Source: a virus. From it: DNA of 47,351 nucleotides. Position 1 is the first letter of the stretch. Every line of letters begins with the position of its first letter. The translations under genes were made by a program, and so were the position numbers. Shown in pieces: positions 1 to 47,351 of the stretch. The notes below the pieces were generated by a model. The model was not told the DNA's origin. It saw only the letters and a program-made list of their open reading frames with translations, and searched no databases. The stretch covers positions 1 through 47,351 of IMG/VR virus record IMGVR_UViG_3300046529_000371, one strand, 5' to 3'.

Positions 1-347
1 ATGATTTCGGTTTCGTTCTTCGTCAGCGGAGTGCCGAAGATCTGAGCGATCGCGTCAGCCGCGTCCGGCCACTGCTGATGCATCACCAGGCGGAAAAGGA
101 AACCGGCGTCGACATTCAGCGCCTTGGCAAGCGCCGGCACCTTGTCCAGAGGCACCTTCATGGTGCCCTTGGACATCATGTTGACCGGGTTCGGTTTGTC
201 GTAGCCGATGGCCAACGCAATGTCGCGCTGGGTCTTTCCCATCGACTTTGCAATGTCGAGCTGGGCCGCGAGAAAGTCGTGGATTTTGATCCCCGACGCC
301 GTCTTAGGACTTTTGGACACTCTCGCGCCCTCCATTGTAGACAACAT
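1..347 (-). CDS. XRE-family HTH regulator, candidate phage repressor (partial, cut by left edge)
   Basis: Reading leftward from ATG at 347, 115 codons are open to the window edge. The start follows a purine-rich RBS (gagaag) at about 353-360. Residues about 38-58 (GKTQRDIALAIGYDKPNPV) form a Cro/C1-type helix-turn-helix, followed by MKVPLDKVPALAKALNVD, the conserved helix 4-5 region of small proteobacterial XRE regulators, which are usually about 115-135 residues, so only a few residues are likely missing. It stands at the head of the replicon region, divergent from the RHH/repC genes. A weak copy of the dispersed palindrome lies upstream at 513-530, which would fit autoregulation. That it is the repressor of the lytic operons is inference; XRE dimers commonly bind palindromes of 14-18 bp. 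It could instead be a regulator of the rep genes. Confidence 0.8.
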   Translation of the reverse strand, partial: MLSTMEGARVSKSPKTASGIKIHDFLAAQLDIAKSMGKTQRDIALAIGYDKPNPVNMMSKGTMKVPLDKVPALAKALNVDAGFLFRLVMHQQWPDAADAIAQIFGTPLTKNETEI

Positions 348-423
348 AAAATTTCTTCTCCTCGATGGCGGTTGCCGCGCCGCAATGGTTGCTCTCTAGT
401 TGTCGCCCCGGCTTCTTGTTTGC

Positions 424-435
424 ATTTGCGCAAAT
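424..435. promoter_or_regulatory. 12-bp perfect palindrome in XRE leader
   Basis: ATTTGCGCAAAT is a perfect palindrome 77 bases upstream of the XRE start codon. It differs from the dispersed 18-bp operator, so it may bind a different protein. Binding is not shown by sequence alone. Confidence 0.4.
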
Positions 436-512
436 AATCTGAGCGACAATGACGATATAGCAGAGCGATGACGGCTTTCTTGTCGGAGCAAGTTGGGAGT
501 TGCAACTTCCAT

Positions 513-530
513 CTAGTCAATGCTGACTTC
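513..530. promoter_or_regulatory. Dispersed operator, site 0 (weak copy)
   Basis: ctagtcaatgctgacttc keeps the core AGTCA-N4-TGACTT of the TAAGTCA-N4-TGACTTA family (11 of 14 specified positions). It is the only copy in the left regulatory region and lies 166 bases upstream of the XRE start, which suits autoregulation if XRE is the repressor. Confidence 0.5.
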
Positions 531-625
531 GCGAAAACTGTTCCAGTTCGCGCCACAAGTCAATAGCTGGCATGTGTAAAACTTAAAATGCCTATATGTT
601 TCAATGGCTTACGGCGAAAATATTC

Positions 626-641
626 CATAACGGATGTTATG
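626..641. promoter_or_regulatory. Perfect inverted repeat, candidate operator
   Basis: CATAAC, four bases, GTTATG: a 6-bp perfect inverted repeat in the AT-richer part of the control region, 170 bases upstream of the RHH gene. Half-sites and spacing fit a dimeric HTH or RHH regulator. The assignment is inference. Confidence 0.35.
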
Positions 642-786
642 CGAAGTTCAGTTCTGTAATAGTGGTGTAATGAAACGCCAACCCTAGCTTGATGTCGGCA
701 CTTATACAACCGGCCTGATTCGGACCTCCTGCACACAGGAACAGGTTCTGGCAAGGCCTTGGTAATAGTCCCGAATCATGACAATC

Positions 787-802
787 CTCGTAACGTAACG
801 AG
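787..802 (+). promoter_or_regulatory. Inverted repeat overlapping the RHH gene ribosome-binding site
   Basis: CTCGT-AACGTA-ACGAG pairs with itself and its right arm runs into the Shine-Dalgarno sequence GAGAGGA (800-806) of the gene starting at 812. It could be an RHH operator or an mRNA hairpin limiting translation. Confidence 0.35.
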
Positions 803-811
803 AGGAATGCC

Positions 812-1021
812 ATGGCGGACTTTGGTGGACCCCAGCGTGTGAAGAAGCTGCGCGAGCGGCGCGCGGCCGAGGGCTACGTCGAGACCAACATCTCGATCCC
901 AAAGGAAGTCCGCGAGGTCATCGACAGTAAGGTTGCGTCAGGTGCGTATGAGAGCCGGCGATGGGCAATCATCGACGCGCTACAGAAGGTTTTTCTGCAA
1001 CAGGAACAGCAATCTAGGTAA
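812..1021 (+). CDS. Small ribbon-helix-helix DNA-binding protein
   Basis: 69 residues, ATG 6-8 bases after GAGAGGA. The layout fits a CopG/Arc-type RHH fold: a basic N-terminus (RVKKLRERR), a short beta strand about residues 22-29 (YVETNISIP), helix 1 about 31-42 (KEVREVIDSK), a turn with GAYESR, and helix 2 about 50-62 (RWAIIDALQKVF). It sits where repB would be in a repABC plasmid, directly before the antisense RNA and repC, so a role in copy control or autoregulation is likely. It is the second candidate for binding the dispersed palindromes. No ATPase (RepA) or ParB-like (RepB) gene accompanies it here. Confidence 0.7.
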   Translation: MADFGGPQRVKKLRERRAAEGYVETNISIPKEVREVIDSKVASGAYESRRWAIIDALQKVFLQQEQQSR

Positions 1022-1101
1022 GCAAAAGGCCCCTGAAGCTGGACACTTCAGAGGCCTTGGTAGCATTAGCCCAGTTGGCACTGGGAGCGCAAACAGCACA
1101 C
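1022..1101 (-). ncRNA. Probable antisense RNA controlling repC (ctRNA/incA type)
   Basis: A leftward transcript of about 80 nt is bounded by a good promoter (-35 TTGACA at 1131-1136, 17-base spacer, -10 CATAAG at 1108-1113, start near 1101) and an intrinsic terminator (stem 1026-1038 with 1046-1058, then TTTT). It is wholly antisense to the repC leader, in the RHH-repC gap. RepABC replicons carry a small antisense RNA in exactly this place and orientation, which lowers RepC synthesis and gives incompatibility. Length is at the upper side for such RNAs. Function is inferred from position and signals, not from sequence homology. Confidence 0.72.
1024..1058 (-). terminator. Intrinsic terminator of the antisense RNA
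   Basis: AAGGCCTCTGAAG and CTTCAGGGGCCTT (leftward reading) form a 13-bp stem with one mismatch and a 7-base loop, followed by TTTTGC. There is no T-run in the rightward direction, so it acts on the leftward transcript only. Confidence 0.78.
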
Positions 1102-1107
1102 GCCCTC

Positions 1108-1136
1108 CTTATGCCAACTCTTTGATTCGGTGTCAA
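1108..1136 (-). promoter_or_regulatory. Sigma-70-type promoter of the antisense RNA
   Basis: Leftward reading: TTGACA (1136-1131, perfect -35), 17-base spacer, CATAAG (1113-1108, 4 of 6). It points into the RHH-repC gap and reaches the terminator after about 80 nt. Confidence 0.7.
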
Positions 1137-1182
1137 GAACACCCCGATTCGGGGAACGCTACCGGCTTGCCCAAATCTGGGG
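1129..1182 (+). promoter_or_regulatory. Structured repC leader with alternative hairpins
   Basis: Just before repC the leader holds GGTGT-caaga-ACACC (1129-1143), CCCCG-att-CGGGG (1142-1154) and CCC-aaatct-GGG (about 1170-1180). The CCCC at 1142-1145 can pair either with GGGG at 1151-1154 or with the GGGG of the repC ribosome-binding site (1179-1182). This fits the repABC control model, in which antisense RNA pairing changes leader folding and blocks RepC synthesis. The pairing scheme is inference. Confidence 0.4.
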
Positions 1183-1188
1183 AAAGTC

Positions 1189-2352
1189 ATGCGATCGTCA
1201 TCATCAGGGTGGCGGCGGACGTCCGCCGCTGCTCTGCAAGGGGTCAAGGCCGTCGAGCCGGAAAGGACCGTCACCAGGCGCGAGCTCTCCATGGTGGCGC
1301 GGAACGCAATGAAGGGGCTGCGGCTCCCCTCCTCGCTCCGGAACCTGCTGGGCGAGCTCGTGGGTGTCTACGGCGAGACGATGGTGAAGGGGAAGATCCT
1401 GATCTACCCCTCGAACGACTACCTGGTCACCCGCACTGGTCTATCCGAGCGGGCCGTGCGCTATGGGATCCGCCGTCTGGTGGATCTGTGCCTGGTCGGC
1501 GTCAAGGACTCGGCCAACGGCAAGCGCTTCGCCATCAAGAACAAGGCCGGCGACATCCAGGACGCCTACGGCTTCGACCTGACCAAGCTTTACGATCGGC
1601 GTGCGGAGTTTGTGGAGCTAATCTACGAACAAGATGCGGAGATTGAGCGGCGCGCGCGGATGTTTGACGAGATCACCATCTGTCGGCGGGCCTCACAGGA
1701 GACGATCACGGCGCTGTCCGAAGAAGGTGGTCGTTTTTCGGACAGGCTCGAGCGCCTGATCGGCCGCACGCCGCGGAGGTCCCGCACGCTGGCTGTCGAG
1801 CTGATCGAGCCGGTGCTGGTCGAGTGGCGCGCTCTACGCTGCGAGCTTGAGGAAACCTTCTATATAGCCGCCTCTGGCGGCAAGAACCGCCGTCTCATTG
1901 AATCAAGACCACCCAATCTTGAATCCCATATGATGGAACAAGAGGCTCTGCGAGGAGCTGAGGCTGGGGAAGATCTTTCTACGCCAATCGGCACCCTCCC
2001 CGTGGCGCTGGTCGTCGAAGCATGTCCTTCTCTTTTGGAGTATGTCGAGCTTCCCCGAAGCGAGGTCGATCTGGTCGCGGCCGGCCGCTTCCTGCGCTCT
2101 ACGCTGGGCGCTCATGCGACCGTTTGGAAAGAAGCGTCAGATGCGCTGGGGCCGGTCGCGGCCGCTGCAGCGGTCTGCCTGGTGCTCCAGCTGTATGAGA
2201 ACGACGCCAAGCGCGGCCAGGCGCAGCGCATCCGCAACCCGGGCGGCTATTTGAGGTCCGTGGTCCGGATGATAAAGGACGGCCGGATGAACCTGCGCGC
2301 CGAACTGCTGGCTCTAATTCGAAAACAAAATGGCCCGACTGAAATCCCCTGA
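1189..2352 (+). CDS. repC: RepC-family replication initiator
   Basis: 387 residues, close to the usual 400-440 of RepC. The N-terminal winged-helix domain shows the family signature: GLRLPSSLRNLLGELVGVYGE (residues 43-63), IYPSNDYLVTRTGLSERAVRYGIRRLVDLCLV (about 72-103), KDSANGKRFAI (106-116), YGFDLTKLYDRRAEF (127-141) and FDEITICRRASQE (159-171). The C-terminal RepC domain runs from about residue 275, with NPGGYLRSVVRMIKDGRMNLRAELLAL near the end. RepC binds an origin that in this family lies within repC itself and starts unidirectional replication. GGGGAAAG lies 2 bases before ATG 1189; the first 30 residues are not conserved, so a later start is possible. Here repC has no repA or repB partner in view, as in repC-only replicons. 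Presence beside tail genes indicates a phage-plasmid. Confidence 0.92.
   Translation: MRSSSSGWRRTSAAALQGVKAVEPERTVTRRELSMVARNAMKGLRLPSSLRNLLGELVGVYGETMVKGKILIYPSNDYLVTRTGLSERAVRYGIRRLVDLCLVGVKDSANGKRFAIKNKAGDIQDAYGFDLTKLYDRRAEFVELIYEQDAEIERRARMFDEITICRRASQETITALSEEGGRFSDRLERLIGRTPRRSRTLAVELIEPVLVEWRALRCELEETFYIAASGGKNRRLIESRPPNLESHMMEQEALRGAEAGEDLSTPIGTLPVALVVEACPSLLEYVELPRSEVDLVAAGRFLRSTLGAHATVWKEASDALGPVAAAAAVCLVLQLYENDAKRGQAQRIRNPGGYLRSVVRMIKDGRMNLRAELLALIRKQNGPTEIP
1855..1945 (+). other. Possible replication origin patch inside repC
   Basis: This is the most AT-rich stretch of repC, between its two domains. It contains GAATC-aagaccacccaatctt-GAATC (direct GAATC repeats around an inverted CAAGA/TCTTG pair, about 1900-1925). 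In RepC replicons oriV lies in an AT-rich part of repC. The location here is inferred only. Confidence 0.25.
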
Positions 2353-3070
2353 CGCCCGCCGGCGAGAGAGCACTGGCCGAATTCGCGGTATCGAGACGAT
2401 TAAGCGGCACGCCGCTCAACGCAATGTGCTGCGGGACGAGACTTTCGACCAGGCGATCGCGCCGGCCGTCATCCAGGCCTTCAACGAGGGGGTTCGATTC
2501 TTTTGGCAACTGGCGGATTGGCTGAATGAGCGGCGCCTGCTCACCTGGCGCGGCGAGTCCTGGACGCGACAGCGCGTCGACAGCGCCTTTAGGCGCGAGC
2601 ATCGGCGGATATTGAACGAGGTCGGGATCAAAAACGGGCCGAGACCGTGTCCTATATGCTTCATGACGACCCGCACCGACTGCCCTATTCCGGGCTCCTG
2701 GTGTCACGGGCGATCGAGGGTCGGCAGACGGTGCAATTCGAAGCAGATGCCGAAGGCGCAAAGACAAAAACTGCTCGCGGCCCCGCGGCAAGTCTTGATC
2801 GCTATGAGCGAGGAGTGGCGACGTGATCCTAAATACGCCGTTGAGGTTTCGAACCGCGGCCGGGTTCGCAAGCGAGAGCTGCTGGAAGCAAAACTGTCGC
2901 CCCACGGTGATCTCTGCGTCGATATTGGCGGGGTAAGCCTGCCTGTCGCATATCTCGTGGCGACAAATTTCCACGGCACCCCGCAAGCGAGGAACGAGAC
3001 CATCCGTTTTCTGGATGGCGATCGACGAAACGTCGATGCTGCAAATCTGGGCTGGTCTATTCGCCGGTGA
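2330..3070 (+). CDS. Resolvase-helix / degenerate NUMOD4-HNH composite ORF
   Basis: This 246-codon frame overlaps the end of repC by 23 bases. Residues about 35-95 (FDQAIAPAVIQAFNEG, LADWLNERRLLTWRGESWTRQRVDSAFRR) resemble the small recombinase-domain helices found after serine resolvase catalytic domains. Residues 159-246 (EEWRRDPKYAVEVSNRGRV ... LVATNFHG ... NETIRFLDGDRRNVDAANLGWS) resemble NUMOD4 plus HNH homing endonucleases, but the usual His residues of HRLVA and NHIDG are replaced (AYLVA, RFLDG), so nuclease activity is doubtful. The linking part (about 110-158) is Arg/Cys-rich and unconvincing. The true arrangement may be two or three genes: the NUMOD4-like part has its own ATG at 2804, overlapping the end of another open frame (2656-2826). 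Function unknown; perhaps a DNA-binding accessory of the replicon. Confidence 0.5.
   Translation: MARLKSPDARRRESTGRIRGIETIKRHAAQRNVLRDETFDQAIAPAVIQAFNEGVRFFWQLADWLNERRLLTWRGESWTRQRVDSAFRREHRRILNEVGIKNGPRPCPICFMTTRTDCPIPGSWCHGRSRVGRRCNSKQMPKAQRQKLLAAPRQVLIAMSEEWRRDPKYAVEVSNRGRVRKRELLEAKLSPHGDLCVDIGGVSLPVAYLVATNFHGTPQARNETIRFLDGDRRNVDAANLGWSIRR
2656..2826 (+). CDS. Possible small gene in an overlapping frame
   Basis: Between the two recognisable domains of the 2330-3070 frame, another frame encodes 56 residues from ATG 2656 (MLHDDPHRLPYSGLL ... RAIEGRQTVQFEADAEG) with a balanced composition that looks more protein-like than the Arg/Cys-rich alternative. Third-position GC, however, favours the 2330 frame. 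Its TGA at 2824 overlaps the ATG at 2804 of the NUMOD4-like part. I see no clear RBS. Either this is a real short gene or the region carries an old frameshift. Confidence 0.3.
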   Translation: MLHDDPHRLPYSGLLVSRAIEGRQTVQFEADAEGAKTKTARGPAASLDRYERGVAT

Positions 3071-3073
3071 AAC

Positions 3074-3148
3074 TGGCTCGAGAGGCAGGATTCGAACCTG
3101 CGACCACCCGATTAACAGTCGGGGGCTCTACCGCTGAGCTACTCTCGA
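3074..3148 (-). tRNA. tRNA-Asn (anticodon GTT)
   Basis: Leftward cloverleaf: acceptor TCGAGAG (3148-3142) pairs with CTCTCGA (3084-3078); D-arm GCTCAGCGGTAGAGC; anticodon stem CCCGA/TCGGG with loop CTGTTAA, giving anticodon GTT; variable loop TGGTC; T-arm GCAGG-TTCGAAT-CCTGC; discriminator G and encoded CCA (3076-3074). All stems pair. It ends 3 bases from the end of the rightward ORF at 3070, at the convergent junction between the replicon region and the lytic genes. It may support translation of phage genes or be a captured host tRNA. Confidence 0.93.
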
Positions 3149-3155
3149 ACATGGA

Positions 3156-3183
3156 TGGAGCAGCGAGACGGGTTCGAACCGCC
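3156..3183 (-). other. 3' half of a tRNA-like element
   Basis: Leftward reading gives a T-arm GGCGG-TTCGAAC-CCGTC (pairing with one wobble), acceptor strand TCGCTGC, T and CCA, ending 7 bases before tRNA-Asn. A partial acceptor 5' strand (GCAGCGC) occurs about 65-70 bases further upstream, at about 3246-3252, but no acceptable D-arm or anticodon arm forms between. It may be a decayed tRNA, an unusual tRNA, or a tRNA-end fragment of the kind carried in phage attachment sites. Confidence 0.4.
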
Positions 3184-3259
3184 TACTTGGCGAACGGAAC
3201 AGAAGGGCGATCAACCCCAACCGCGCCGCCGTTGGTGCTTTCAGCGCGCTGCGTAGAGA

Positions 3260-3472
3260 TCAGCCGACCGTGAAACGGACGACGTGTGAAGCCTCGTCGA
3301 CCCAGACGTTGAGTCGGTTCGGGTTGACGTCGATATTGCCGGAGATGCCGTTGGCGGGATCGAGCACGTTGACCGAGAGGTGGTGCGCGTGAGCAACGAC
3401 CGCGATCGTGTCGGCGCAATCGATGAGTTGCTTGCCGACGAACGGTTTGTAGAGGCGGAGATCCTGGGCCAT
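3260..3472 (-). CDS. Small protein resembling I78-type peptidase inhibitors
   Basis: 70 residues from ATG 3472, chosen over the longer frame because AGAGGAAG lies just upstream. The C-terminal part DVNPNRLNVWVDEASHVVRFTVG matches the ending of potato-inhibitor-like I78 family proteins (typically NRLNVxxDxxGxVxRxxCG); the central segment has LIDCADTIAVV and a histidine pair. No signal peptide is evident, so it would act in the cytoplasm or be a virion component. It follows the structural gene at 3597-4274 in the same operon, after a hairpin. The family match is short, so the assignment is tentative. Confidence 0.55.
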   Translation of the reverse strand: MAQDLRLYKPFVGKQLIDCADTIAVVAHAHHLSVNVLDPANGISGNIDVNPNRLNVWVDEASHVVRFTVG

Positions 3473-3563
3473 AGCTTCCTCTTCTGAATTGGATAAACGA
3501 GGCCGGGGCAATAACCGTCCCGAGCGTTGCAGCCCTCCGCCCTCGCGGTCGGAGCCCGTAGCC

Positions 3564-3589
3564 GAAAGCCTGGAGCCGAAGCTCCAGGC
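3564..3589 (-). terminator. UUCG-capped hairpin after structural gene, weak terminator
   Basis: Leftward reading: GCCTGGAGC-TTCG-GCTCCAGGC, a perfect 9-bp stem with the very stable C(UUCG)G loop, 8 bases after the stop of the gene at 3597, followed by only TTTC. It could be a weak terminator or a 3' stabiliser that lowers read-through to the I78-like gene. Confidence 0.5.
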
Positions 3590-3596
3590 GAAGTCG

Positions 3597-4274
3597 TTAG
3601 GCGAGCGTCGCGGTCGAGTTGAGCACCTGCCAGCCGGCGCCGAGCCACTTCAGGCGGGCATACTTCTGGACGGTGTCGAAGGTCAGCGTGCTGCCGCCGA
3701 TGAACGTGCCGGTCACGACGGCATTGGAGCCGGTGCCCTTGGTGTTCAGATAGAGGGTGCATTCCTGGCCCTCTTCGCCGTTCGGCAGGTTGAAGGCCAT
3801 CACGGCGCCGGCCAGGGTGACGAGCGCGTAGGTCTCGGCGTCGAGCTTGATCGGCTCCACGCCAGCGCCACCGGTCAGGGCCGCAGCCGAAACGGTCGCG
3901 TTCGCGCTGGTTTCGGCCAACGTGAAGGAGCTGCCGTCACCGACAACCTTGAGCGTGACGCCGAGGCCCGTGCCACCCACGTTGGAATAGGTCGCCAGGC
4001 TGACTGCGGGGTCGACCGAGGCACTGAGCACCGTAACCATCGCATCGATCGTGGCCGAGAGGCTGCCACCGATGTTGAACTGGTTGCCGGCCGCGCCGGA
4101 AGCCTTGGCCGTGAACACGACGCCCTTGAAGGTGAACGTGTCGTTCGCCGCGGGCTGGCCGGTGAAGTTGATCGCACCAGTCGCCTGGCGGGCGCCGGTG
4201 AGCTTGTGGGAAGCGCGCTTGCCGGCGGCAATACCGGCCTCGCGGGAACCCTGGTGAGTCTGAGATCGAAGCAT
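3597..4274 (-). CDS. Virion structural protein with a domain shared with the major tail protein
   Basis: 225 residues; ATG 4274 follows GGAGG at good spacing. Residues about 30-135 (TGAINFTGQPAANDTFTFKGVVFTA ... NQFNIGGSLSATIDAMVTVLSAS ... VTLKVVG) resemble the domain inserted in the major tail protein at 44953-45816 (GTVTFVTAPPVDGDKVTVNGKDFTF ... IGATIAICASSLAAAINAS). The C-terminal half is beta-rich (YLNTKGTGSNAVVTGTFIGGSTLTFDTVQKYARLKWLGAGWQVLNSTATLA), typical of decoration or fibre-associated domains that report a flat baseline. Its own operator (4298-4315) stands just upstream and a terminator lies beyond. Probably a capsid or tail decoration protein; exact place in the virion unknown. 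Confidence 0.6.
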   Translation of the reverse strand: MLRSQTHQGSREAGIAAGKRASHKLTGARQATGAINFTGQPAANDTFTFKGVVFTAKASGAAGNQFNIGGSLSATIDAMVTVLSASVDPAVSLATYSNVGGTGLGVTLKVVGDGSSFTLAETSANATVSAAALTGGAGVEPIKLDAETYALVTLAGAVMAFNLPNGEEGQECTLYLNTKGTGSNAVVTGTFIGGSTLTFDTVQKYARLKWLGAGWQVLNSTATLA

Positions 4275-4297
4275 TTTGGCCTCCAGCCATGTTGGAA

Positions 4298-4315
4298 TAA
4301 GTCAGTAATGACTGT
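4298..4315. promoter_or_regulatory. Dispersed operator, site 1
   Basis: taagtcagtaatgactgt (left half perfect; one arm ends GT instead of TA). It lies 24 bases upstream of the start of the structural gene at 4274, after the terminator at 4331-4365. Confidence 0.75.
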
Positions 4316-4330
4316 AACACACGCGCAACG

Positions 4331-4365
4331 AAAGAAAAAGGGGCGGATCAAACAAGACCCGCCCC
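4331..4365 (-). terminator. Intrinsic terminator ending the ligase operon
   Basis: Leftward reading: GGGGCGG, 12-base loop, CCGCCCC, then TTTTTCTTT. It separates the DNA-ligase operon (last gene ends at 4462) from the structural gene at 3597-4274, which has its own operator downstream of it. Confidence 0.85.
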
Positions 4366-4430
4366 GAGCACAACAGAGGAGAAACACGACTTAACCCAGT
4401 CGCCGGGGTAACATAATTGCGCAAAATAGG

Positions 4431-4448
4431 TAAGTCAATTCTTACTTA
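4431..4448. promoter_or_regulatory. Dispersed operator, site 2, with promoter-like signals
   Basis: taagtcaattcttactta (one mismatch in an arm). It sits between the stop of the coiled-coil gene (4462) and the terminator at 4331-4365. Leftward, TTGACT at its edge is followed after 17 bases by TATGTT, so it may start a short transcript ending at that terminator. Confidence 0.6.
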
Positions 4449-4461
4449 TTACCGCGCAACC

Positions 4462-4731
4462 CTATTTCGCGATGCACTCCTCGACCGAGGTGCATTGGCA
4501 GGAACCGCCCTGGCGACCACAGGAGGCTTCGGGCCCAGGCACGTAGCTCGGATTGTCACCCAGCACGAATTTGAGGCGCCGAACTTCGACTTCGGCCGTT
4601 CGCGCGCGGAGCAGTAGTTCCGTGTTGTGGGCCTGGAGCGCGGTGTTCTGAGCCTCGAGATCCGCAATCTTGCCCTCAAGGAGCTCGATCGTGAATGATT
4701 TGCGCATCCGCGCCGCCTGATCGCTGGTCAA
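4462..4731 (-). CDS. Small coiled-coil protein with Cys-rich tail
   Basis: 89 residues from TTG 4731, overlapping the ligase stop as TTGA, with a strong GGGGAGGG site just upstream; an internal ATG lies 8 codons on. Residues about 14-50 (IELLEGKIADLEAQNTALQAHNTELLLRARTAEVEVRRLKFVLG) show heptad hydrophobic spacing of a parallel coiled coil. The tail holds four cysteines (CGRQGGSCQCTSVEEC), which could bind metal. I do not recognise the family. It is the last gene of the WGR-Cys protein-ligase operon and is probably translationally coupled to the ligase. Confidence 0.65.
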   Translation of the reverse strand: MTSDQAARMRKSFTIELLEGKIADLEAQNTALQAHNTELLLRARTAEVEVRRLKFVLGDNPSYVPGPEASCGRQGGSCQCTSVEECIAK

Positions 4732-5846
4732 TCCACCCTCCCCTCGGCGCCCTGGAAGTCGATCGCGACCGGGAAGCGGAGCGAGCCGTCCGGCGTGCGG
4801 CCGAAGTGACGGATCGTCGCCTGCTTGTAGAGCCCGGCGTTCTCGAGGAGCTTCTTGGCGAAGTCCTGGTTGCCGCGCATGCCGGCACCGACCTCGCCGT
4901 CGGGCGCATCCGGAATGTCCAGAACAACCCGCTTGGCGTAGCCTGCCCAGTTGCCGTTGCCTTCCTCGATCCGCTTGATCGGGAACTCCTCGGTAATGAA
5001 CTCCTTGCGCTTGAGCAGGCTCTTGGAGCGGGTGTCGAAGTCATAGGGCGCGTCCAGGCGAACCATCTGGCCCTCGTAGCCGTCCTGGGTGTAGAGCCCG
5101 TTGAGCCGGTCCAGATGGTCCTGCTCCAACACGCATTGCGTGAGAACGATGCGCAGCGCCGGATGACTGTGCAGGCCGAATTCCAAGCCGATCTCGTCGA
5201 GCCGCTTGATGCGCTCGCTGAACGGCTTGTCGCTCGGCAGATCGTAGACGTGATACTGGAGCAGCTTCGCGGCCTCGGCCTTCTGGTCGGCCGACGGCTT
5301 CTGCTTGCGGACCACCGAGACGATCTTGTTGAAATCATCCTTGAGGTCGTGGTTGTAGAACTCGCCGTCGAAGCTGATGTCCGGATACTTCGCGAACACC
5401 GGCGCCAGAGCCTCGAGGATGTGATCGCAATTGTAGTGCGGCTGGAGCTCGCGCGAGAACGCACCGTGCCGGCTGATGATCGCCCGGATGCCGTCCAGCT
5501 TCGGTTGGCTGTAGACCGGGAAGGTCAGCGGCTTCTTCAGTTTGGCGTAGTCGGCGGCGAGCATCGGCCCGACCGGAACGGCATCGAGCTCGATCTCGGT
5601 CCAGCGGTATTCCCGCTTGAGCTTCTTCTGCATTTCAGCCTCGCCCTCGGCTGCGGCTTGCTGCTCCGCGGTCGTCGCGTTAGCGCGGCCGACGTTCTTC
5701 GGCTCGCACTTGGTCCAGCCAGTGGTGACGAGCGAGCCGCCCTTGACGCCGGCGATGGTGCGATAGCTGTCGCCCTCGACCTCGTATTGCCAGGTGCGGA
5801 TCTTGCCGGCGGTGTCGCGCTTGTAGATCGGTGGGGAAATGCTCAA
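4728..5846 (-). CDS. ATP-dependent DNA ligase
   Basis: 372 residues, starting at TTG 5846 (TTGA overlap with the previous stop; GGAGAA 6 bases upstream; no other start precedes the conserved IYKRD segment). Motif I KLDGIRA with adenylated Lys116, motif III FDGE (159-162), motif IV DGYEGQMVR (255-263) and motif V SLLKRKEF (276-283) are all present, followed by an OB-fold region. The first 80 residues (YKRDTAGKIRTWQYEVEGDSYRT, GWTKCEPKNVGRANATT) form the accessory N-terminal domain seen in several phage ligases. It seals nicks during phage DNA replication or circularisation of incoming DNA. It is coexpressed with a stand-alone WGR protein that may recognise nicks. Confidence 0.93.
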   Translation of the reverse strand: MSISPPIYKRDTAGKIRTWQYEVEGDSYRTIAGVKGGSLVTTGWTKCEPKNVGRANATTAEQQAAAEGEAEMQKKLKREYRWTEIELDAVPVGPMLAADYAKLKKPLTFPVYSQPKLDGIRAIISRHGAFSRELQPHYNCDHILEALAPVFAKYPDISFDGEFYNHDLKDDFNKIVSVVRKQKPSADQKAEAAKLLQYHVYDLPSDKPFSERIKRLDEIGLEFGLHSHPALRIVLTQCVLEQDHLDRLNGLYTQDGYEGQMVRLDAPYDFDTRSKSLLKRKEFITEEFPIKRIEEGNGNWAGYAKRVVLDIPDAPDGEVGAGMRGNQDFAKKLLENAGLYKQATIRHFGRTPDGSLRFPVAIDFQGAEGRVD

Positions 5847-6385
5847 GACTGGTTCTCCATTGCTGCGTTGACGGCTGCGCTCATGTCGCCCGACTGGGCG
5901 GCACTGACGAGTTCGGATGCGTCGGTCTTGGCCGGCGCGGTGGGCTTCTCGACGGTGTCAAGCTCCATCGCGGCCTGCTTAATGCTGCGGGTCTTCTTGA
6001 CCGTCTTGTTGACGTAGTTCTTGGCGTCCTCGTTATGCTCGACGAGGTATTTCGCCTCGGCAGCGGACAGCGAGAACCGGTTCATCATCTTGTCCGTGAT
6101 CAGCACCTTGCCGGTCGCGTCCAGGAGCTCGGTGTCGAAGTCGCGGACCCGCGGCTCGACCGAGTGGTATTCGTCGGTGCCGTTGCGGACCATGCGCTTG
6201 ACCAGGCGGTCGATCGGGCATTTGCCGCAATGCATCGCGGCCTGGCATCCTGCCCGCTTGTCGGGCGGACCATCGCCGCGCCAGACGAGATCGCGCAGGA
6301 TGAAGCACGCGGCGATCCGGCTCTTGGTCGGAAACACCGGGCAGTTGATGACGAGTTGGTTTTCGGTCGCGAGTGTCTTGTTCAA
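5843..6385 (-). CDS. Unknown Cys-rich phage protein
   Basis: 180 residues, starting at TTG 6385 in a TTGA overlap with the stop of the WGR gene; the longer open frame upstream is only the shadow of that gene. Five cysteines cluster in the first half (NCPVF, CFILRDL, GCQAAMHCGKCPID), which could hold a zinc or Fe-S site. The second half is predicted helical (SLSAAEAKYLVEHNEDAKNYVNK, KTRSIKQAAMELD) with an acidic, low-complexity tail. I do not recognise the family. Its place between a WGR protein and DNA ligase suggests a DNA-metabolism role. Confidence 0.7.
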   Translation of the reverse strand: MNKTLATENQLVINCPVFPTKSRIAACFILRDLVWRGDGPPDKRAGCQAAMHCGKCPIDRLVKRMVRNGTDEYHSVEPRVRDFDTELLDATGKVLITDKMMNRFSLSAAEAKYLVEHNEDAKNYVNKTVKKTRSIKQAAMELDTVEKPTAPAKTDASELVSAAQSGDMSAAVNAAMENQS

Positions 6386-6885
6386 CCCCAGATCCCCCAG
6401 TTTGGATTCGATGCGATACGGTCTTCGATGGGCTCGGGCGGCTCCGGCGCCTCCTCGACGAGCTTGCGCGGGCGCTCCGTGTAGCGACCTGCCTTTTCGT
6501 CCCATTCGGCTTCGTGCTGGCCGTCCTTCATGCCGCTGACGTCGGCGCCAGGGATCAGCAGCGCCCAATCGCGTGCGCCGATCGCGGCAACGAGCTGATT
6601 GCCTAGGTGCTTGCGAAGCGTCTCCTCATCGTGAGCGATCTGCTCCTTGTCGATGAAGTGGGTGCGATATTCGCCCTCAAGCTTCTCGCGGTGCTTCTTG
6701 TCCCAGGCCCTGCGGGCATCGATGTAGTCGGGGAAATACTCGCACTTCCAACCCTTGCCCCACTGGGCCTTCTTGCCCCAGCGATTGATGTAGAGTGCGC
6801 GACCGTCAGCCGTCTTGATCAGGATTAGGTGATAATCCTTCGTGACGGCGCGACCCGACTTCTTAACGATCGTCATGGGAAACAT
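6382..6885 (-). CDS. Stand-alone WGR-domain protein
   Basis: 167 residues; ATG 6885 follows AGAGG. Residues about 18-75 (YHLILIKTADGRALYINRWGKKAQWGKGWKCEYFPDYIDARRAWDKKHREKLEGEYRT in segments) fit the WGR fold: RWG at 35-37, conserved G after it, the aromatic CEYF strand, then the KKHREKLEGEYR helix. WGR domains bind nicked or broken DNA in PARPs and occur beside bacterial ligases. The C-terminal 90 residues are charged and helical, ending in a Pro/Glu-rich linker. It opens the operon WGR-Cys protein-DNA ligase-coiled-coil protein, with a promoter (6935-6963) and an operator (6960-6977) upstream. Confidence 0.72.
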   Translation of the reverse strand: MFPMTIVKKSGRAVTKDYHLILIKTADGRALYINRWGKKAQWGKGWKCEYFPDYIDARRAWDKKHREKLEGEYRTHFIDKEQIAHDEETLRKHLGNQLVAAIGARDWALLIPGADVSGMKDGQHEAEWDEKAGRYTERPRKLVEEAPEPPEPIEDRIASNPNWGIWG

Positions 6886-6934
6886 GACTTCGGAACCTCT
6901 GTTGTTGTGTGCGCTCTCGCGCTGCTCTCGATTA

Positions 6935-6963
6935 CATATAGCGTGTTCGTTCAGGATTGTCAG
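6935..6963 (-). promoter_or_regulatory. Sigma-70-type promoter of the WGR-ligase operon
   Basis: Leftward: CTGACA (-35, 5 of 6), 17-base spacer, TATATG (-10, 4 of 6), leaving a leader of about 45 nt before ATG 6885. The -35 box overlaps the edge of operator site 3, so a bound repressor would occlude it. Confidence 0.55.
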
Positions 6964-6977
6964 TCAAAACTGACTGG
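6960..6977. promoter_or_regulatory. Dispersed operator, site 3 (variant)
   Basis: tcagtcaaaactgactgg: the AGTCA-N4-TGACT core is intact and symmetric, the outer bases diverge (CAGTCA instead of TAAGTCA). It fills most of the gap between the primase stop (6983) and the promoter of the WGR operon. Confidence 0.65.
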
Positions 6978-6982
6978 AACGA

Positions 6983-8095
6983 TCAGGCAGCTTTGAACGG
7001 GTTTTGCAGCATCCATTTGATGTGCTGCGCCGTGCTGTAGGGAACACGCTCCCAGAACGCGCGCCGGCAGACGTCGCCCGTGACCTCGTTCGGGTCGCGA
7101 TCGGCCGGCAACAGGGCGATGTAGACCTTGAGCCCGATCCGGAGCAGCAGCTTGGCCGCTTCGCAGGCCGCGAGCAGCGCCTTGTGCTCGCCGTCCCACA
7201 TGATGGTCACCTCTTTGAGCCCTTGGCTCTTGAGGGTCCGGAAGCGCGAGAGCTGGTCGTTGTTGTCGGCGGCGCCGAATGACAGGTGCTTGCCGAACGA
7301 GCCGACCGGCACCACGTCGCGCAAGGCGACCTCCTCGTCGAAGGCCTTCTTCAACGCCATGACGTCGAAACCGCCCTCGCCCATCACCACGCGCTCGGCG
7401 CGTTGCACGGATTGCCCGTTCAGGAGATATCGACCCGTTCCTGGAAGACCTTTTGGGAACAAATATTTCTTGTCGCCCGCGAGCCCGGTAATGTCGCGCC
7501 CCTGGAACGTGACGAACTCGCCATCGAGATCGTAGACCGGGATGATGACGCGCCCGCCGAACTGCTGGAAGCCGTCTTTGCCGTCCTCGTTCTTGAACTT
7601 CCACCAGCCGCGCTCGCAGAAGCGTAGATGAAAATAGTTGGCGAGCTTGCCATCGATGCCGCGATCCTCGAGGTATTGGAGATTGCAGCCCTCGGGCGTC
7701 GGCAGCTCGAACGAGTTGGGGAACACGGCCTTTTCATAGGCGACCGCGACCTGGACGGTCTTCTTGGGGCGCCAGCCCTGTTCCGTGATGCATTCCGTGG
7801 CGTGCTCGAAGGTCGCGCGCCAGGACTTGCGGTCCTCCGGATCGCTGCCGAGGTATAGGTGGATGAAGCTCAGCTTGTTGAAGGTCTGGTTGCAGACGAA
7901 GCAGTTGCCGAGGCCGGTGTCCGCGTTGAGGTAGACGCGCCAGCGAGCGTCGCCGCAATGCGGGCAGTCCTTGACGTTGATCTGCATGCCGCTGGAGCCG
8001 CGCCCGACCTTGTGGGCGATGCTCTCGCGGTCCATCCAGTATTCGAGATCAAGGTGCTCGACGAGCTCGTCCTTGTCGACGCGGACATGCATCAT
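6983..8095 (-). CDS. DNA primase (zinc finger plus TOPRIM)
   Basis: 370 residues from ATG 8095, which overlaps the helicase stop as ATGA; the open frame further upstream is helicase shadow. A CPHC...CFVC zinc ribbon uses C44, C47, C65 and C68. The TOPRIM core shows MGEGGFDVMALKKAF (E240, D244) and IMWDGE (D301), followed by LLPADRDPNE. This is the layout of T7 gp4-like and related phage primases without a fused helicase. It would lay down RNA primers for phage DNA synthesis together with the helicase encoded immediately upstream. Confidence 0.9.
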   Translation of the reverse strand: MMHVRVDKDELVEHLDLEYWMDRESIAHKVGRGSSGMQINVKDCPHCGDARWRVYLNADTGLGNCFVCNQTFNKLSFIHLYLGSDPEDRKSWRATFEHATECITEQGWRPKKTVQVAVAYEKAVFPNSFELPTPEGCNLQYLEDRGIDGKLANYFHLRFCERGWWKFKNEDGKDGFQQFGGRVIIPVYDLDGEFVTFQGRDITGLAGDKKYLFPKGLPGTGRYLLNGQSVQRAERVVMGEGGFDVMALKKAFDEEVALRDVVPVGSFGKHLSFGAADNNDQLSRFRTLKSQGLKEVTIMWDGEHKALLAACEAAKLLLRIGLKVYIALLPADRDPNEVTGDVCRRAFWERVPYSTAQHIKWMLQNPFKAA

Positions 8096-9447
8096 AGGAT
8101 GCCCAATACCTTCGTTGCGAATTTCATCTGCTCCCGCTTCTGTTGCAGGCGCAGCGTGACTTCCTTCTGGTTGCGGCTGGCCGCGAAGTGCAGCCGGCAC
8201 TCGCCGGCCGAGATTTCGGGGTCGGTAGCGTTGCCCGACAGCAGCAGATCGGCGATGCGGGTCTTGTTGTAGTCCTCGGCGACGTCGGTGCCCTTGGCCA
8301 CGGTGGCCTTGGCGCCCTCGCGGTTGGTCTGGGTGGCCGTCAGCAAGGCCGCGTTCTGCTCGTAGGCGATGTCGCGCAGGTCGATCCAGACCGTCCTGGA
8401 ATCCTCACGGATCTCGCCAGTCAGCCGTTCCGGACACATGATGTCGGCGTAGTCGACGATGATCAGGTCGAAGATGATGCCCTGGTCGCGATACCACTCC
8501 AGGCGCCGGCGGAGCTGGCTCGGCTTGAGCCGGCCGCTCGAATATTCCTCCATCTTGATGATGCCGCCGGCAGCCTTGGCGCGGGCTTCGGCCGCCTGGA
8601 TCTTCTTCTGGACGTCGAAGGCGTTGCCGGTCAGCGCGTTCATCGCGGTGTCGGCGAAGTTGGCGTCCATACGGTCGGCGTAGATGCGACAGGAGACTTC
8701 GCAGGTCGCGATGAAGACCTTGTAGCCGGCCATCGCAGCACCCTTGCCGAAGTCGCCGAGCGCCATCGACTTGCCGAACTTCGCGCGACCCATGATCGCG
8801 GAGAGCTCTTTGCGGCCCCAGCCGCCGTGATAGAGGTGCTTGTCGATCTCGGGCAGGCCGGTGGTGATGCCGGAGGGCTTGATCAGACCGGTTGCGAGCG
8901 CGTTGCGGTGCTTGGTGCGTGCCTCGATCTCGGCGAAGTAGTCATATTCGCCGCTGCCCTGGACGGCGCCGACGTTCACGGCCGCGCGGATGATCTGCTC
9001 GATCTTGGCGTAGTCAGCCTTCCCCAGCAGCCCGACCGAGGCCATGATCGCGCCCTCCATCGCCTTGTGCTTGGCGAAGTCGGCGACCTGGTCGATGGCG
9101 TAGTCGCGGTTGGACAGCGAGGTGCCCAGGAGCTCACCGAGGCGCGGCTTGATATCCGGCCACAGATCCTTCGGGATGCGCTTGTCGTCCTTGGCCTCTT
9201 TGATGACCCGCACCAGAGTTGCGGGATCCGGTGCCTGCTTGTATTTCCGGAAATGGTCCTGGGTGACCTTGACCAGCACCTTGTCGATGTCGTTCTCGAA
9301 GTAGCCAGGGTCGATCAGCCCGTCCGTGCGCTGCACGAAGACGGGGTCGCGCAGCGCGAGCGCCGCGATCTTGGTCTGGAACTTCTCGTCGAACTCGAAG
9401 GTCGCCTCCTCGGCGGCCTCCGGCTCTTTCTCCTCGACGTCCGACAT
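8092..9447 (-). CDS. DnaB-like replicative helicase
   Basis: 451 residues; TAATG overlap with the Hfq-like gene. The RecA-type core has Walker A GRAKFGKS (220-227), a helicase H1a-like E at TCEVS (248-252), Walker B DLIIVDYAD (327-335) and the H3 motif TATQTNR (370-376), followed by the ASRNQKE and KREQ region near the end. The N-terminal 160 residues are helical, like the DnaB N-terminal domain. It is a hexameric 5'-3' helicase partner for the primase. Operator site 4 lies 37 bases upstream of its start, inside the preceding gene. Confidence 0.9.
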   Translation of the reverse strand: MSDVEEKEPEAAEEATFEFDEKFQTKIAALALRDPVFVQRTDGLIDPGYFENDIDKVLVKVTQDHFRKYKQAPDPATLVRVIKEAKDDKRIPKDLWPDIKPRLGELLGTSLSNRDYAIDQVADFAKHKAMEGAIMASVGLLGKADYAKIEQIIRAAVNVGAVQGSGEYDYFAEIEARTKHRNALATGLIKPSGITTGLPEIDKHLYHGGWGRKELSAIMGRAKFGKSMALGDFGKGAAMAGYKVFIATCEVSCRIYADRMDANFADTAMNALTGNAFDVQKKIQAAEARAKAAGGIIKMEEYSSGRLKPSQLRRRLEWYRDQGIIFDLIIVDYADIMCPERLTGEIREDSRTVWIDLRDIAYEQNAALLTATQTNREGAKATVAKGTDVAEDYNKTRIADLLLSGNATDPEISAGECRLHFAASRNQKEVTLRLQQKREQMKFATKVLGIL

Positions 9448-9728
9448 TAAGGCACCCGGTAGAAGCGAATGCTGTGCTTGAATACAGTCAGAACTGACTT
9501 ATACGATCCGTCAGGGTTAGACACCTCGATCTTGAGCGAGAACTGATCCGCTTCGAGGAGAATGCCGGTCAGACCGTCCTCGGCGCCGAACAGGATCTCG
9601 ACGCGCTTGCCTTTGGCGTTGGCGAGGTCGCCCTGATGGCTCCAGGGCTTGGGCTTGAACGGCTTGCGATCGCGGGTGTTCTCGCGCTTGAACTCGGGTC
9701 GGGGCGCGCGGAAGGGTGTCGTCGTCAT
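9447..9728 (-). CDS. Hfq/Sm-like small RNA-binding protein
   Basis: 93 residues. After a basic, disordered N-terminus of about 40 residues, positions about 42-93 match the Sm fold as in Hfq: RVEILFGAEDGLTGILLEADQF (Sm1; Hfq has VNGIKLQGQIESFDQF) and VLTVFKHSIRFYRVP (Sm2; Hfq has MVYKHAISTVVP). The conserved G, DQF and KH pairs are in register. A phage Hfq-like ring could bind phage or host small RNAs, or single-stranded nucleic acid at the fork, given its coupling (TAATG) to the helicase. Host-independent function is inference. An operator palindrome (9484-9501) is embedded in its coding sequence. Confidence 0.68.
   Translation of the reverse strand: MTTTPFRAPRPEFKRENTRDRKPFKPKPWSHQGDLANAKGKRVEILFGAEDGLTGILLEADQFSLKIEVSNPDGSYKSVLTVFKHSIRFYRVP
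9484..9501. promoter_or_regulatory. Dispersed operator, site 4, inside a coding region
   Basis: acagtcagaactgactta. It is encoded within the SYKSVLTVF segment of the Hfq-like gene and lies 37 bases before the helicase start, the same spacing as intergenic copies, so it probably acts on helicase-primase expression. Confidence 0.65.
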
Positions 9729-9751
9729 CTCTACTCTCTTTCGTTGTCGTG

Positions 9752-10573
9752 TTAGCTATAGCGCTGCATGCGCGGTTCGCTGCCGGCGAACGACAGGAAA
9801 CGTTCGAAGCCGTGCTCGTCGAGGCGGGCCTTGACCTTCTCGAGCGGCAGCACCTGGTCGTGGAAGACCATCTGCGCGAGGATCTCGTGACCGTTCACGC
9901 GGTTCTCGCACTGGGCAAAGATCCACTCGTGATGCTGGTTCTGGTTGTGCAGGACCGAACTGTCGATGTCGGCATCGGCCAGGATTCGGGTGGCCTCGAG
10001 ATAGGCGCCGTTCTTGTATTGCGGCAGCGCTGAGTAATAAAACTCCGCCTGCTGCCGTTCTTCCCATGCGATAGTTGCGCGATCGACCACCAGATCGGAA
10101 TAAAGTTGCTGGGGTCGCGGCAGGTGGCGCTGCTGCCAATAGCGCAGCGACCAATGGAAGGCGAGCTCGAGGTAGACCGGATACGGGATACCCATCGCGT
10201 CGGCGACCATGCGGCCGCGCCAGATCCCAACGGTTCGCATCTTGTGCGAACTCAGCCGTTTCCGGAATGCCTTGTCGGTCTCGTCCTGCTTTTGCTCCGG
10301 CAGAACGAACATCTTCTCCACGTTGAGCGGCTTGATAAACTGCGCCGTTCCGGTGTCGATGTTGACCGAATAGGCCTGCTTGTAGGCTTTGACGAACTCG
10401 TGGGCGTAGAGGTAGGTCGCCTGGACCGGGTTCAGGTAGCGGTAGTCGAACCACTTGCCGCGATAGAGCGCGGCCTCGACTGCGAGCCAGTCGCTTTTGA
10501 TCCAACGATTCCCAAACATAATCCGGGCAGCTTCATCCTGCCCGGTCTCCAGTCCAAACAATGCTTCGGTCAT
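9752..10573 (-). CDS. Conserved-looking phage protein of unknown function
   Basis: 273 residues; ATG 10573 overlaps the PhoH stop as TAATG. Rich in aromatic residues and helices (WIKSDWLAVEAALYRGKWFDYRYLNPVQ, YLYAHEFVKAYKQAY, MGIPYPVYLELAFHWSLRYWQQRHLPRPQQLYSD), with a His-rich stretch HNQNQHHEW near residue 210. No nucleotide-binding motif, signal peptide or membrane segment is visible. It lies between PhoH and the Hfq-like gene in the replication module. I do not recognise the family. Confidence 0.8.
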   Translation of the reverse strand: MTEALFGLETGQDEAARIMFGNRWIKSDWLAVEAALYRGKWFDYRYLNPVQATYLYAHEFVKAYKQAYSVNIDTGTAQFIKPLNVEKMFVLPEQKQDETDKAFRKRLSSHKMRTVGIWRGRMVADAMGIPYPVYLELAFHWSLRYWQQRHLPRPQQLYSDLVVDRATIAWEERQQAEFYYSALPQYKNGAYLEATRILADADIDSSVLHNQNQHHEWIFAQCENRVNGHEILAQMVFHDQVLPLEKVKARLDEHGFERFLSFAGSEPRMQRYS

Positions 10574-11388
10574 TACGCTCTCAGAGTTCGCGCGAGACCC
10601 GTCTGATCAGTCTCGCTGTCTCTCTCGCTATAGCGTTCGCTTTCAGGGTTGCTTGACGTTTCGTAAGCCTCGACGATCGCCTGGCAGACCGGATCGCGGA
10701 CGATGTCCTCCTTGCGGAACCGGATCAGCCCGACGAACGGCATCTGGCCGAGCCGGCGCACCGCATCCTCGAGACCGGAGGGGCCCGGAATGTCCTTCTG
10801 GGTCGGATCACCGTTGACGATGAAGCGGCTGTTCTCGCCGATGCGGGTCAGAAACATCTTCATGCCGGACGGGGTCGCGTTCTGCATCTCGTCGGCGAGC
10901 ACCCACGCATTCTTCAGCGTAGCACCCCGCAGGAACGCGAGCGGGCGCACCTCAACGATCTTCGTCTTGATGAAGTATTCGAGCTGCCCCGAACCCAGTC
11001 GCTCCTCCAGCGCGTCCCTGACGGGCCGGAAATAGGGCTCGGTCTTCTCGTCCATCTCGCCAGGCAGGAAGCCCAGGCGCTCGTCTGCGGCCTCGACGGC
11101 CGGCCGGGTGATGATGATCCGCTCGATCTCCTTGGCGAGCAGCGCCTCGGCGGCGAGTGCCGCGGCATACCAGGTCTTGCCGGTGCCGGCCGGGCCGATC
11201 CCGAAGGTGACGCGCGAGGCCTGGATGGCCGCACCGTAGAGCCGCTGACGCTCGGTGAGCGGCCGCAGCGGCGCGCGCGAGGCGCGCACGGGCGCCCTGG
11301 TAATTTCTTCCTTGACGAGTTGCAGTAGCGGGCCGTGGTCCTTTGGTTTCTTGGAACGTCTATCGAGGCGGGCGGCGGCGCGCGACAT
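10573..11388 (-). CDS. PhoH-like ATPase
   Basis: 271 residues. Walker A GPAGTGKT (65-72), ITRPAVEA (93-100), [11 protein letters not shown] (105-115), Walker [10 protein letters not shown] (162-170), [14 protein letters not shown] and GDPTQ (193-197) give the full PhoH signature. PhoH proteins are P-loop ATPases, widespread in phages, with suggested RNA helicase or phosphate-stress roles; the function in phages is unsettled. It begins 9 bases after the Ntn-hydrolase gene, in the operon headed by operator site 5. The first 40 residues are basic and probably flexible. Confidence 0.92.
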
Positions 11389-11397
11389 GGTCTCAAC

Positions 11398-11895
11398 TCA
11401 CTTTGGTCTTGGGGGCTTGGGCTTCTTCGGTTCAAACGAGATCGTGTGGACCGGAAGTTTGGATGCGTTGTCGATCTTGCAGGCGATCATCACCGCGTCG
11501 CGCGCGCTCTTGCCGGCGAGCATGGCGCCGGTCGCGAGAGCCCAGCCGGAGCCGGTCGCTGCCAGGCCCAGATTGGCGATGTTGACGTAGCCGGTATAGC
11601 GACCGCTATCCTCGTCGCAGCCGACGCAGTAGACTTGGTTGGGGCCAAAGGCGATCAGGAGCTCGAAGTCGGTCAGACAGGCCGCGATCTCCTGCTTGGT
11701 CGGGAGTTGCTTGGCGTTCTTCACTTTGTCCAGGAGCGCGAGCACGGCGCGATTGTCGGCCTCTCCAGCCCAGCCAATCAGCGCGCCGGCGGACGTGCGC
11801 AGAACCTTCTGCACGGAGGCGGCATAGAAGCCGGAACCCGAGATGCAGGAATCGGAGGCCATGACGCCGTCTTTGAAAGCGATTGTGGTCATCAT
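11398..11895 (-). CDS. HslV/proteasome-like Ntn hydrolase
   Basis: 165 residues, start [24 protein letters not shown] precedes the paired ATGs (11895 and 11892). The [14 protein letters not shown] opening matches 20S-proteasome/HslV beta-type subunits encoded by many phages, in which Thr (first T after Met) is the nucleophile and D of ASDS and a Lys (Q-K at VQKV) complete the site. [15 protein letters not shown] and [11 protein letters not shown] fit the conserved body of the fold. The C-terminus is a [10 protein letters not shown] tail. It may act in virion maturation or degrade host proteins; no partner ATPase (HslU-like) is visible. It is the first gene after operator site 5. Confidence 0.78.
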
Positions 11896-11905
11896 GGTCT
11901 CCGGT

Positions 11906-11938
11906 TAAGTCAGCGCATCATAAGTCAGCGCTGACTTA
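11906..11938. promoter_or_regulatory. Dispersed operator, site 5, with an added half-site and -10-like box
   Basis: taagtcagcgctgactta (11921-11938) is a perfect 18-bp palindrome. An extra half-site taagtcagcgc occurs 15 bases away (11906-11916), and TATGAT (leftward, 11922-11917) directly abuts the palindrome. It stands 26 bases upstream of the Ntn-hydrolase start. Confidence 0.85.
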
Positions 11939-11955
11939 CAACGCAAGACGGAACT

Positions 11956-13011
11956 TTACGGCGACGGCAGTCCACCCACAGAGCAGACCGCGAATGCATT
12001 GGCCGCGAAGCAGGCGACGCAGGCGATGCCGTTCGTGATATCGAGACCCATCGCGCCATCCATCCATGTGCTGGTCGGACCCTTCACCCCGCCCAGAAAA
12101 CGGATGTTTTGCAGGTTGCTGACATCCAGAACGATCAGAGCTTTGCCGGATTCGGACGTGATGTAGGCGTAGTTCTGATAGACCACGATGCCGCGACCGC
12201 CGGCGAAATACGTCATCGCGCCGAAGCCGCCATAGCCACTAAAGACCGAAAGAACGCTGGGAGCCGTGGGCGTGGTTACGTCGATCACAATCAGGGCGCC
12301 ATTGAAGCCCTGCGTCGAGGACCCGGCTCCAAGCACGAATAGCTTCTTGCCGTCCGGACCCAGCGTGATGCCGCGAGCGCTACCCAATGCCGAGTGAGTG
12401 ATGTTGGTCACCCAGACCAGATTTGTCCGATCGCGAATGTCGATCACGGCGACGCAGTTCGCGGTGTCACAAGTGACGAACGCGTAATTGCCGTCGGCCG
12501 AAAAAATCACATCGCGAGCGCCGTTCATCGAGCTGCCCGGCGTGGGACCTCGCTGTTCCGCGATGTAGGCCGGCGCGGCGGGATTGGTGATATCGACCGA
12601 GCACACCGAGGCGCGCGTCAGCGTGGACACGTAGGCGGTCACGCCGTCAGGATGAAGACGCAGGTTCGTCGCGCCGCCAAAGTGGACAGCATCAACAAGA
12701 CTGGTGACGACAGACGGCGCGGCCGGGTTGGAGACATCGAGAACGCCGAACCTGGCCGACGTCTCGCCGATGACGAAGGCGCGATTGCCGGCGACCCGAA
12801 TTGCCTCGACGTTCGCAAGATTGGTTGCGTCCTTGAGGTTTCCCACCACAACAGGCTTGCTCGGAACCGAGACGTCAACAATGTTGACGTTCGCACCTGT
12901 TCCCGCCGTGTAGACGAGATTGCCTACGCGGCACAAATTGACGCAGGTGCCAAAGCGAGCGTCAGAAATTCGCGCGAGCACGCTGGGCTGCTTAGCAGAG
13001 CCAAAGCCCAT
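11956..13011 (-). CDS. Beta-propeller (LVIVD-repeat) virion protein
   Basis: 351 residues from ATG 13011, which follows GAGGAG; the open frame above it is shadow of the preceding gene. The sequence repeats about every 45 residues a unit ending in xxVVDVSxPxxPxxVG (NIVDVSVPSKPVVVG, GVLDVSNPAAPSVVT, CSVDITNPAAPAYIA, AVIDIRDRTNLVWVT, IVIDVTTPTAPSVLS, IVLDVSNLQNIRFLG), giving a six- or seven-bladed propeller of the LVIVD class. Such propellers occur as binding domains on surface proteins. Directly after the fibre-like protein at 13016-14119 in the same operon, so a tail fibre or baseplate-associated receptor-binding role is likely. Host origin of the domain is possible. Confidence 0.72.
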   Translation of the reverse strand: MGFGSAKQPSVLARISDARFGTCVNLCRVGNLVYTAGTGANVNIVDVSVPSKPVVVGNLKDATNLANVEAIRVAGNRAFVIGETSARFGVLDVSNPAAPSVVTSLVDAVHFGGATNLRLHPDGVTAYVSTLTRASVCSVDITNPAAPAYIAEQRGPTPGSSMNGARDVIFSADGNYAFVTCDTANCVAVIDIRDRTNLVWVTNITHSALGSARGITLGPDGKKLFVLGAGSSTQGFNGALIVIDVTTPTAPSVLSVFSGYGGFGAMTYFAGGRGIVVYQNYAYITSESGKALIVLDVSNLQNIRFLGGVKGPTSTWMDGAMGLDITNGIACVACFAANAFAVCSVGGLPSP

Positions 13012-13015
13012 TGTT

Positions 13016-14119
13016 TTACTCCTCAGTCCATTCGATCGCGATATCGATCTTGCCGCCGGCGGGCACCGCAGCGCCAGCCAAGTTGATCGCCAGGAAGTCA
13101 GACGTGCCGCGCAGCACGAACGGCTCGTCATTGCGAATGCCGAAAGAAATTTCGACGGGCGACGCCGGCAGACCGGCGGGCGGGTTGAGGCCGACCCGGC
13201 GCTGGATCATGGTCGCGATAGCGGTGCCGACGGCCGTCAGGTTCGCCGTAAACACCTTGAGGACCGCGGTCGCAACCGCATCGGTATTGTCGGATCGTGC
13301 GGGAGTGATCGTGGTCGCGGTGCCGCCCGAGCCGGCCGTGCTGCGCCGGATCATCGAGGCGGTCATCTGCGCAGCCGCAGTGGCTTCGCCGGAGATCAGG
13401 ACCCGCTTGACCTTGATCACCTTGGTCGACGAACCCTGCAACAGAACGAGATCCGTCGGGGTCGCGGCCGGAACGAGAGCGACAGCCTCATACCGATAGG
13501 TCGCCTTCAGACCTTCCGTCGAGACGTGGCCGATATAGGTGTTCTGGACCGGCGAGTTGAGGTTGCCGATCGAGTTCGTGCCCAGAGGCAGAGACCCCTG
13601 CAACAGGTTGAGAATGAGCTGATCGTTGGACGCAGCACTTGCCAGCGCGGCCACAGTCGCCGTGGGCGAAGCGCCGACAGCCGAAACACGAACGCGAACC
13701 TTGCCGAACGCGCCGCACGGCACCACCCAGGCGCCGACGCCGTTGGCCGGGACGCTGCTCACACCGGCGCCGCCGCTGAACGGGTAAGCGCTGACGCCGA
13801 CCCAATTGGTGCCGTCGGGCGTCAATGCCTCGAACAGCAGCGTGACGTTGGTATTGGCGGTCACGTTGAAGGCGGCACTCGCCTTGCCCGTCGTGACGAT
13901 TTCCAGGGTCTGGGCGACGGTCGTCAGTGCCGCAGGTGCGACCGTGGTGTCGGTCGCATTTGCAGATCCACCGCCGGCAGAGCCACCGTCAATGATGACG
14001 TGGAGGCCCGGAGTTACTCCGGCGCTGACCGGATTGGGGCCACTCGTCGGCTCGCCGGCATCGGATTTGCCGATTACGGTTGCAGGCGGACTCGAAATAC
14101 CATCGTCGACAAAGGACAT
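13016..14119 (-). CDS. Virion fibre-like protein with shared N-terminal attachment motif
   Basis: 367 residues. The first 14 residues (MSFVDDGISSPPAT) are nearly the same as those of the protein at 19948-20610 (MPFVDDGISSPPAT), suggesting a common docking peptide that fixes different proteins to one virion component. The rest is Ala/Thr/Val-rich beta structure (TVAQTLEIVTTGKASAAFNV, NTNVTLLFEALTPDGTNWVGV, GKVRVRVSAVGAS, NSPVQNTYIGHVSTEGLKATYRY), typical of phage structural proteins. A C-terminal segment (VIKVKRVLISGEATAAAQMTASMIRRS) recalls the domain in the two neighbouring structural proteins. Operator site 6 is 29 bases upstream. Confidence 0.68.
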   Translation of the reverse strand: MSFVDDGISSPPATVIGKSDAGEPTSGPNPVSAGVTPGLHVIIDGGSAGGGSANATDTTVAPAALTTVAQTLEIVTTGKASAAFNVTANTNVTLLFEALTPDGTNWVGVSAYPFSGGAGVSSVPANGVGAWVVPCGAFGKVRVRVSAVGASPTATVAALASAASNDQLILNLLQGSLPLGTNSIGNLNSPVQNTYIGHVSTEGLKATYRYEAVALVPAATPTDLVLLQGSSTKVIKVKRVLISGEATAAAQMTASMIRRSTAGSGGTATTITPARSDNTDAVATAVLKVFTANLTAVGTAIATMIQRRVGLNPPAGLPASPVEISFGIRNDEPFVLRGTSDFLAINLAGAAVPAGGKIDIAIEWTEE

Positions 14120-14143
14120 GCGAAAACTCCAGCTAGGATCACA

Positions 14144-14165
14144 AGTATAAGTCAGGACTGACTGT
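14144..14165. promoter_or_regulatory. Dispersed operator, site 6, with abutting TATACT
   Basis: taagtcaggactgactgt (14148-14165) touches the stop codon region of the tailspike gene. Leftward, TATACT (14149-14144) follows immediately, then CTGGAG and ATG 14119: a compact operator-promoter-RBS unit. Confidence 0.75.
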
Positions 14166-17100
14166 TACGCAACCGCGCGCAGCCAGGCCTGATGCACCAC
14201 GCCGCCCATGGTGACGTCGCCGAGATAGTTGTCGGTTCCATCTCCCGTCGCCAGGCCGAAGGTCGCAACCATGTCGGTCGCCGCGATCGCGGTGAATTCG
14301 AAGCCGATCTTGACGAAGCCGTTGATGTCCGGCACCGCGAACGGGATCGGGTTCGTCAGCGACCCATAGGGGAAGAAGCTGTCGATGACGCCGTTGACCA
14401 GGTCGTAGAAGACGCTTTCGCCGGAGGCGAAGCTGCCCTGCTGAAGCTGGATGCGAGCGAAATTGTGCCCGATCGGCTTGACACGCACCCAGACCCGGTA
14501 GACCCGAACCGCGGTATCCTTGGTGTAGGTCTGCTGAAGGAAATGCTGCTGGGTAACTGCGGTCTCGAGAACGTTCCAGGCCGTTGACCCGCCGAACGGA
14601 TCGGTCTGACCACCGACCGGCGACTGCACAGCCGTCTTGCCCCAGACGCCGGCCGTGAAGGTGTTCGGGCTGGCGAAGAGGTTGGTCTTGGCGATATTGG
14701 AGAACTCGGACTTGAACCGGGCGCTGACCGTCGGATACTGGTCCTGGTCAAGCCGGTTGTGCGCGAAGCTATTGTCGGCGTTGAAGTAGCCGAAATAGAT
14801 CACGTTGTTCTCGATGAACCACTCCAGCATCAGCGACACGTAAGCGGACGCGGTGTCGCTGTCGACACCCCACTCGCCAATGCCAAACGGCTTGCCGTGG
14901 GTGAGCGCAAAGTTCTTGACCCAGTTGAGCCCGTAGGTGTCGGCGACCTTCAGCCGGAACGCGGCCACGGGGTCGGTGCCGTCGATCGCGGAGAGGTAGT
15001 AGACGTCCTGATCGATGATGTCGACGTAGCGGTCGCCCGGATAATATTGCGAGGGGTCGTAGGCCACGCCGCCGTAGCGCGTGGTGTAGTTGATGCCCCA
15101 CACGATGCGGAAGCGCGGATCGACGCTCATGAACAGCTCGACGATGCGCCGGAACGCCGCGATATAGGTCGCCTCGACACCTACGGCCGTCCAGGCGTAG
15201 GTCGGGGAGTTGGCCTCCCAGAGCGGCCGGAAGAAGATGTAGGGGTCGGTCGGGCGCCCCTGGGCGATCAGGCGCGCGACCGCGAGCAGTTGAGCGTCAT
15301 AGGTGCCGGCAGCGATCTGCGCCAGCGTGACGCCCGAGGGCGGCCCGAATGACCAATGGACGCGCTTGTTCGAGGGCGCGATCGCCGCGAGCTGCGCGAG
15401 GATGTTGTTCTGGAGATTGGTCCAGGATGTGTCCGCGGAGCCGACCGTGGCGTAGCCCAGAACGAAATCCGCTGTCGTGCCCAGCCAGGTCTCGTAGTTG
15501 GAGATGTTCGAGACGTAGCCGCCGCTCAAGAACGGATAGACCGCGCTGAGCTTGCTGTCGGTCGAGCTCCAGCCATTCACGACGGGGTAGCCCGTGATCC
15601 GCTTGATCAGACGCCTGTTAAGGGTCGTCGGGATCGCATATTGCGTGGTCGGGTCGATGTTCGTGATCGTCTGGGTCGAATTGTCGTCGAACGTGAAGAC
15701 GATGCGGCCGATGCCGGTGCGCTGCAAGGTGATCGCATTCGCCGTGCGCGACACGGTCGCCGTCGTGGTGTCGATCAAAGAGGTCGGGAAGGATCCAGCC
15801 TCGCATTGCGGGAATGCGAAATAGATCGTCCGGCTCGTGCCCGTATAGGTGACAGAGCGGATCGAGGAGGTGTTGGGAATACCGCAAAGGCTGACCGGGC
15901 CGGTTGCGACCGCGGCGGTTGCGGTTGCTGACATCGTGCAGCGATACCAGCCACCACCAACAGCCGTGATCGTGGCGCCAACGAGCGTTCCACCCGTAAC
16001 GACGGAGCCTGCTCCGCTATTGCCGGTCAGGTCGAAGTTCGCATAGCCGATACCGGCGCCGAAGGCCGCGAGGCCGAACGTCATCTGGAAAATCGACATG
16101 GTCCCGGCTTTAACGTAGACCGAGGTGGTATACGTGGTGCCGACGCTGACCGTGTAATTGCCGGTGCTCGCTACGATGAGGTTGTGCGCAACACCGGCAG
16201 TGGTTCCCTCATTGAAGAGAGCCGCGGCTGTTCCACCCTTGGGGTCTGCCTGACCACCCGTGATCGTGGCGTTGGTCGGGGTCCAATAGGTTGCGTTCGT
16301 CAGGTTGCCGTTCGACAGCGCAATGTTCGTTCGCGCCGGCTCCACAAGCAGGCCGCCATCGCACACCGGGACAACGCCCGAGGTCTTCTGGGTCAGTGCG
16401 CCCGACTGCGTTGTCACCCACTGCGTAGAGGTGCGCGTGTCGACGAGCTCCGTATCGAAGATCCGCGGAAATGCGCTGGAGTTGAAGAAGTCCAGATCCA
16501 GAGATGCCGCGCTATTCACCCAGGCCGGCAGGCCATCGATGACCGGAACCGCGATCATGCTCTTGTTGGCGGTGGCCGGCAGCGCGCCATCGCGCTTGGT
16601 GTTCCAGACGGTCTTGTTGAGCGTGGTCGGCGAGATCAGATAGGAGCTCGGCGTCTCCGCAACGGCATTGCTCGATTCGAAGATGACGGGACTGTCGCCG
16701 ATCGTGATCGTCTGGCCGAACGTGACCAGATAGCGATTGCCCTTCAGGTCGCGATACTGCGTGAAGCCGTAGGGAACGATATAGGAGCCGCTGCCCGAGG
16801 TGTCCCAGACGATCTGGGCCTGGTAGTTACCGTCGCGCACCAGGTTGCAGGACCAGAACGTCCCGGATGCGGTGGCCGGGCCGCGCATGGTCGCGCCTTC
16901 GAGCCAGTTCCGGATGAGCCGGTAGGCTGTGGAGGCGTCATTGTGGCCGTTGGTGATGTCGTAGAGGGTGCTGTAGACCGCGTTATCGAGCGCATACCAG
17001 TAGGATGCTTCGATGCCCGCCGACCATGTCAGCACATAGGTCTTGGCCAGGTAGCTGGCGCGCAGCGCGACGCTGCCGACGTTTGCGTTGGCCGCGGGGC

Positions 17101-18403
17101 TCGATTCGCTGTCGATGACCGGCTTGGGAACGTTGTAGCAGGCGCGAATGATCGCGAGATGCGCGAGCGCATTGGTGTAGAGTAGCTCGGGAACGAACGG
17201 CGTGTAAGTCTGCTGGTAGTTGTGGAACGAGAACCAGTCGCAGTAGTCGCCGCCGCCGGCGAGCAGGAAGTCGCGCAGCCAGCCCATGCCGTTGGCGCTG
17301 CCGGTGACCGACGGCGCGATCACGATGGCGTTCTTGTCGTAGGACTTGATCAGATTGTAGGCAAAGCGTGCCTTGCTGACCATCTGGGCCGCGGTGCCGG
17401 TCCAATAAGTCGCGCTGTCGGCTTCGTTCCAGATCTCCCAAAACTTGACCCGGCCCGCGCCGGCCTTGACGATCTCGATGGTGCGAGCTTCCCAGGAAGC
17501 ATTGTCCGGATTGGTGGCAGAGCCTGCGAAGTCAGGCACCTCGCCTGTGCCGAGCGTGTAATAGGGCGCGATGCCGTTGGTCGCGCAGAGATTGAGCCAG
17601 GCACGGAAGCCCGACAGATCGTGGACGCCAAGAGCGGAATTGGTGACGTTGTTCCAGCGACACTCGGGGCTGTAAGAGCGGCCACGACTGACATAGGGAG
17701 ACGGACCGTTGGCATACGGAAAGCCCGTGCCCGCCATCGTCGGACCCTCGATGTGGGTGCCAAAGAGGCTCGGCGGAATCGGGCGGCCAAAATGCGCGTC
17801 GTTGGCAACCATCGCCGCGCCGGGCGTGACGAGGTTGTGCAGAGTGGTGCCGGGCTCGTCCTGCGGCAGGCCAATCCAGAACGTCACATCGAGAGCCACG
17901 CCGACCGTGTAGGCGATCTGCAGGCAGTTCGCGACGAAGCCCGTGCCGGCCGGCGTCAGATAGGTCGAGGTGAAGAGTTGCGTGCCAAGGGCGGCCGTCG
18001 TCGGCGCGCGGTTCGTGATGACCGGCGAGCTCAGATAGCTTGCGGTCGTATCCTCGACGTTCACGACCTGCTTAAGCGTATAGGTGCCGGTGGCCGAGAT
18101 GATCTTGAGATTGACGCCGTTGACGCGCTGAACGCCAGCGAGCGCGGCGAACCGCGCCATGACCCACTGAATGCGACCGGCCGCGCCCGTTGTCGGCGTT
18201 CCGGATACGCGAAACTGCACGCCGGGAACGCCTTCGAAGATGCGCCCGCCGCAAGCGACGGTCAGACCAAAGCCGGTGTCGGTGTAATCAACGGTCCACC
18301 CAAGCGGCAACGTGCCGGGCGTGCCCGCAACAGCACCGATACAGGTGCTGTTGGGATTGGCATTGAAGGTGGAAAGTTTGGCGCCGTCCCGCTTCTTAGG
18401 CAC
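14165..18403 (-). CDS. Tailspike/fibre with two glycosidase domains (GH39/GH5-like and GH26-like)
   Basis: 1412 residues. Domain A (about 205-590) is a TIM-barrel glycosidase: FWEIWNEAD gives acid/base candidate E327 and PVIDSESSP gives nucleophile candidate E433, as in GH39 and related clan GH-A enzymes. A beta-sandwich of the phage concanavalin-like type follows (about 685-890, ARTNIALSNGN ... NATYWTPTNATITGGQ). Domain B (about 930-1235) resembles GH26: FFRPLWEANS (E1063) and FGIGEWGVDS (E1177), plus VWGINYTTRYGG. A second copy of the sandwich module ends the protein (about 1240-1405, TNLFASPNTFTAGVWGKTAVQSPVGGQTDPFGG). No secretion signal, as expected for a virion protein. It would cut host exopolysaccharide or capsule. 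Its start overlaps the end of the repeat protein gene by 8 bases; they share operator site 7. Confidence 0.82.
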   Translation of the reverse strand: MPKKRDGAKLSTFNANPNSTCIGAVAGTPGTLPLGWTVDYTDTGFGLTVACGGRIFEGVPGVQFRVSGTPTTGAAGRIQWVMARFAALAGVQRVNGVNLKIISATGTYTLKQVVNVEDTTASYLSSPVITNRAPTTAALGTQLFTSTYLTPAGTGFVANCLQIAYTVGVALDVTFWIGLPQDEPGTTLHNLVTPGAAMVANDAHFGRPIPPSLFGTHIEGPTMAGTGFPYANGPSPYVSRGRSYSPECRWNNVTNSALGVHDLSGFRAWLNLCATNGIAPYYTLGTGEVPDFAGSATNPDNASWEARTIEIVKAGAGRVKFWEIWNEADSATYWTGTAAQMVSKARFAYNLIKSYDKNAIVIAPSVTGSANGMGWLRDFLLAGGGDYCDWFSFHNYQQTYTPFVPELLYTNALAHLAIIRACYNVPKPVIDSESSPAANANVGSVALRASYLAKTYVLTWSAGIEASYWYALDNAVYSTLYDITNGHNDASTAYRLIRNWLEGATMRGPATASGTFWSCNLVRDGNYQAQIVWDTSGSGSYIVPYGFTQYRDLKGNRYLVTFGQTITIGDSPVIFESSNAVAETPSSYLISPTTLNKTVWNTKRDGALPATANKSMIAVPVIDGLPAWVNSAASLDLDFFNSSAFPRIFDTELVDTRTSTQWVTTQSGALTQKTSGVVPVCDGGLLVEPARTNIALSNGNLTNATYWTPTNATITGGQADPKGGTAAALFNEGTTAGVAHNLIVASTGNYTVSVGTTYTTSVYVKAGTMSIFQMTFGLAAFGAGIGYANFDLTGNSGAGSVVTGGTLVGATITAVGGGWYRCTMSATATAAVATGPVSLCGIPNTSSIRSVTYTGTSRTIYFAFPQCEAGSFPTSLIDTTTATVSRTANAITLQRTGIGRIVFTFDDNSTQTITNIDPTTQYAIPTTLNRRLIKRITGYPVVNGWSSTDSKLSAVYPFLSGGYVSNISNYETWLGTTADFVLGYATVGSADTSWTNLQNNILAQLAAIAPSNKRVHWSFGPPSGVTLAQIAAGTYDAQLLAVARLIAQGRPTDPYIFFRPLWEANSPTYAWTAVGVEATYIAAFRRIVELFMSVDPRFRIVWGINYTTRYGGVAYDPSQYYPGDRYVDIIDQDVYYLSAIDGTDPVAAFRLKVADTYGLNWVKNFALTHGKPFGIGEWGVDSDTASAYVSLMLEWFIENNVIYFGYFNADNSFAHNRLDQDQYPTVSARFKSEFSNIAKTNLFASPNTFTAGVWGKTAVQSPVGGQTDPFGGSTAWNVLETAVTQQHFLQQTYTKDTAVRVYRVWVRVKPIGHNFARIQLQQGSFASGESVFYDLVNGVIDSFFPYGSLTNPIPFAVPDINGFVKIGFEFTAIAATDMVATFGLATGDGTDNYLGDVTMGGVVHQAWLRAVA

Positions 18404-19895
18404 GATGCTGCGTTCCCTCGAGCGTCGGCGTGAACACCGTCGAATTGCCCGAAGGCGTGAAGTCGTTGAGGGTCTGCAACAGGCCGAACACGGTCTTGGC
18501 GCCGGAGGTCGGAGCCGTGATGATGCGGCTGCCCTCGTCCGGGGTCAGCACAGCGACGCAGCCGTCGGAGAACGTCCGGAAGGATCCGCTCATCGAGCCG
18601 ATGAAGGCGCCCTGCTTGGTGGAGAAGGCCGCATTGTCGCCGCCGACGACGCCGGTCGAGGCGGTCGGATCGGCCTGGTAGAGGTAAACACGGAAGGCCT
18701 TGCCGGAGACACCAGTGTCCGCCGTGGCAAGTCGCATACGCTCCAGCGCGATCGTGTCGTCGTTGGTGTCCGACAGCGCGAACGAGGTCGCGGTGACAGA
18801 TGCGGCCGTCGCATTGTTGGAAACGGCGTCGAGTGCGGTATAGGGCGTCACGTTCGCAGGCCGGGTGACGACCGAGCCTGCAACTGCGAAGGCGCGCTGC
18901 TTGACGCCGCCAATGACGTTCGTGCCGGCCGGCAGCGCCGCGTTGAGCGCGACCGTGCCATCGGTGCCGATCGAGACCTTGTTGGTGGTGCCGGGCGTGG
19001 TCTGGTCGATGCCGACCTTGCCGATAAGTGCGGCACCGGCAGAGAGCGCCCAGGAGCCGGACTGGGTGACAGCCCAGGTGCCAGATTGCGTGACCGCGTG
19101 AGTTGCGACCGTCAGCGTGCCGGCGAGCGAAGTCGCAGCGGCCTGGATGCTGGCGCTGATCTGCTTGAAGACAGACATGGCGGAGACCGAGGTCGCATCG
19201 GTCGCGACTGACTTGGCGTCGGTCTTGGCACCCAGAGTGGTGTTGGCGCCATCAGCGACGGTGCTGGCAAAGCTGCCGCTGCCGGTGACCGCGTGCGTTG
19301 CCACAGTGAGCGTTCCAGCCAGGAGCGCACGGATGGCCTCCAACTTGGTGCCGATAAACTTGAAGATGCCCTGTGAGGTCGGACTTGCAGCCGCGCCGTC
19401 CCAGGCGGTGTCGGCCTTTGCGCCCAGCGTAACATTGGCGCCATCGGCGACCGTCGAGGCGAAACTGCCCGATCCGGTAACCGCGTGGGTGCCGACCGTC
19501 AGGGTGCCCGCCAGGAGCGCCCTCACCGCCTCGAGCTTGACGCCGATGTAGCGGAAGATGGAGATCCCGGAGGCGGCCGCGGCGCCGTCCCAGGTCGCGT
19601 CGGCCTTGGCGCCGGTGTTCGTGTTCAGCGTGCCGACGCTGGTATTGACCGCGGTCAGATCGGCGTGGAGCGTGGTGCCGGCGTCAGCGTGCAGGGTGTC
19701 GAGCTTCGTCCCGAGCGCGACCAGGTTGGTGTTGGTGGTGTCCTGCTTTGCCGAGGTCGCAAGATCGGTCGACGTGCCGTCCGAATTGTTGATGGAGACC
19801 CGCTGAAGCTGCTTGGTCTTGGCGTCCTCGGTAAGGTTGTAGGTGGCAACGTTCTTGCCGGTGCCTTCTGTTACCGCAACTGCGTCCGTAGACAT
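18396..19895 (-). CDS. Repeat-containing fibre protein
   Basis: 499 residues from ATG 19895 (AGGA 7 bases upstream; a TTG two codons earlier is less likely). Residues about 95-225 hold two near-identical units of about 65 residues (GAKADxxWDGAAA ... KLEAxRALLAGTLTVxTHAVTGSGSFASTVADGAN) and a third, degenerate one. An N-terminal helical stretch (TSAKQDTTNTNLVALGTKLDTLHAD) and Gly/Thr-rich repeats suggest a trimeric stalk. The C-terminal 150 residues (FALSDTNDDTIALERMRLATADTGVSGKAFRVYLYQ ... GAFIGSMSGSFRTFSDGC) match the C-terminal part of the protein at 19948-20610, so the two are modular relatives. It probably carries or positions the tailspike encoded next. Confidence 0.7.
   Translation of the reverse strand: MSTDAVAVTEGTGKNVATYNLTEDAKTKQLQRVSINNSDGTSTDLATSAKQDTTNTNLVALGTKLDTLHADAGTTLHADLTAVNTSVGTLNTNTGAKADATWDGAAAASGISIFRYIGVKLEAVRALLAGTLTVGTHAVTGSGSFASTVADGANVTLGAKADTAWDGAAASPTSQGIFKFIGTKLEAIRALLAGTLTVATHAVTGSGSFASTVADGANTTLGAKTDAKSVATDATSVSAMSVFKQISASIQAAATSLAGTLTVATHAVTQSGTWAVTQSGSWALSAGAALIGKVGIDQTTPGTTNKVSIGTDGTVALNAALPAGTNVIGGVKQRAFAVAGSVVTRPANVTPYTALDAVSNNATAASVTATSFALSDTNDDTIALERMRLATADTGVSGKAFRVYLYQADPTASTGVVGGDNAAFSTKQGAFIGSMSGSFRTFSDGCVAVLTPDEGSRIITAPTSGAKTVFGLLQTLNDFTPSGNSTVFTPTLEGTQHRA
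19221..19610 (-). repeat. Tandem internal repeat, about 2 x 195 bases
   Basis: Two adjacent units inside the fibre gene encode closely similar 65-residue segments (each with KLEA-RALLAGTLTV-THAVTGSGSFASTVADGAN). A third unit to about 19050 is degenerate. Repeat number could change by recombination and alter stalk length. Confidence 0.75.
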
Positions 19896-19910
19896 TTTCA
19901 AATCCTAGAA

Positions 19911-19928
19911 TAAGTCAGAAATGACAGG
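19911..19928. promoter_or_regulatory. Dispersed operator, site 7
   Basis: taagtcagaaatgacagg: left half perfect, right half degenerate at its outer end. It is only 15 bases upstream of ATG 19895; TATTCT abuts it on the gene side. Confidence 0.65.
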
Positions 19929-19947
19929 TAACGGAGGCGGGACTTGA

Positions 19948-20610
19948 TTAGTCCCGGAACACTTCCAGCGCCAAAGTGAAGACCTCGGCGCTCGCGGGCA
20001 CGTAAGCGCCGCGGACTTCGATCAGCGCGTAGATGTTCGTGGTGCCGGTCTTCGGGTCGAAGATGATCTCGGAGCCGACATTCGGGACGCCGATGCACTT
20101 GACGCCATCAGAGAACGCGCGAGCGTTCGCGCCGGTCATGTCGAAGTCCATGGAGCCGATGTAGGTGAGCGCGCCGGCGGTCTGAAACACGCCGTTGTCG
20201 CCATTCGCCGGGACCGGGATGTCCTTGTAGAAATGCACGCGGAAGATCGCGTTCGCAGTCACGGTGCCGCTCTTGGTCAGCCGGCCGCGCCGAATGACGC
20301 CGGTCTTGTCGGCGACGCGGGAGGCCGAGAGCACCAGAGGCGTGACGGATCCAGCCGTCACATTGTTGGCGACCAGGTCGCCGGAAGCGTAAACGTTGGT
20401 GTCGACCGGGCGCGTGAGCTGGGCGCCGATGATTGCGCTGTTCCCGCCGACTTCGCCGACATGAGCTTCACTCGCAGCCGCAGTCGAGGTGACGGAACCA
20501 CCAGCGCCGAGCGTCTGCGGGGAGTTCTGGACCTGGCGATTTGAACCAAAGAGGGTCTGACCAACCGAGGTTGCGGGCGGGCTGGAAATACCGTCATCGA
20601 CGAAGGGCAT
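19948..20610 (-). CDS. Virion protein sharing an N-terminal docking motif and a C-terminal module
   Basis: 220 residues. It begins MPFVDDGISSPPATSVGQ, almost identical to the start of the protein at 13016-14119. The body (VTPLVLSASRVADKTGVIRRGRLTKSGTVTANAIFRVHFYKD ... YIGSMDFDMTGANARAFSDGVKCIGVPNVGSEIIFDPKTGTTNIYALIEVRG) matches the C-terminal domain of the repeat fibre (18396-19895). So it joins the docking peptide of one neighbour to the module of another. No enzymatic motif seen. It is a single-gene unit with its own operator (site 8), ending before site 7. Likely a baseplate or fibre component. Confidence 0.68.
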   Translation of the reverse strand: MPFVDDGISSPPATSVGQTLFGSNRQVQNSPQTLGAGGSVTSTAAASEAHVGEVGGNSAIIGAQLTRPVDTNVYASGDLVANNVTAGSVTPLVLSASRVADKTGVIRRGRLTKSGTVTANAIFRVHFYKDIPVPANGDNGVFQTAGALTYIGSMDFDMTGANARAFSDGVKCIGVPNVGSEIIFDPKTGTTNIYALIEVRGAYVPASAEVFTLALEVFRD

Positions 20611-20636
20611 GGGGAGTTTCCTGAAAATCTTTCTCT

Positions 20637-20658
20637 AGTATAAGTCAGGATTGACTTA
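20637..20658. promoter_or_regulatory. Dispersed operator, site 8, with abutting TATACT
   Basis: taagtcaggattgactta (20641-20658), both arms perfect. Leftward TATACT (20642-20637) abuts it, then 26 bases containing AGGAAA before ATG 20610. Confidence 0.85.
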
Positions 20659-20667
20659 CAGTCGAGA

Positions 20668-22641
20668 CTAATAAACGCCGACGTTGATCGGGGCGTTACC
20701 TGGCGTGGTGAGAATTCGAAACCGCTTGATGCGGAACTTGACCGGGAATGCCGCAAGGTCGATCGGCTGGAAGCCGTTACCGTTGTTGCTGCCTGCGGCA
20801 AATACACCCATGGCCAGGTTCGCCGCGAACTGCGGTCGCCTGAAGGTGTTCCATTTCTTCTTGATGACGCCGACCAGGACGCCGTCGATGTAATAGAACA
20901 CCTTGTCCACGGACCAGAGCATCGCGAACTTCCGCGTCTTCTTGGCGATGTTGTTGCCAGGAACGATGCCGGTGCTGTTGACCCCGCGATACAGATACGG
21001 CGTGCCGGTGTAGCCAAAGCCGTTCCAGCCAAATTTCGGATTGGCCGGGCCGATTTCGTTGGCGCTGTAGGTGAAGATCTCAAGCAGGTCGATCTCGTCG
21101 GCGCCGGAGCCGGTGGTCGGGTTCGGATCGCTGGTGTCGGTGAATTGCCAGAGCGCCGGCCAGGCACCCCAATCGGTCGATCGCGGCAGATCCACTTCCC
21201 ATTCCAGGGCGATCCAGTCACGACCGAGCTCTCCCGGCTGCATGATGAACTTGGACCAGATCTGAGCCGATTGAACCGGCGGAGCGAAGGTGACCAACTG
21301 TCCGTTGGCGAGACTGACGTTGAAGCTGATCGTGACAGTCTTGGCCGTGGCGTCGACCGCGGTCACATAGCACGGGGTATTGACATTGCCGGCATTGCCG
21401 CTCGGGAAAAGGCACAGCATGCCGACGGCGGCGCCATAGGGCAGCGCGCTGAACGGCAGCACGTTGCTGTTTGACACGGCTGCGTTGACCGGCCACTGCC
21501 ACATTTGCAGCAACTTGAACTCGCGGCCGTTCGCCAGATAGGTAGAGGACGTCTCGACGGTGATCGTATTGGAGGTCAAGGCAGTGACGCGATGATAATT
21601 GGTGTCGCCCCAGCCAATGGAGACCACCTGCCCCAGCGTTGCCATGCTGGCATCGCCGAAGTGGAAGAGGTTGGTCGGACCCGTATAGTTGTCGTTCCGA
21701 AACAGCAAATAGAACTGCGGGAAGCTGAGCGTCTGCCCGGCCGCAAGCGTGACCGGGTAGCTCAAGGTCAGCACGTTGCCGCTGATCGCAAGGATGGTGG
21801 GTGCCAGGAAACGGTTCTGGACCCAGAACTGCATGCCACTACCGGTATAAGTCGCGTTGGCGGCATATTGCGCGATGGTTCCATTTGCCATCGCACTCAG
21901 CTCGGGAGCTCCCACCGCGTTACGCTGGGGCCAGGACATAAAGAAGGCGCCATACCCCGTCGGAGGCTTGACCGCGCGGATCTTGTTGGCGATCAGCGTC
22001 GCGTGGGCATTGACCTGGTCGACGAACCACTGGGCGACTGTGTCGTGCGATTCTCCGCCAGTCGCCGTGTAGACGAACTTGATCGGGCTAAACCCATCCG
22101 GCTGCGTCGGGTCGACGCTGGTGATCGTCAGGGTCGCGGTGTTGCCGGCGGCCGGCGCAAGAAAGAGTCCAAAAATGAAGCCGCAATGCAGGTTTTCTGG
22201 TCCGATGCTTAGGATCTGGCCGACCTTAAGCTGGCTCGCATCGTCTACGGTGATCGTATTGGATTCGTTCACCGCGCCGACGACATGGGCGGTCATGGGC
22301 GCCAGGAACGCGGGCGGGTTGTGCAAGCTGGCCGTCAGTTCAAGCGCGTCGGGTGCGAACACGAAGTTCTCGCCCGAGGCGAACGGCATGTAGCGCTGCA
22401 CCTCGCTGTTGATGACGATCTGGTTGGCGTTCTGCGAATAGGGATTAAAATAGGTCGAGAGTGCCGTGGTGTCGGCGATCTGGGTCGCGCCAGACGGCGG
22501 CGCGTCGGTCCCGAACTTGAAGTCGGCGACCGTGCTATAGCCCTGGGCCGTCACCTGCTCAAAGGAGCGAGCGAAGTCCGGAATCCAGCCCGCGCCAGAG
22601 GAGTTGAAGAGAGACCGGCGAGCGGCGGTAATTCGGGTCAT
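20668..22641 (-). CDS. GH16-family glycan depolymerase with a long internal insertion
   Basis: 657 residues. The catalytic signature DEIDLLEIF (515-523; nucleophile E516, D518, acid/base E521) in a TDWGAWPALWQF ... GADEIDLLEIF setting is diagnostic for GH16 (beta-1,3/1,4-glucanase, carrageenase and relatives). The first strands of the fold (EVQRYMPFASGENFVFAPDALELTASLHN) lie at about residues 80-108, so about 340 residues are inserted before the fold resumes at QIWSKFIMQPGELG. The insertion contains several short beta units of one kind (NTITVDDASQLKVGQILSI, NVLTLSYPVTLAAGQTLSF, NTITVETSS, KTVTISFNVSLANGQLVTF), perhaps glycan binding. No signal peptide, so probably a virion-bound depolymerase. 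Own operator (site 9). Confidence 0.82.
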   Translation of the reverse strand: MTRITAARRSLFNSSGAGWIPDFARSFEQVTAQGYSTVADFKFGTDAPPSGATQIADTTALSTYFNPYSQNANQIVINSEVQRYMPFASGENFVFAPDALELTASLHNPPAFLAPMTAHVVGAVNESNTITVDDASQLKVGQILSIGPENLHCGFIFGLFLAPAAGNTATLTITSVDPTQPDGFSPIKFVYTATGGESHDTVAQWFVDQVNAHATLIANKIRAVKPPTGYGAFFMSWPQRNAVGAPELSAMANGTIAQYAANATYTGSGMQFWVQNRFLAPTILAISGNVLTLSYPVTLAAGQTLSFPQFYLLFRNDNYTGPTNLFHFGDASMATLGQVVSIGWGDTNYHRVTALTSNTITVETSSTYLANGREFKLLQMWQWPVNAAVSNSNVLPFSALPYGAAVGMLCLFPSGNAGNVNTPCYVTAVDATAKTVTISFNVSLANGQLVTFAPPVQSAQIWSKFIMQPGELGRDWIALEWEVDLPRSTDWGAWPALWQFTDTSDPNPTTGSGADEIDLLEIFTYSANEIGPANPKFGWNGFGYTGTPYLYRGVNSTGIVPGNNIAKKTRKFAMLWSVDKVFYYIDGVLVGVIKKKWNTFRRPQFAANLAMGVFAAGSNNGNGFQPIDLAAFPVKFRIKRFRILTTPGNAPINVGVY

Positions 22642-22673
22642 TGCGGGTCTCGCGAAGATGAAAAAGGTGCCAG

Positions 22674-22695
22674 AGTATAAGTCAGAACTGACTTA
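22674..22695. promoter_or_regulatory. Dispersed operator, site 9, with abutting TATACT
   Basis: taagtcagaactgactta (22678-22695), both arms perfect and equal to the consensus. Leftward TATACT (22679-22674) abuts it; ATG 22641 follows after 32 bases. Confidence 0.88.
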
Positions 22696-22699
22696 TGAT

Positions 22700-24598
22700 C
22701 TAGCCCCTGAATTTGCCGTTCTGAAGCGTGATGATCGCGCGCTTGCCGTCCGGATACTGCACGACGCAGGCCACGGCCCAGGAGCTCGGCCCCTTGTTGT
22801 AGCCATGGTTGAGCTCGAGGGCGCCGGCGACATAGACGCCGTCCTCGATCGCCGGCGAGTGCTTGTCGCCGATCGTCATCTTGACGCCCATGCGCGCGAA
22901 GCCGGCGACGGTGCCCTTGGCGCCGTTCGGGCCCCGGAAGCCGTGGTGCCCGTGCTCGATGCCGTCGATCTTGTAGGACTTGCCGTCGTAGGCCCAGAAC
23001 ACGCCATCCAGCGCCCTGCCCTTCATCCGGCGTCCGAGGGTCTCGAGGAGGCTCCAGTTCGGGGTCTTGGTGAAGGTGTCGCGGCAGCGGGCGATGATCT
23101 CGTGCCGGTCGAGCAGATCGCTCTCGAGCTGGTTGCCCAGGCGCGCGTTGATGCCGTCCATCCGGAAGCGGCCCTCGACGACGTAGCGGTTGAGCGCGAT
23201 GTCGTGGTTGGCCTCGATGACGACGGACTTGGTTCCCTTGCGCCTGGTCTGGACCAGGAAGTCGAAGGCCTGGTCGGCCTCGTTGGCGACGATGCCCTTG
23301 CCCCGGAACGCCTGTTCGTAATTGTGCATCGGGTCTTTGGCGTGGTGGTGGTTCCGATCCTCGTTGTCGAAGAAGTCGTGGTAGGTCATCTCCTCGGGAT
23401 CGAGGACGTCGACCAGGCTCTTGCGGTTCTTCCATTCCGGGAGGATCTCGCGGCACTGTTTGCCGGTGAGCGGGTCCCAGCCCCAGATCGAGCGGGCATT
23501 GGTCGGGCCCATCTTGGCGCGGTGGCTGTCGGGTGTGGTCAGGGCCTTGGCGCGATGCTTGCCGACGATGACCTTGCCGTCGGTCACATAGGCGTCCAGG
23601 TCGTAGAAGGCGCCGGTCTTCTTGTTGGCCGAGATGTGCCGGCAGAACACGTCACCATTCTGGTCGAACTCGACGATGACGGCGCCGAGCACCTGATGGA
23701 ACAGGGCCTTCATGCCGGCCTTGCGGGGAATGACCTTCGGCTTGGTCACGAGGCCGGTCGACATCACCTGCACGGCCTGCATTTCGGGGTCTGTCGATGG
23801 GACTGACCGAAGTTGGCGCTTGGCGGCGGGGAAGACGGCCCAGCGGCCGCGCGAGTTGGCGATCAGGTCGTCGATCGGCTTGGAGGCGGTCGGGATGATG
23901 TTCATCTGACCGCAGAACATGAAGTTGTCGCCGATCTCGAGCTGGCCGAAGCAGAGATGATCCTTCAGGACGGGATCGTAGGCGCGCGCGGTGGGGTTGT
24001 TCTCGCTCCACCACTGGGTCTCGTAGGTGCCGGGGCCGATCGCGATGTCGGCGCCGATCTTCTTGGCGTAGGCCTTGAGGTTGGTCCAGAACGGCTTGTG
24101 GACCTCGGTGTCGTTCTGGGCGCCGCCGACGATGAACTTCATGCCGCGCGGGTTGGAGATCGGCGCGGCCAGGGGCGTCGAGTTGAGCCAGGTCCGCGGG
24201 GTCGATTCCTTCGGCACGTAGCAGCGGTCTGTGCGACTCCAGACGCGCGTCATGAAGCTCTCGACCTGAATGCACTCCGGATTGATCAGCGGCCAGCGGG
24301 AGCCCGTGGTGAGGACTGTGATCTGCTGGGCAAGATCGAGCGCGCGGGCGTGTGCGTGCTGCTCGGGCGTCATCTCGTCGGTCTTCTGGATCACCTTGAC
24401 GAACTGATTGTTGCCGCGTTGAACGAGCTTGGGGAGGCTGTCGTCGAGACGTGTGCGGGCGCGGTAGACTGCGGCCTTATTGCGGATCGTCTGATAGGAG
24501 AGCCCAAGACCTGCGGCGAGCTCGGTTAGCGCGGGGTATTTCTTCGTGTCGTTGTAGGCTTTGACGAAGGCTTTGAGCTCGGCCGGAAGCACAGTCAC
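22700..24598 (-). CDS. HTH plus metallophosphoesterase-like protein, possibly related to T5 A1
   Basis: About 632 residues. I place the start at GTG 24598, 7 bases after AGAGG; a TTG at 24604 is also open. Residues about 24-50 (YPALTELAAGLGLSYQTIRNKAAVYRAR) form a helix-turn-helix. The large remainder has motifs of calcineurin-like phosphoesterases: IEANHDIALNRY (NHD), HGHHGFRGPNGAKG and GDKHSPAIEDGVY near the C-terminus, with an earlier KFIVGGAQNDTEVH. The end (GPSSWAVACVVQYPDGKRAIITLQNGKFRG) resembles the T5 A1 / phage phosphoesterase group; A1 takes part in DNA transfer and host DNA breakdown in T5. Function here is inference. It is a single-gene unit under operator site 10. Confidence 0.6.
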   Translation of the reverse strand: MTVLPAELKAFVKAYNDTKKYPALTELAAGLGLSYQTIRNKAAVYRARTRLDDSLPKLVQRGNNQFVKVIQKTDEMTPEQHAHARALDLAQQITVLTTGSRWPLINPECIQVESFMTRVWSRTDRCYVPKESTPRTWLNSTPLAAPISNPRGMKFIVGGAQNDTEVHKPFWTNLKAYAKKIGADIAIGPGTYETQWWSENNPTARAYDPVLKDHLCFGQLEIGDNFMFCGQMNIIPTASKPIDDLIANSRGRWAVFPAAKRQLRSVPSTDPEMQAVQVMSTGLVTKPKVIPRKAGMKALFHQVLGAVIVEFDQNGDVFCRHISANKKTGAFYDLDAYVTDGKVIVGKHRAKALTTPDSHRAKMGPTNARSIWGWDPLTGKQCREILPEWKNRKSLVDVLDPEEMTYHDFFDNEDRNHHHAKDPMHNYEQAFRGKGIVANEADQAFDFLVQTRRKGTKSVVIEANHDIALNRYVVEGRFRMDGINARLGNQLESDLLDRHEIIARCRDTFTKTPNWSLLETLGRRMKGRALDGVFWAYDGKSYKIDGIEHGHHGFRGPNGAKGTVAGFARMGVKMTIGDKHSPAIEDGVYVAGALELNHGYNKGPSSWAVACVVQYPDGKRAIITLQNGKFRG

Positions 24599-24613
24599 AA
24601 TCAAACCTCTGTG

Positions 24614-24631
24614 TTAGTCAGTAGTGACTTA
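24614..24631. promoter_or_regulatory. Dispersed operator, site 10
   Basis: ttagtcagtagtgactta: one arm has one change. It lies 16 bases upstream of the GTG start at 24598; AGAGG follows between them. Confidence 0.75.
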
Positions 24632-24650
24632 CATAATAGCCAGAGCGAGA

Positions 24651-24712
24651 CCGGAAATCCAAGTTATTTCCGGGTCCTCACCCTCTCTATTAGATAACTA
24701 ACTACTAGAGAT
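24651..24712. other. Two inverted repeats after the spanin genes
   Basis: CCGGAAAT-N7-ATTTCCGG (24651-24673) is a perfect 8-bp stem, and TCTCTATTAGATA ... CTACTAGAGA (about 24685-24712) is an imperfect palindrome. Neither is followed by a good T-run in the leftward direction. They may slow transcription or protect the 3' end of the lysis mRNA. Confidence 0.4.
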
Positions 24713-24717
24713 GTTCT

Positions 24718-25056
24718 TTACTTAGAGACTGAGGCTCCGGAGACGCAGCGTTCCGCCCCGTCCCTGACCTCGTAGTAGCAGACGAGCGCGTTCATGCCGC
24801 GCATCCAGTTGTAGACCTCGACCTTGTTGTTCAGCTCGCGCTGCGCGTCACCGGGGCTGAGACACGCCATCTTGCCGCAGCGCTTGTAGCGCACGTCGGA
24901 GAGGGCCAGGGGCGCCGGCTTTGCGGGCTTCACTTCCTGGATCTTTTCCGGAATGAAGCTGGTCTGGTCCTGACGCGCCGCGGAGCAGCCCATTAAGGCG
25001 AGCGTGAGCAGCATTGAGGCGAGCAATCGCGGCATCGGCTTTTTGTTCATCGTCAC
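24718..25056 (-). CDS. Outer-membrane spanin lipoprotein (Rz1-like)
   Basis: 112 residues. The N-terminus MTMNKKPMPRLLASMLLTLALMGCSAARQ is a lipoprotein signal with lipobox LMGC (Cys23 would be acylated), followed by a Pro/Lys-rich linker (IPEKIQEVKPAKPAPL) as in Rz1 proteins, then about 60 more residues with four cysteines (YKRCGKMACL, LVCYYEVRDGAERCV). The first 209 bases overlap the Rz-like gene in another frame, the classic spanin arrangement. Rz1 pairs with Rz across the periplasm to fuse inner and outer membranes at lysis. It is longer than lambda Rz1 (60 residues) and runs past the end of Rz instead of lying within it. Confidence 0.82.
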   Translation of the reverse strand: MTMNKKPMPRLLASMLLTLALMGCSAARQDQTSFIPEKIQEVKPAKPAPLALSDVRYKRCGKMACLSPGDAQRELNNKVEVYNWMRGMNALVCYYEVRDGAERCVSGASVSK

Positions 25057-25393
25057 TTTCCATGTCCTGTTCGAGATCCAGGTTGGCGAGATCGGTCCGG
25101 AGCTTCGTCACCTCGATCGCAATGTCGGTGCGCTGCTTCTCCAGGGTCTGAATTCGTTCGACCTGGTTGTCGTGTTCGAGCCTGATGGCCCGCGTGGTGG
25201 CCTCGGCGAGCTCCAGCTTCTGATGCTCGGCGGCGAGCTGCGCCGTCTTGGTCTCGAGCTCCTTGCGGAGGTTCTCGACGTGCAGATAGCCAAAGGTGAT
25301 CGTCAGACCGACGGCGAGCACGAGAAGCGCTACGCCGATCCATTTCCAGGGGATGTCCTTGAGGGCCGTGACGGCGCCGAACAGCTCCATCAT
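24848..25393 (-). CDS. Inner-membrane spanin (Rz-like)
   Basis: 181 residues starting MMELFGAVTALKDIPWKWIG; ATGA overlap with the upstream membrane protein. A single transmembrane segment (about 18-37, WIGVALLVLAVGLTITFGYL) is followed by a long periplasmic coiled coil (about 40-125, LRKELETKTAQLAAEHQKLELAEATTR, QVERIQTLEKQRTDIAIEVTKLRTDLANLDLEQD). The last 45 residues (DQLHSGKDPGSEARKAGAPGPLRR) are read in a second frame of the Rz1 gene and look constrained by it. This is the Rz topology: i-spanin that binds the Rz1 lipoprotein for the last step of lysis. Confidence 0.85.
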   Translation of the reverse strand: MMELFGAVTALKDIPWKWIGVALLVLAVGLTITFGYLHVENLRKELETKTAQLAAEHQKLELAEATTRAIRLEHDNQVERIQTLEKQRTDIAIEVTKLRTDLANLDLEQDMESDDEQKADAAIARLNAAHARLNGLLRGASGPDQLHSGKDPGSEARKAGAPGPLRRALQALRQDGVSQPR

Positions 25394-25761
25394 TTCGCGT
25401 CTCCCGCGGTTCCGGGCGGATCGCGATCAGCATCCTTATCGGCGGAGGCGTCCTGATCAGTATCGTTATCGCCGCAGTCCTCGCCGGAGATCGCGGGCAT
25501 GCCGAACCGGCGCTTGGAGTGATCGTCCCAGGTGGCGCCGAAGATGTAGAACATGATGATGCCGACCAGGGCGCCGATCAGCGTCATGGCGAGCTGGACG
25601 CCCAGCGCGTTACCGCCGCAGTAGATCGTCCAGGCGATGATCGCCTCGATGTTGCCGGCGAGCCAGAAAATCGACCACTTCATCCAGCGGCGCCGGATCT
25701 TCCAGTTGTCGGTCACGATCGCCGAGAAGATCTTCGGGTCGGTGAGCTTGGTGATGGCCAT
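25390..25761 (-). CDS. Two-helix membrane protein, candidate holin
   Basis: 123 residues. Two hydrophobic segments at about 29-48 (WSIFWLAGNIEAIIAWTIYC) and 54-76 (GVQLAMTLIGALVGIIMFYIFGA) are separated by a short turn; the N-terminus is basic (NWKIRRRWMKW) and the C-terminus is very acidic (SGEDCGDNDTDQDASADKDADRDPP). Its position directly before Rz/Rz1 with an ATGA overlap suggests a class II-like holin or lysis regulator. No family recognised, so the holin role rests on topology and position. Confidence 0.6.
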   Translation of the reverse strand: MAITKLTDPKIFSAIVTDNWKIRRRWMKWSIFWLAGNIEAIIAWTIYCGGNALGVQLAMTLIGALVGIIMFYIFGATWDDHSKRRFGMPAISGEDCGDNDTDQDASADKDADRDPPGTAGDAK

Positions 25762-25764
25762 GGC

Positions 25765-26256
25765 CTACTTCTTGTCCAAAGGGTGGAGCTGACCTTCCAG
25801 GTAGGCCTGCTTCTTGCCGGTCTCGACTTCGACTTCCCAGAGCCGGCGAATGCGGTCTTCGATGCGACGTTGGTCTTCGGCCGCCTCGCGCCAGTAGCGC
25901 TCGTGTTCGACCCGAGGGACCATGACGGTCTGAAACTGGTCGATCTTGGTTTCGTGCTTGGTCAGGATGGCGCTGAGACCGGTGTAGGCCCAGCCGCCGA
26001 AGGTCATGAGAGCGCCGGCGACGATCGAGATCGGTGTCCAGGCAGTCTGGGTGCGGGTATTGACGGTCGAGTTGACGGATTCGAACTTGCTGTCGATACG
26101 ACCCAAAACCTTATCGAAGCCCTCGGAGGTCTTCTGGTCCAGGCGCGCGACTTCGCCACGAACGGAACCGATCTCCTGGCGGAGCTGGTCATGCCCCGTC
26201 TGGAGATTCGTCACCTGGGCTCGGATCTCGCCGAAATCGTTCATGTCGTCCTGCAT
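25765..26256 (-). CDS. Coiled-coil membrane protein of the lysis cassette
   Basis: 163 residues. An N-terminal coiled coil (about 8-65, IRAQVTNLQTGHDQLRQEIGSVRGEVARLDQKTSEGFDKVLGRID in part) leads to one membrane segment (about 75-100, SIVAGALMTFGGWAYTGLSAIL) and a second charged helical tail (VEHERYWREAAEDQRRIEDRIRRLWEVE). It is the first gene after operator site 11 and 3 bases from the holin-like gene. The build resembles XhlA-type and other single-pass lysis accessory proteins. It may be a holin partner or antiholin. Confidence 0.6.
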   Translation of the reverse strand: MQDDMNDFGEIRAQVTNLQTGHDQLRQEIGSVRGEVARLDQKTSEGFDKVLGRIDSKFESVNSTVNTRTQTAWTPISIVAGALMTFGGWAYTGLSAILTKHETKIDQFQTVMVPRVEHERYWREAAEDQRRIEDRIRRLWEVEVETGKKQAYLEGQLHPLDKK

Positions 26257-26274
26257 CTTAGATCCCGGCAGATG

Positions 26275-26292
26275 TAAGTCAATAATGACTTA
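26275..26292. promoter_or_regulatory. Dispersed operator, site 11
   Basis: taagtcaataatgactta, both arms perfect. It lies 19 bases upstream of the lysis-cassette start at 26256 and would keep lysis genes off in the lysogen. Confidence 0.85.
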
Positions 26293-26330
26293 CATTGTAA
26301 CCGCCGGTTGAGAAAATGAAAAGACGGAAC

Positions 26331-26714
26331 TCAAACCAGGGTATTAGCCCGGATCAGAAGGTTGTCGACCTGGGCGCTAGTCAGACCGAGAGCGGCGATG
26401 ACGCCTTCGACCAGAGTGTCGGTGCGCTTGATGTCGACCGCAAGATCCCACTCCTCCTGGGTGTTTGGATCGGAGGCGATCGCGGCCTTGACCGCAGCCC
26501 ACTGTCCGAGCTCGTCGAAGGCGCGCTTGAGACCGAGCTTGGTGCAGCTCGTCGGCACGGGAGCCGGCGGCGCGACATACGGGTCCGGCGTGTTGCCTTC
26601 GGCGAGCCAGGCTTCATAGGTCTGGCGATCACTGTTGGCCGGATCGTTGGGTATATACGCGCTGTCGGCCAGGCGGATGACGGTGTCGGTTTCAGTGAGT
26701 TGATAGTTCGTCAT
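26331..26714 (-). CDS. Tail-fibre-associated small protein (XkdW/assembly-like)
   Basis: 127 residues; ATG 26714 overlaps the stop of the preceding fibre gene. The N-terminal half ([42 protein letters not shown]) is the motif common in small proteins that follow tail fibre genes in many phages. The C-terminal half ([62 protein letters not shown] in part) is helical, like phage proteins annotated as fibre assembly or XkdW-like. Probably a fibre chaperone or a fibre-base protein. It ends the fibre operon that begins at operator site 12. Confidence 0.65.
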
Positions 26715-27724
26715 TACATCCTCGCGTTAGAAGTCCAATGGCATGAAAGGGCGGTGCCTACATTCGCGGTCGTCGCTGCGAACACGCGACATCCGTTTTC
26801 GCCAATACTGTCCACAGTAGGGGTCACGTCCGCACTGTTAGTGCGATCTCTTAGTTTACCGGAGGCCCCAGTGGCATCGGAGTAAATCGTCATTGTTGGC
26901 GTGGCGCGCTTCGACACTTTGAACCTTGGTGCCAATGCACCTCCATTGGCCGTCGATCCTGTAGTGTTAACGAAGAAATTTTCTGCTCCATTTGGCACAG
27001 AAGCAGTTACTCCGGTCGCGTAGTCATAGGATTTTTCCCAATAGCGACGGCAGAGTTGAAGCTCAGAAACCAAATCGGGCAACTGAAAAGCGGGCGCGGT
27101 GGTTCCCTCATAGACGCCAACATCGAACAGTTCGAACACGTTGCCGTTCGTGCCGATAAGGTTGAACTGCGTGTTTTGGGCAAGAACTACCTGAAAATGC
27201 GCTCCGGCAGCGCTACCCGTCGTGTAGTTTCCAGATGTGGGAAGTTGAAGAATGATCGTCTTGTAGACATCAGTGTTAGCTTCACCCGCCGAAATCGTAA
27301 AAGTGCCGTTGACAGTAATGCCGAAGTCGCCGGCCGGAATTCCAGCCTGATAAGTGCCCGCAGGTCCCTTGACGCCAAATTGCGCGACGATGGTTTTTGC
27401 CGTAGCGGTGCCACCGAGTAGATCGGCAATGCGGGCGCCCTCTAGCGGTTGGCGAATGATGCAGTATCCCGCCCCGATGCTTGCTTGTGCGGTCGTAACT
27501 GTAACCCGTAGCCTGTTGGGCGATCCAAGAGGAGTTCTGGATGTAACCTGCCCAAACGACACCGCGCCGCCAGACAGGGAGAGATCCATCAACCATTGAT
27601 CGGCTGCATAGTAGCCGCTCGTCGTTCCGGCATTCGCGCCGTTCTCTTGACTGATCTGCATGCCACCATTGATGATGTAGTTCTTCTGGACCTGTTTGAG
27701 CCCGCGTTCGAGTGCGCGTGTCAT
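26714..27724 (-). CDS. Stand-alone copy of the tail-fibre tip module
   Basis: 336 residues. From [21 protein letters not shown] to the end it aligns with the last 300 residues of the large fibre just upstream (KNYIVNGGMQVSQENGATPGT): shared segments are [148 protein letters not shown], and both end in ARM. The gene begins 3 bases after the fibre stop. Its DNA is visibly less GC-rich than the surroundings, which suggests recent acquisition. It could be an alternative or second receptor-binding tip. Confidence 0.78.
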
Positions 27725-27727
27725 CGG

Positions 27728-30700
27728 TTACATTCTCGCAGTTGCGGTGTAGGTGAAGCCGGTCGGGCCAACGGAGAATTGACCGTAGGCGCCATAGGTC
27801 GACGCCACGACACCTGAGACGGTGCCCGTATTCGGGGTCAACGTCACGGTCGGCGTAGCGCGCTTCACCGCCTTGAAGTTGACGTGCGCCCATGCGCTGG
27901 TCGCCCCGGCAATATTGGTGGCCGGGCTTGCTTCGTAATAGCGCTGACAGACCTGCAACTCCGACACGTAGTCCGGCAATTGGAATGCAGGTGCTGACGA
28001 CCCTTCATAGAGACCAACGTCGAACAACTCGAATACGTTGCCGTTCGTGCCCATGAAGTTGAACTGGTTGGATGTTGCGAGGAAATTGCCTGCGCTCCAA
28101 GAATTGGCCGCCGTTTGAAGACTCGATCCTGTCATCAGGGACCAGACAACGTCCAGCCCTACAGTGTTATCGGCGGCCCATGTTCCCGTCTGGTCGAGTG
28201 CAATGGTGACGGACTTCACCGTGTCCGTGTTGGCTTCGCCGGCACCGACCACATACTCAGCCACGTAACAACGGTTGAGCGCCGCATTGCGAATAGCGAC
28301 ACAATAAGTCCCTGCGGGAGCCCTGACGCCGAACTGGAGCGTCACCGTTTTTGCTGACACCGTGCCCAGTTTAAGATCGACTACGCGCAGACCCTCGATC
28401 CGATGTTCGATGGCGCATACCTCGCCAGCACCTACGGAGGTGTCTGCAACTGTCGCGGTCACTCGAAAGCGGTTTGGAGAGCCGCCCGGTGTCACGCTTG
28501 CAGCTTGCTGTGCGGTTTGAGTTCCCGAGTTTGCGAAACCGAGTTGGAATTGATCTACGGGGTAATAGCCCGTTATCGTCCCCGGCGTCGCGCCATTCTC
28601 CTGCGAGACCTGCATGCCGCCGTTGACGATGTAGTTCTTCTTGGTGATACCGAGGCTGGCTCGGAATTTCGCCTTGTCGAGAACATCGGCGCCATTCTGC
28701 GAAGCCGCGAGTGTATCCGCAGGATTGTAGGCCAGCGAGCAGTCGATGTAGACGCTGTCGCCCGCGTTCAAGCCGCGCGGAAGAACGACGCTCGCGCCGT
28801 CGGTCGCCGTGAAGTCAGGCGGCGCCAACACCGAGCCGTTGATGACCACGGTGATGTAGCCAGCCGTGTAGGCCAGCGTGCGCGCGTTGACGTCGGCGCC
28901 GCTGAAGGTCGTTTGACCGGCGGTCGCGGTGTATAGGAATTTGCGGATGGTGACGAAGTCGGCCGAACCGGGATCGCCGGCGACATTGATGTTCCAGGCG
29001 GCAATCGTGCCACTGCCGACGGCCTTGTCGACGTTGATGGTCAGCGTCCCACCGGTGCCATCCTGGTTAGCCGCCGTGACGATGCCTTCCATGAAGGTTG
29101 CGGGCGATGCCTGCGAGCTCGCGCGAAGGCGGGCACCGACCTTAAACCCAATGTCCATCGGCACGCTGAAGGTCTTTGAGCCGGTGCCGACGGACAAAGA
29201 CGCCGTGCTTGAGACGCTGTTCGTGCCATGAACGAGGAGGACCAGTTTACCAGCTATAAGGTCGGCCGCGAACCCGGTGGATGTGTGATTGACCGCGCAG
29301 ACGTAGAGCGAGCCGTTGTTCGGATTAACGAGGAGATCCGCCGGCGGGCCCGCGACGTAGTTCTGACCCGTAGCCCAGGTGGCTGCCGGCTTATATGGGA
29401 TCGGCCCCTGAATGCCTTGAATGCCCTGAATGCCCTGGGGAATGCCGAAATTGAAGATGGCGTCATTGACCGTGCCTGCATTGACGACAGTCGCGCTTGC
29501 GCCTGCCGCGAGCGTGGTGACGGTGCCGACGGTCCCGGTCGCCGTCAGACCCTTGTCGCCTGCACGCGTGAACTGGACCGAGAGCAGCCGGGTATCGGCG
29601 AAGATCCCGCCGACGATCGGCGTCACCGCAAGCTTGCGATAGCCACTGACGGTGGTGATGCCAGTAACGTTGAACACCGCGATCTGCGGCGCCGCGGAGT
29701 CGATCAGCGTCAAGGTGCCCTTGATGCTGTTGCTGCTGTCGTCCCAGGTATCGAGATAGGCGCTGACGTCGACGCCGAACCGCTCGGTGAGGTCGATGAA
29801 GATCTGGGTGACGCTGCCGAAGGTCGCGTTGTTGAAGCGAAGCTTGCCGGCGCCGGGATCCGCATCGGTCGTCGTGGTCGAGAAGGTCCACTGCAAAGCG
29901 CTCGGCGGACCCACGATCAGGCTGATCGTGTAGAGATCCTGCCAATTGACGGTGCTGACGTAGCTCCATTGCAGGATGGCGCCGTTCATGCGGAACTGCA
30001 CCTGGTCGCCCGCGGGACCAAGGACGCTGGTGGCCTCTGCCGCGGTCGCGACCTGACCTGTTGCGCCGATATAGGCGCCGGTTGCCGGCTTGGCGCCCTC
30101 GCCACCCGTCCAGTCGACGATCTGGGCAACTTTGCCGCCCGATCCATTCGAGACGTAGCCCAAAATCGGGGACCAGCCCTTGAGGCCGCTTCCGCCCGAA
30201 CCAGAGCCGCCCATGACGCGCCAGCGACTTGCGACGCCGTCATAGACCAGCAGCACGGAGCCGCCGGCGGGGATCGCCAGGTTGCTGCCGAGAGAGAAGC
30301 GATTGGCTGCGGCCGAGGTGCCGCTTTCGTTTTCGAGATCGAGCTCGTTGGAGCCCACGTTCATCAGGGCCAGAACGCGGCCAGGGACGCCCGTGGTGAG
30401 CCCGGTGATGCTGCGGGCTGCATTGGTCGAGACGCGCAGAATATTGGCCTGGGCAAGGTTCGCAGGCGCATAGTCGACCGTGGTCGCCGTCAGCGTGGTC
30501 GGGGAGATCACGCCGCCGAGCAGGATCTGGGAATAGAACGACGTGGCGCCCGTCGTCGGGCTGATGCCGAGCGCTTTGGTCCAGGTCGAGGCCAGCAGAT
30601 AGCGGATCGAGAAGTCGTCGTCCTGGAAGGTGCCGACCTGGAACATATCGACCAGGGCCTTGGACAGGATCATGCCTGCCCGATCGGCCGTGGTGGTTTT

Positions 30701-31057
30701 GGAGAACTCCGCCGTCTGGTCGGACTGGGTCAGATTCATGATCTGGCGCCAGACCGAGCTGATGTCGGTCAGTTGCTTGGTGGCCGTGCGGACCGAATCT
30801 CGGCTCACGCTGGAGCGGAAGATCACCCAACCGGTTCCGCCCGGCGAGTTCGTCGAGGTGGTGCCCGTGTAGACGCGGTCCAGGGTCGCCGCGAGGTTAT
30901 CGCTGGGGGCCGAGGCGAGCTCATACCACTTGCCGTCCGGCCCGAGGATCGGATCGCCCTGCTGGAGCCCAATGAAGCTCGTTCCGACGCCCGTAATGCT
31001 TGCGGAGGCGTTGGTGAAGGTGATCGTGCCGGTGGTGTAGAGCGTGAGCTGGGACAT
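27728..31057 (-). CDS. Large tail fibre protein
   Basis: 1109 residues. The N-terminal part (residues 1-300) has the beta-rich pattern of fibre shafts (TLYTTGTITFTNASASITGVGTSFIGLQQGDPILGPDGKWYE). Residues about 545-555 hold a short collagen-like stretch (GIPQGIQGIQGIQGPIP), frequent in trimeric phage fibres. The segment after it (YKPAATWATGQNYVAGPPADLLVNPNNGSLYVCAVNHTSTG) is a carbohydrate-binding-like linker seen in fibres. The C-terminal 300 residues are the receptor-binding tip, repeated in the next gene. It starts the operon after operator site 12 and follows the tail tip genes, as expected for a side or tip fibre. Confidence 0.8.
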   Translation of the reverse strand: MSQLTLYTTGTITFTNASASITGVGTSFIGLQQGDPILGPDGKWYELASAPSDNLAATLDRVYTGTTSTNSPGGTGWVIFRSSVSRDSVRTATKQLTDISSVWRQIMNLTQSDQTAEFSKTTTADRAGMILSKALVDMFQVGTFQDDDFSIRYLLASTWTKALGISPTTGATSFYSQILLGGVISPTTLTATTVDYAPANLAQANILRVSTNAARSITGLTTGVPGRVLALMNVGSNELDLENESGTSAAANRFSLGSNLAIPAGGSVLLVYDGVASRWRVMGGSGSGGSGLKGWSPILGYVSNGSGGKVAQIVDWTGGEGAKPATGAYIGATGQVATAAEATSVLGPAGDQVQFRMNGAILQWSYVSTVNWQDLYTISLIVGPPSALQWTFSTTTTDADPGAGKLRFNNATFGSVTQIFIDLTERFGVDVSAYLDTWDDSSNSIKGTLTLIDSAAPQIAVFNVTGITTVSGYRKLAVTPIVGGIFADTRLLSVQFTRAGDKGLTATGTVGTVTTLAAGASATVVNAGTVNDAIFNFGIPQGIQGIQGIQGPIPYKPAATWATGQNYVAGPPADLLVNPNNGSLYVCAVNHTSTGFAADLIAGKLVLLVHGTNSVSSTASLSVGTGSKTFSVPMDIGFKVGARLRASSQASPATFMEGIVTAANQDGTGGTLTINVDKAVGSGTIAAWNINVAGDPGSADFVTIRKFLYTATAGQTTFSGADVNARTLAYTAGYITVVINGSVLAPPDFTATDGASVVLPRGLNAGDSVYIDCSLAYNPADTLAASQNGADVLDKAKFRASLGITKKNYIVNGGMQVSQENGATPGTITGYYPVDQFQLGFANSGTQTAQQAASVTPGGSPNRFRVTATVADTSVGAGEVCAIEHRIEGLRVVDLKLGTVSAKTVTLQFGVRAPAGTYCVAIRNAALNRCYVAEYVVGAGEANTDTVKSVTIALDQTGTWAADNTVGLDVVWSLMTGSSLQTAANSWSAGNFLATSNQFNFMGTNGNVFELFDVGLYEGSSAPAFQLPDYVSELQVCQRYYEASPATNIAGATSAWAHVNFKAVKRATPTVTLTPNTGTVSGVVASTYGAYGQFSVGPTGFTYTATARM
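29405..29446 (-). repeat. Short tandem repeat encoding the collagen-like stretch
   Basis: A 9-base unit (aatgccctg and variants) is repeated about four times and encodes Gly-Ile-Gln triplets of the fibre. Slippage or recombination here would change fibre length. Confidence 0.7.
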
Positions 31058-31082
31058 CGGGATCCTATATGGCGAGCTTCCT

Positions 31083-31104
31083 AGTATAAGTCAACACTGA
31101 CTTA
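31083..31104. promoter_or_regulatory. Dispersed operator, site 12, with abutting TATACT
   Basis: taagtcaacactgactta (31087-31104), both arms perfect. Leftward TATACT (31088-31083) abuts it, then AGGAT and ATG 31057. It controls the fibre operon. Confidence 0.87.
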
Positions 31105-31108
31105 CATT

Positions 31109-31462
31109 CTAGCCCGTGAGCGGAGCCATGCCGACGGTCAAAACGTCCAGTTCGGCGGGTGTGACTGCGGCGGCGATCTTCGCCAGGATCTTCTGCCGGT
31201 CGAGCTCGCGCTGGGCCGCGCTGTTACCTTTGGACAGAACGAGCGTCGCGAGCGCCTGGGCGGTCAGGCCGCGCAGGTCTGCCTCTGCCGCGAATTCGGC
31301 CGGCGCTGCTCCTCCTGCGGCGACCTGGGCAGCCTGGTCCCGTTTCAGGGCGTGAGCCTGGTCGCGGTGCAGGTTGCCAGTTGCGATGTCATTGAAGTGC
31401 GCGTTGACGCGATGGGTGGTGAGATCGCGCAGCGCAGGCATGGGGTCCAGAACTAGTTTCAT
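31109..31462 (-). CDS. Unknown small tail-region protein
   Basis: 117 residues from ATG 31462 (TGATG overlap with the preceding gene); the frame above that is shadow. It starts MKLVLDPMPALRDLTTHRVNAHFN, followed by Ala/Leu/Gln-rich helices (RDQAHALKRDQAAQVAAGGAAP, LRGLTAQALATLVLSKGNSAAQRELDRQKILAKIAAA in part). No known motif. It is the last gene of the long tail-tip operon and ends just before operator site 12. Confidence 0.65.
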   Translation of the reverse strand: MKLVLDPMPALRDLTTHRVNAHFNDIATGNLHRDQAHALKRDQAAQVAAGGAAPAEFAAEADLRGLTAQALATLVLSKGNSAAQRELDRQKILAKIAAAVTPAELDVLTVGMAPLTG

Positions 31463-31890
31463 CAGGCAGCCTCGATCGAGATGACATGGTCCTTGAAGGG
31501 CCAAAGGGAAATTGTGACGTGGTAGACGCAAGGAACCGGGATGGCGATCTCCAGTTCGGTCGCATCCAGCGGGTCGATCGTGTGCAGAACGGCGCCCGCG
31601 GCCGCGACCATGACTTTGGCCTGCTTCGGGATGCCGGTGATGAGTGCGGAATCCGCGCCGCCGGCCTTGATGAAGGTCTTCGTGACCTCGATCGGCATCA
31701 AGGGGCGCTCGATGAGCTCCTTGGCCGTAACGTTCACATACCAGTCCCTCGAACTCGGCAACGTGTTGGTGTCGACCGCGACAAAGGTGAGCCCGGCGTC
31801 ATTGAGCAGCTTGTCGTAACCCTCGGGATCGTAGACCTTGTTGGCCTGGGTGAGTTGTCCGGTGGGCTCGTAAACAGCGAAGAGTGTCAT
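31462..31890 (-). CDS. Unknown phage tail-region protein
   Basis: 142 residues; ATGA overlap with the preceding gene. It begins MTLFAVYEPTGQLTQANKVYDPEGYDKLLNDAG and continues with beta-rich segments (WYVNVTAKELIERPLMPIEVTKTFIKAGGADSALITGIP, ATELEIAIPVPCVYHVTISLWPFKDHVISIEA in part). Similar small proteins follow fibre or J genes in other alphaproteobacterial phages, but I cannot name the family. A structural or assembly role is inferred from position. Confidence 0.65.
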   Translation of the reverse strand: MTLFAVYEPTGQLTQANKVYDPEGYDKLLNDAGLTFVAVDTNTLPSSRDWYVNVTAKELIERPLMPIEVTKTFIKAGGADSALITGIPKQAKVMVAAAGAVLHTIDPLDATELEIAIPVPCVYHVTISLWPFKDHVISIEAA

Positions 31891-32378
31891 TGGTAATTCC
31901 TGAAGATGCAGTAGCCGACACGGGTGCTGTCGGGGAAACTAGGATACACAGCGCCGCTTGGCAGGACGGTTTGCTTTGAGAATGAGATGCCGGTGAACCA
32001 GCCGTCACCGACTGCGCCGCCAGCGCCGCTACTTGTGTTGAAGAAGGGCGTCGTGCCCCAAGGTGACACGCCAGGCGTATAGGCTCCCTCGCTACCCGGT
32101 GTGGAGGAGTTGGGCTGATAGTGCATCGTCATAAACAGAGGAAACGTGCCAGCCGGTGTTGCCGGCAAGACGATGAGACGAGCCCATTGCAGAATGTTGG
32201 AGTCGCCAGCCGCGGTGTAAGGAACCCTGCCCCACCCGCTTGCATATAGTCGAAGCGGCGGCTGATTGGCGTCAAAAATCAGATCGTCGAACTGAGCGCC
32301 AGATGCGTCGACGCCACCTGCGGAGACGCGCAGAGGCGAACTTGCACCCGGAGTGATAAGCACGCGCCTCGTCGTCAT
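31887..32378 (-). CDS. Tail-tip-adjacent protein, third of three tandem paralogues
   Basis: 163 residues from ATG 32378 (ATGA overlap); the longer frame above is shadow. It starts MTTRRVLITPGASSPLRVSAGGVDA, the same opening as its two upstream neighbours (M-S/T-S/T-RRV-I/V-I), but the body has diverged: YASGWGRVPYTAAGDSNILQWARLIVLP, GTFPLFMTMHYQPNS, GDGWFTGISFSKQTVLPSGAVYPSFPDSTRVGYCIF. Beta-rich and without enzymatic motif. Probably small receptor-binding or tip-decorating proteins that diversify by duplication. Confidence 0.68.
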   Translation of the reverse strand: MTTRRVLITPGASSPLRVSAGGVDASGAQFDDLIFDANQPPLRLYASGWGRVPYTAAGDSNILQWARLIVLPATPAGTFPLFMTMHYQPNSSTPGSEGAYTPGVSPWGTTPFFNTSSGAGGAVGDGWFTGISFSKQTVLPSGAVYPSFPDSTRVGYCIFRNYQ

Positions 32379-32803
32379 GTAAAAGCCTTCGAAAAGACCG
32401 CATAGACTGTCGGTCCGCTGCAACTGATCGTCATCGAGGCGCCGTTGCCGTTGACGGTCAGTGTGCCCGGCGGGCCAGAGCCTACAACATAGCCGCCGTT
32501 GCCATTTGGCGTCAGGCTCATCAGCGGCGACGGCCTGCACGGTCCGCCCGAGCCGCCGTAACCTGGCAAACCTGTCAAAGAGTTCTCGGTAGTGACGAGA
32601 GTGATAGGTGATCGCGACAAACCAAGCGGGATCACTTGTGAGCTAAAGACCTTCCCCATCATCAACAGCGTTGAGACCTTTGAGGAGATGTTCAGCATCA
32701 GGTTGCCGTTGGCAGCGTTGTTCGCGTCGAAGCCGGCCTTCGACACAAAGATGCCGTAGGTTCCGTCTGCGCGCTTCCCGATCACGACCCGCCGTGTGCT
32801 CAT
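32375..32803 (-). CDS. Tail-tip-adjacent protein, second of three tandem paralogues
   Basis: 142 residues; ATGA overlaps on both sides. It begins MSTRRVVIGKRADGTYGIFVSKAGFDANNA, close to the upstream paralogue. The middle is Gly/Pro/Ser-rich (LPGYGGSGGPCRPSPLMSLTPNGNGGYVVGSGPPGTL), then a short beta end (ASMTISCSGPTVYAVFSKAFT). The VYAVF near the end corresponds to IYVVF in the first paralogue. Function unknown; virion surface role inferred. Confidence 0.7.
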   Translation of the reverse strand: MSTRRVVIGKRADGTYGIFVSKAGFDANNAANGNLMLNISSKVSTLLMMGKVFSSQVIPLGLSRSPITLVTTENSLTGLPGYGGSGGPCRPSPLMSLTPNGNGGYVVGSGPPGTLTVNGNGASMTISCSGPTVYAVFSKAFT

Positions 32804-33210
32804 TGCACCACCACTGGGGTGCCGAAGACCACATAGATCATCGCATCTCCAGGGTTCAGAAACTGCGTTGAAAACGTCAGTGGAGAGCGTCGAATATAGA
32901 AACCTGCAACTCCAACCCTGTTGATGGCCCCATACAGATAGTCGTCGCGAATAACGGCGCCGCTCTCAAACTTCCGACACTCGATGTAGGGCACGTAGCC
33001 CGGATCGTTGATCAGCACGCTAATGGCGAAGGTGCCAGACGAAGCGATGCCGGACTGTAGGATGGGAACGATGTCGTTCCAGTTCGAATTGAAGGACAGA
33101 TTCGGCGACTGGTCGCCTTCAGCGAGTGCATCAAAGCCGGGCAGCGCCGCCTTGAGGCCATAGGTCACGCCGTCAGCATATTTTCCGATAATGACGCGAC
33201 GAGAGGTCAT
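32800..33210 (-). CDS. Tail-tip-adjacent protein, first of three tandem paralogues
   Basis: 136 residues; ATG 33210 overlaps the J stop as ATGA. It begins MTSRRVIIGKYADGVTYGLKAALPGFDALAEGD; the start pattern RRV-I-IGK-ADG-YG and GFDA recur in the next gene. The remainder (FAISVLINDPGYVPYIECRKFESGAVIRDDYLYGAINRVGVAGFYIRRS in part) is beta-rich, ending DAMIYVVFGTPVVVQ. Close coupling to J suggests it binds the tail tip. Confidence 0.7.
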   Translation of the reverse strand: MTSRRVIIGKYADGVTYGLKAALPGFDALAEGDQSPNLSFNSNWNDIVPILQSGIASSGTFAISVLINDPGYVPYIECRKFESGAVIRDDYLYGAINRVGVAGFYIRRSPLTFSTQFLNPGDAMIYVVFGTPVVVQ

Positions 33211-36200
33211 GACCAGATCTCGATCCGCTCGTTGGTGGCGTCGATGATGAAGTTGCCGCTGACACTCCTGATCAAGCCGGCAGTCAGTGTTCCCATGTTA
33301 CCTGTGACGGCGGAGAGGCTGTTGACCGCGAGCTTGTCTGCGCTGATCGAGTTGCTGACGATCAAACTGCCGCTCATCTCCATGGTGAAGCTGACGGTCC
33401 CATCGAGCGACTTGATGCCGCTCAGCAGGAAGCCGCCGGTGGTGCCGTCGATTGTGCCGATCACGCCATACTGCACCTTGATGCCATCGACGCTGCTTTG
33501 GATGGTCGAGAGCGAGGCGGTGTGCCCGGCGACCGCGGTTGAGACCGTGCTGATCGAGCTTGCGAGGGCGCTGTCCCCGCTGACGCGCGCTGTCTGTTCT
33601 GTTTGCAGCGCAGCTTGCAGATCAGTCCCGACTTGCACTTGCAGCGCTGTGACTTGCGTAGCGAGCGCGCTGTCAGCAGTCGCGCGCGCGAGCGATTCGC
33701 TCGCAATCTGGGCGATCACGTTGTCGTTGATGTTGGCCTCGAGCACCTCGCGCGCGGTGGCTTCGGCAAAGCCGGCCTCGATGCGAGCCGTCTGCTCCTC
33801 GATGATCATCGAGCTCAGACCGTCGGACTTGACCGAGAGCTGCTGCTCATGCCGGGCGTGGAGCTGGTCGTTCCAGTCGCGGTCCTGAATGACCTGGTTG
33901 AGGATGCCGGCGAGCTGGTCGCCGATATCGTCGACGTCCTTGACCGTCACCTGCCCTGCGGCCGTCAGCAGGTCCGGCAGCACGTTGGCCAGGGTCGAGT
34001 TCAGGTCGCTGACGATGACGGACTGCGGGCCGCCGATGTTGAGCCCGATCTTGCCGAAGGCGTCGTAATTCGCGACCCAGACGAAATAGTTGCCGGCACC
34101 GATCACCAGGTTGGCCTTGGTATCCGGACCGTCATAGAGGAAATTGCTCAAGGTCGGGACGAAGCCGGAGGACGTCGATGCCCAAACCAGGGCGCCGGCG
34201 TAGTCGGGATCACTGGCGGACCAGGCGACATCCATGGAGCCGACGCCAGGCTGGACACTGATCGTCGGCGCGGCCGGCGAGGCGTTGGCCAGGACGATCG
34301 AAGCCGGTGCGGATTCGGTGCCGGTGATCGAGAGCGCGGTGACGTCGATGCGCAGGTTGCGCCGCGGCCCGCCGTCGTTGACGTTGGCCTCGTAGGGATA
34401 GGTGTAGGTGGTCGACTGCACGACCTCTTTACGCAGCAGCGCATTGGAAACGCCGTCATAGACCCGGACGACGTTCTTGACCTGGTAGATCACGGCACCC
34501 GGCGGGAAGGTGTTGGTCCAGGTCACCGTCGGCGCGCGCGACAGGAAGATGCCGGCGCCGTCGACCGACGCGAGGGCTGAAGGCAGCGGGCCATCGACGG
34601 CTTCCCAGCCGGCCACGGTGAATGCCAGGCTGACGGGCGTCGAGGTGGCCCCGGTCAGCGAGCGCGTGACGACGTAGAAGGTCCAGGCGCCCGCGGTCGC
34701 GTCGGTAATGTCGAGCGAGGGCTGGGTGACCGAATTGAAGTTGACGAAGCCATGCGGACTGTCGGCCGTGATCAGGTAGTCGGCGACCTGGAAGTCGTTC
34801 GGGCCGGTCCAGGACAGGGTCACGCGGGAATGCGAAACGCCGTTCTGGAAGTAGTGGGCCTCGGTGGCATTCAGGTTCGTGACCGCGGCGATGACGTTGC
34901 GCGGCCGCACATACGGGATCTTGTCCAGCGCCAGGTTCTGCTCGACGCGGGCATACTTGTTGGGATCGTGGATCAGCGCGGTGATCTTGAAGATGTTCTG
35001 GGCATCTTCCTGCACGGCCATGACGCGATACTGGCGCGCGACCATGTTGGCCGATTGGATGATCCAGTCAGCATTGACCACTGGGGGCGCCGAGAAGGCC
35101 GAGGCAAGCGTGATGGTGGCGTTGTCGGTTCCGAAGCTCGCGACCGTCTTGGTCTCGAACGAGCCATCCGGCAGCATCGAGCTCAAGGTGTAGGTCTGGC
35201 CGGTCTCGGGCTCGAACGGGAAGTCGAGCGTGACGTGGCTGGTATCGGTGACCTCGAGCAGGCGCCCGCCGGCGCGGTAATTGCCGTTCTTGCGCGGGTC
35301 GGCCACCATGATGATGTCGCCCGGCTTGACCTGCTGGTTCTCCTTGAGGACGTAGCCGTCCCAGGAGATCGCAAACTGGACCGTCTCGGTCTGGTTGCGC
35401 TCGGTGTCGAGGATCCATTTGCCGAAGCGATGGGCCTGCCCGCGCGAGGTGCAGCCCAGCAGCGAGACGTCGGTCTGGCGCCAGCCAAACCGCTCGATCA
35501 TGTCGTCGTCCTGGATGACCTCGGGCGCGTCGCGGAAGTAGTTGTTGGGATCCTGCCAGGTGACGACGGCAACCGAGTGCCGCGCCTTCATGGCGGTGCC
35601 GGAATACTTGAAGTGACCGTCGACCACATTCGCGGGCGAGAACGCGGCGACCGGGTCGGACGGGATGTCGGCCGCACAGAATACCTGACCGAGCGACCAA
35701 TAGGCCATGCCGCGGAAGGCCGCGGTGATGTTCTGGAGGACGGTGTAGGCCTCTTCACGGTTCTTAATGACGCCGTTGAAGGCGAACCGCGGCTCCAGGA
35801 TGTCGTTGCCGTTGCTGTCCTTGAAGCCGGACGGCACGAGCTGGTCGCAATACTGGCCGATCTGGTAGAGCGACCATTTGTCGATCAGGGCGGCGTTGAC
35901 GAATTCGCCGAGCCCGTAGCGGTTGTTGGTGATGAGGTCGTAGAAGATCCAGGCCGGGTTCGAGGTCCAGGCCGCCTTGAACGTGCCGTCCCAGACGCCG
36001 CTGTAGGTCTTGGTCAGTGCATTGTAGTTCGACGGGACGTCGATGATCAGGCCGCGCACATGGTAGCCACGGGTGCCGACATTGGTGCCGAACAGGAAGG
36101 CGTCGACCGCGAGCGCGATGATCGCGGTGTCGTTGTAGGTGAAGGTGCTCGAGATGACGGGCGAATAGCTCTGCCACCAGGTCTGGTTCTGGAGGAAGTT

Positions 36201-36857
36201 GGCCTCGATCGGATCCGGATCGGCGGTGATGCGCGAGACGCGGATGTCCCAGGGCGATGCCCGGTTCACAGGCGCCGGGATCACATGAGCCTTGTTGTAG
36301 GGCGCCGAGACCTTGCCGTTGACGGTGACGTCGGCCATCGTCTCCCAGCCACCGCCCGCGGCGCGGCGATCGATGCGGTAGTTGACGGACGTGCCGGTGA
36401 CGTCGCCGGTGTTCTGGTCGGCCAGCAGCAGCGCCGGCAACCGGATGATCACCTGGACGGTCGCAGCATTGGCGTCGTCGATGGTGCGGATGACGGGCGT
36501 CGACTGCTTGACCTGGGCCTCGACCGAGAACGGGGTCGAGGTCTGCGGCGGGCCGCCGTCGCTGATCGGCGTCTGGTCGGGCAAGCCCGTGCGCTGGTCC
36601 CAGGTGACGCCGACGAAGTTCTTGGTGCCGTCGGTATTCACGAGCGGCGTGTCGTCGAAATAGATCGAGTTGCCGCCGTTCACGAGGCCGACGATCGGGC
36701 CCTCGCCGAGCGCCTCGACCAGGTAGACTTTCGTGGACGAGCGCAGGGTATCCGGCGCCTGATCGGAGCTTCCGCCACCGCCGCCCTTTCCGCCGCCACC
36801 GCCCGCACCACGGACGACGTGCCGCAACAGATCGTTGGGGTTCACCATCGCGTTCAT
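33207..36857 (-). CDS. J: Tail tip / host specificity protein (lambda J-like)
   Basis: 1216 residues from ATG 36857 (ATGA overlap with the I-like gene). A Gly-rich N-terminal stretch (GAGGGGGKGGGGGSSDQAPDTLRSSTKVYLVEALGEGPIVGLV in part) leads to the conserved J core: IYFDDTPLVNTDGTKNF, RGLIIDVPSNYN, WIFYDLITNNRYGLGEFV, IDKWSLYQIGQYCDQLV, EPRFAFNGVIKNREEAYTVLQNI, and WQDPNNYFRDAPEVI. Fibronectin-III-like repeats follow (about 690-960). The C-terminal part is a helical coiled coil (QTARIEAGFAEATAREVLEANIN, TALQVQVGTDLQAALQTEQTARVSGDSALASS in part) with a tip domain. J forms the baseplate hub and contacts the receptor. Confidence 0.92.
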   Translation of the reverse strand: MNAMVNPNDLLRHVVRGAGGGGGKGGGGGSSDQAPDTLRSSTKVYLVEALGEGPIVGLVNGGNSIYFDDTPLVNTDGTKNFVGVTWDQRTGLPDQTPISDGGPPQTSTPFSVEAQVKQSTPVIRTIDDANAATVQVIIRLPALLLADQNTGDVTGTSVNYRIDRRAAGGGWETMADVTVNGKVSAPYNKAHVIPAPVNRASPWDIRVSRITADPDPIEANFLQNQTWWQSYSPVISSTFTYNDTAIIALAVDAFLFGTNVGTRGYHVRGLIIDVPSNYNALTKTYSGVWDGTFKAAWTSNPAWIFYDLITNNRYGLGEFVNAALIDKWSLYQIGQYCDQLVPSGFKDSNGNDILEPRFAFNGVIKNREEAYTVLQNITAAFRGMAYWSLGQVFCAADIPSDPVAAFSPANVVDGHFKYSGTAMKARHSVAVVTWQDPNNYFRDAPEVIQDDDMIERFGWRQTDVSLLGCTSRGQAHRFGKWILDTERNQTETVQFAISWDGYVLKENQQVKPGDIIMVADPRKNGNYRAGGRLLEVTDTSHVTLDFPFEPETGQTYTLSSMLPDGSFETKTVASFGTDNATITLASAFSAPPVVNADWIIQSANMVARQYRVMAVQEDAQNIFKITALIHDPNKYARVEQNLALDKIPYVRPRNVIAAVTNLNATEAHYFQNGVSHSRVTLSWTGPNDFQVADYLITADSPHGFVNFNSVTQPSLDITDATAGAWTFYVVTRSLTGATSTPVSLAFTVAGWEAVDGPLPSALASVDGAGIFLSRAPTVTWTNTFPPGAVIYQVKNVVRVYDGVSNALLRKEVVQSTTYTYPYEANVNDGGPRRNLRIDVTALSITGTESAPASIVLANASPAAPTISVQPGVGSMDVAWSASDPDYAGALVWASTSSGFVPTLSNFLYDGPDTKANLVIGAGNYFVWVANYDAFGKIGLNIGGPQSVIVSDLNSTLANVLPDLLTAAGQVTVKDVDDIGDQLAGILNQVIQDRDWNDQLHARHEQQLSVKSDGLSSMIIEEQTARIEAGFAEATAREVLEANINDNVIAQIASESLARATADSALATQVTALQVQVGTDLQAALQTEQTARVSGDSALASSISTVSTAVAGHTASLSTIQSSVDGIKVQYGVIGTIDGTTGGFLLSGIKSLDGTVSFTMEMSGSLIVSNSISADKLAVNSLSAVTGNMGTLTAGLIRSVSGNFIIDATNERIEIWS

Positions 36858-37558
36858 GAGGAGCCGTTCCAATATGCGGGGTTGTGACCGAAGGCGTTCT
36901 CGATCGAGCCGGCGCTGTCGGCATAGACGTCGATATCCTCGACATCCGACCAGGCCTCGATCGGCGTGGAGCCGACCATGCACTCGCCGTAGATCAGCGT
37001 GACCGCGTTGCCCTGCTGGCCGGAATTGCCGATGTTGCCGGCGCCGCTGACATTGACCGAGTTCGAAGCGGTGTTGACCGCGGGCTTGGAGAGCAGCGTC
37101 GAGGCGCCGGCGAGCGCTAGGCCGAGCCCGACCAGCGCGATGTTGCCGTAAGTCAGGCCGCCGAACAGGCCAGCGCCCGCTGTGCCCGCCGACAGAAGGG
37201 GCGTTGCGAGCACGCCACCCGAGAAGAAGATCGCGCCGCCGATGAGAGCTGCGCCGAGCACCAGCTTGGTGGTGCCCTTTGCGGTCTTGCTCATCGCCGC
37301 GCCCTTGGCGACCGGGATGATGTGTAGGTCGGCGCCGCCGAGATTGAACTGATTGATCAGGTCGAGATCGAGCTGCATCCCTGCGCGCTTGTCGCCCCGC
37401 ACGAACTTGTAATAGCCCTGCTCAAGAGCTTGAACGAAGCGCTTGGGGAAAGCACAGTTGAACGCGCGCAGCGCTTCAGCGGCCGTCGCTACGTCGAAGC
37501 GGTGGGACTGACCGAACTCCTTGCCGAGTTTGCCGTGCAGGTGAATGGTCCGCATCAT
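36854..37558 (-). CDS. I: Tail assembly protein (lambda I-like)
   Basis: 234 residues from ATG 37558 (ATGA overlap with the K-like gene; the open frame above is shadow). It begins MMRTIHLHGKLGKEFGQSHRFDVATAAEALRAFN, the ubiquitin-like beta-grasp of lambda gpI, with the GYYKFVRG segment. Two hydrophobic Gly/Ala-rich stretches (LVLGAALIGGAIFFSGGVLA; GLTYGNIALVGLGLALAGAST) follow, then the conserved NSGQQGNAVTLIYGECMVGSTPIEAWSDVEDI that ends gpI proteins. Needed for tip assembly; not stably present in lambda virions. The gene order K-I-J is that of lambda. Confidence 0.88.
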   Translation of the reverse strand: MMRTIHLHGKLGKEFGQSHRFDVATAAEALRAFNCAFPKRFVQALEQGYYKFVRGDKRAGMQLDLDLINQFNLGGADLHIIPVAKGAAMSKTAKGTTKLVLGAALIGGAIFFSGGVLATPLLSAGTAGAGLFGGLTYGNIALVGLGLALAGASTLLSKPAVNTASNSVNVSGAGNIGNSGQQGNAVTLIYGECMVGSTPIEAWSDVEDIDVYADSAGSIENAFGHNPAYWNGSS

Positions 37559-38355
37559 TTGGACGGTCCCTCGTATCGGACCCACATCTCGGCGACGCGC
37601 GCCCACATGCCCGCCGGCTTGCGCATGGAGAGGTGGTTGGTGAAATGGTGGAGCACCTGGTCGCGCTCGACGATCAGGGCGGCGTGGTTGAGGCGCTTGT
37701 TGGGGTTGGTGCGAACGTCGCCGAGCGCGCACAGGAAGCCGTCGCCCTCGCGCGCCTCGGAGCGGCTGATCACTTTGAAGCCGACCGGCGCCAGGTGGGC
37801 GACGTAGAGATCGTCCTCGCCTTCCCACCAATTATCGGCGCGCGCGACTTCGGGCAGCTCGATCGGGTCATGCGGCCAGGAGATGCCCTGGGCCTTCATG
37901 CCGTCGCGGCCGAGCCGGTAGACGTCGCGGACCAGGCTGTAGCAATCGAAGATGCCGTGAATGAACGGGCGACCGACCACAGGGGCGATCGGCAGATTGC
38001 CGCCCCAGGCGACCGTCTTGTAGATGCCGTTCTCGTTGAGCACGATGATGCCCCAGGGAACGCCGGTCGCGATCTGCTGGCTCATGTCCAGCTCAGACGG
38101 CACCATCGGCCCGTAGGGGTGGGAATGAATGATGGCTTGCAGCGTGCCGCTGGCGACCGCCTGGTCGTAGCGATCGTCCTGGATCTCGAATTCCTTGGTC
38201 GGATCGTCGTGCCGGTTCTCGCAGGCGACGTAGGCGCCGGCAGCGATGAAGCCGCAGCTCTCTTTCGGGAACTCGGCGATCGCATGCGCCTTGGCGTCCG
38301 CAATAGCTTGCGCGCCGAAGAACGTCAGAACGGTCTGTTCGTAGGCCTCGATCAT
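37555..38355 (-). CDS. K: Tail assembly protease/peptidoglycan hydrolase (lambda K-like: JAMM plus NlpC/P60)
   Basis: 266 residues from ATG 38355. The N-terminal JAMM/MPN+ metalloprotease domain has E32 (FPKESCGF), the HSHP pair H77/H79, and SELD with S87 and D90. The C-terminal NlpC/P60 domain has catalytic C138 (IFDCYSLVRDVY) and H224 (LNHAALIV), with GDGFLCALGD between. This is the full lambda gpK arrangement: one domain for tail processing, one that may cut peptidoglycan crosslinks at DNA entry. ATGA overlaps with both neighbours show tight coupling of L-K-I-J. Confidence 0.9.
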   Translation of the reverse strand: MIEAYEQTVLTFFGAQAIADAKAHAIAEFPKESCGFIAAGAYVACENRHDDPTKEFEIQDDRYDQAVASGTLQAIIHSHPYGPMVPSELDMSQQIATGVPWGIIVLNENGIYKTVAWGGNLPIAPVVGRPFIHGIFDCYSLVRDVYRLGRDGMKAQGISWPHDPIELPEVARADNWWEGEDDLYVAHLAPVGFKVISRSEAREGDGFLCALGDVRTNPNKRLNHAALIVERDQVLHHFTNHLSMRKPAGMWARVAEMWVRYEGPSK

Positions 38356-39086
38356 GACGTCGGCACCCGTCCGATGCCGGGGAAGGCACCCATCGGCAGT
38401 GCCGTGTTGTCGCCGAAGCGCAGCTTGCAGTCGGACAGCTTGCGGCCGCACTTGTCGTTGGCCGGCGTCGTGGCGTCACCGACCGTCGTGAAGCTGGGCG
38501 TTGCCGTGTAGGGGCACGGGAAGATGGTCGGGTAGACGAAGCCGTCGGTGGCCGCGGCCGGGTTGGTCGGGTCGTAGCGGCGATAGCGGCGCGTGCAGAC
38601 GTCACGAATGAACTGCCGACCGGGCAGCAGCTTGCCCTCCTGGTCGATCGCGGCCGAGAGCTCCCATTCGATGTAGATCGGGTTCTCGTCGCTCTTGCGC
38701 TCAATGCGGAAGACGTCGGGGCCCATATAGGCGGTCGGATCGGCCTCGGGCTGACCATCCAGGAAGCGACGGAAGGTGCGAACGCGGCGCATCTCGCAGC
38801 CGGCCAGATCGCCATAGGTGTTGACCAAGGACTGAATGAGCAGGTCCGAGTTTGCGATCTGCATCTTCGGGGTCGGCAGCACGCCGCCGGCATTCACCTC
38901 GAAGCCATCGAGCACGATGTCGATCGCGCGGTAGAGCTGGCCACCGAACGTGACCCCTGCCCCGGTATCCTCGCTGGCCTGGACAAAATAATAGATCGCA
39001 GCGCCGGCCGCCGTCGCATCGAGCCGATAGAGCGCGACGGGAGCGGACAGCGAGAGCTTTTGGCTTTCTTGGGTGAGTGCGGTCAT
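38352..39086 (-). CDS. L: Minor tail protein (lambda L-like, probable Fe-S binding)
   Basis: 244 residues. N-terminal half: LSLSAPVALYRLD, FVQASEDTGAGVTFGGQLYRAIDIVLDGFEV, LLIQSLVNTYGDLAGCEMRRVRTFRRFLDG in order, as in gpL. The C-terminal domain carries C164 (RDVCTRRYRR), C191 (FPCPYT), C213 (NDKCGRKL) and C220 (SDCKLRFG), matching the four cysteines that bind a [4Fe-4S] cluster in lambda gpL. It follows operator site 13 with only 12 bases between palindrome and ATG, and heads the L-K-I-J operon. Confidence 0.88.
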   Translation of the reverse strand: MTALTQESQKLSLSAPVALYRLDATAAGAAIYYFVQASEDTGAGVTFGGQLYRAIDIVLDGFEVNAGGVLPTPKMQIANSDLLIQSLVNTYGDLAGCEMRRVRTFRRFLDGQPEADPTAYMGPDVFRIERKSDENPIYIEWELSAAIDQEGKLLPGRQFIRDVCTRRYRRYDPTNPAAATDGFVYPTIFPCPYTATPSFTTVGDATTPANDKCGRKLSDCKLRFGDNTALPMGAFPGIGRVPTS

Positions 39087-39094
39087 TGGCCCTG

Positions 39095-39116
39095 TATATA
39101 AGTCAGGAGTGACTTA
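39095..39116. promoter_or_regulatory. Dispersed operator, site 13
   Basis: taagtcaggagtgactta (39099-39116), both arms perfect. TATATA (39095-39100) abuts it on the gene side. ATG 39086 is only 8 bases further, so a transcript from that -10 would be nearly leaderless; the site may instead block passing polymerase. Confidence 0.83.
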
Positions 39117-39125
39117 CAAATCAAG

Positions 39126-39545
39126 TCATGGATTGGTCATCACTAGGAGTAATCCTGTGGGCGTCCCGCTGCTGCCGCCCGACGGCGGCGTGACAGCAGG
39201 CGGATCGTAGATGAAGCTCTCCCGGAAGGTCGCCGTGATCGTGTTCGGGGTATCCCAGAGCCGCGAGAATTCCTTGCAGGTCCATTTGCGCACGACCCCG
39301 TCGCGCAGCGCGTAGTAGAACGGGATCGAGCCCTTGTGCGCTTTGAGAAAGCTGTAGATCGCATCGGCCTGGTCCTCGAGCAGAACAGCCCAGTTGAGCG
39401 ACGCAACCTCGCGCACGTTCTGCACGCCGTCGGGAGAGCCCTGCGTATAGCCATCGCCAAAGCTGGCCTCGAGGGTCTTGATCTCGGGGCTCATCTTGGT
39501 GCCCGGCGACTGCGGGACCGGAGGGGTGAAGGTGTCGAACGGCAT
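39126..39545 (-). CDS. M: Minor tail protein (lambda M-like)
   Basis: 139 residues. MPFDTFTPPVPQSPGTKMSPEIKTLEASFGDGYTQGSPDGVQNVREVASLNW (in part), FLKAHKGSIPFYYALRDG and WTCKEFSRLWDTPNTITATFRESF match the gpM/phage minor tail family (about 110 residues in lambda). The extra C-terminal Pro/Gly tail is unusual. It lies between the tape measure and L genes, 3 bases after the tape-measure stop, as in lambda order H-M-L. Confidence 0.88.
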   Translation of the reverse strand: MPFDTFTPPVPQSPGTKMSPEIKTLEASFGDGYTQGSPDGVQNVREVASLNWAVLLEDQADAIYSFLKAHKGSIPFYYALRDGVVRKWTCKEFSRLWDTPNTITATFRESFIYDPPAVTPPSGGSSGTPTGLLLVMTNP

Positions 39546-39548
39546 GGC

Positions 39549-42500
39549 TTACTTCCCTGACATAGCGCGAATGGTGCCGCCGGGCCGCATCTGGGTCCGG
39601 AGCTCCTGCCCAACCATCTGCGAGGCCGCGGCCCGGACCTGGCCCGCGATCTGTTCGGCGAGGTCGCGGTTCTGCGTCGGCGAGCCGTCGGAGGCGCCGT
39701 GGACGTTGATGTCGCCCATGGCGAAGTTGCCGCCCTTGCCGCCGTATTGACGGGCCAGGTTCTGAGGCCAGTCGACCTGCTCGCCCCGCTTGGCGATGAT
39801 CGGGATCTCGTCGCCGCCCAGCGTCATGCCGCCGGTGCCGGTGTGCCAGCGGTTCGCGCCGGCGAATAGGTTCATGTTGACCCGGCCTGACGGCATCGCG
39901 GATCCAGCGACGCCGCCGGTGTGGTGATAGGCGACGAAGGACTGGCCACCGACGTCCATGGTGCCGGCAACGCCGCCGCCACCACCGAACAGGCTCGTGC
40001 CACCCAGAAGACTGCTGAACAGCTTGCTCTCGGCCGCCTTCATGGACATCGTCAGGATGTCTTTTTCGATCGACAGGGCGAGCGAGCGGAAGCTGACGCG
40101 GCCGTGCATGACCATGTCGGCGAGCTTGTCGTTGAAGCCGTTCATCCAGCCGGTCGCGGCCTGCTCGAGGTTGTGGCCGTAATCTCCCCACTGCTTGATC
40201 ATGCCGCCGAGCGGTGTCAGATCGAACTGCTGCCGCATCAGGAGCTGCTTGCGGCGGGTCACCTCTTCTTCCTTCTGCGCCCGCTCCTCACCGGTCGAGG
40301 TGTCGTGCGCAAGTAGATCGTCCAGCCGCTTGAGTTCGGTCTGGTAGGCATCCTCGCGCGCCTGGTCGGTGGTCATCAGGCTGCGCTTGATGCCCTCGTA
40401 TTTCTGGTTCTCGGAGTCGAGCGTGGTCGTGACCTCGAGGTTCTTCTTCTTTTCCAGGGTCTGCTGGAGAGCTGCAATGTCGCGGTCGTTGGCCGCCTTG
40501 TTCTGCGGGTTCGCGTCGCTATCGGCCATGAAGGCGCCGATGTCCTTCGAGGTCTTCTTCTCGGCGGTGTAGTAGCCGTCGGAGAGCTTGAACTTGTTGC
40601 CGCTCTGAAGACGCTTCAGTGCTTCGGCGCTCTTGTCGTCCAGCGCGTCGCTGTCTGCCGGCATGGCCTCGCGGATCTGCTTAAGCCGTTCGTTGCGCTT
40701 CTTGGCCTCGGCGGCCTCGCGCAGCGACGCGTCACCCTGGTCGGCGCTCTTGAATGCATCGGCGTAGGCCGACGAGGTCGGGTCGAGGTTGTCCGGCAAC
40801 GCCTTGCCGGCGCGGATCATCTTGGTCAGGCTGTTGCGAAACTTGCTGCTGCCGTCCTCGTTCTCCTTGGCCGCATCAACCGCTTCTTTCATGTCACGGT
40901 TGAACTTGGCCATGTCCTTGATGCCCTTGACCAGCTTGGTCTGGTCCTCGATCATCTTGGTCTGATCGATTGAGGCACGCTGCTCGTCGGTGGTCGCGAG
41001 CGCGCGCGCCTGCTCGAAGCTCGAGCTGCCAGGACGCGCCGTCGTGCCGGCTCCGCCCATGCGGGTCTCTGCCCAAGCCTGCATGCCGCCCGCAGTGCCG
41101 GCGCGGCTGAACACCTCGGGGTTGCTCTTGCGCGCGGCATCGAGCCCCTTGATCTGGTCGAGGGGCGTTGAAGGATCGGCACGAAGCACCGACATGGCGC
41201 CACCCGCGCCCAGGAAATGCGCCATATAGGTGTTGGCGTCGTTGGCCTGAAAACCGTTCTTCGTCAGCGTCGCGGCGTTCTTGTTGCCATACCAGTTGGT
41301 CGCATCTGTGGCGTAGCCCGGATCGGTCTTGAGACGACGCAGCATATCGATGCCAAGACCAGCCTCGCCCGGATGTTTCTCCTTGATATATTCCATCCAG
41401 GTTTCGTCGGTGAACTGACCGAGGCCGGCTGCCGAGGAACGGTTGTTCGTCGCGTTGGGATTGCCGTTACTCTCCGCGCGGATGACCTTGGAGGCATAGT
41501 TGCCGCTCATCTCGGTGCCGCCGGACGTTCCCGCTCCACCCTGCGGCACCACGCCGGCCGCATTGTCGCGCACCGCCCGCCAGGAATTCGCGAGCGTCTG
41601 CACGGCGCCAGCCGTGGTGGTGATTTTGTCGGCCATGCCCTGACCGATCGCGGTGTTCATCGCCGTGCCGGCTTCTTCAGCTCCGGTCTTGACGTCACCG
41701 AACAGCCGCGCGATCGCGCTCTTGCCCGAATAGAAACCGGCCGAGCCCTTGGCCGCGATGCTGTCGAAGACGCTCTTTTTGCCGTCGTTGAGCTCCTTCA
41801 GATAATCCTCGCGCACGGACTGATTTGCCGAAGCCAGGTCGCTGTCAAAGGCCTTCAGGCCGTTGAGCGCTTCTGTGACCTTGTCGGCCTCCTTCTGCGT
41901 CGCCTTGAGATCCTCGATCAGGGCCTTCAGCTTGGGATTGTCGAGCGTGTAGACGTTGTTCGACTTGGCGATGGCCTCCTCGATCATGTAGGCCATGCGC
42001 GCGTATTCACCGGAGAGACCTGCGATCTCGGCCCGCTGCGCAGCGATGTCAGCCTTGGAGGTGTCGAGCTTGGATTTCGCCCGTTCCATCAGCTTGTCGA
42101 GGTCGACGTCCTTCTTATTCTCCTGCGGGCCGCGCGGCGCGTTCTGGAGCTCAGTGATACGCTTCTGCCTGTCGGCCATGATCGCAAGCAGGGACTGGCC
42201 AGCCTTTTCCGCCCCCGCGATCGCGCTCTTGTCACCCTCGCCGGCAGCCGCCAGGATATTGTCGTAGCTATCCTTCGCCGCCTGGAACTCGAGCTTGTAT
42301 TGGGAGAGCTGTAGGTTCAGCGATTCGTCCGAAAAGCGCTGCTTCTCTGCCGACGTATCCTTGTTGGACGTCTTCAGCTCCTGCATCGTCTTGTCGTGCG
42401 CCTGGGAGGCCGCGATGAACTCCTTGTCGTAGCCAGCTTTCGCCCGAGCGATGCGCTCGTCGATCATGCGCTGCTGTTCCTGGGCAAACCGGGTGCCGCG

Positions 42501-44195
42501 CTGCTGCTCGAACTTCATGTTTTCTTCGATCAGCTTCCGGCCTGCCTCGTCGGCGGTGGTCTTGCTGTCGGCGACGTTCTTGTCGGTCACGCCGTAGGCG
42601 GAGGCTGCGAACGAATCTTCCACGCCGAAGGAGCCGCGCGAGCCGTCGGTCTGCGCCTTCTTCAGCGCTTCCATAGCCTGGGCTTGGGCCTGGAGCGTTT
42701 CGACGTGCTTGGTCGCGAGCTTGATCTGCTCCTCGGTCTGCGCGCCGAACTTGACCATGGTGTCATAGGCCTCTTGGGCCGCGCGCGATTCCTTGGTCAG
42801 AGCTTCGTAGACGAAATAGAGCGCCGCACCCATCGCGGTCAGCGGCAGCGCGAATTCTGCCACGAACGCAAACATGGTGCCGAGCACCGGGAGAATGCCG
42901 CGGATGGCCGCACCAGTGCCGGTGATGGTGGTGGTCAGCGCCGTCCAGGAGCCGCGCATCAGCTCCGCACGGCTGGCCCAGACGCCGGCCGCGTTCGAGA
43001 TCGTGCCGGTTGCCTGGGCGAACTGCCCCACGGCGCCGAGATTGCCGAAGCCGCTGCCGAAGCCGGCAAAGCCCGCGCGCGTCGCGTCACGAAGGTTCGC
43101 CACGTCGACCCGGAACTTGGAGAGCTCCTGGCGCATACCCTTGATGGTTTCACCGAAACCATAGGCAAGTTGGGCCACCTTGGAGGCGCCGAACGCCGTC
43201 GCAAGCACCGTGCCGACGGTGATGAGCTCGTCCTTGAACCTGATCGTGGTCTGAATGGCGGTGCCGACGCCGTTGATGAAGGACGCGGCCCACTGGCCGG
43301 CGCTGCGCGCGAATTCCTCGAAGCGCTTGCCGCCGAGCGCATCGTTAAGCTCGCGCAGCTTGTCCTTGATTGCTCCGAAGAAGCCGCTGTCGCCGGCCTG
43401 GAGCGCCAGGTTCTGAAACAACGTCGTGGTCTTGGAGACCATGCCGTTGAAGGTGTTCATCTGGTTGGCTGCCGCGCCGCCGAAGGTGCGGTCGAGCTCC
43501 ATGGTGAATGCAGCCAGCGATGACTTGGCGTCGAGCGTGCCCTTGGACACCGTCTGGATCAGTTCGGCCGTGGAGATGCCCATCGAGCGGGCCATGAGTT
43601 CGACCGCGCGCGGCATGGCTTCGCCGAGCTGCTGCCGCAACTCTTCCATCTGAATGACGCCCTTACCGGCCATCTGCTGGATCGCGATCGAGGCGCGGTG
43701 CAGCACCTCGTCATTGCCGCCGAAGGCCGCGACGCCGTCGACCAGACCCTTGAGCGCGCCGGCCATCGGATCGATGCCGGTCGACTTCAGCTTCACGAAG
43801 GTATCAGTGAGGGCCTTGAGCGAGAACGGGGCGTCCTTGGCGAAGTCGCGCAGATACATGACCTGCTGGGCCGCCTCCTTCATCGGATCGGCCGCCTTGG
43901 ACATGCCGGCGAGCAGGAACTTCAGGCGCTCCATCTCGGCGTTGACCTTGACGATCGAGCCGACCCAGCCCTCGGTGACGCTGTGGATGGCGCCAAGGGC
44001 CATCGTGGCGAGGCCCGCGGTGACTGCGACATCGCGCAGCGTGCCGGTGAAGGTGGTTGCCTTGTCGTTGAGACGCTCGATCGAGACGACGCCCTGCCCG
44101 ACGTTGCGCCGGAATTGCTCCACGGTTTCGCCCGCATGGATCATGCGGGAGGTGAATTGACCGTCTTCAAGTTCCAGTTCAACCCGGATAGGCAT
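39549..44195 (-). CDS. H: Tape measure protein with lytic transglycosylase domain
   Basis: 1548 residues. The N-terminal region (about 60-270; VEQFRRNVGQGVVSIERLNDKATTF, MYLRDFAKDAPFSLKALTDTFVKLKSTGIDPMAG, MEELRQQLGEAMPRAVELMARSMG in part) is the tape-measure N-terminal domain. A hydrophobic segment lies at about 435-465 (GILPVLGTMFAFVAEFALPLTAMGAALYFVYEA in part). Long helices follow. Residues about 896-1050 form a lysozyme-like SLT domain: ASKVIRAESNGNPNATN with catalytic candidate E908, then SSAAGLGQFTDETW and NANTYMAHFLGAGGA-type positions. The C-terminus (ALSIEKDILTMSMKAAESKLFSSLLGG) is the conserved end of lambda H. It fixes tail length and helps DNA cross the cell wall. Overlaps the GT reading frame by 17 bases. 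Confidence 0.92.
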   Translation of the reverse strand: MPIRVELELEDGQFTSRMIHAGETVEQFRRNVGQGVVSIERLNDKATTFTGTLRDVAVTAGLATMALGAIHSVTEGWVGSIVKVNAEMERLKFLLAGMSKAADPMKEAAQQVMYLRDFAKDAPFSLKALTDTFVKLKSTGIDPMAGALKGLVDGVAAFGGNDEVLHRASIAIQQMAGKGVIQMEELRQQLGEAMPRAVELMARSMGISTAELIQTVSKGTLDAKSSLAAFTMELDRTFGGAAANQMNTFNGMVSKTTTLFQNLALQAGDSGFFGAIKDKLRELNDALGGKRFEEFARSAGQWAASFINGVGTAIQTTIRFKDELITVGTVLATAFGASKVAQLAYGFGETIKGMRQELSKFRVDVANLRDATRAGFAGFGSGFGNLGAVGQFAQATGTISNAAGVWASRAELMRGSWTALTTTITGTGAAIRGILPVLGTMFAFVAEFALPLTAMGAALYFVYEALTKESRAAQEAYDTMVKFGAQTEEQIKLATKHVETLQAQAQAMEALKKAQTDGSRGSFGVEDSFAASAYGVTDKNVADSKTTADEAGRKLIEENMKFEQQRGTRFAQEQQRMIDERIARAKAGYDKEFIAASQAHDKTMQELKTSNKDTSAEKQRFSDESLNLQLSQYKLEFQAAKDSYDNILAAAGEGDKSAIAGAEKAGQSLLAIMADRQKRITELQNAPRGPQENKKDVDLDKLMERAKSKLDTSKADIAAQRAEIAGLSGEYARMAYMIEEAIAKSNNVYTLDNPKLKALIEDLKATQKEADKVTEALNGLKAFDSDLASANQSVREDYLKELNDGKKSVFDSIAAKGSAGFYSGKSAIARLFGDVKTGAEEAGTAMNTAIGQGMADKITTTAGAVQTLANSWRAVRDNAAGVVPQGGAGTSGGTEMSGNYASKVIRAESNGNPNATNNRSSAAGLGQFTDETWMEYIKEKHPGEAGLGIDMLRRLKTDPGYATDATNWYGNKNAATLTKNGFQANDANTYMAHFLGAGGAMSVLRADPSTPLDQIKGLDAARKSNPEVFSRAGTAGGMQAWAETRMGGAGTTARPGSSSFEQARALATTDEQRASIDQTKMIEDQTKLVKGIKDMAKFNRDMKEAVDAAKENEDGSSKFRNSLTKMIRAGKALPDNLDPTSSAYADAFKSADQGDASLREAAEAKKRNERLKQIREAMPADSDALDDKSAEALKRLQSGNKFKLSDGYYTAEKKTSKDIGAFMADSDANPQNKAANDRDIAALQQTLEKKKNLEVTTTLDSENQKYEGIKRSLMTTDQAREDAYQTELKRLDDLLAHDTSTGEERAQKEEEVTRRKQLLMRQQFDLTPLGGMIKQWGDYGHNLEQAATGWMNGFNDKLADMVMHGRVSFRSLALSIEKDILTMSMKAAESKLFSSLLGGTSLFGGGGGVAGTMDVGGQSFVAYHHTGGVAGSAMPSGRVNMNLFAGANRWHTGTGGMTLGGDEIPIIAKRGEQVDWPQNLARQYGGKGGNFAMGDINVHGASDGSPTQNRDLAEQIAGQVRAAASQMVGQELRTQMRPGGTIRAMSGK

Positions 44196-44858
44196 TGTTC
44201 GTCAAATCTCCGATAGAATCGAGCGCGTGCAGCGCTGTGCGATCGATCGCAGTCGGTTTCGCTTCCTCGAATTCGATGATTGTGCCCACCTGCTTGCGCA
44301 GGTCCGTCATCAAGTCCTCCACCCCTTCCGAGGATTGAGACTGGATATGGACCATGGCCTGGCGCTGATCGCGCTCGGCCGAGATCCGGTCAATGTTGCG
44401 GTGGAGCATCCAAAAGGTCTGCATGGCGAGCCCGCGGACCTCTCTGACGCTCAACCCGTAGAATGCGACGACGCGACAGAAGGCGAACCCCCAGTCAAAA
44501 GCCTTGGCTACGCCGCCGCCATCGGAGGGTTTCCCTGGGCCTCCGTCGCTACCTCCTCCTCACCGGAGTTGGAGCGAGCAAAGGTCAAAAGCTGATTGAG
44601 CTGCTGCATGGTGAGCCTGCCGAAGCGGCCCTTTTCGACGCTCGGGAATACCTGCTCGAGCATCTCCACGATCATGTTCTTCTCTTTCTCGGTGTCGAGC
44701 GCGCCGGTGCCGAGCTTCTCCATCGTCTTCATGTTCTTGACGAAGTTGTCGACGGTGACGGGGACGAGCGCATGCTCCTTGCCGTCAAGCTTCAGCACGA
44801 CGTCCTTTTCGGGGACGATCGCATCGAGATCGAGGACTACGCGGTTCGGGTTGGCCAT
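44179..44858 (-). CDS. GT: Tail assembly chaperone GT, made by programmed -1 frameshift
   Basis: Translation starts at ATG 44858 in the G frame and slips -1 at GGGAAAC (44535-44529) into the frame that ends at 44179. The G frame reads CAG GGA AAC; slippage gives GGG AAA, exactly the X-XXY-YYZ rule and nearly lambda's GGGAAAG. The fused product is about 226 residues: 110 from G and 116 from T (AKAFDWGFAFCRVVAFYGLSVREVRGLAMQTFWMLHRNIDRI in part). The T frame has no convincing start of its own before the slip. GT and G act as chaperones on the tape measure, in a ratio set by slippage. Confidence 0.87.
44508..44858 (-). CDS. G: Tail assembly chaperone G
   Basis: 116 residues when no slip occurs. 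MANPNRVVLDLDAIVPEKDVVLKLDGKEHALVPVTVDNFVKNMKTMEKLG (in part) and FGRLTMQQLNQLLTFARSN are typical of gpG-like proteins in siphophages; the C-terminal region is acidic and Ala-rich (SGEEEVATEAQGNPPMAAA). It lies between the major tail protein and tape measure, the canonical place. AGCAGGA precedes ATG 44858. A terminator (44872-44907) lies upstream in the leader, so expression is probably lower than for the major tail protein. Confidence 0.88.
   Translation of the reverse strand: MANPNRVVLDLDAIVPEKDVVLKLDGKEHALVPVTVDNFVKNMKTMEKLGTGALDTEKEKNMIVEMLEQVFPSVEKGRFGRLTMQQLNQLLTFARSNSGEEEVATEAQGNPPMAAA
44529..44535 (-). promoter_or_regulatory. Slippery heptamer GGGAAAC for -1 ribosomal frameshift
   Basis: Leftward GGGAAAC with zero-frame codons GGA AAC, six codons before the G stop. 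GC-rich sequence downstream (CCTCCGATGGCGGCGGCG) could form a stimulatory stem. Confidence 0.87.
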
Positions 44859-44871
44859 GAGATCCTGCTGG

Positions 44872-44907
44872 CAAAAGAAAACTGGCGGAGCTCGTTGCCC
44901 CGCCAGT
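44872..44907 (-). terminator. Intrinsic terminator between major tail gene and G
   Basis: Leftward: ACTGGCGG, 11-base loop, CCGCCAGT, then TTTTCTTTTG. It stands after the major tail gene and site 14, and before the G start. It would let the tail tube gene be transcribed in excess over the chaperone and tape measure genes, with partial read-through. Confidence 0.83.
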
Positions 44908-44930
44908 CACTTTTGCTTCAATCAAGCAGA

Positions 44931-44948
44931 TAAGTCAACACTGACTTA
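44931..44948. promoter_or_regulatory. Dispersed operator, site 14
   Basis: taagtcaacactgactta, both arms perfect, identical to site 12. It is 4 bases from the major tail gene stop and 72 bases before the G start, with the terminator in between. Confidence 0.85.
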
Positions 44949-44952
44949 TCTA

Positions 44953-45816
44953 TTAGGTCGCAGAACCGTCGCCGACGTAGAACAGGCGCTTGGTCACGCT
45001 GTCCGGGTAGGCGTTGAAGTCGACGGGGAACAGGCGCTCCTGGTCGACCTTGAACGAGAACTGCATCGCGCCGGGGGTGTTGGCCAGCGGCATGACGAAG
45101 TCGTCCGAGTGGTCCTCGTCGTCGTTCGCGATCGGATGCAGAACCAGCATCTTCGCGGTCGACAGCAGCGAGATGCCGATGCCGTTCGGGACGTCGACGC
45201 GGATCTTGGTCGCAGCTACGCCACCGGTCAGGGTCGCGCCGGAGACGGTGCAGTTCGCGCCGGTCACGAAGGTCTTGGCCAGCGTGTAGGCGTTGGACCA
45301 GACACCGACGGTGTCGGCGGTCAGCGTGACGACGCCGGCTGCGGCGGAGGCCGACAGGTTCACGACGCGATCGTCGATCGAGGCGTTGATTGCGGCCGCG
45401 AGCGAGGAAGCGCAGATCGCAATGGTTGCGCCGATCGCCATGTCGCTACCGGTCACGGGCAGCGTCTTGAACGTAAAGTCCTTGCCGTTGACGGTGACCT
45501 TGTCGCCGTCGACCGGGGGAGCAGTCACGAACGTAACAGTGCCGGTGCCCTTGGTGCCGCCGGTCTGGACCTTGGTCGCACCGGGCATGATCGCGACCAG
45601 GTTGTCCAGGGTCGTTTCCGCCAGCGGAACCTTGGCCGAGCAGGTGCGGCCCATGATGTATTCGTTGATCTCGGACTGACCGAACTGGTCGACCATGACC
45701 TTCTTCGTCTGGGTGGCAACCGTGACTTCGACGCCGCCCTGGGTATAGCCCAGGTCAACGCCGCCGAAGATCACCGAGCACACGCCCAGCTTAACGTTTT
45801 GGGTATTCGACGGCAT
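44953..45816 (-). CDS. Major tail (tube) protein with an inserted domain
   Basis: 287 residues. N-terminal part (VKLGVCSVIFGGVDLGYTQGGVEVTVATQTKKVMVDQFGQSEINEYIMGRTCSAKVPLAETTLDNLVAIMPGA in part) is typical of siphophage tail tube proteins, and the C-terminal part (LLSTAKMLVLHPIANDDED, DFVMPLANTPGAMQFSFKVDQERLFPVDFNAYPD) returns to that fold. Between them, residues about 85-200 (GTVTFVTAPPVDGDKVTVNGKDFTF ... ASSLAAAINASIDDRVV ... VVTLTADTVG) form an inserted beta domain shared with the protein at 3597-4274, probably exposed on the tail surface. First gene after operator site 15 and followed by a terminator, so likely the most strongly expressed tail gene. Confidence 0.88.
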   Translation of the reverse strand: MPSNTQNVKLGVCSVIFGGVDLGYTQGGVEVTVATQTKKVMVDQFGQSEINEYIMGRTCSAKVPLAETTLDNLVAIMPGATKVQTGGTKGTGTVTFVTAPPVDGDKVTVNGKDFTFKTLPVTGSDMAIGATIAICASSLAAAINASIDDRVVNLSASAAAGVVTLTADTVGVWSNAYTLAKTFVTGANCTVSGATLTGGVAATKIRVDVPNGIGISLLSTAKMLVLHPIANDDEDHSDDFVMPLANTPGAMQFSFKVDQERLFPVDFNAYPDSVTKRLFYVGDGSAT

Positions 45817-45833
45817 AGATCCGATCCCTTTGC

Positions 45834-45875
45834 AAATGACCGCAGAAACTGATGGGCTCTATTCTACGGTCATTT
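45834..45875 (-). promoter_or_regulatory. Stem-loop in the leader of the major tail gene
   Basis: AAATGACCG (45834-45842) and CGGTCATTT (45867-45875) form a perfect 9-bp stem with a 24-base loop in the 5' leader. It may protect the abundant mRNA or tune its translation. Both arms contain the string TGAC also found in the operator, which may be chance. Confidence 0.45.
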
Positions 45876-45886
45876 TGTTTCGCATA

Positions 45887-45904
45887 CAAGTCAGAATTGA
45901 CTTA
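45887..45904. promoter_or_regulatory. Dispersed operator, site 15
   Basis: caagtcagaattgactta: one outer change. It lies just after the endolysin stop, 71 bases upstream of the major tail gene start; the leader stem-loop lies between. Confidence 0.8.
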
Positions 45905-45908
45905 TATA

Positions 45909-46541
45909 TTACGCCGCGAGTTGCTCGAGGCCCTTCTCGAACAACTGGGCCTCGACTTCACGCCGCTTGACCAGGCCATTGCTCCAGAGCCGCTTCATCT
46001 GGCGCAGCAAATGCGGCACCTGGTCGGGGTGGCCGGCCGCGATCGCGTCGCGGATCTGGCGCATCTCGAGCCGGCGGTTCGAGCCGGGCGCGTCAATAAG
46101 CTGAGTGCCACGATTGAAGCAGAGCGAGACCAGCGCGCCCTCGCAATAGGGGCCGAGCTTTTCCAGGCCCGGATAGGTCTTGTTGGTCTTGGCGACCCAG
46201 TTCGGGAGCTCGACCTGCTCGAATTCGGCCAGCGCGGCATCCCAGGGCACGACGACCGAGGAGAGCACGCCGGAGCGAACCAGCGTGTGGGCGCGCTCGC
46301 CCTTGACGCCGACAGCCTGGTGCAGCACCGCGATCATCGCGGCCGGCAGATACGGGCCCCAATCGTGCTCGAGGTCGGCATGCGTGGTGTAGCCGAGGTC
46401 GACGCCGATGCCGATGGTGGCGCCGGAATCGCCCGTCGGCCAGGTCGGCTTCTGGTATTTGGCCTTGTAGAACGGAGCGGAGGTGACCTCCTGCTCGATG
46501 ATCATATTTTCGGCGTCAAGACAGATGAGTTCGGAGGGCAT
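45909..46541 (-). CDS. Endolysin, lysozyme-like muramidase (pesticin/T4-lysozyme-like fold)
   Basis: 210 residues; ATG 46541 follows AAGGAA. The start LDAENMIIEQEVTSAPFYKAKYQKPTWPTGDSGATIGIGVDLGYTT (in part) is the active-site region of phage muramidases related to pesticin: catalytic Glu candidate in EQEVTS (E16/E18), a Asp in GVDLGY (D48) and Thr after it. The later ALVSLCFNRGTQLIDAPGSNRRLEMRQIRDAI (in part) is the conserved second half. No signal peptide or SAR segment, so it needs a holin. Unusually, it lies among tail genes, about 20 kb from the membrane lysis genes. Confidence 0.78.
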   Translation of the reverse strand: MPSELICLDAENMIIEQEVTSAPFYKAKYQKPTWPTGDSGATIGIGVDLGYTTHADLEHDWGPYLPAAMIAVLHQAVGVKGERAHTLVRSGVLSSVVVPWDAALAEFEQVELPNWVAKTNKTYPGLEKLGPYCEGALVSLCFNRGTQLIDAPGSNRRLEMRQIRDAIAAGHPDQVPHLLRQMKRLWSNGLVKRREVEAQLFEKGLEQLAA

Positions 46542-46550
46542 CGGCGTTCC

Positions 46551-46952
46551 TTATCGGGGTTCAACATAGGAGGTGACGAAGTTGAGGGACCACTCCAGGA
46601 CGTTCGCCGGCGTCCAGGGGTAAACGATCGGCAATTGGTCGAGGTAGATGTAGTTGACCTGCATCACGAGCTTGCCGTCGGTGCCGTTGAAGAGGCGCTT
46701 GCCCATCTCGAGGGCCTTGGCGACTGCATCGGCCTTGGTCTTTCCCTCGGCATGCGCTTCCGCGCGCACGATCGCCTGCAGACGACCGCGGTAGTAGCCA
46801 GGCAGACCGGGATCAATCTTGGTGCCGGCGAGCGGGTCTTTCAGCAGAATGCCCTGCTTGACCTCGGCGGGCATGGCATAGACGTAGATGTCTTCTCCGA
46901 TGGTGCCGAGGCCGGCGTCCTGGAGGATCTGAGCGAGGATTTCGAGCTTCAT
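46551..46952 (-). CDS. Tail terminator / minor tail completion protein
   Basis: 133 residues; ATG 46952 overlaps the preceding stop. MKLEILAQILQDAGLGTIGEDIYVYAMPAEVKQGILLKDPLAGTKIDPGLPGYYRGRLQAIVRA (in part) and the late LVMQVNYIYLDQLPIVYPWTPANVLEWSLNFVTSYVEPR are typical of gpU/DUF-type minor capsid or tail terminator proteins located between the gp10-like gene and the major tail gene. It would cap the tail tube at the head-proximal end. Confidence 0.75.
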   Translation of the reverse strand: MKLEILAQILQDAGLGTIGEDIYVYAMPAEVKQGILLKDPLAGTKIDPGLPGYYRGRLQAIVRAEAHAEGKTKADAVAKALEMGKRLFNGTDGKLVMQVNYIYLDQLPIVYPWTPANVLEWSLNFVTSYVEPR

Positions 46953-47351
46953 TTCAGCACCGCTAGTTCGCGAATGATGGCCGCGCTCATTTGCGCGATG
47001 ATCTTGGGCATCTGGTCGTCCACGGCGCGCTCGAGGAACTTCTCGCCGACATACCGTCCGGGATTGGCCGCGCGCTTGGCGAGCGTGCCGGGGCCAGGGC
47101 CGCCTTGACTGCCATCCTTCCGGACCGCGCGCAGCATGCCCTCGTAATTCTCGTGGACCATCATCGCATAGCGATCGACATCGACGCCGCGCACCTCGCC
47201 GCCCACCACGATCTCGACGCGCATTCGACCGCGATCCTCGTAGGACTTCTCCTTATGGATGGCATCCTCGAGGTTATGCTTGTCGACCGGAGCGTTGAGC
47301 TGTGCCTCCTTGACGATCTTGTCGGCGCCGCGGTCCATGATCTTGCGGCCC
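46949..47351 (-). CDS. HK97 gp10-like tail/neck protein (partial at right edge)
   Basis: The frame is open to the right edge; the ATG at 47338 is probably internal because upstream codons (GRKI) are also open. DKIVKEAQLNAPVDKHNLEDAIHKEK is the gp10/HK97-family motif (family: A...APVDTGNLR.SI), followed by VDVDRYAMMVHENYEGML and the late RYVGEKFLERAVDDQMPKI. These proteins act at the head-tail joining region. It overlaps the tail terminator gene by 4 bases. The head genes should lie beyond the edge. Confidence 0.82.
   Translation of the reverse strand, partial: GRKIMDRGADKIVKEAQLNAPVDKHNLEDAIHKEKSYEDRGRMRVEIVVGGEVRGVDVDRYAMMVHENYEGMLRAVRKDGSQGGPGPGTLAKRAANPGRYVGEKFLERAVDDQMPKIIAQMSAAIIRELAVLK

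Follow-up and report, generated by a model that had tools for sequence, protein, structure and literature searches.

How does a virus persist when it carries a plasmid-type repC gene, but neither repA nor repB, together with siphovirus tail genes, and which elements would control and partition such a replicon? The IMG/VR record examined here is a contig of 47,351 bases (the window, analysed in its entirety); it is of the linear class and so may well be a fragment. A terminase gene, a major capsid gene, ParA and a circular end are all absent from these 47,351 nt. The features are collected in Table 1. Our reading, to which we give a probability of roughly 0.85 as a whole, is that of a RepC phage-plasmid with RHH and antisense control, a ParA on the terminase side and an alphaproteobacterial host.

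Table 1. Features of the window and the evidence for each.
Feature	Position	Strand	Remarks
Xre/HTH regulator	3-347	-	cut by left edge; weak HTH_3 match; divergent from RHH-repC
Two CCGAATCA motifs, candidate operator	716-778	716-723 minus, 771-778 plus	upstream of RHH
Small RHH protein, candidate autorepressor	812-1021	+	69 aa; repB position; aligns with annotated RHH/CopG genes
Candidate antisense RNA, ctRNA-like, ~75 nt	1024-1105	-	intrinsic terminator at end; hairpin arms 1026-1038/1046-1058
Antisense promoter	1108-1136	-	-35 TTGACA 1131-1136; 17-nt spacer; -10 CATAAG 1108-1113
Two further CCGAATC motifs	1123-1152		flank antisense -35 box
RepC replication initiator	1189-2352	+	387 aa; PF03428 and PF11800
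Candidate oriV, weak	1889-1988		lowest-GC 100 nt of repC: 50% against 62.6% for whole gene
HNH nuclease	2330-3070	+	weak recombinase-like HTH; overlaps repC 3' end; beside tRNA-Asn
Phage tRNA-Asn(GTT)	3074-3148	-	SSU5 tRNA-Asn at same ligase-cobT junction
Ligase, WGR and hypothetical genes, primase, DnaB helicase, PhoH	4728-11388	-	lytic replication block collinear with RHEph10, pLM21S1
T5 A1-type DNA transfer protein	22700-24604	-	phrog_1745, E = 1.7e-142; 49% to LM21
Siphovirus tail genes	33207-47338	-	host-specificity J, minor tail, tape measure, Ig tail protein, minor capsid, HK97-gp10-like

A RepC gene in a phage genome of the RHEph10/pLM21S1 lineage

The product of repC matched the RP-C N-terminal domain (E = 2.9e-36) and the C-terminal domain (RP-C_C; E = 3.9e-17) of Pfam, with the protein covered. 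The sequence-only reading of the gene as a genuine RepC standing without repA and repB held. Its identity was 35-36% to the RepC proteins of RHEph10-group phages and 46% to that of a Microvirga megaplasmid. Neither repA nor repB was found in the window, in the 5.3 kb further left on a near-identical contig (L009, which matches the window at 14700 of 14710 bases), or in the 20 kb leftward of the same slot in the nearest long relative (G002). The parS palindrome GTTN4GCN4AAC had 0 matches in the window, and the GGTNNGNGCNCNNACC form gave 1-mismatch matches only, at chance level and with none in the cassette. RepC suffices and is needed for replication of p42d, the oriV of which lies in an A+T-rich central part of repC (PMC3155836). 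In the window virus RepC would likewise start replication, with the origin expected within its own gene, where the lowest-GC stretch is a weak candidate for oriV.

A tblastn search of phages with RepC recovered ten Rhizobium phage records of 115-122 kb and two small unannotated contigs. The genes of RHEph10 run from the tail through an A1 DNA-transfer protein, PhoH, DnaB, primase and ligase, followed on the opposite strand by repC and a 68-aa ORF and then by a divergent ORF, cobT and cobS; the window shows this order mirrored, small orthologous ORFs included. Thus it contains the collinear block siphovirus tail-A1-PhoH-DnaB-primase-ligase of RHEph10 and pLM21S1 as well as the arrangement of a RepC gene convergent with the ligase operon, RHH upstream, a divergent HTH gene and then cobT-cobS (the last pair read on L009). 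The slot and orientation of repC are common to RHEph10, X66, B1VFA, V1VFA-S, N1_10 and Y2_11. The window is best explained as about 40% of a siphovirus-type phage genome of about 115 kb from the RHEph10/pLM21S1 lineage and only distantly related to SSU5.

The full siphovirus tail that repC was first said to adjoin exists as a tail and minor-capsid block at ~33.2-47.3 kb, but it does not directly neighbor repC: between the two lie the ligase, primase, DnaB and PhoH genes (4.7-11.4 kb), fibre and glycosidase-like genes, A1 and a spanin-like gene. In the lytic cycle, replication would pass to the primase, DnaB, ligase and polymerase that the phage itself encodes.

The position of repC close to a contig end, and its membership in a plasmid gene family, would also fit an assembly chimera in which the end of a repABC-type plasmid was joined to a phage contig, an artefact that the sequence-only reading had itself raised. 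L009, a contig from a second metagenome, spans the junction with 14.7 kb of essentially identical sequence, and the junction recurs in G002 and G004, in a MAG contig of Methylocystis and in numerous named phages and plasmids. These independent assemblies of the junction rule out a chimera, the probability of which we consider virtually nil.

Several side observations were made in the window and its relatives. Two large proteins of the fibre region (14165-18403 and 20668-22641) contain glycosyl hydrolase domains, GH26-like and GH16, and are possibly polysaccharide depolymerases. Two distant proteins (3597-4274 and 44953-45816) both match phrog_28344 over their Ig-like part; a decoration-type domain is duplicated beside the ligase operon. 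A SorX match at 4335-4409 was far under the gathering score and was dismissed as chance. IMGVR 3300046694_000296 (L032/L035; 215,656 bp) contains a pair of DnaB genes separated by ~108 kb, along with two ParA matches, which we read as two related phage-plasmids joined, or as a co-integrate or dimer. The Halomonas sulfidaeris chromosome (L065) has PhoH, DnaB, primase and ligase relatives broken into several short ORFs, and this locus is probably a decayed integrated relative.

Predicted controls of RepC dosage

The small gene at the place of repB had been taken for an RHH gene, and alignment bore this out: its product aligned with proteins that are annotated as RHH/CopG and encoded in the corresponding spot, upstream of repC, in pLM21S1 and RHph_X66. 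The protein had no Pfam match and a weak match to a PHROG of unknown family (E = 0.0017). RHH was not found in the cassette of G004. On the other side of RHH, the truncated Xre gene is complete on L009 (144 aa, L009:5203-5637), where it is followed leftward by a 75-aa ORF, cobT and cobS. This divergent gene has homologues in the HTH genes that occupy the corresponding place in RHEph10, LM21, X66 and G004 and that stand next to RepA_C in sister phages; it is a candidate lysogeny regulator.

Between RHH and repC, the minus strand carries a promoter followed by an intrinsic terminator. The TTGAC of the promoter was invariant in 18/18 aligned loci, and in the 18-sequence alignment both sides had changed with the pair retained at 6 of the 12 terminator pairs. 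When each sequence was shuffled, 0/300 shuffles reached the observed score in 14 of the 17 phage-plasmid loci; the other three (Shinella, Faunimonas and Ancylobacter) were recovered on reading, two having a -35 box of TTGACT and one a wrong repC start. RepC of repABC plasmids is limited by an antisense RNA encoded between repB and repC, and repC-only replicons under such antisense control exist as well (PMC3155836, PMC10194956). The Rfam model ctRNA_p42d (RF00489) had no match in the window at E <= 1, and as a positive control it detected the ctRNA in 7/7 repABC plasmids at E <= 0.16. By position and anatomy the minus-strand gene is ctRNA-like, a candidate RNA that is not a member of RF00489. 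A conserved predicted antisense-RNA gene between RHH and repC, at the position of the repABC ctRNA, is new.

Exact copies of CCGAATCA occur 3 times in the 47-kb window, all within 716-1130 and on both sides of RHH; their clustering around RHH and the antisense promoter is likewise new. In the regions upstream of repC at 18 loci, CGAATC/GATTCG was observed 45 times compared to 5.1 expected, and G004, the only cassette in which RHH was not found, had no copy of the motif. The motif fits a candidate RHH operator, an assignment that depends on one exception (G004) and on a motif picked post hoc. We infer that two negative controls, rather than autorepression by RepA/RepB, set the dosage of RepC. 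One would be the RHH protein, which probably acts at the CCGAATCA sites that precede its gene and surround the antisense promoter; the other would be the antisense RNA, directed against the RHH-repC leader for copy control. This is a concrete copy-control model (RHH plus antisense RNA), where the literature found so far notes only the presence of repC.

Plasmid state and partition

RepC phage-plasmids are already known, having been proposed in 2015 (pLM21S1/RHEph10) and 2025 (B1VFA/V1VFA-S). The first report described pLM21S1 as a plasmid-like prophage related to RHEph10 that has a replication system of RepC-like type, lacks an integrase and was not inducible by mitomycin C (PMC4447125); the second listed B1VFA and V1VFA-S as possible prophage-plasmids with parA, parB and repC (PMC12509600). 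pLM21S1 is circular (117.5 kb), and its RepC, RHH and HTH genes are arranged as in the window. Circular plasmids with repC in the same slot also include M. oryzae unnamed2 (116.8 kb), Methylobacterium AMS5 pAMS5a (117.7 kb), Pararhizobium p5 (115.7 kb), Shinella unnamed3 (117.5 kb) and pRlX6 (119.4 kb; already in PMC12509600); the repC of pRlX6 is split into two ORFs, and with its broken genes this plasmid may be decayed or badly assembled. RepC and ParA occur together in draft contigs of Ancylobacter (114 kb), Faunimonas (109 kb) and Phyllobacterium (118 kb) and in the viral contig G004 (114.5 kb), which also has a resolvase in a 230-aa frame. The circular plasmids and the RepC-ParA contigs make the phage-plasmid reading strong by kinship. 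For the window virus, these relatives indicate that it very probably persists as a plasmid in an alphaproteobacterial host, where the lysogen would contain it in circular form; a low-copy state is plausible. The idea of a plasmid prophage is therefore supported by six circular RepC plasmids of 115-119 kb, but the 2015 and 2025 reports mean that it is not an undescribed kind.

Searches for tyrosine integrases and serine recombinases (resolvases) in the window came back empty, in agreement with the initial claim that no integrase was in view. An ORF at the right edge (45852-47108, plus strand) was rejected as an integrase, since minor capsid genes of the opposite strand overlap it. Among the relatives, no tyrosine integrase was found in G004 (114.5 kb) and no integrase in G001 or G002, and none is annotated in RHEph10 or in the circular plasmids of ~115-119 kb that belong to the family. 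An integrated prophage with a vestigial repC would have to keep its integrase outside the incomplete window, and we regard it as very improbable given these results, the lack of an integrase in LM21 (PMC4447125), the existence of the relatives as free circular replicons, and a repC that is open and conserved together with the antisense RNA and RHH.

More can be said for a virulent phage without a lysogenic plasmid state, in which RepC would serve solely to activate an origin for lytic DNA replication. RHEph10, B1VFA, V1VFA-S and others were isolated from plaques, with lysogeny of those isolates only proposed (PMC12509600); RHEph10 has a full lytic replisome with RIIA/RIIB-like genes; and pLM21S1 was not inducible (PMC4447125). 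This reading is nevertheless unlikely: besides pLM21S1, five circular plasmids of 115-119 kb from bacterial genome assemblies carry the same cassette, the ParA/RHH pair is conserved, a candidate copy-control antisense RNA is present, and related Nickievirus and Stenotrophomonas phages replicate with the slot free of RepC.

Partition of the phage-plasmid had been expected from a ParA/ParB or other system beyond the left edge, and this expectation failed. Xre-cobT-cobS lie there, and no partition genes were present in 5.3 kb of the same virus or in 20 kb of the nearest long relative (G002), which holds cob, sigma, polymerase and RecA genes. The leftward order beyond Xre is cobT-cobS-sigma-DNA polymerase, and the relatives have ParA and a small partner by the terminase. 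Thus a repABC-style layout, in which repA-repB directly precede repC and the partition genes would be the left-hand neighbors, is exceedingly improbable here. In RHEph10, the gene for ParA (213 aa) and that for a 92-aa RHH/ParG-like protein overlap each other at 102-103 kb, not far from the terminase; this 92-aa partner matched ParG (E = 3e-4) and RHH_10 (E = 5e-5), both just under the Pfam cut-offs, and genes with ParB_N domains lie near the ParA region. This ParA is also present in pLM21S1, all ten Rhizobium phage records and G004, where a 116-aa RHH_10-like partner follows it. In the orientation of the window, the partition genes of the relatives map beyond its right edge, farther out than the capsid and terminase genes. 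The window virus would similarly be partitioned by ParA and an RHH/ParG-like partner with an overlapping gene, both encoded by the terminase and outside the window; the location of partition genes in RepC phage-plasmids is now indicated.

The replicon slot and comparison with known systems

The junction between ligase and cobT differed in content among relatives. Its occupant is RHH-RepC in the window; sister viral contigs have a RepA_C initiator there together with ParA and Xre, Roseospira has RepA_C next to Xre, an Oxalobacter contig has Xre alone, SSU5 has only tRNA-Asn and nickie has nothing. The Xre gene stays with whichever initiator occupies the junction. A junction that behaves as a replicon slot, with RepC, RepA_C or nothing depending on the relative, is a new observation. 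The HNH gene of the window is probably a homing insertion in this slot, outside the replicon proper.

The RepC tree, which leaves out the Paracoccus row (a wrong-frame translation), united the RepC proteins of phage-plasmids and Methylobacteriaceae megaplasmids in one group, set apart from repABC RepCs by a 100/100 branch. A single closed clade of phage RepCs was rejected (AU p = 2e-10), since the RepC of pMRAD01 is sister to that of the M. oryzae phage-plasmid (100/99). Plasmid matches to RepC at E <= 1e-30 numbered 34, many of them megaplasmids of Microvirga, Methylobacterium or Bosea, and in pMVF16-5 and pMRAD01 an RHH gene and an antisense RNA accompany RepC. The clade test and the shared cassettes lead us to conclude that RepC cassettes moved between phages and megaplasmids, in one or both directions. 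The slot comparison and the tree thus suggest a trade in replication modules, which bears on phage-plasmid host range and incompatibility change. Whether RHH, antisense RNA and RepC together make up a mobile replicon cassette of a distinct kind, with the RHH repressor at CCGAATCA replacing RepA/RepB, with moves between phages and Methylobacteriaceae megaplasmids, and with an exchangeable initiator slot by the conserved Xre gene, we judge to be an even bet; if true, initiator swapping would re-set the plasmid compatibility of phage lineages. The control anatomy, the replicon slot and the exchange with megaplasmids are the new content of this analysis.

Two megaplasmid loci deserve separate mention. 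Positions 4526-8523 of pMRAD01 (L103) have an operon-like order of small RHH, repC, repA and repB, with repC first compared to the usual repA-repB-repC. In the Microvirga megaplasmid pMVF16-5 (L104), an IncQ-type RepA/RepC pair (9031-10802) lies 3 kb from the RHH-RepC cassette, and this plasmid carries two replicons side by side. Plasmids of Methylobacterium indicum (pVL1_2), Rhodovastum and Endozoicomonas share the A1 protein and were set aside as other phage types; pVL1_2 and the Rhodovastum plasmid carry genes for a contractile tail or baseplate, and the stretch read showed no RepC.

Among relatives whose host is named, the nearest is a 43-kb Methylocystis MAG contig (JALHNR010000003) with the same gene order and identities of 58% for RepC, 48% for RHH, 62% for Xre, 78% for A1 and 77% for primase; unlike the window, it has no identified HNH gene. 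Next by DnaB identity are Methylobacterium phage-plasmids (53%). This kinship suggests a host in the Hyphomicrobiales: the sequence comparisons make an alphaproteobacterium most likely, with a Methylocystis/Methylobacteriaceae-like member of that order the likeliest, and extend RepC phage-plasmids beyond the Rhizobiaceae to this host group. pLM21S1 and RHEph10 (PMC4447125) share with the window the convergent ligase and repC, the RHH gene, the HTH gene leading to cobT-cobS, and the RepC, DnaB, primase, A1 and tail proteins, and no integrase is annotated in them or was found in the 47-kb window, but RepC is only 37% and DnaB ~50% identical, and the slot of the window has an additional HNH gene and tRNA-Asn. 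B1VFA, V1VFA-S, RHph_X66 and plasmid pRlX6, proposed phage-plasmids with reported ParA/ParB-like genes (PMC12509600), have RepC in the same slot; their RepC identity is 37%, and the host group of the window virus is likely different. The SSU5 phage-plasmid supergroup resembles the window in DnaB (38%), ligase, cobT-cobS, a tRNA-Asn at the same junction and the presence of ParA, but has no RepC at the ligase-cobT junction.

Compared to repABC replicons, the window has no repA-repB operon with repC, no parS and no RF00489 ctRNA. The antisense RNA just upstream of RepC resembles that of pRmeGR4a and p42d-type repABC plasmids, where it controls RepC (PMC10194956, PMC3155836); the window differs from the p42d type in having RHH in the place of RepB and a predicted antisense RNA that is unrecognised by RF00489. 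RepC with a predicted antisense RNA gene upstream agrees with the repC-family replicons, which have RepC without RepAB and antisense control. The Methylobacteriaceae megaplasmids pMVF16-5 and pMRAD01 share RHH, the antisense RNA and a RepC of the same clade with the window, and differ from it in being megaplasmids; pMRAD01 also has repA-repB downstream of repC.
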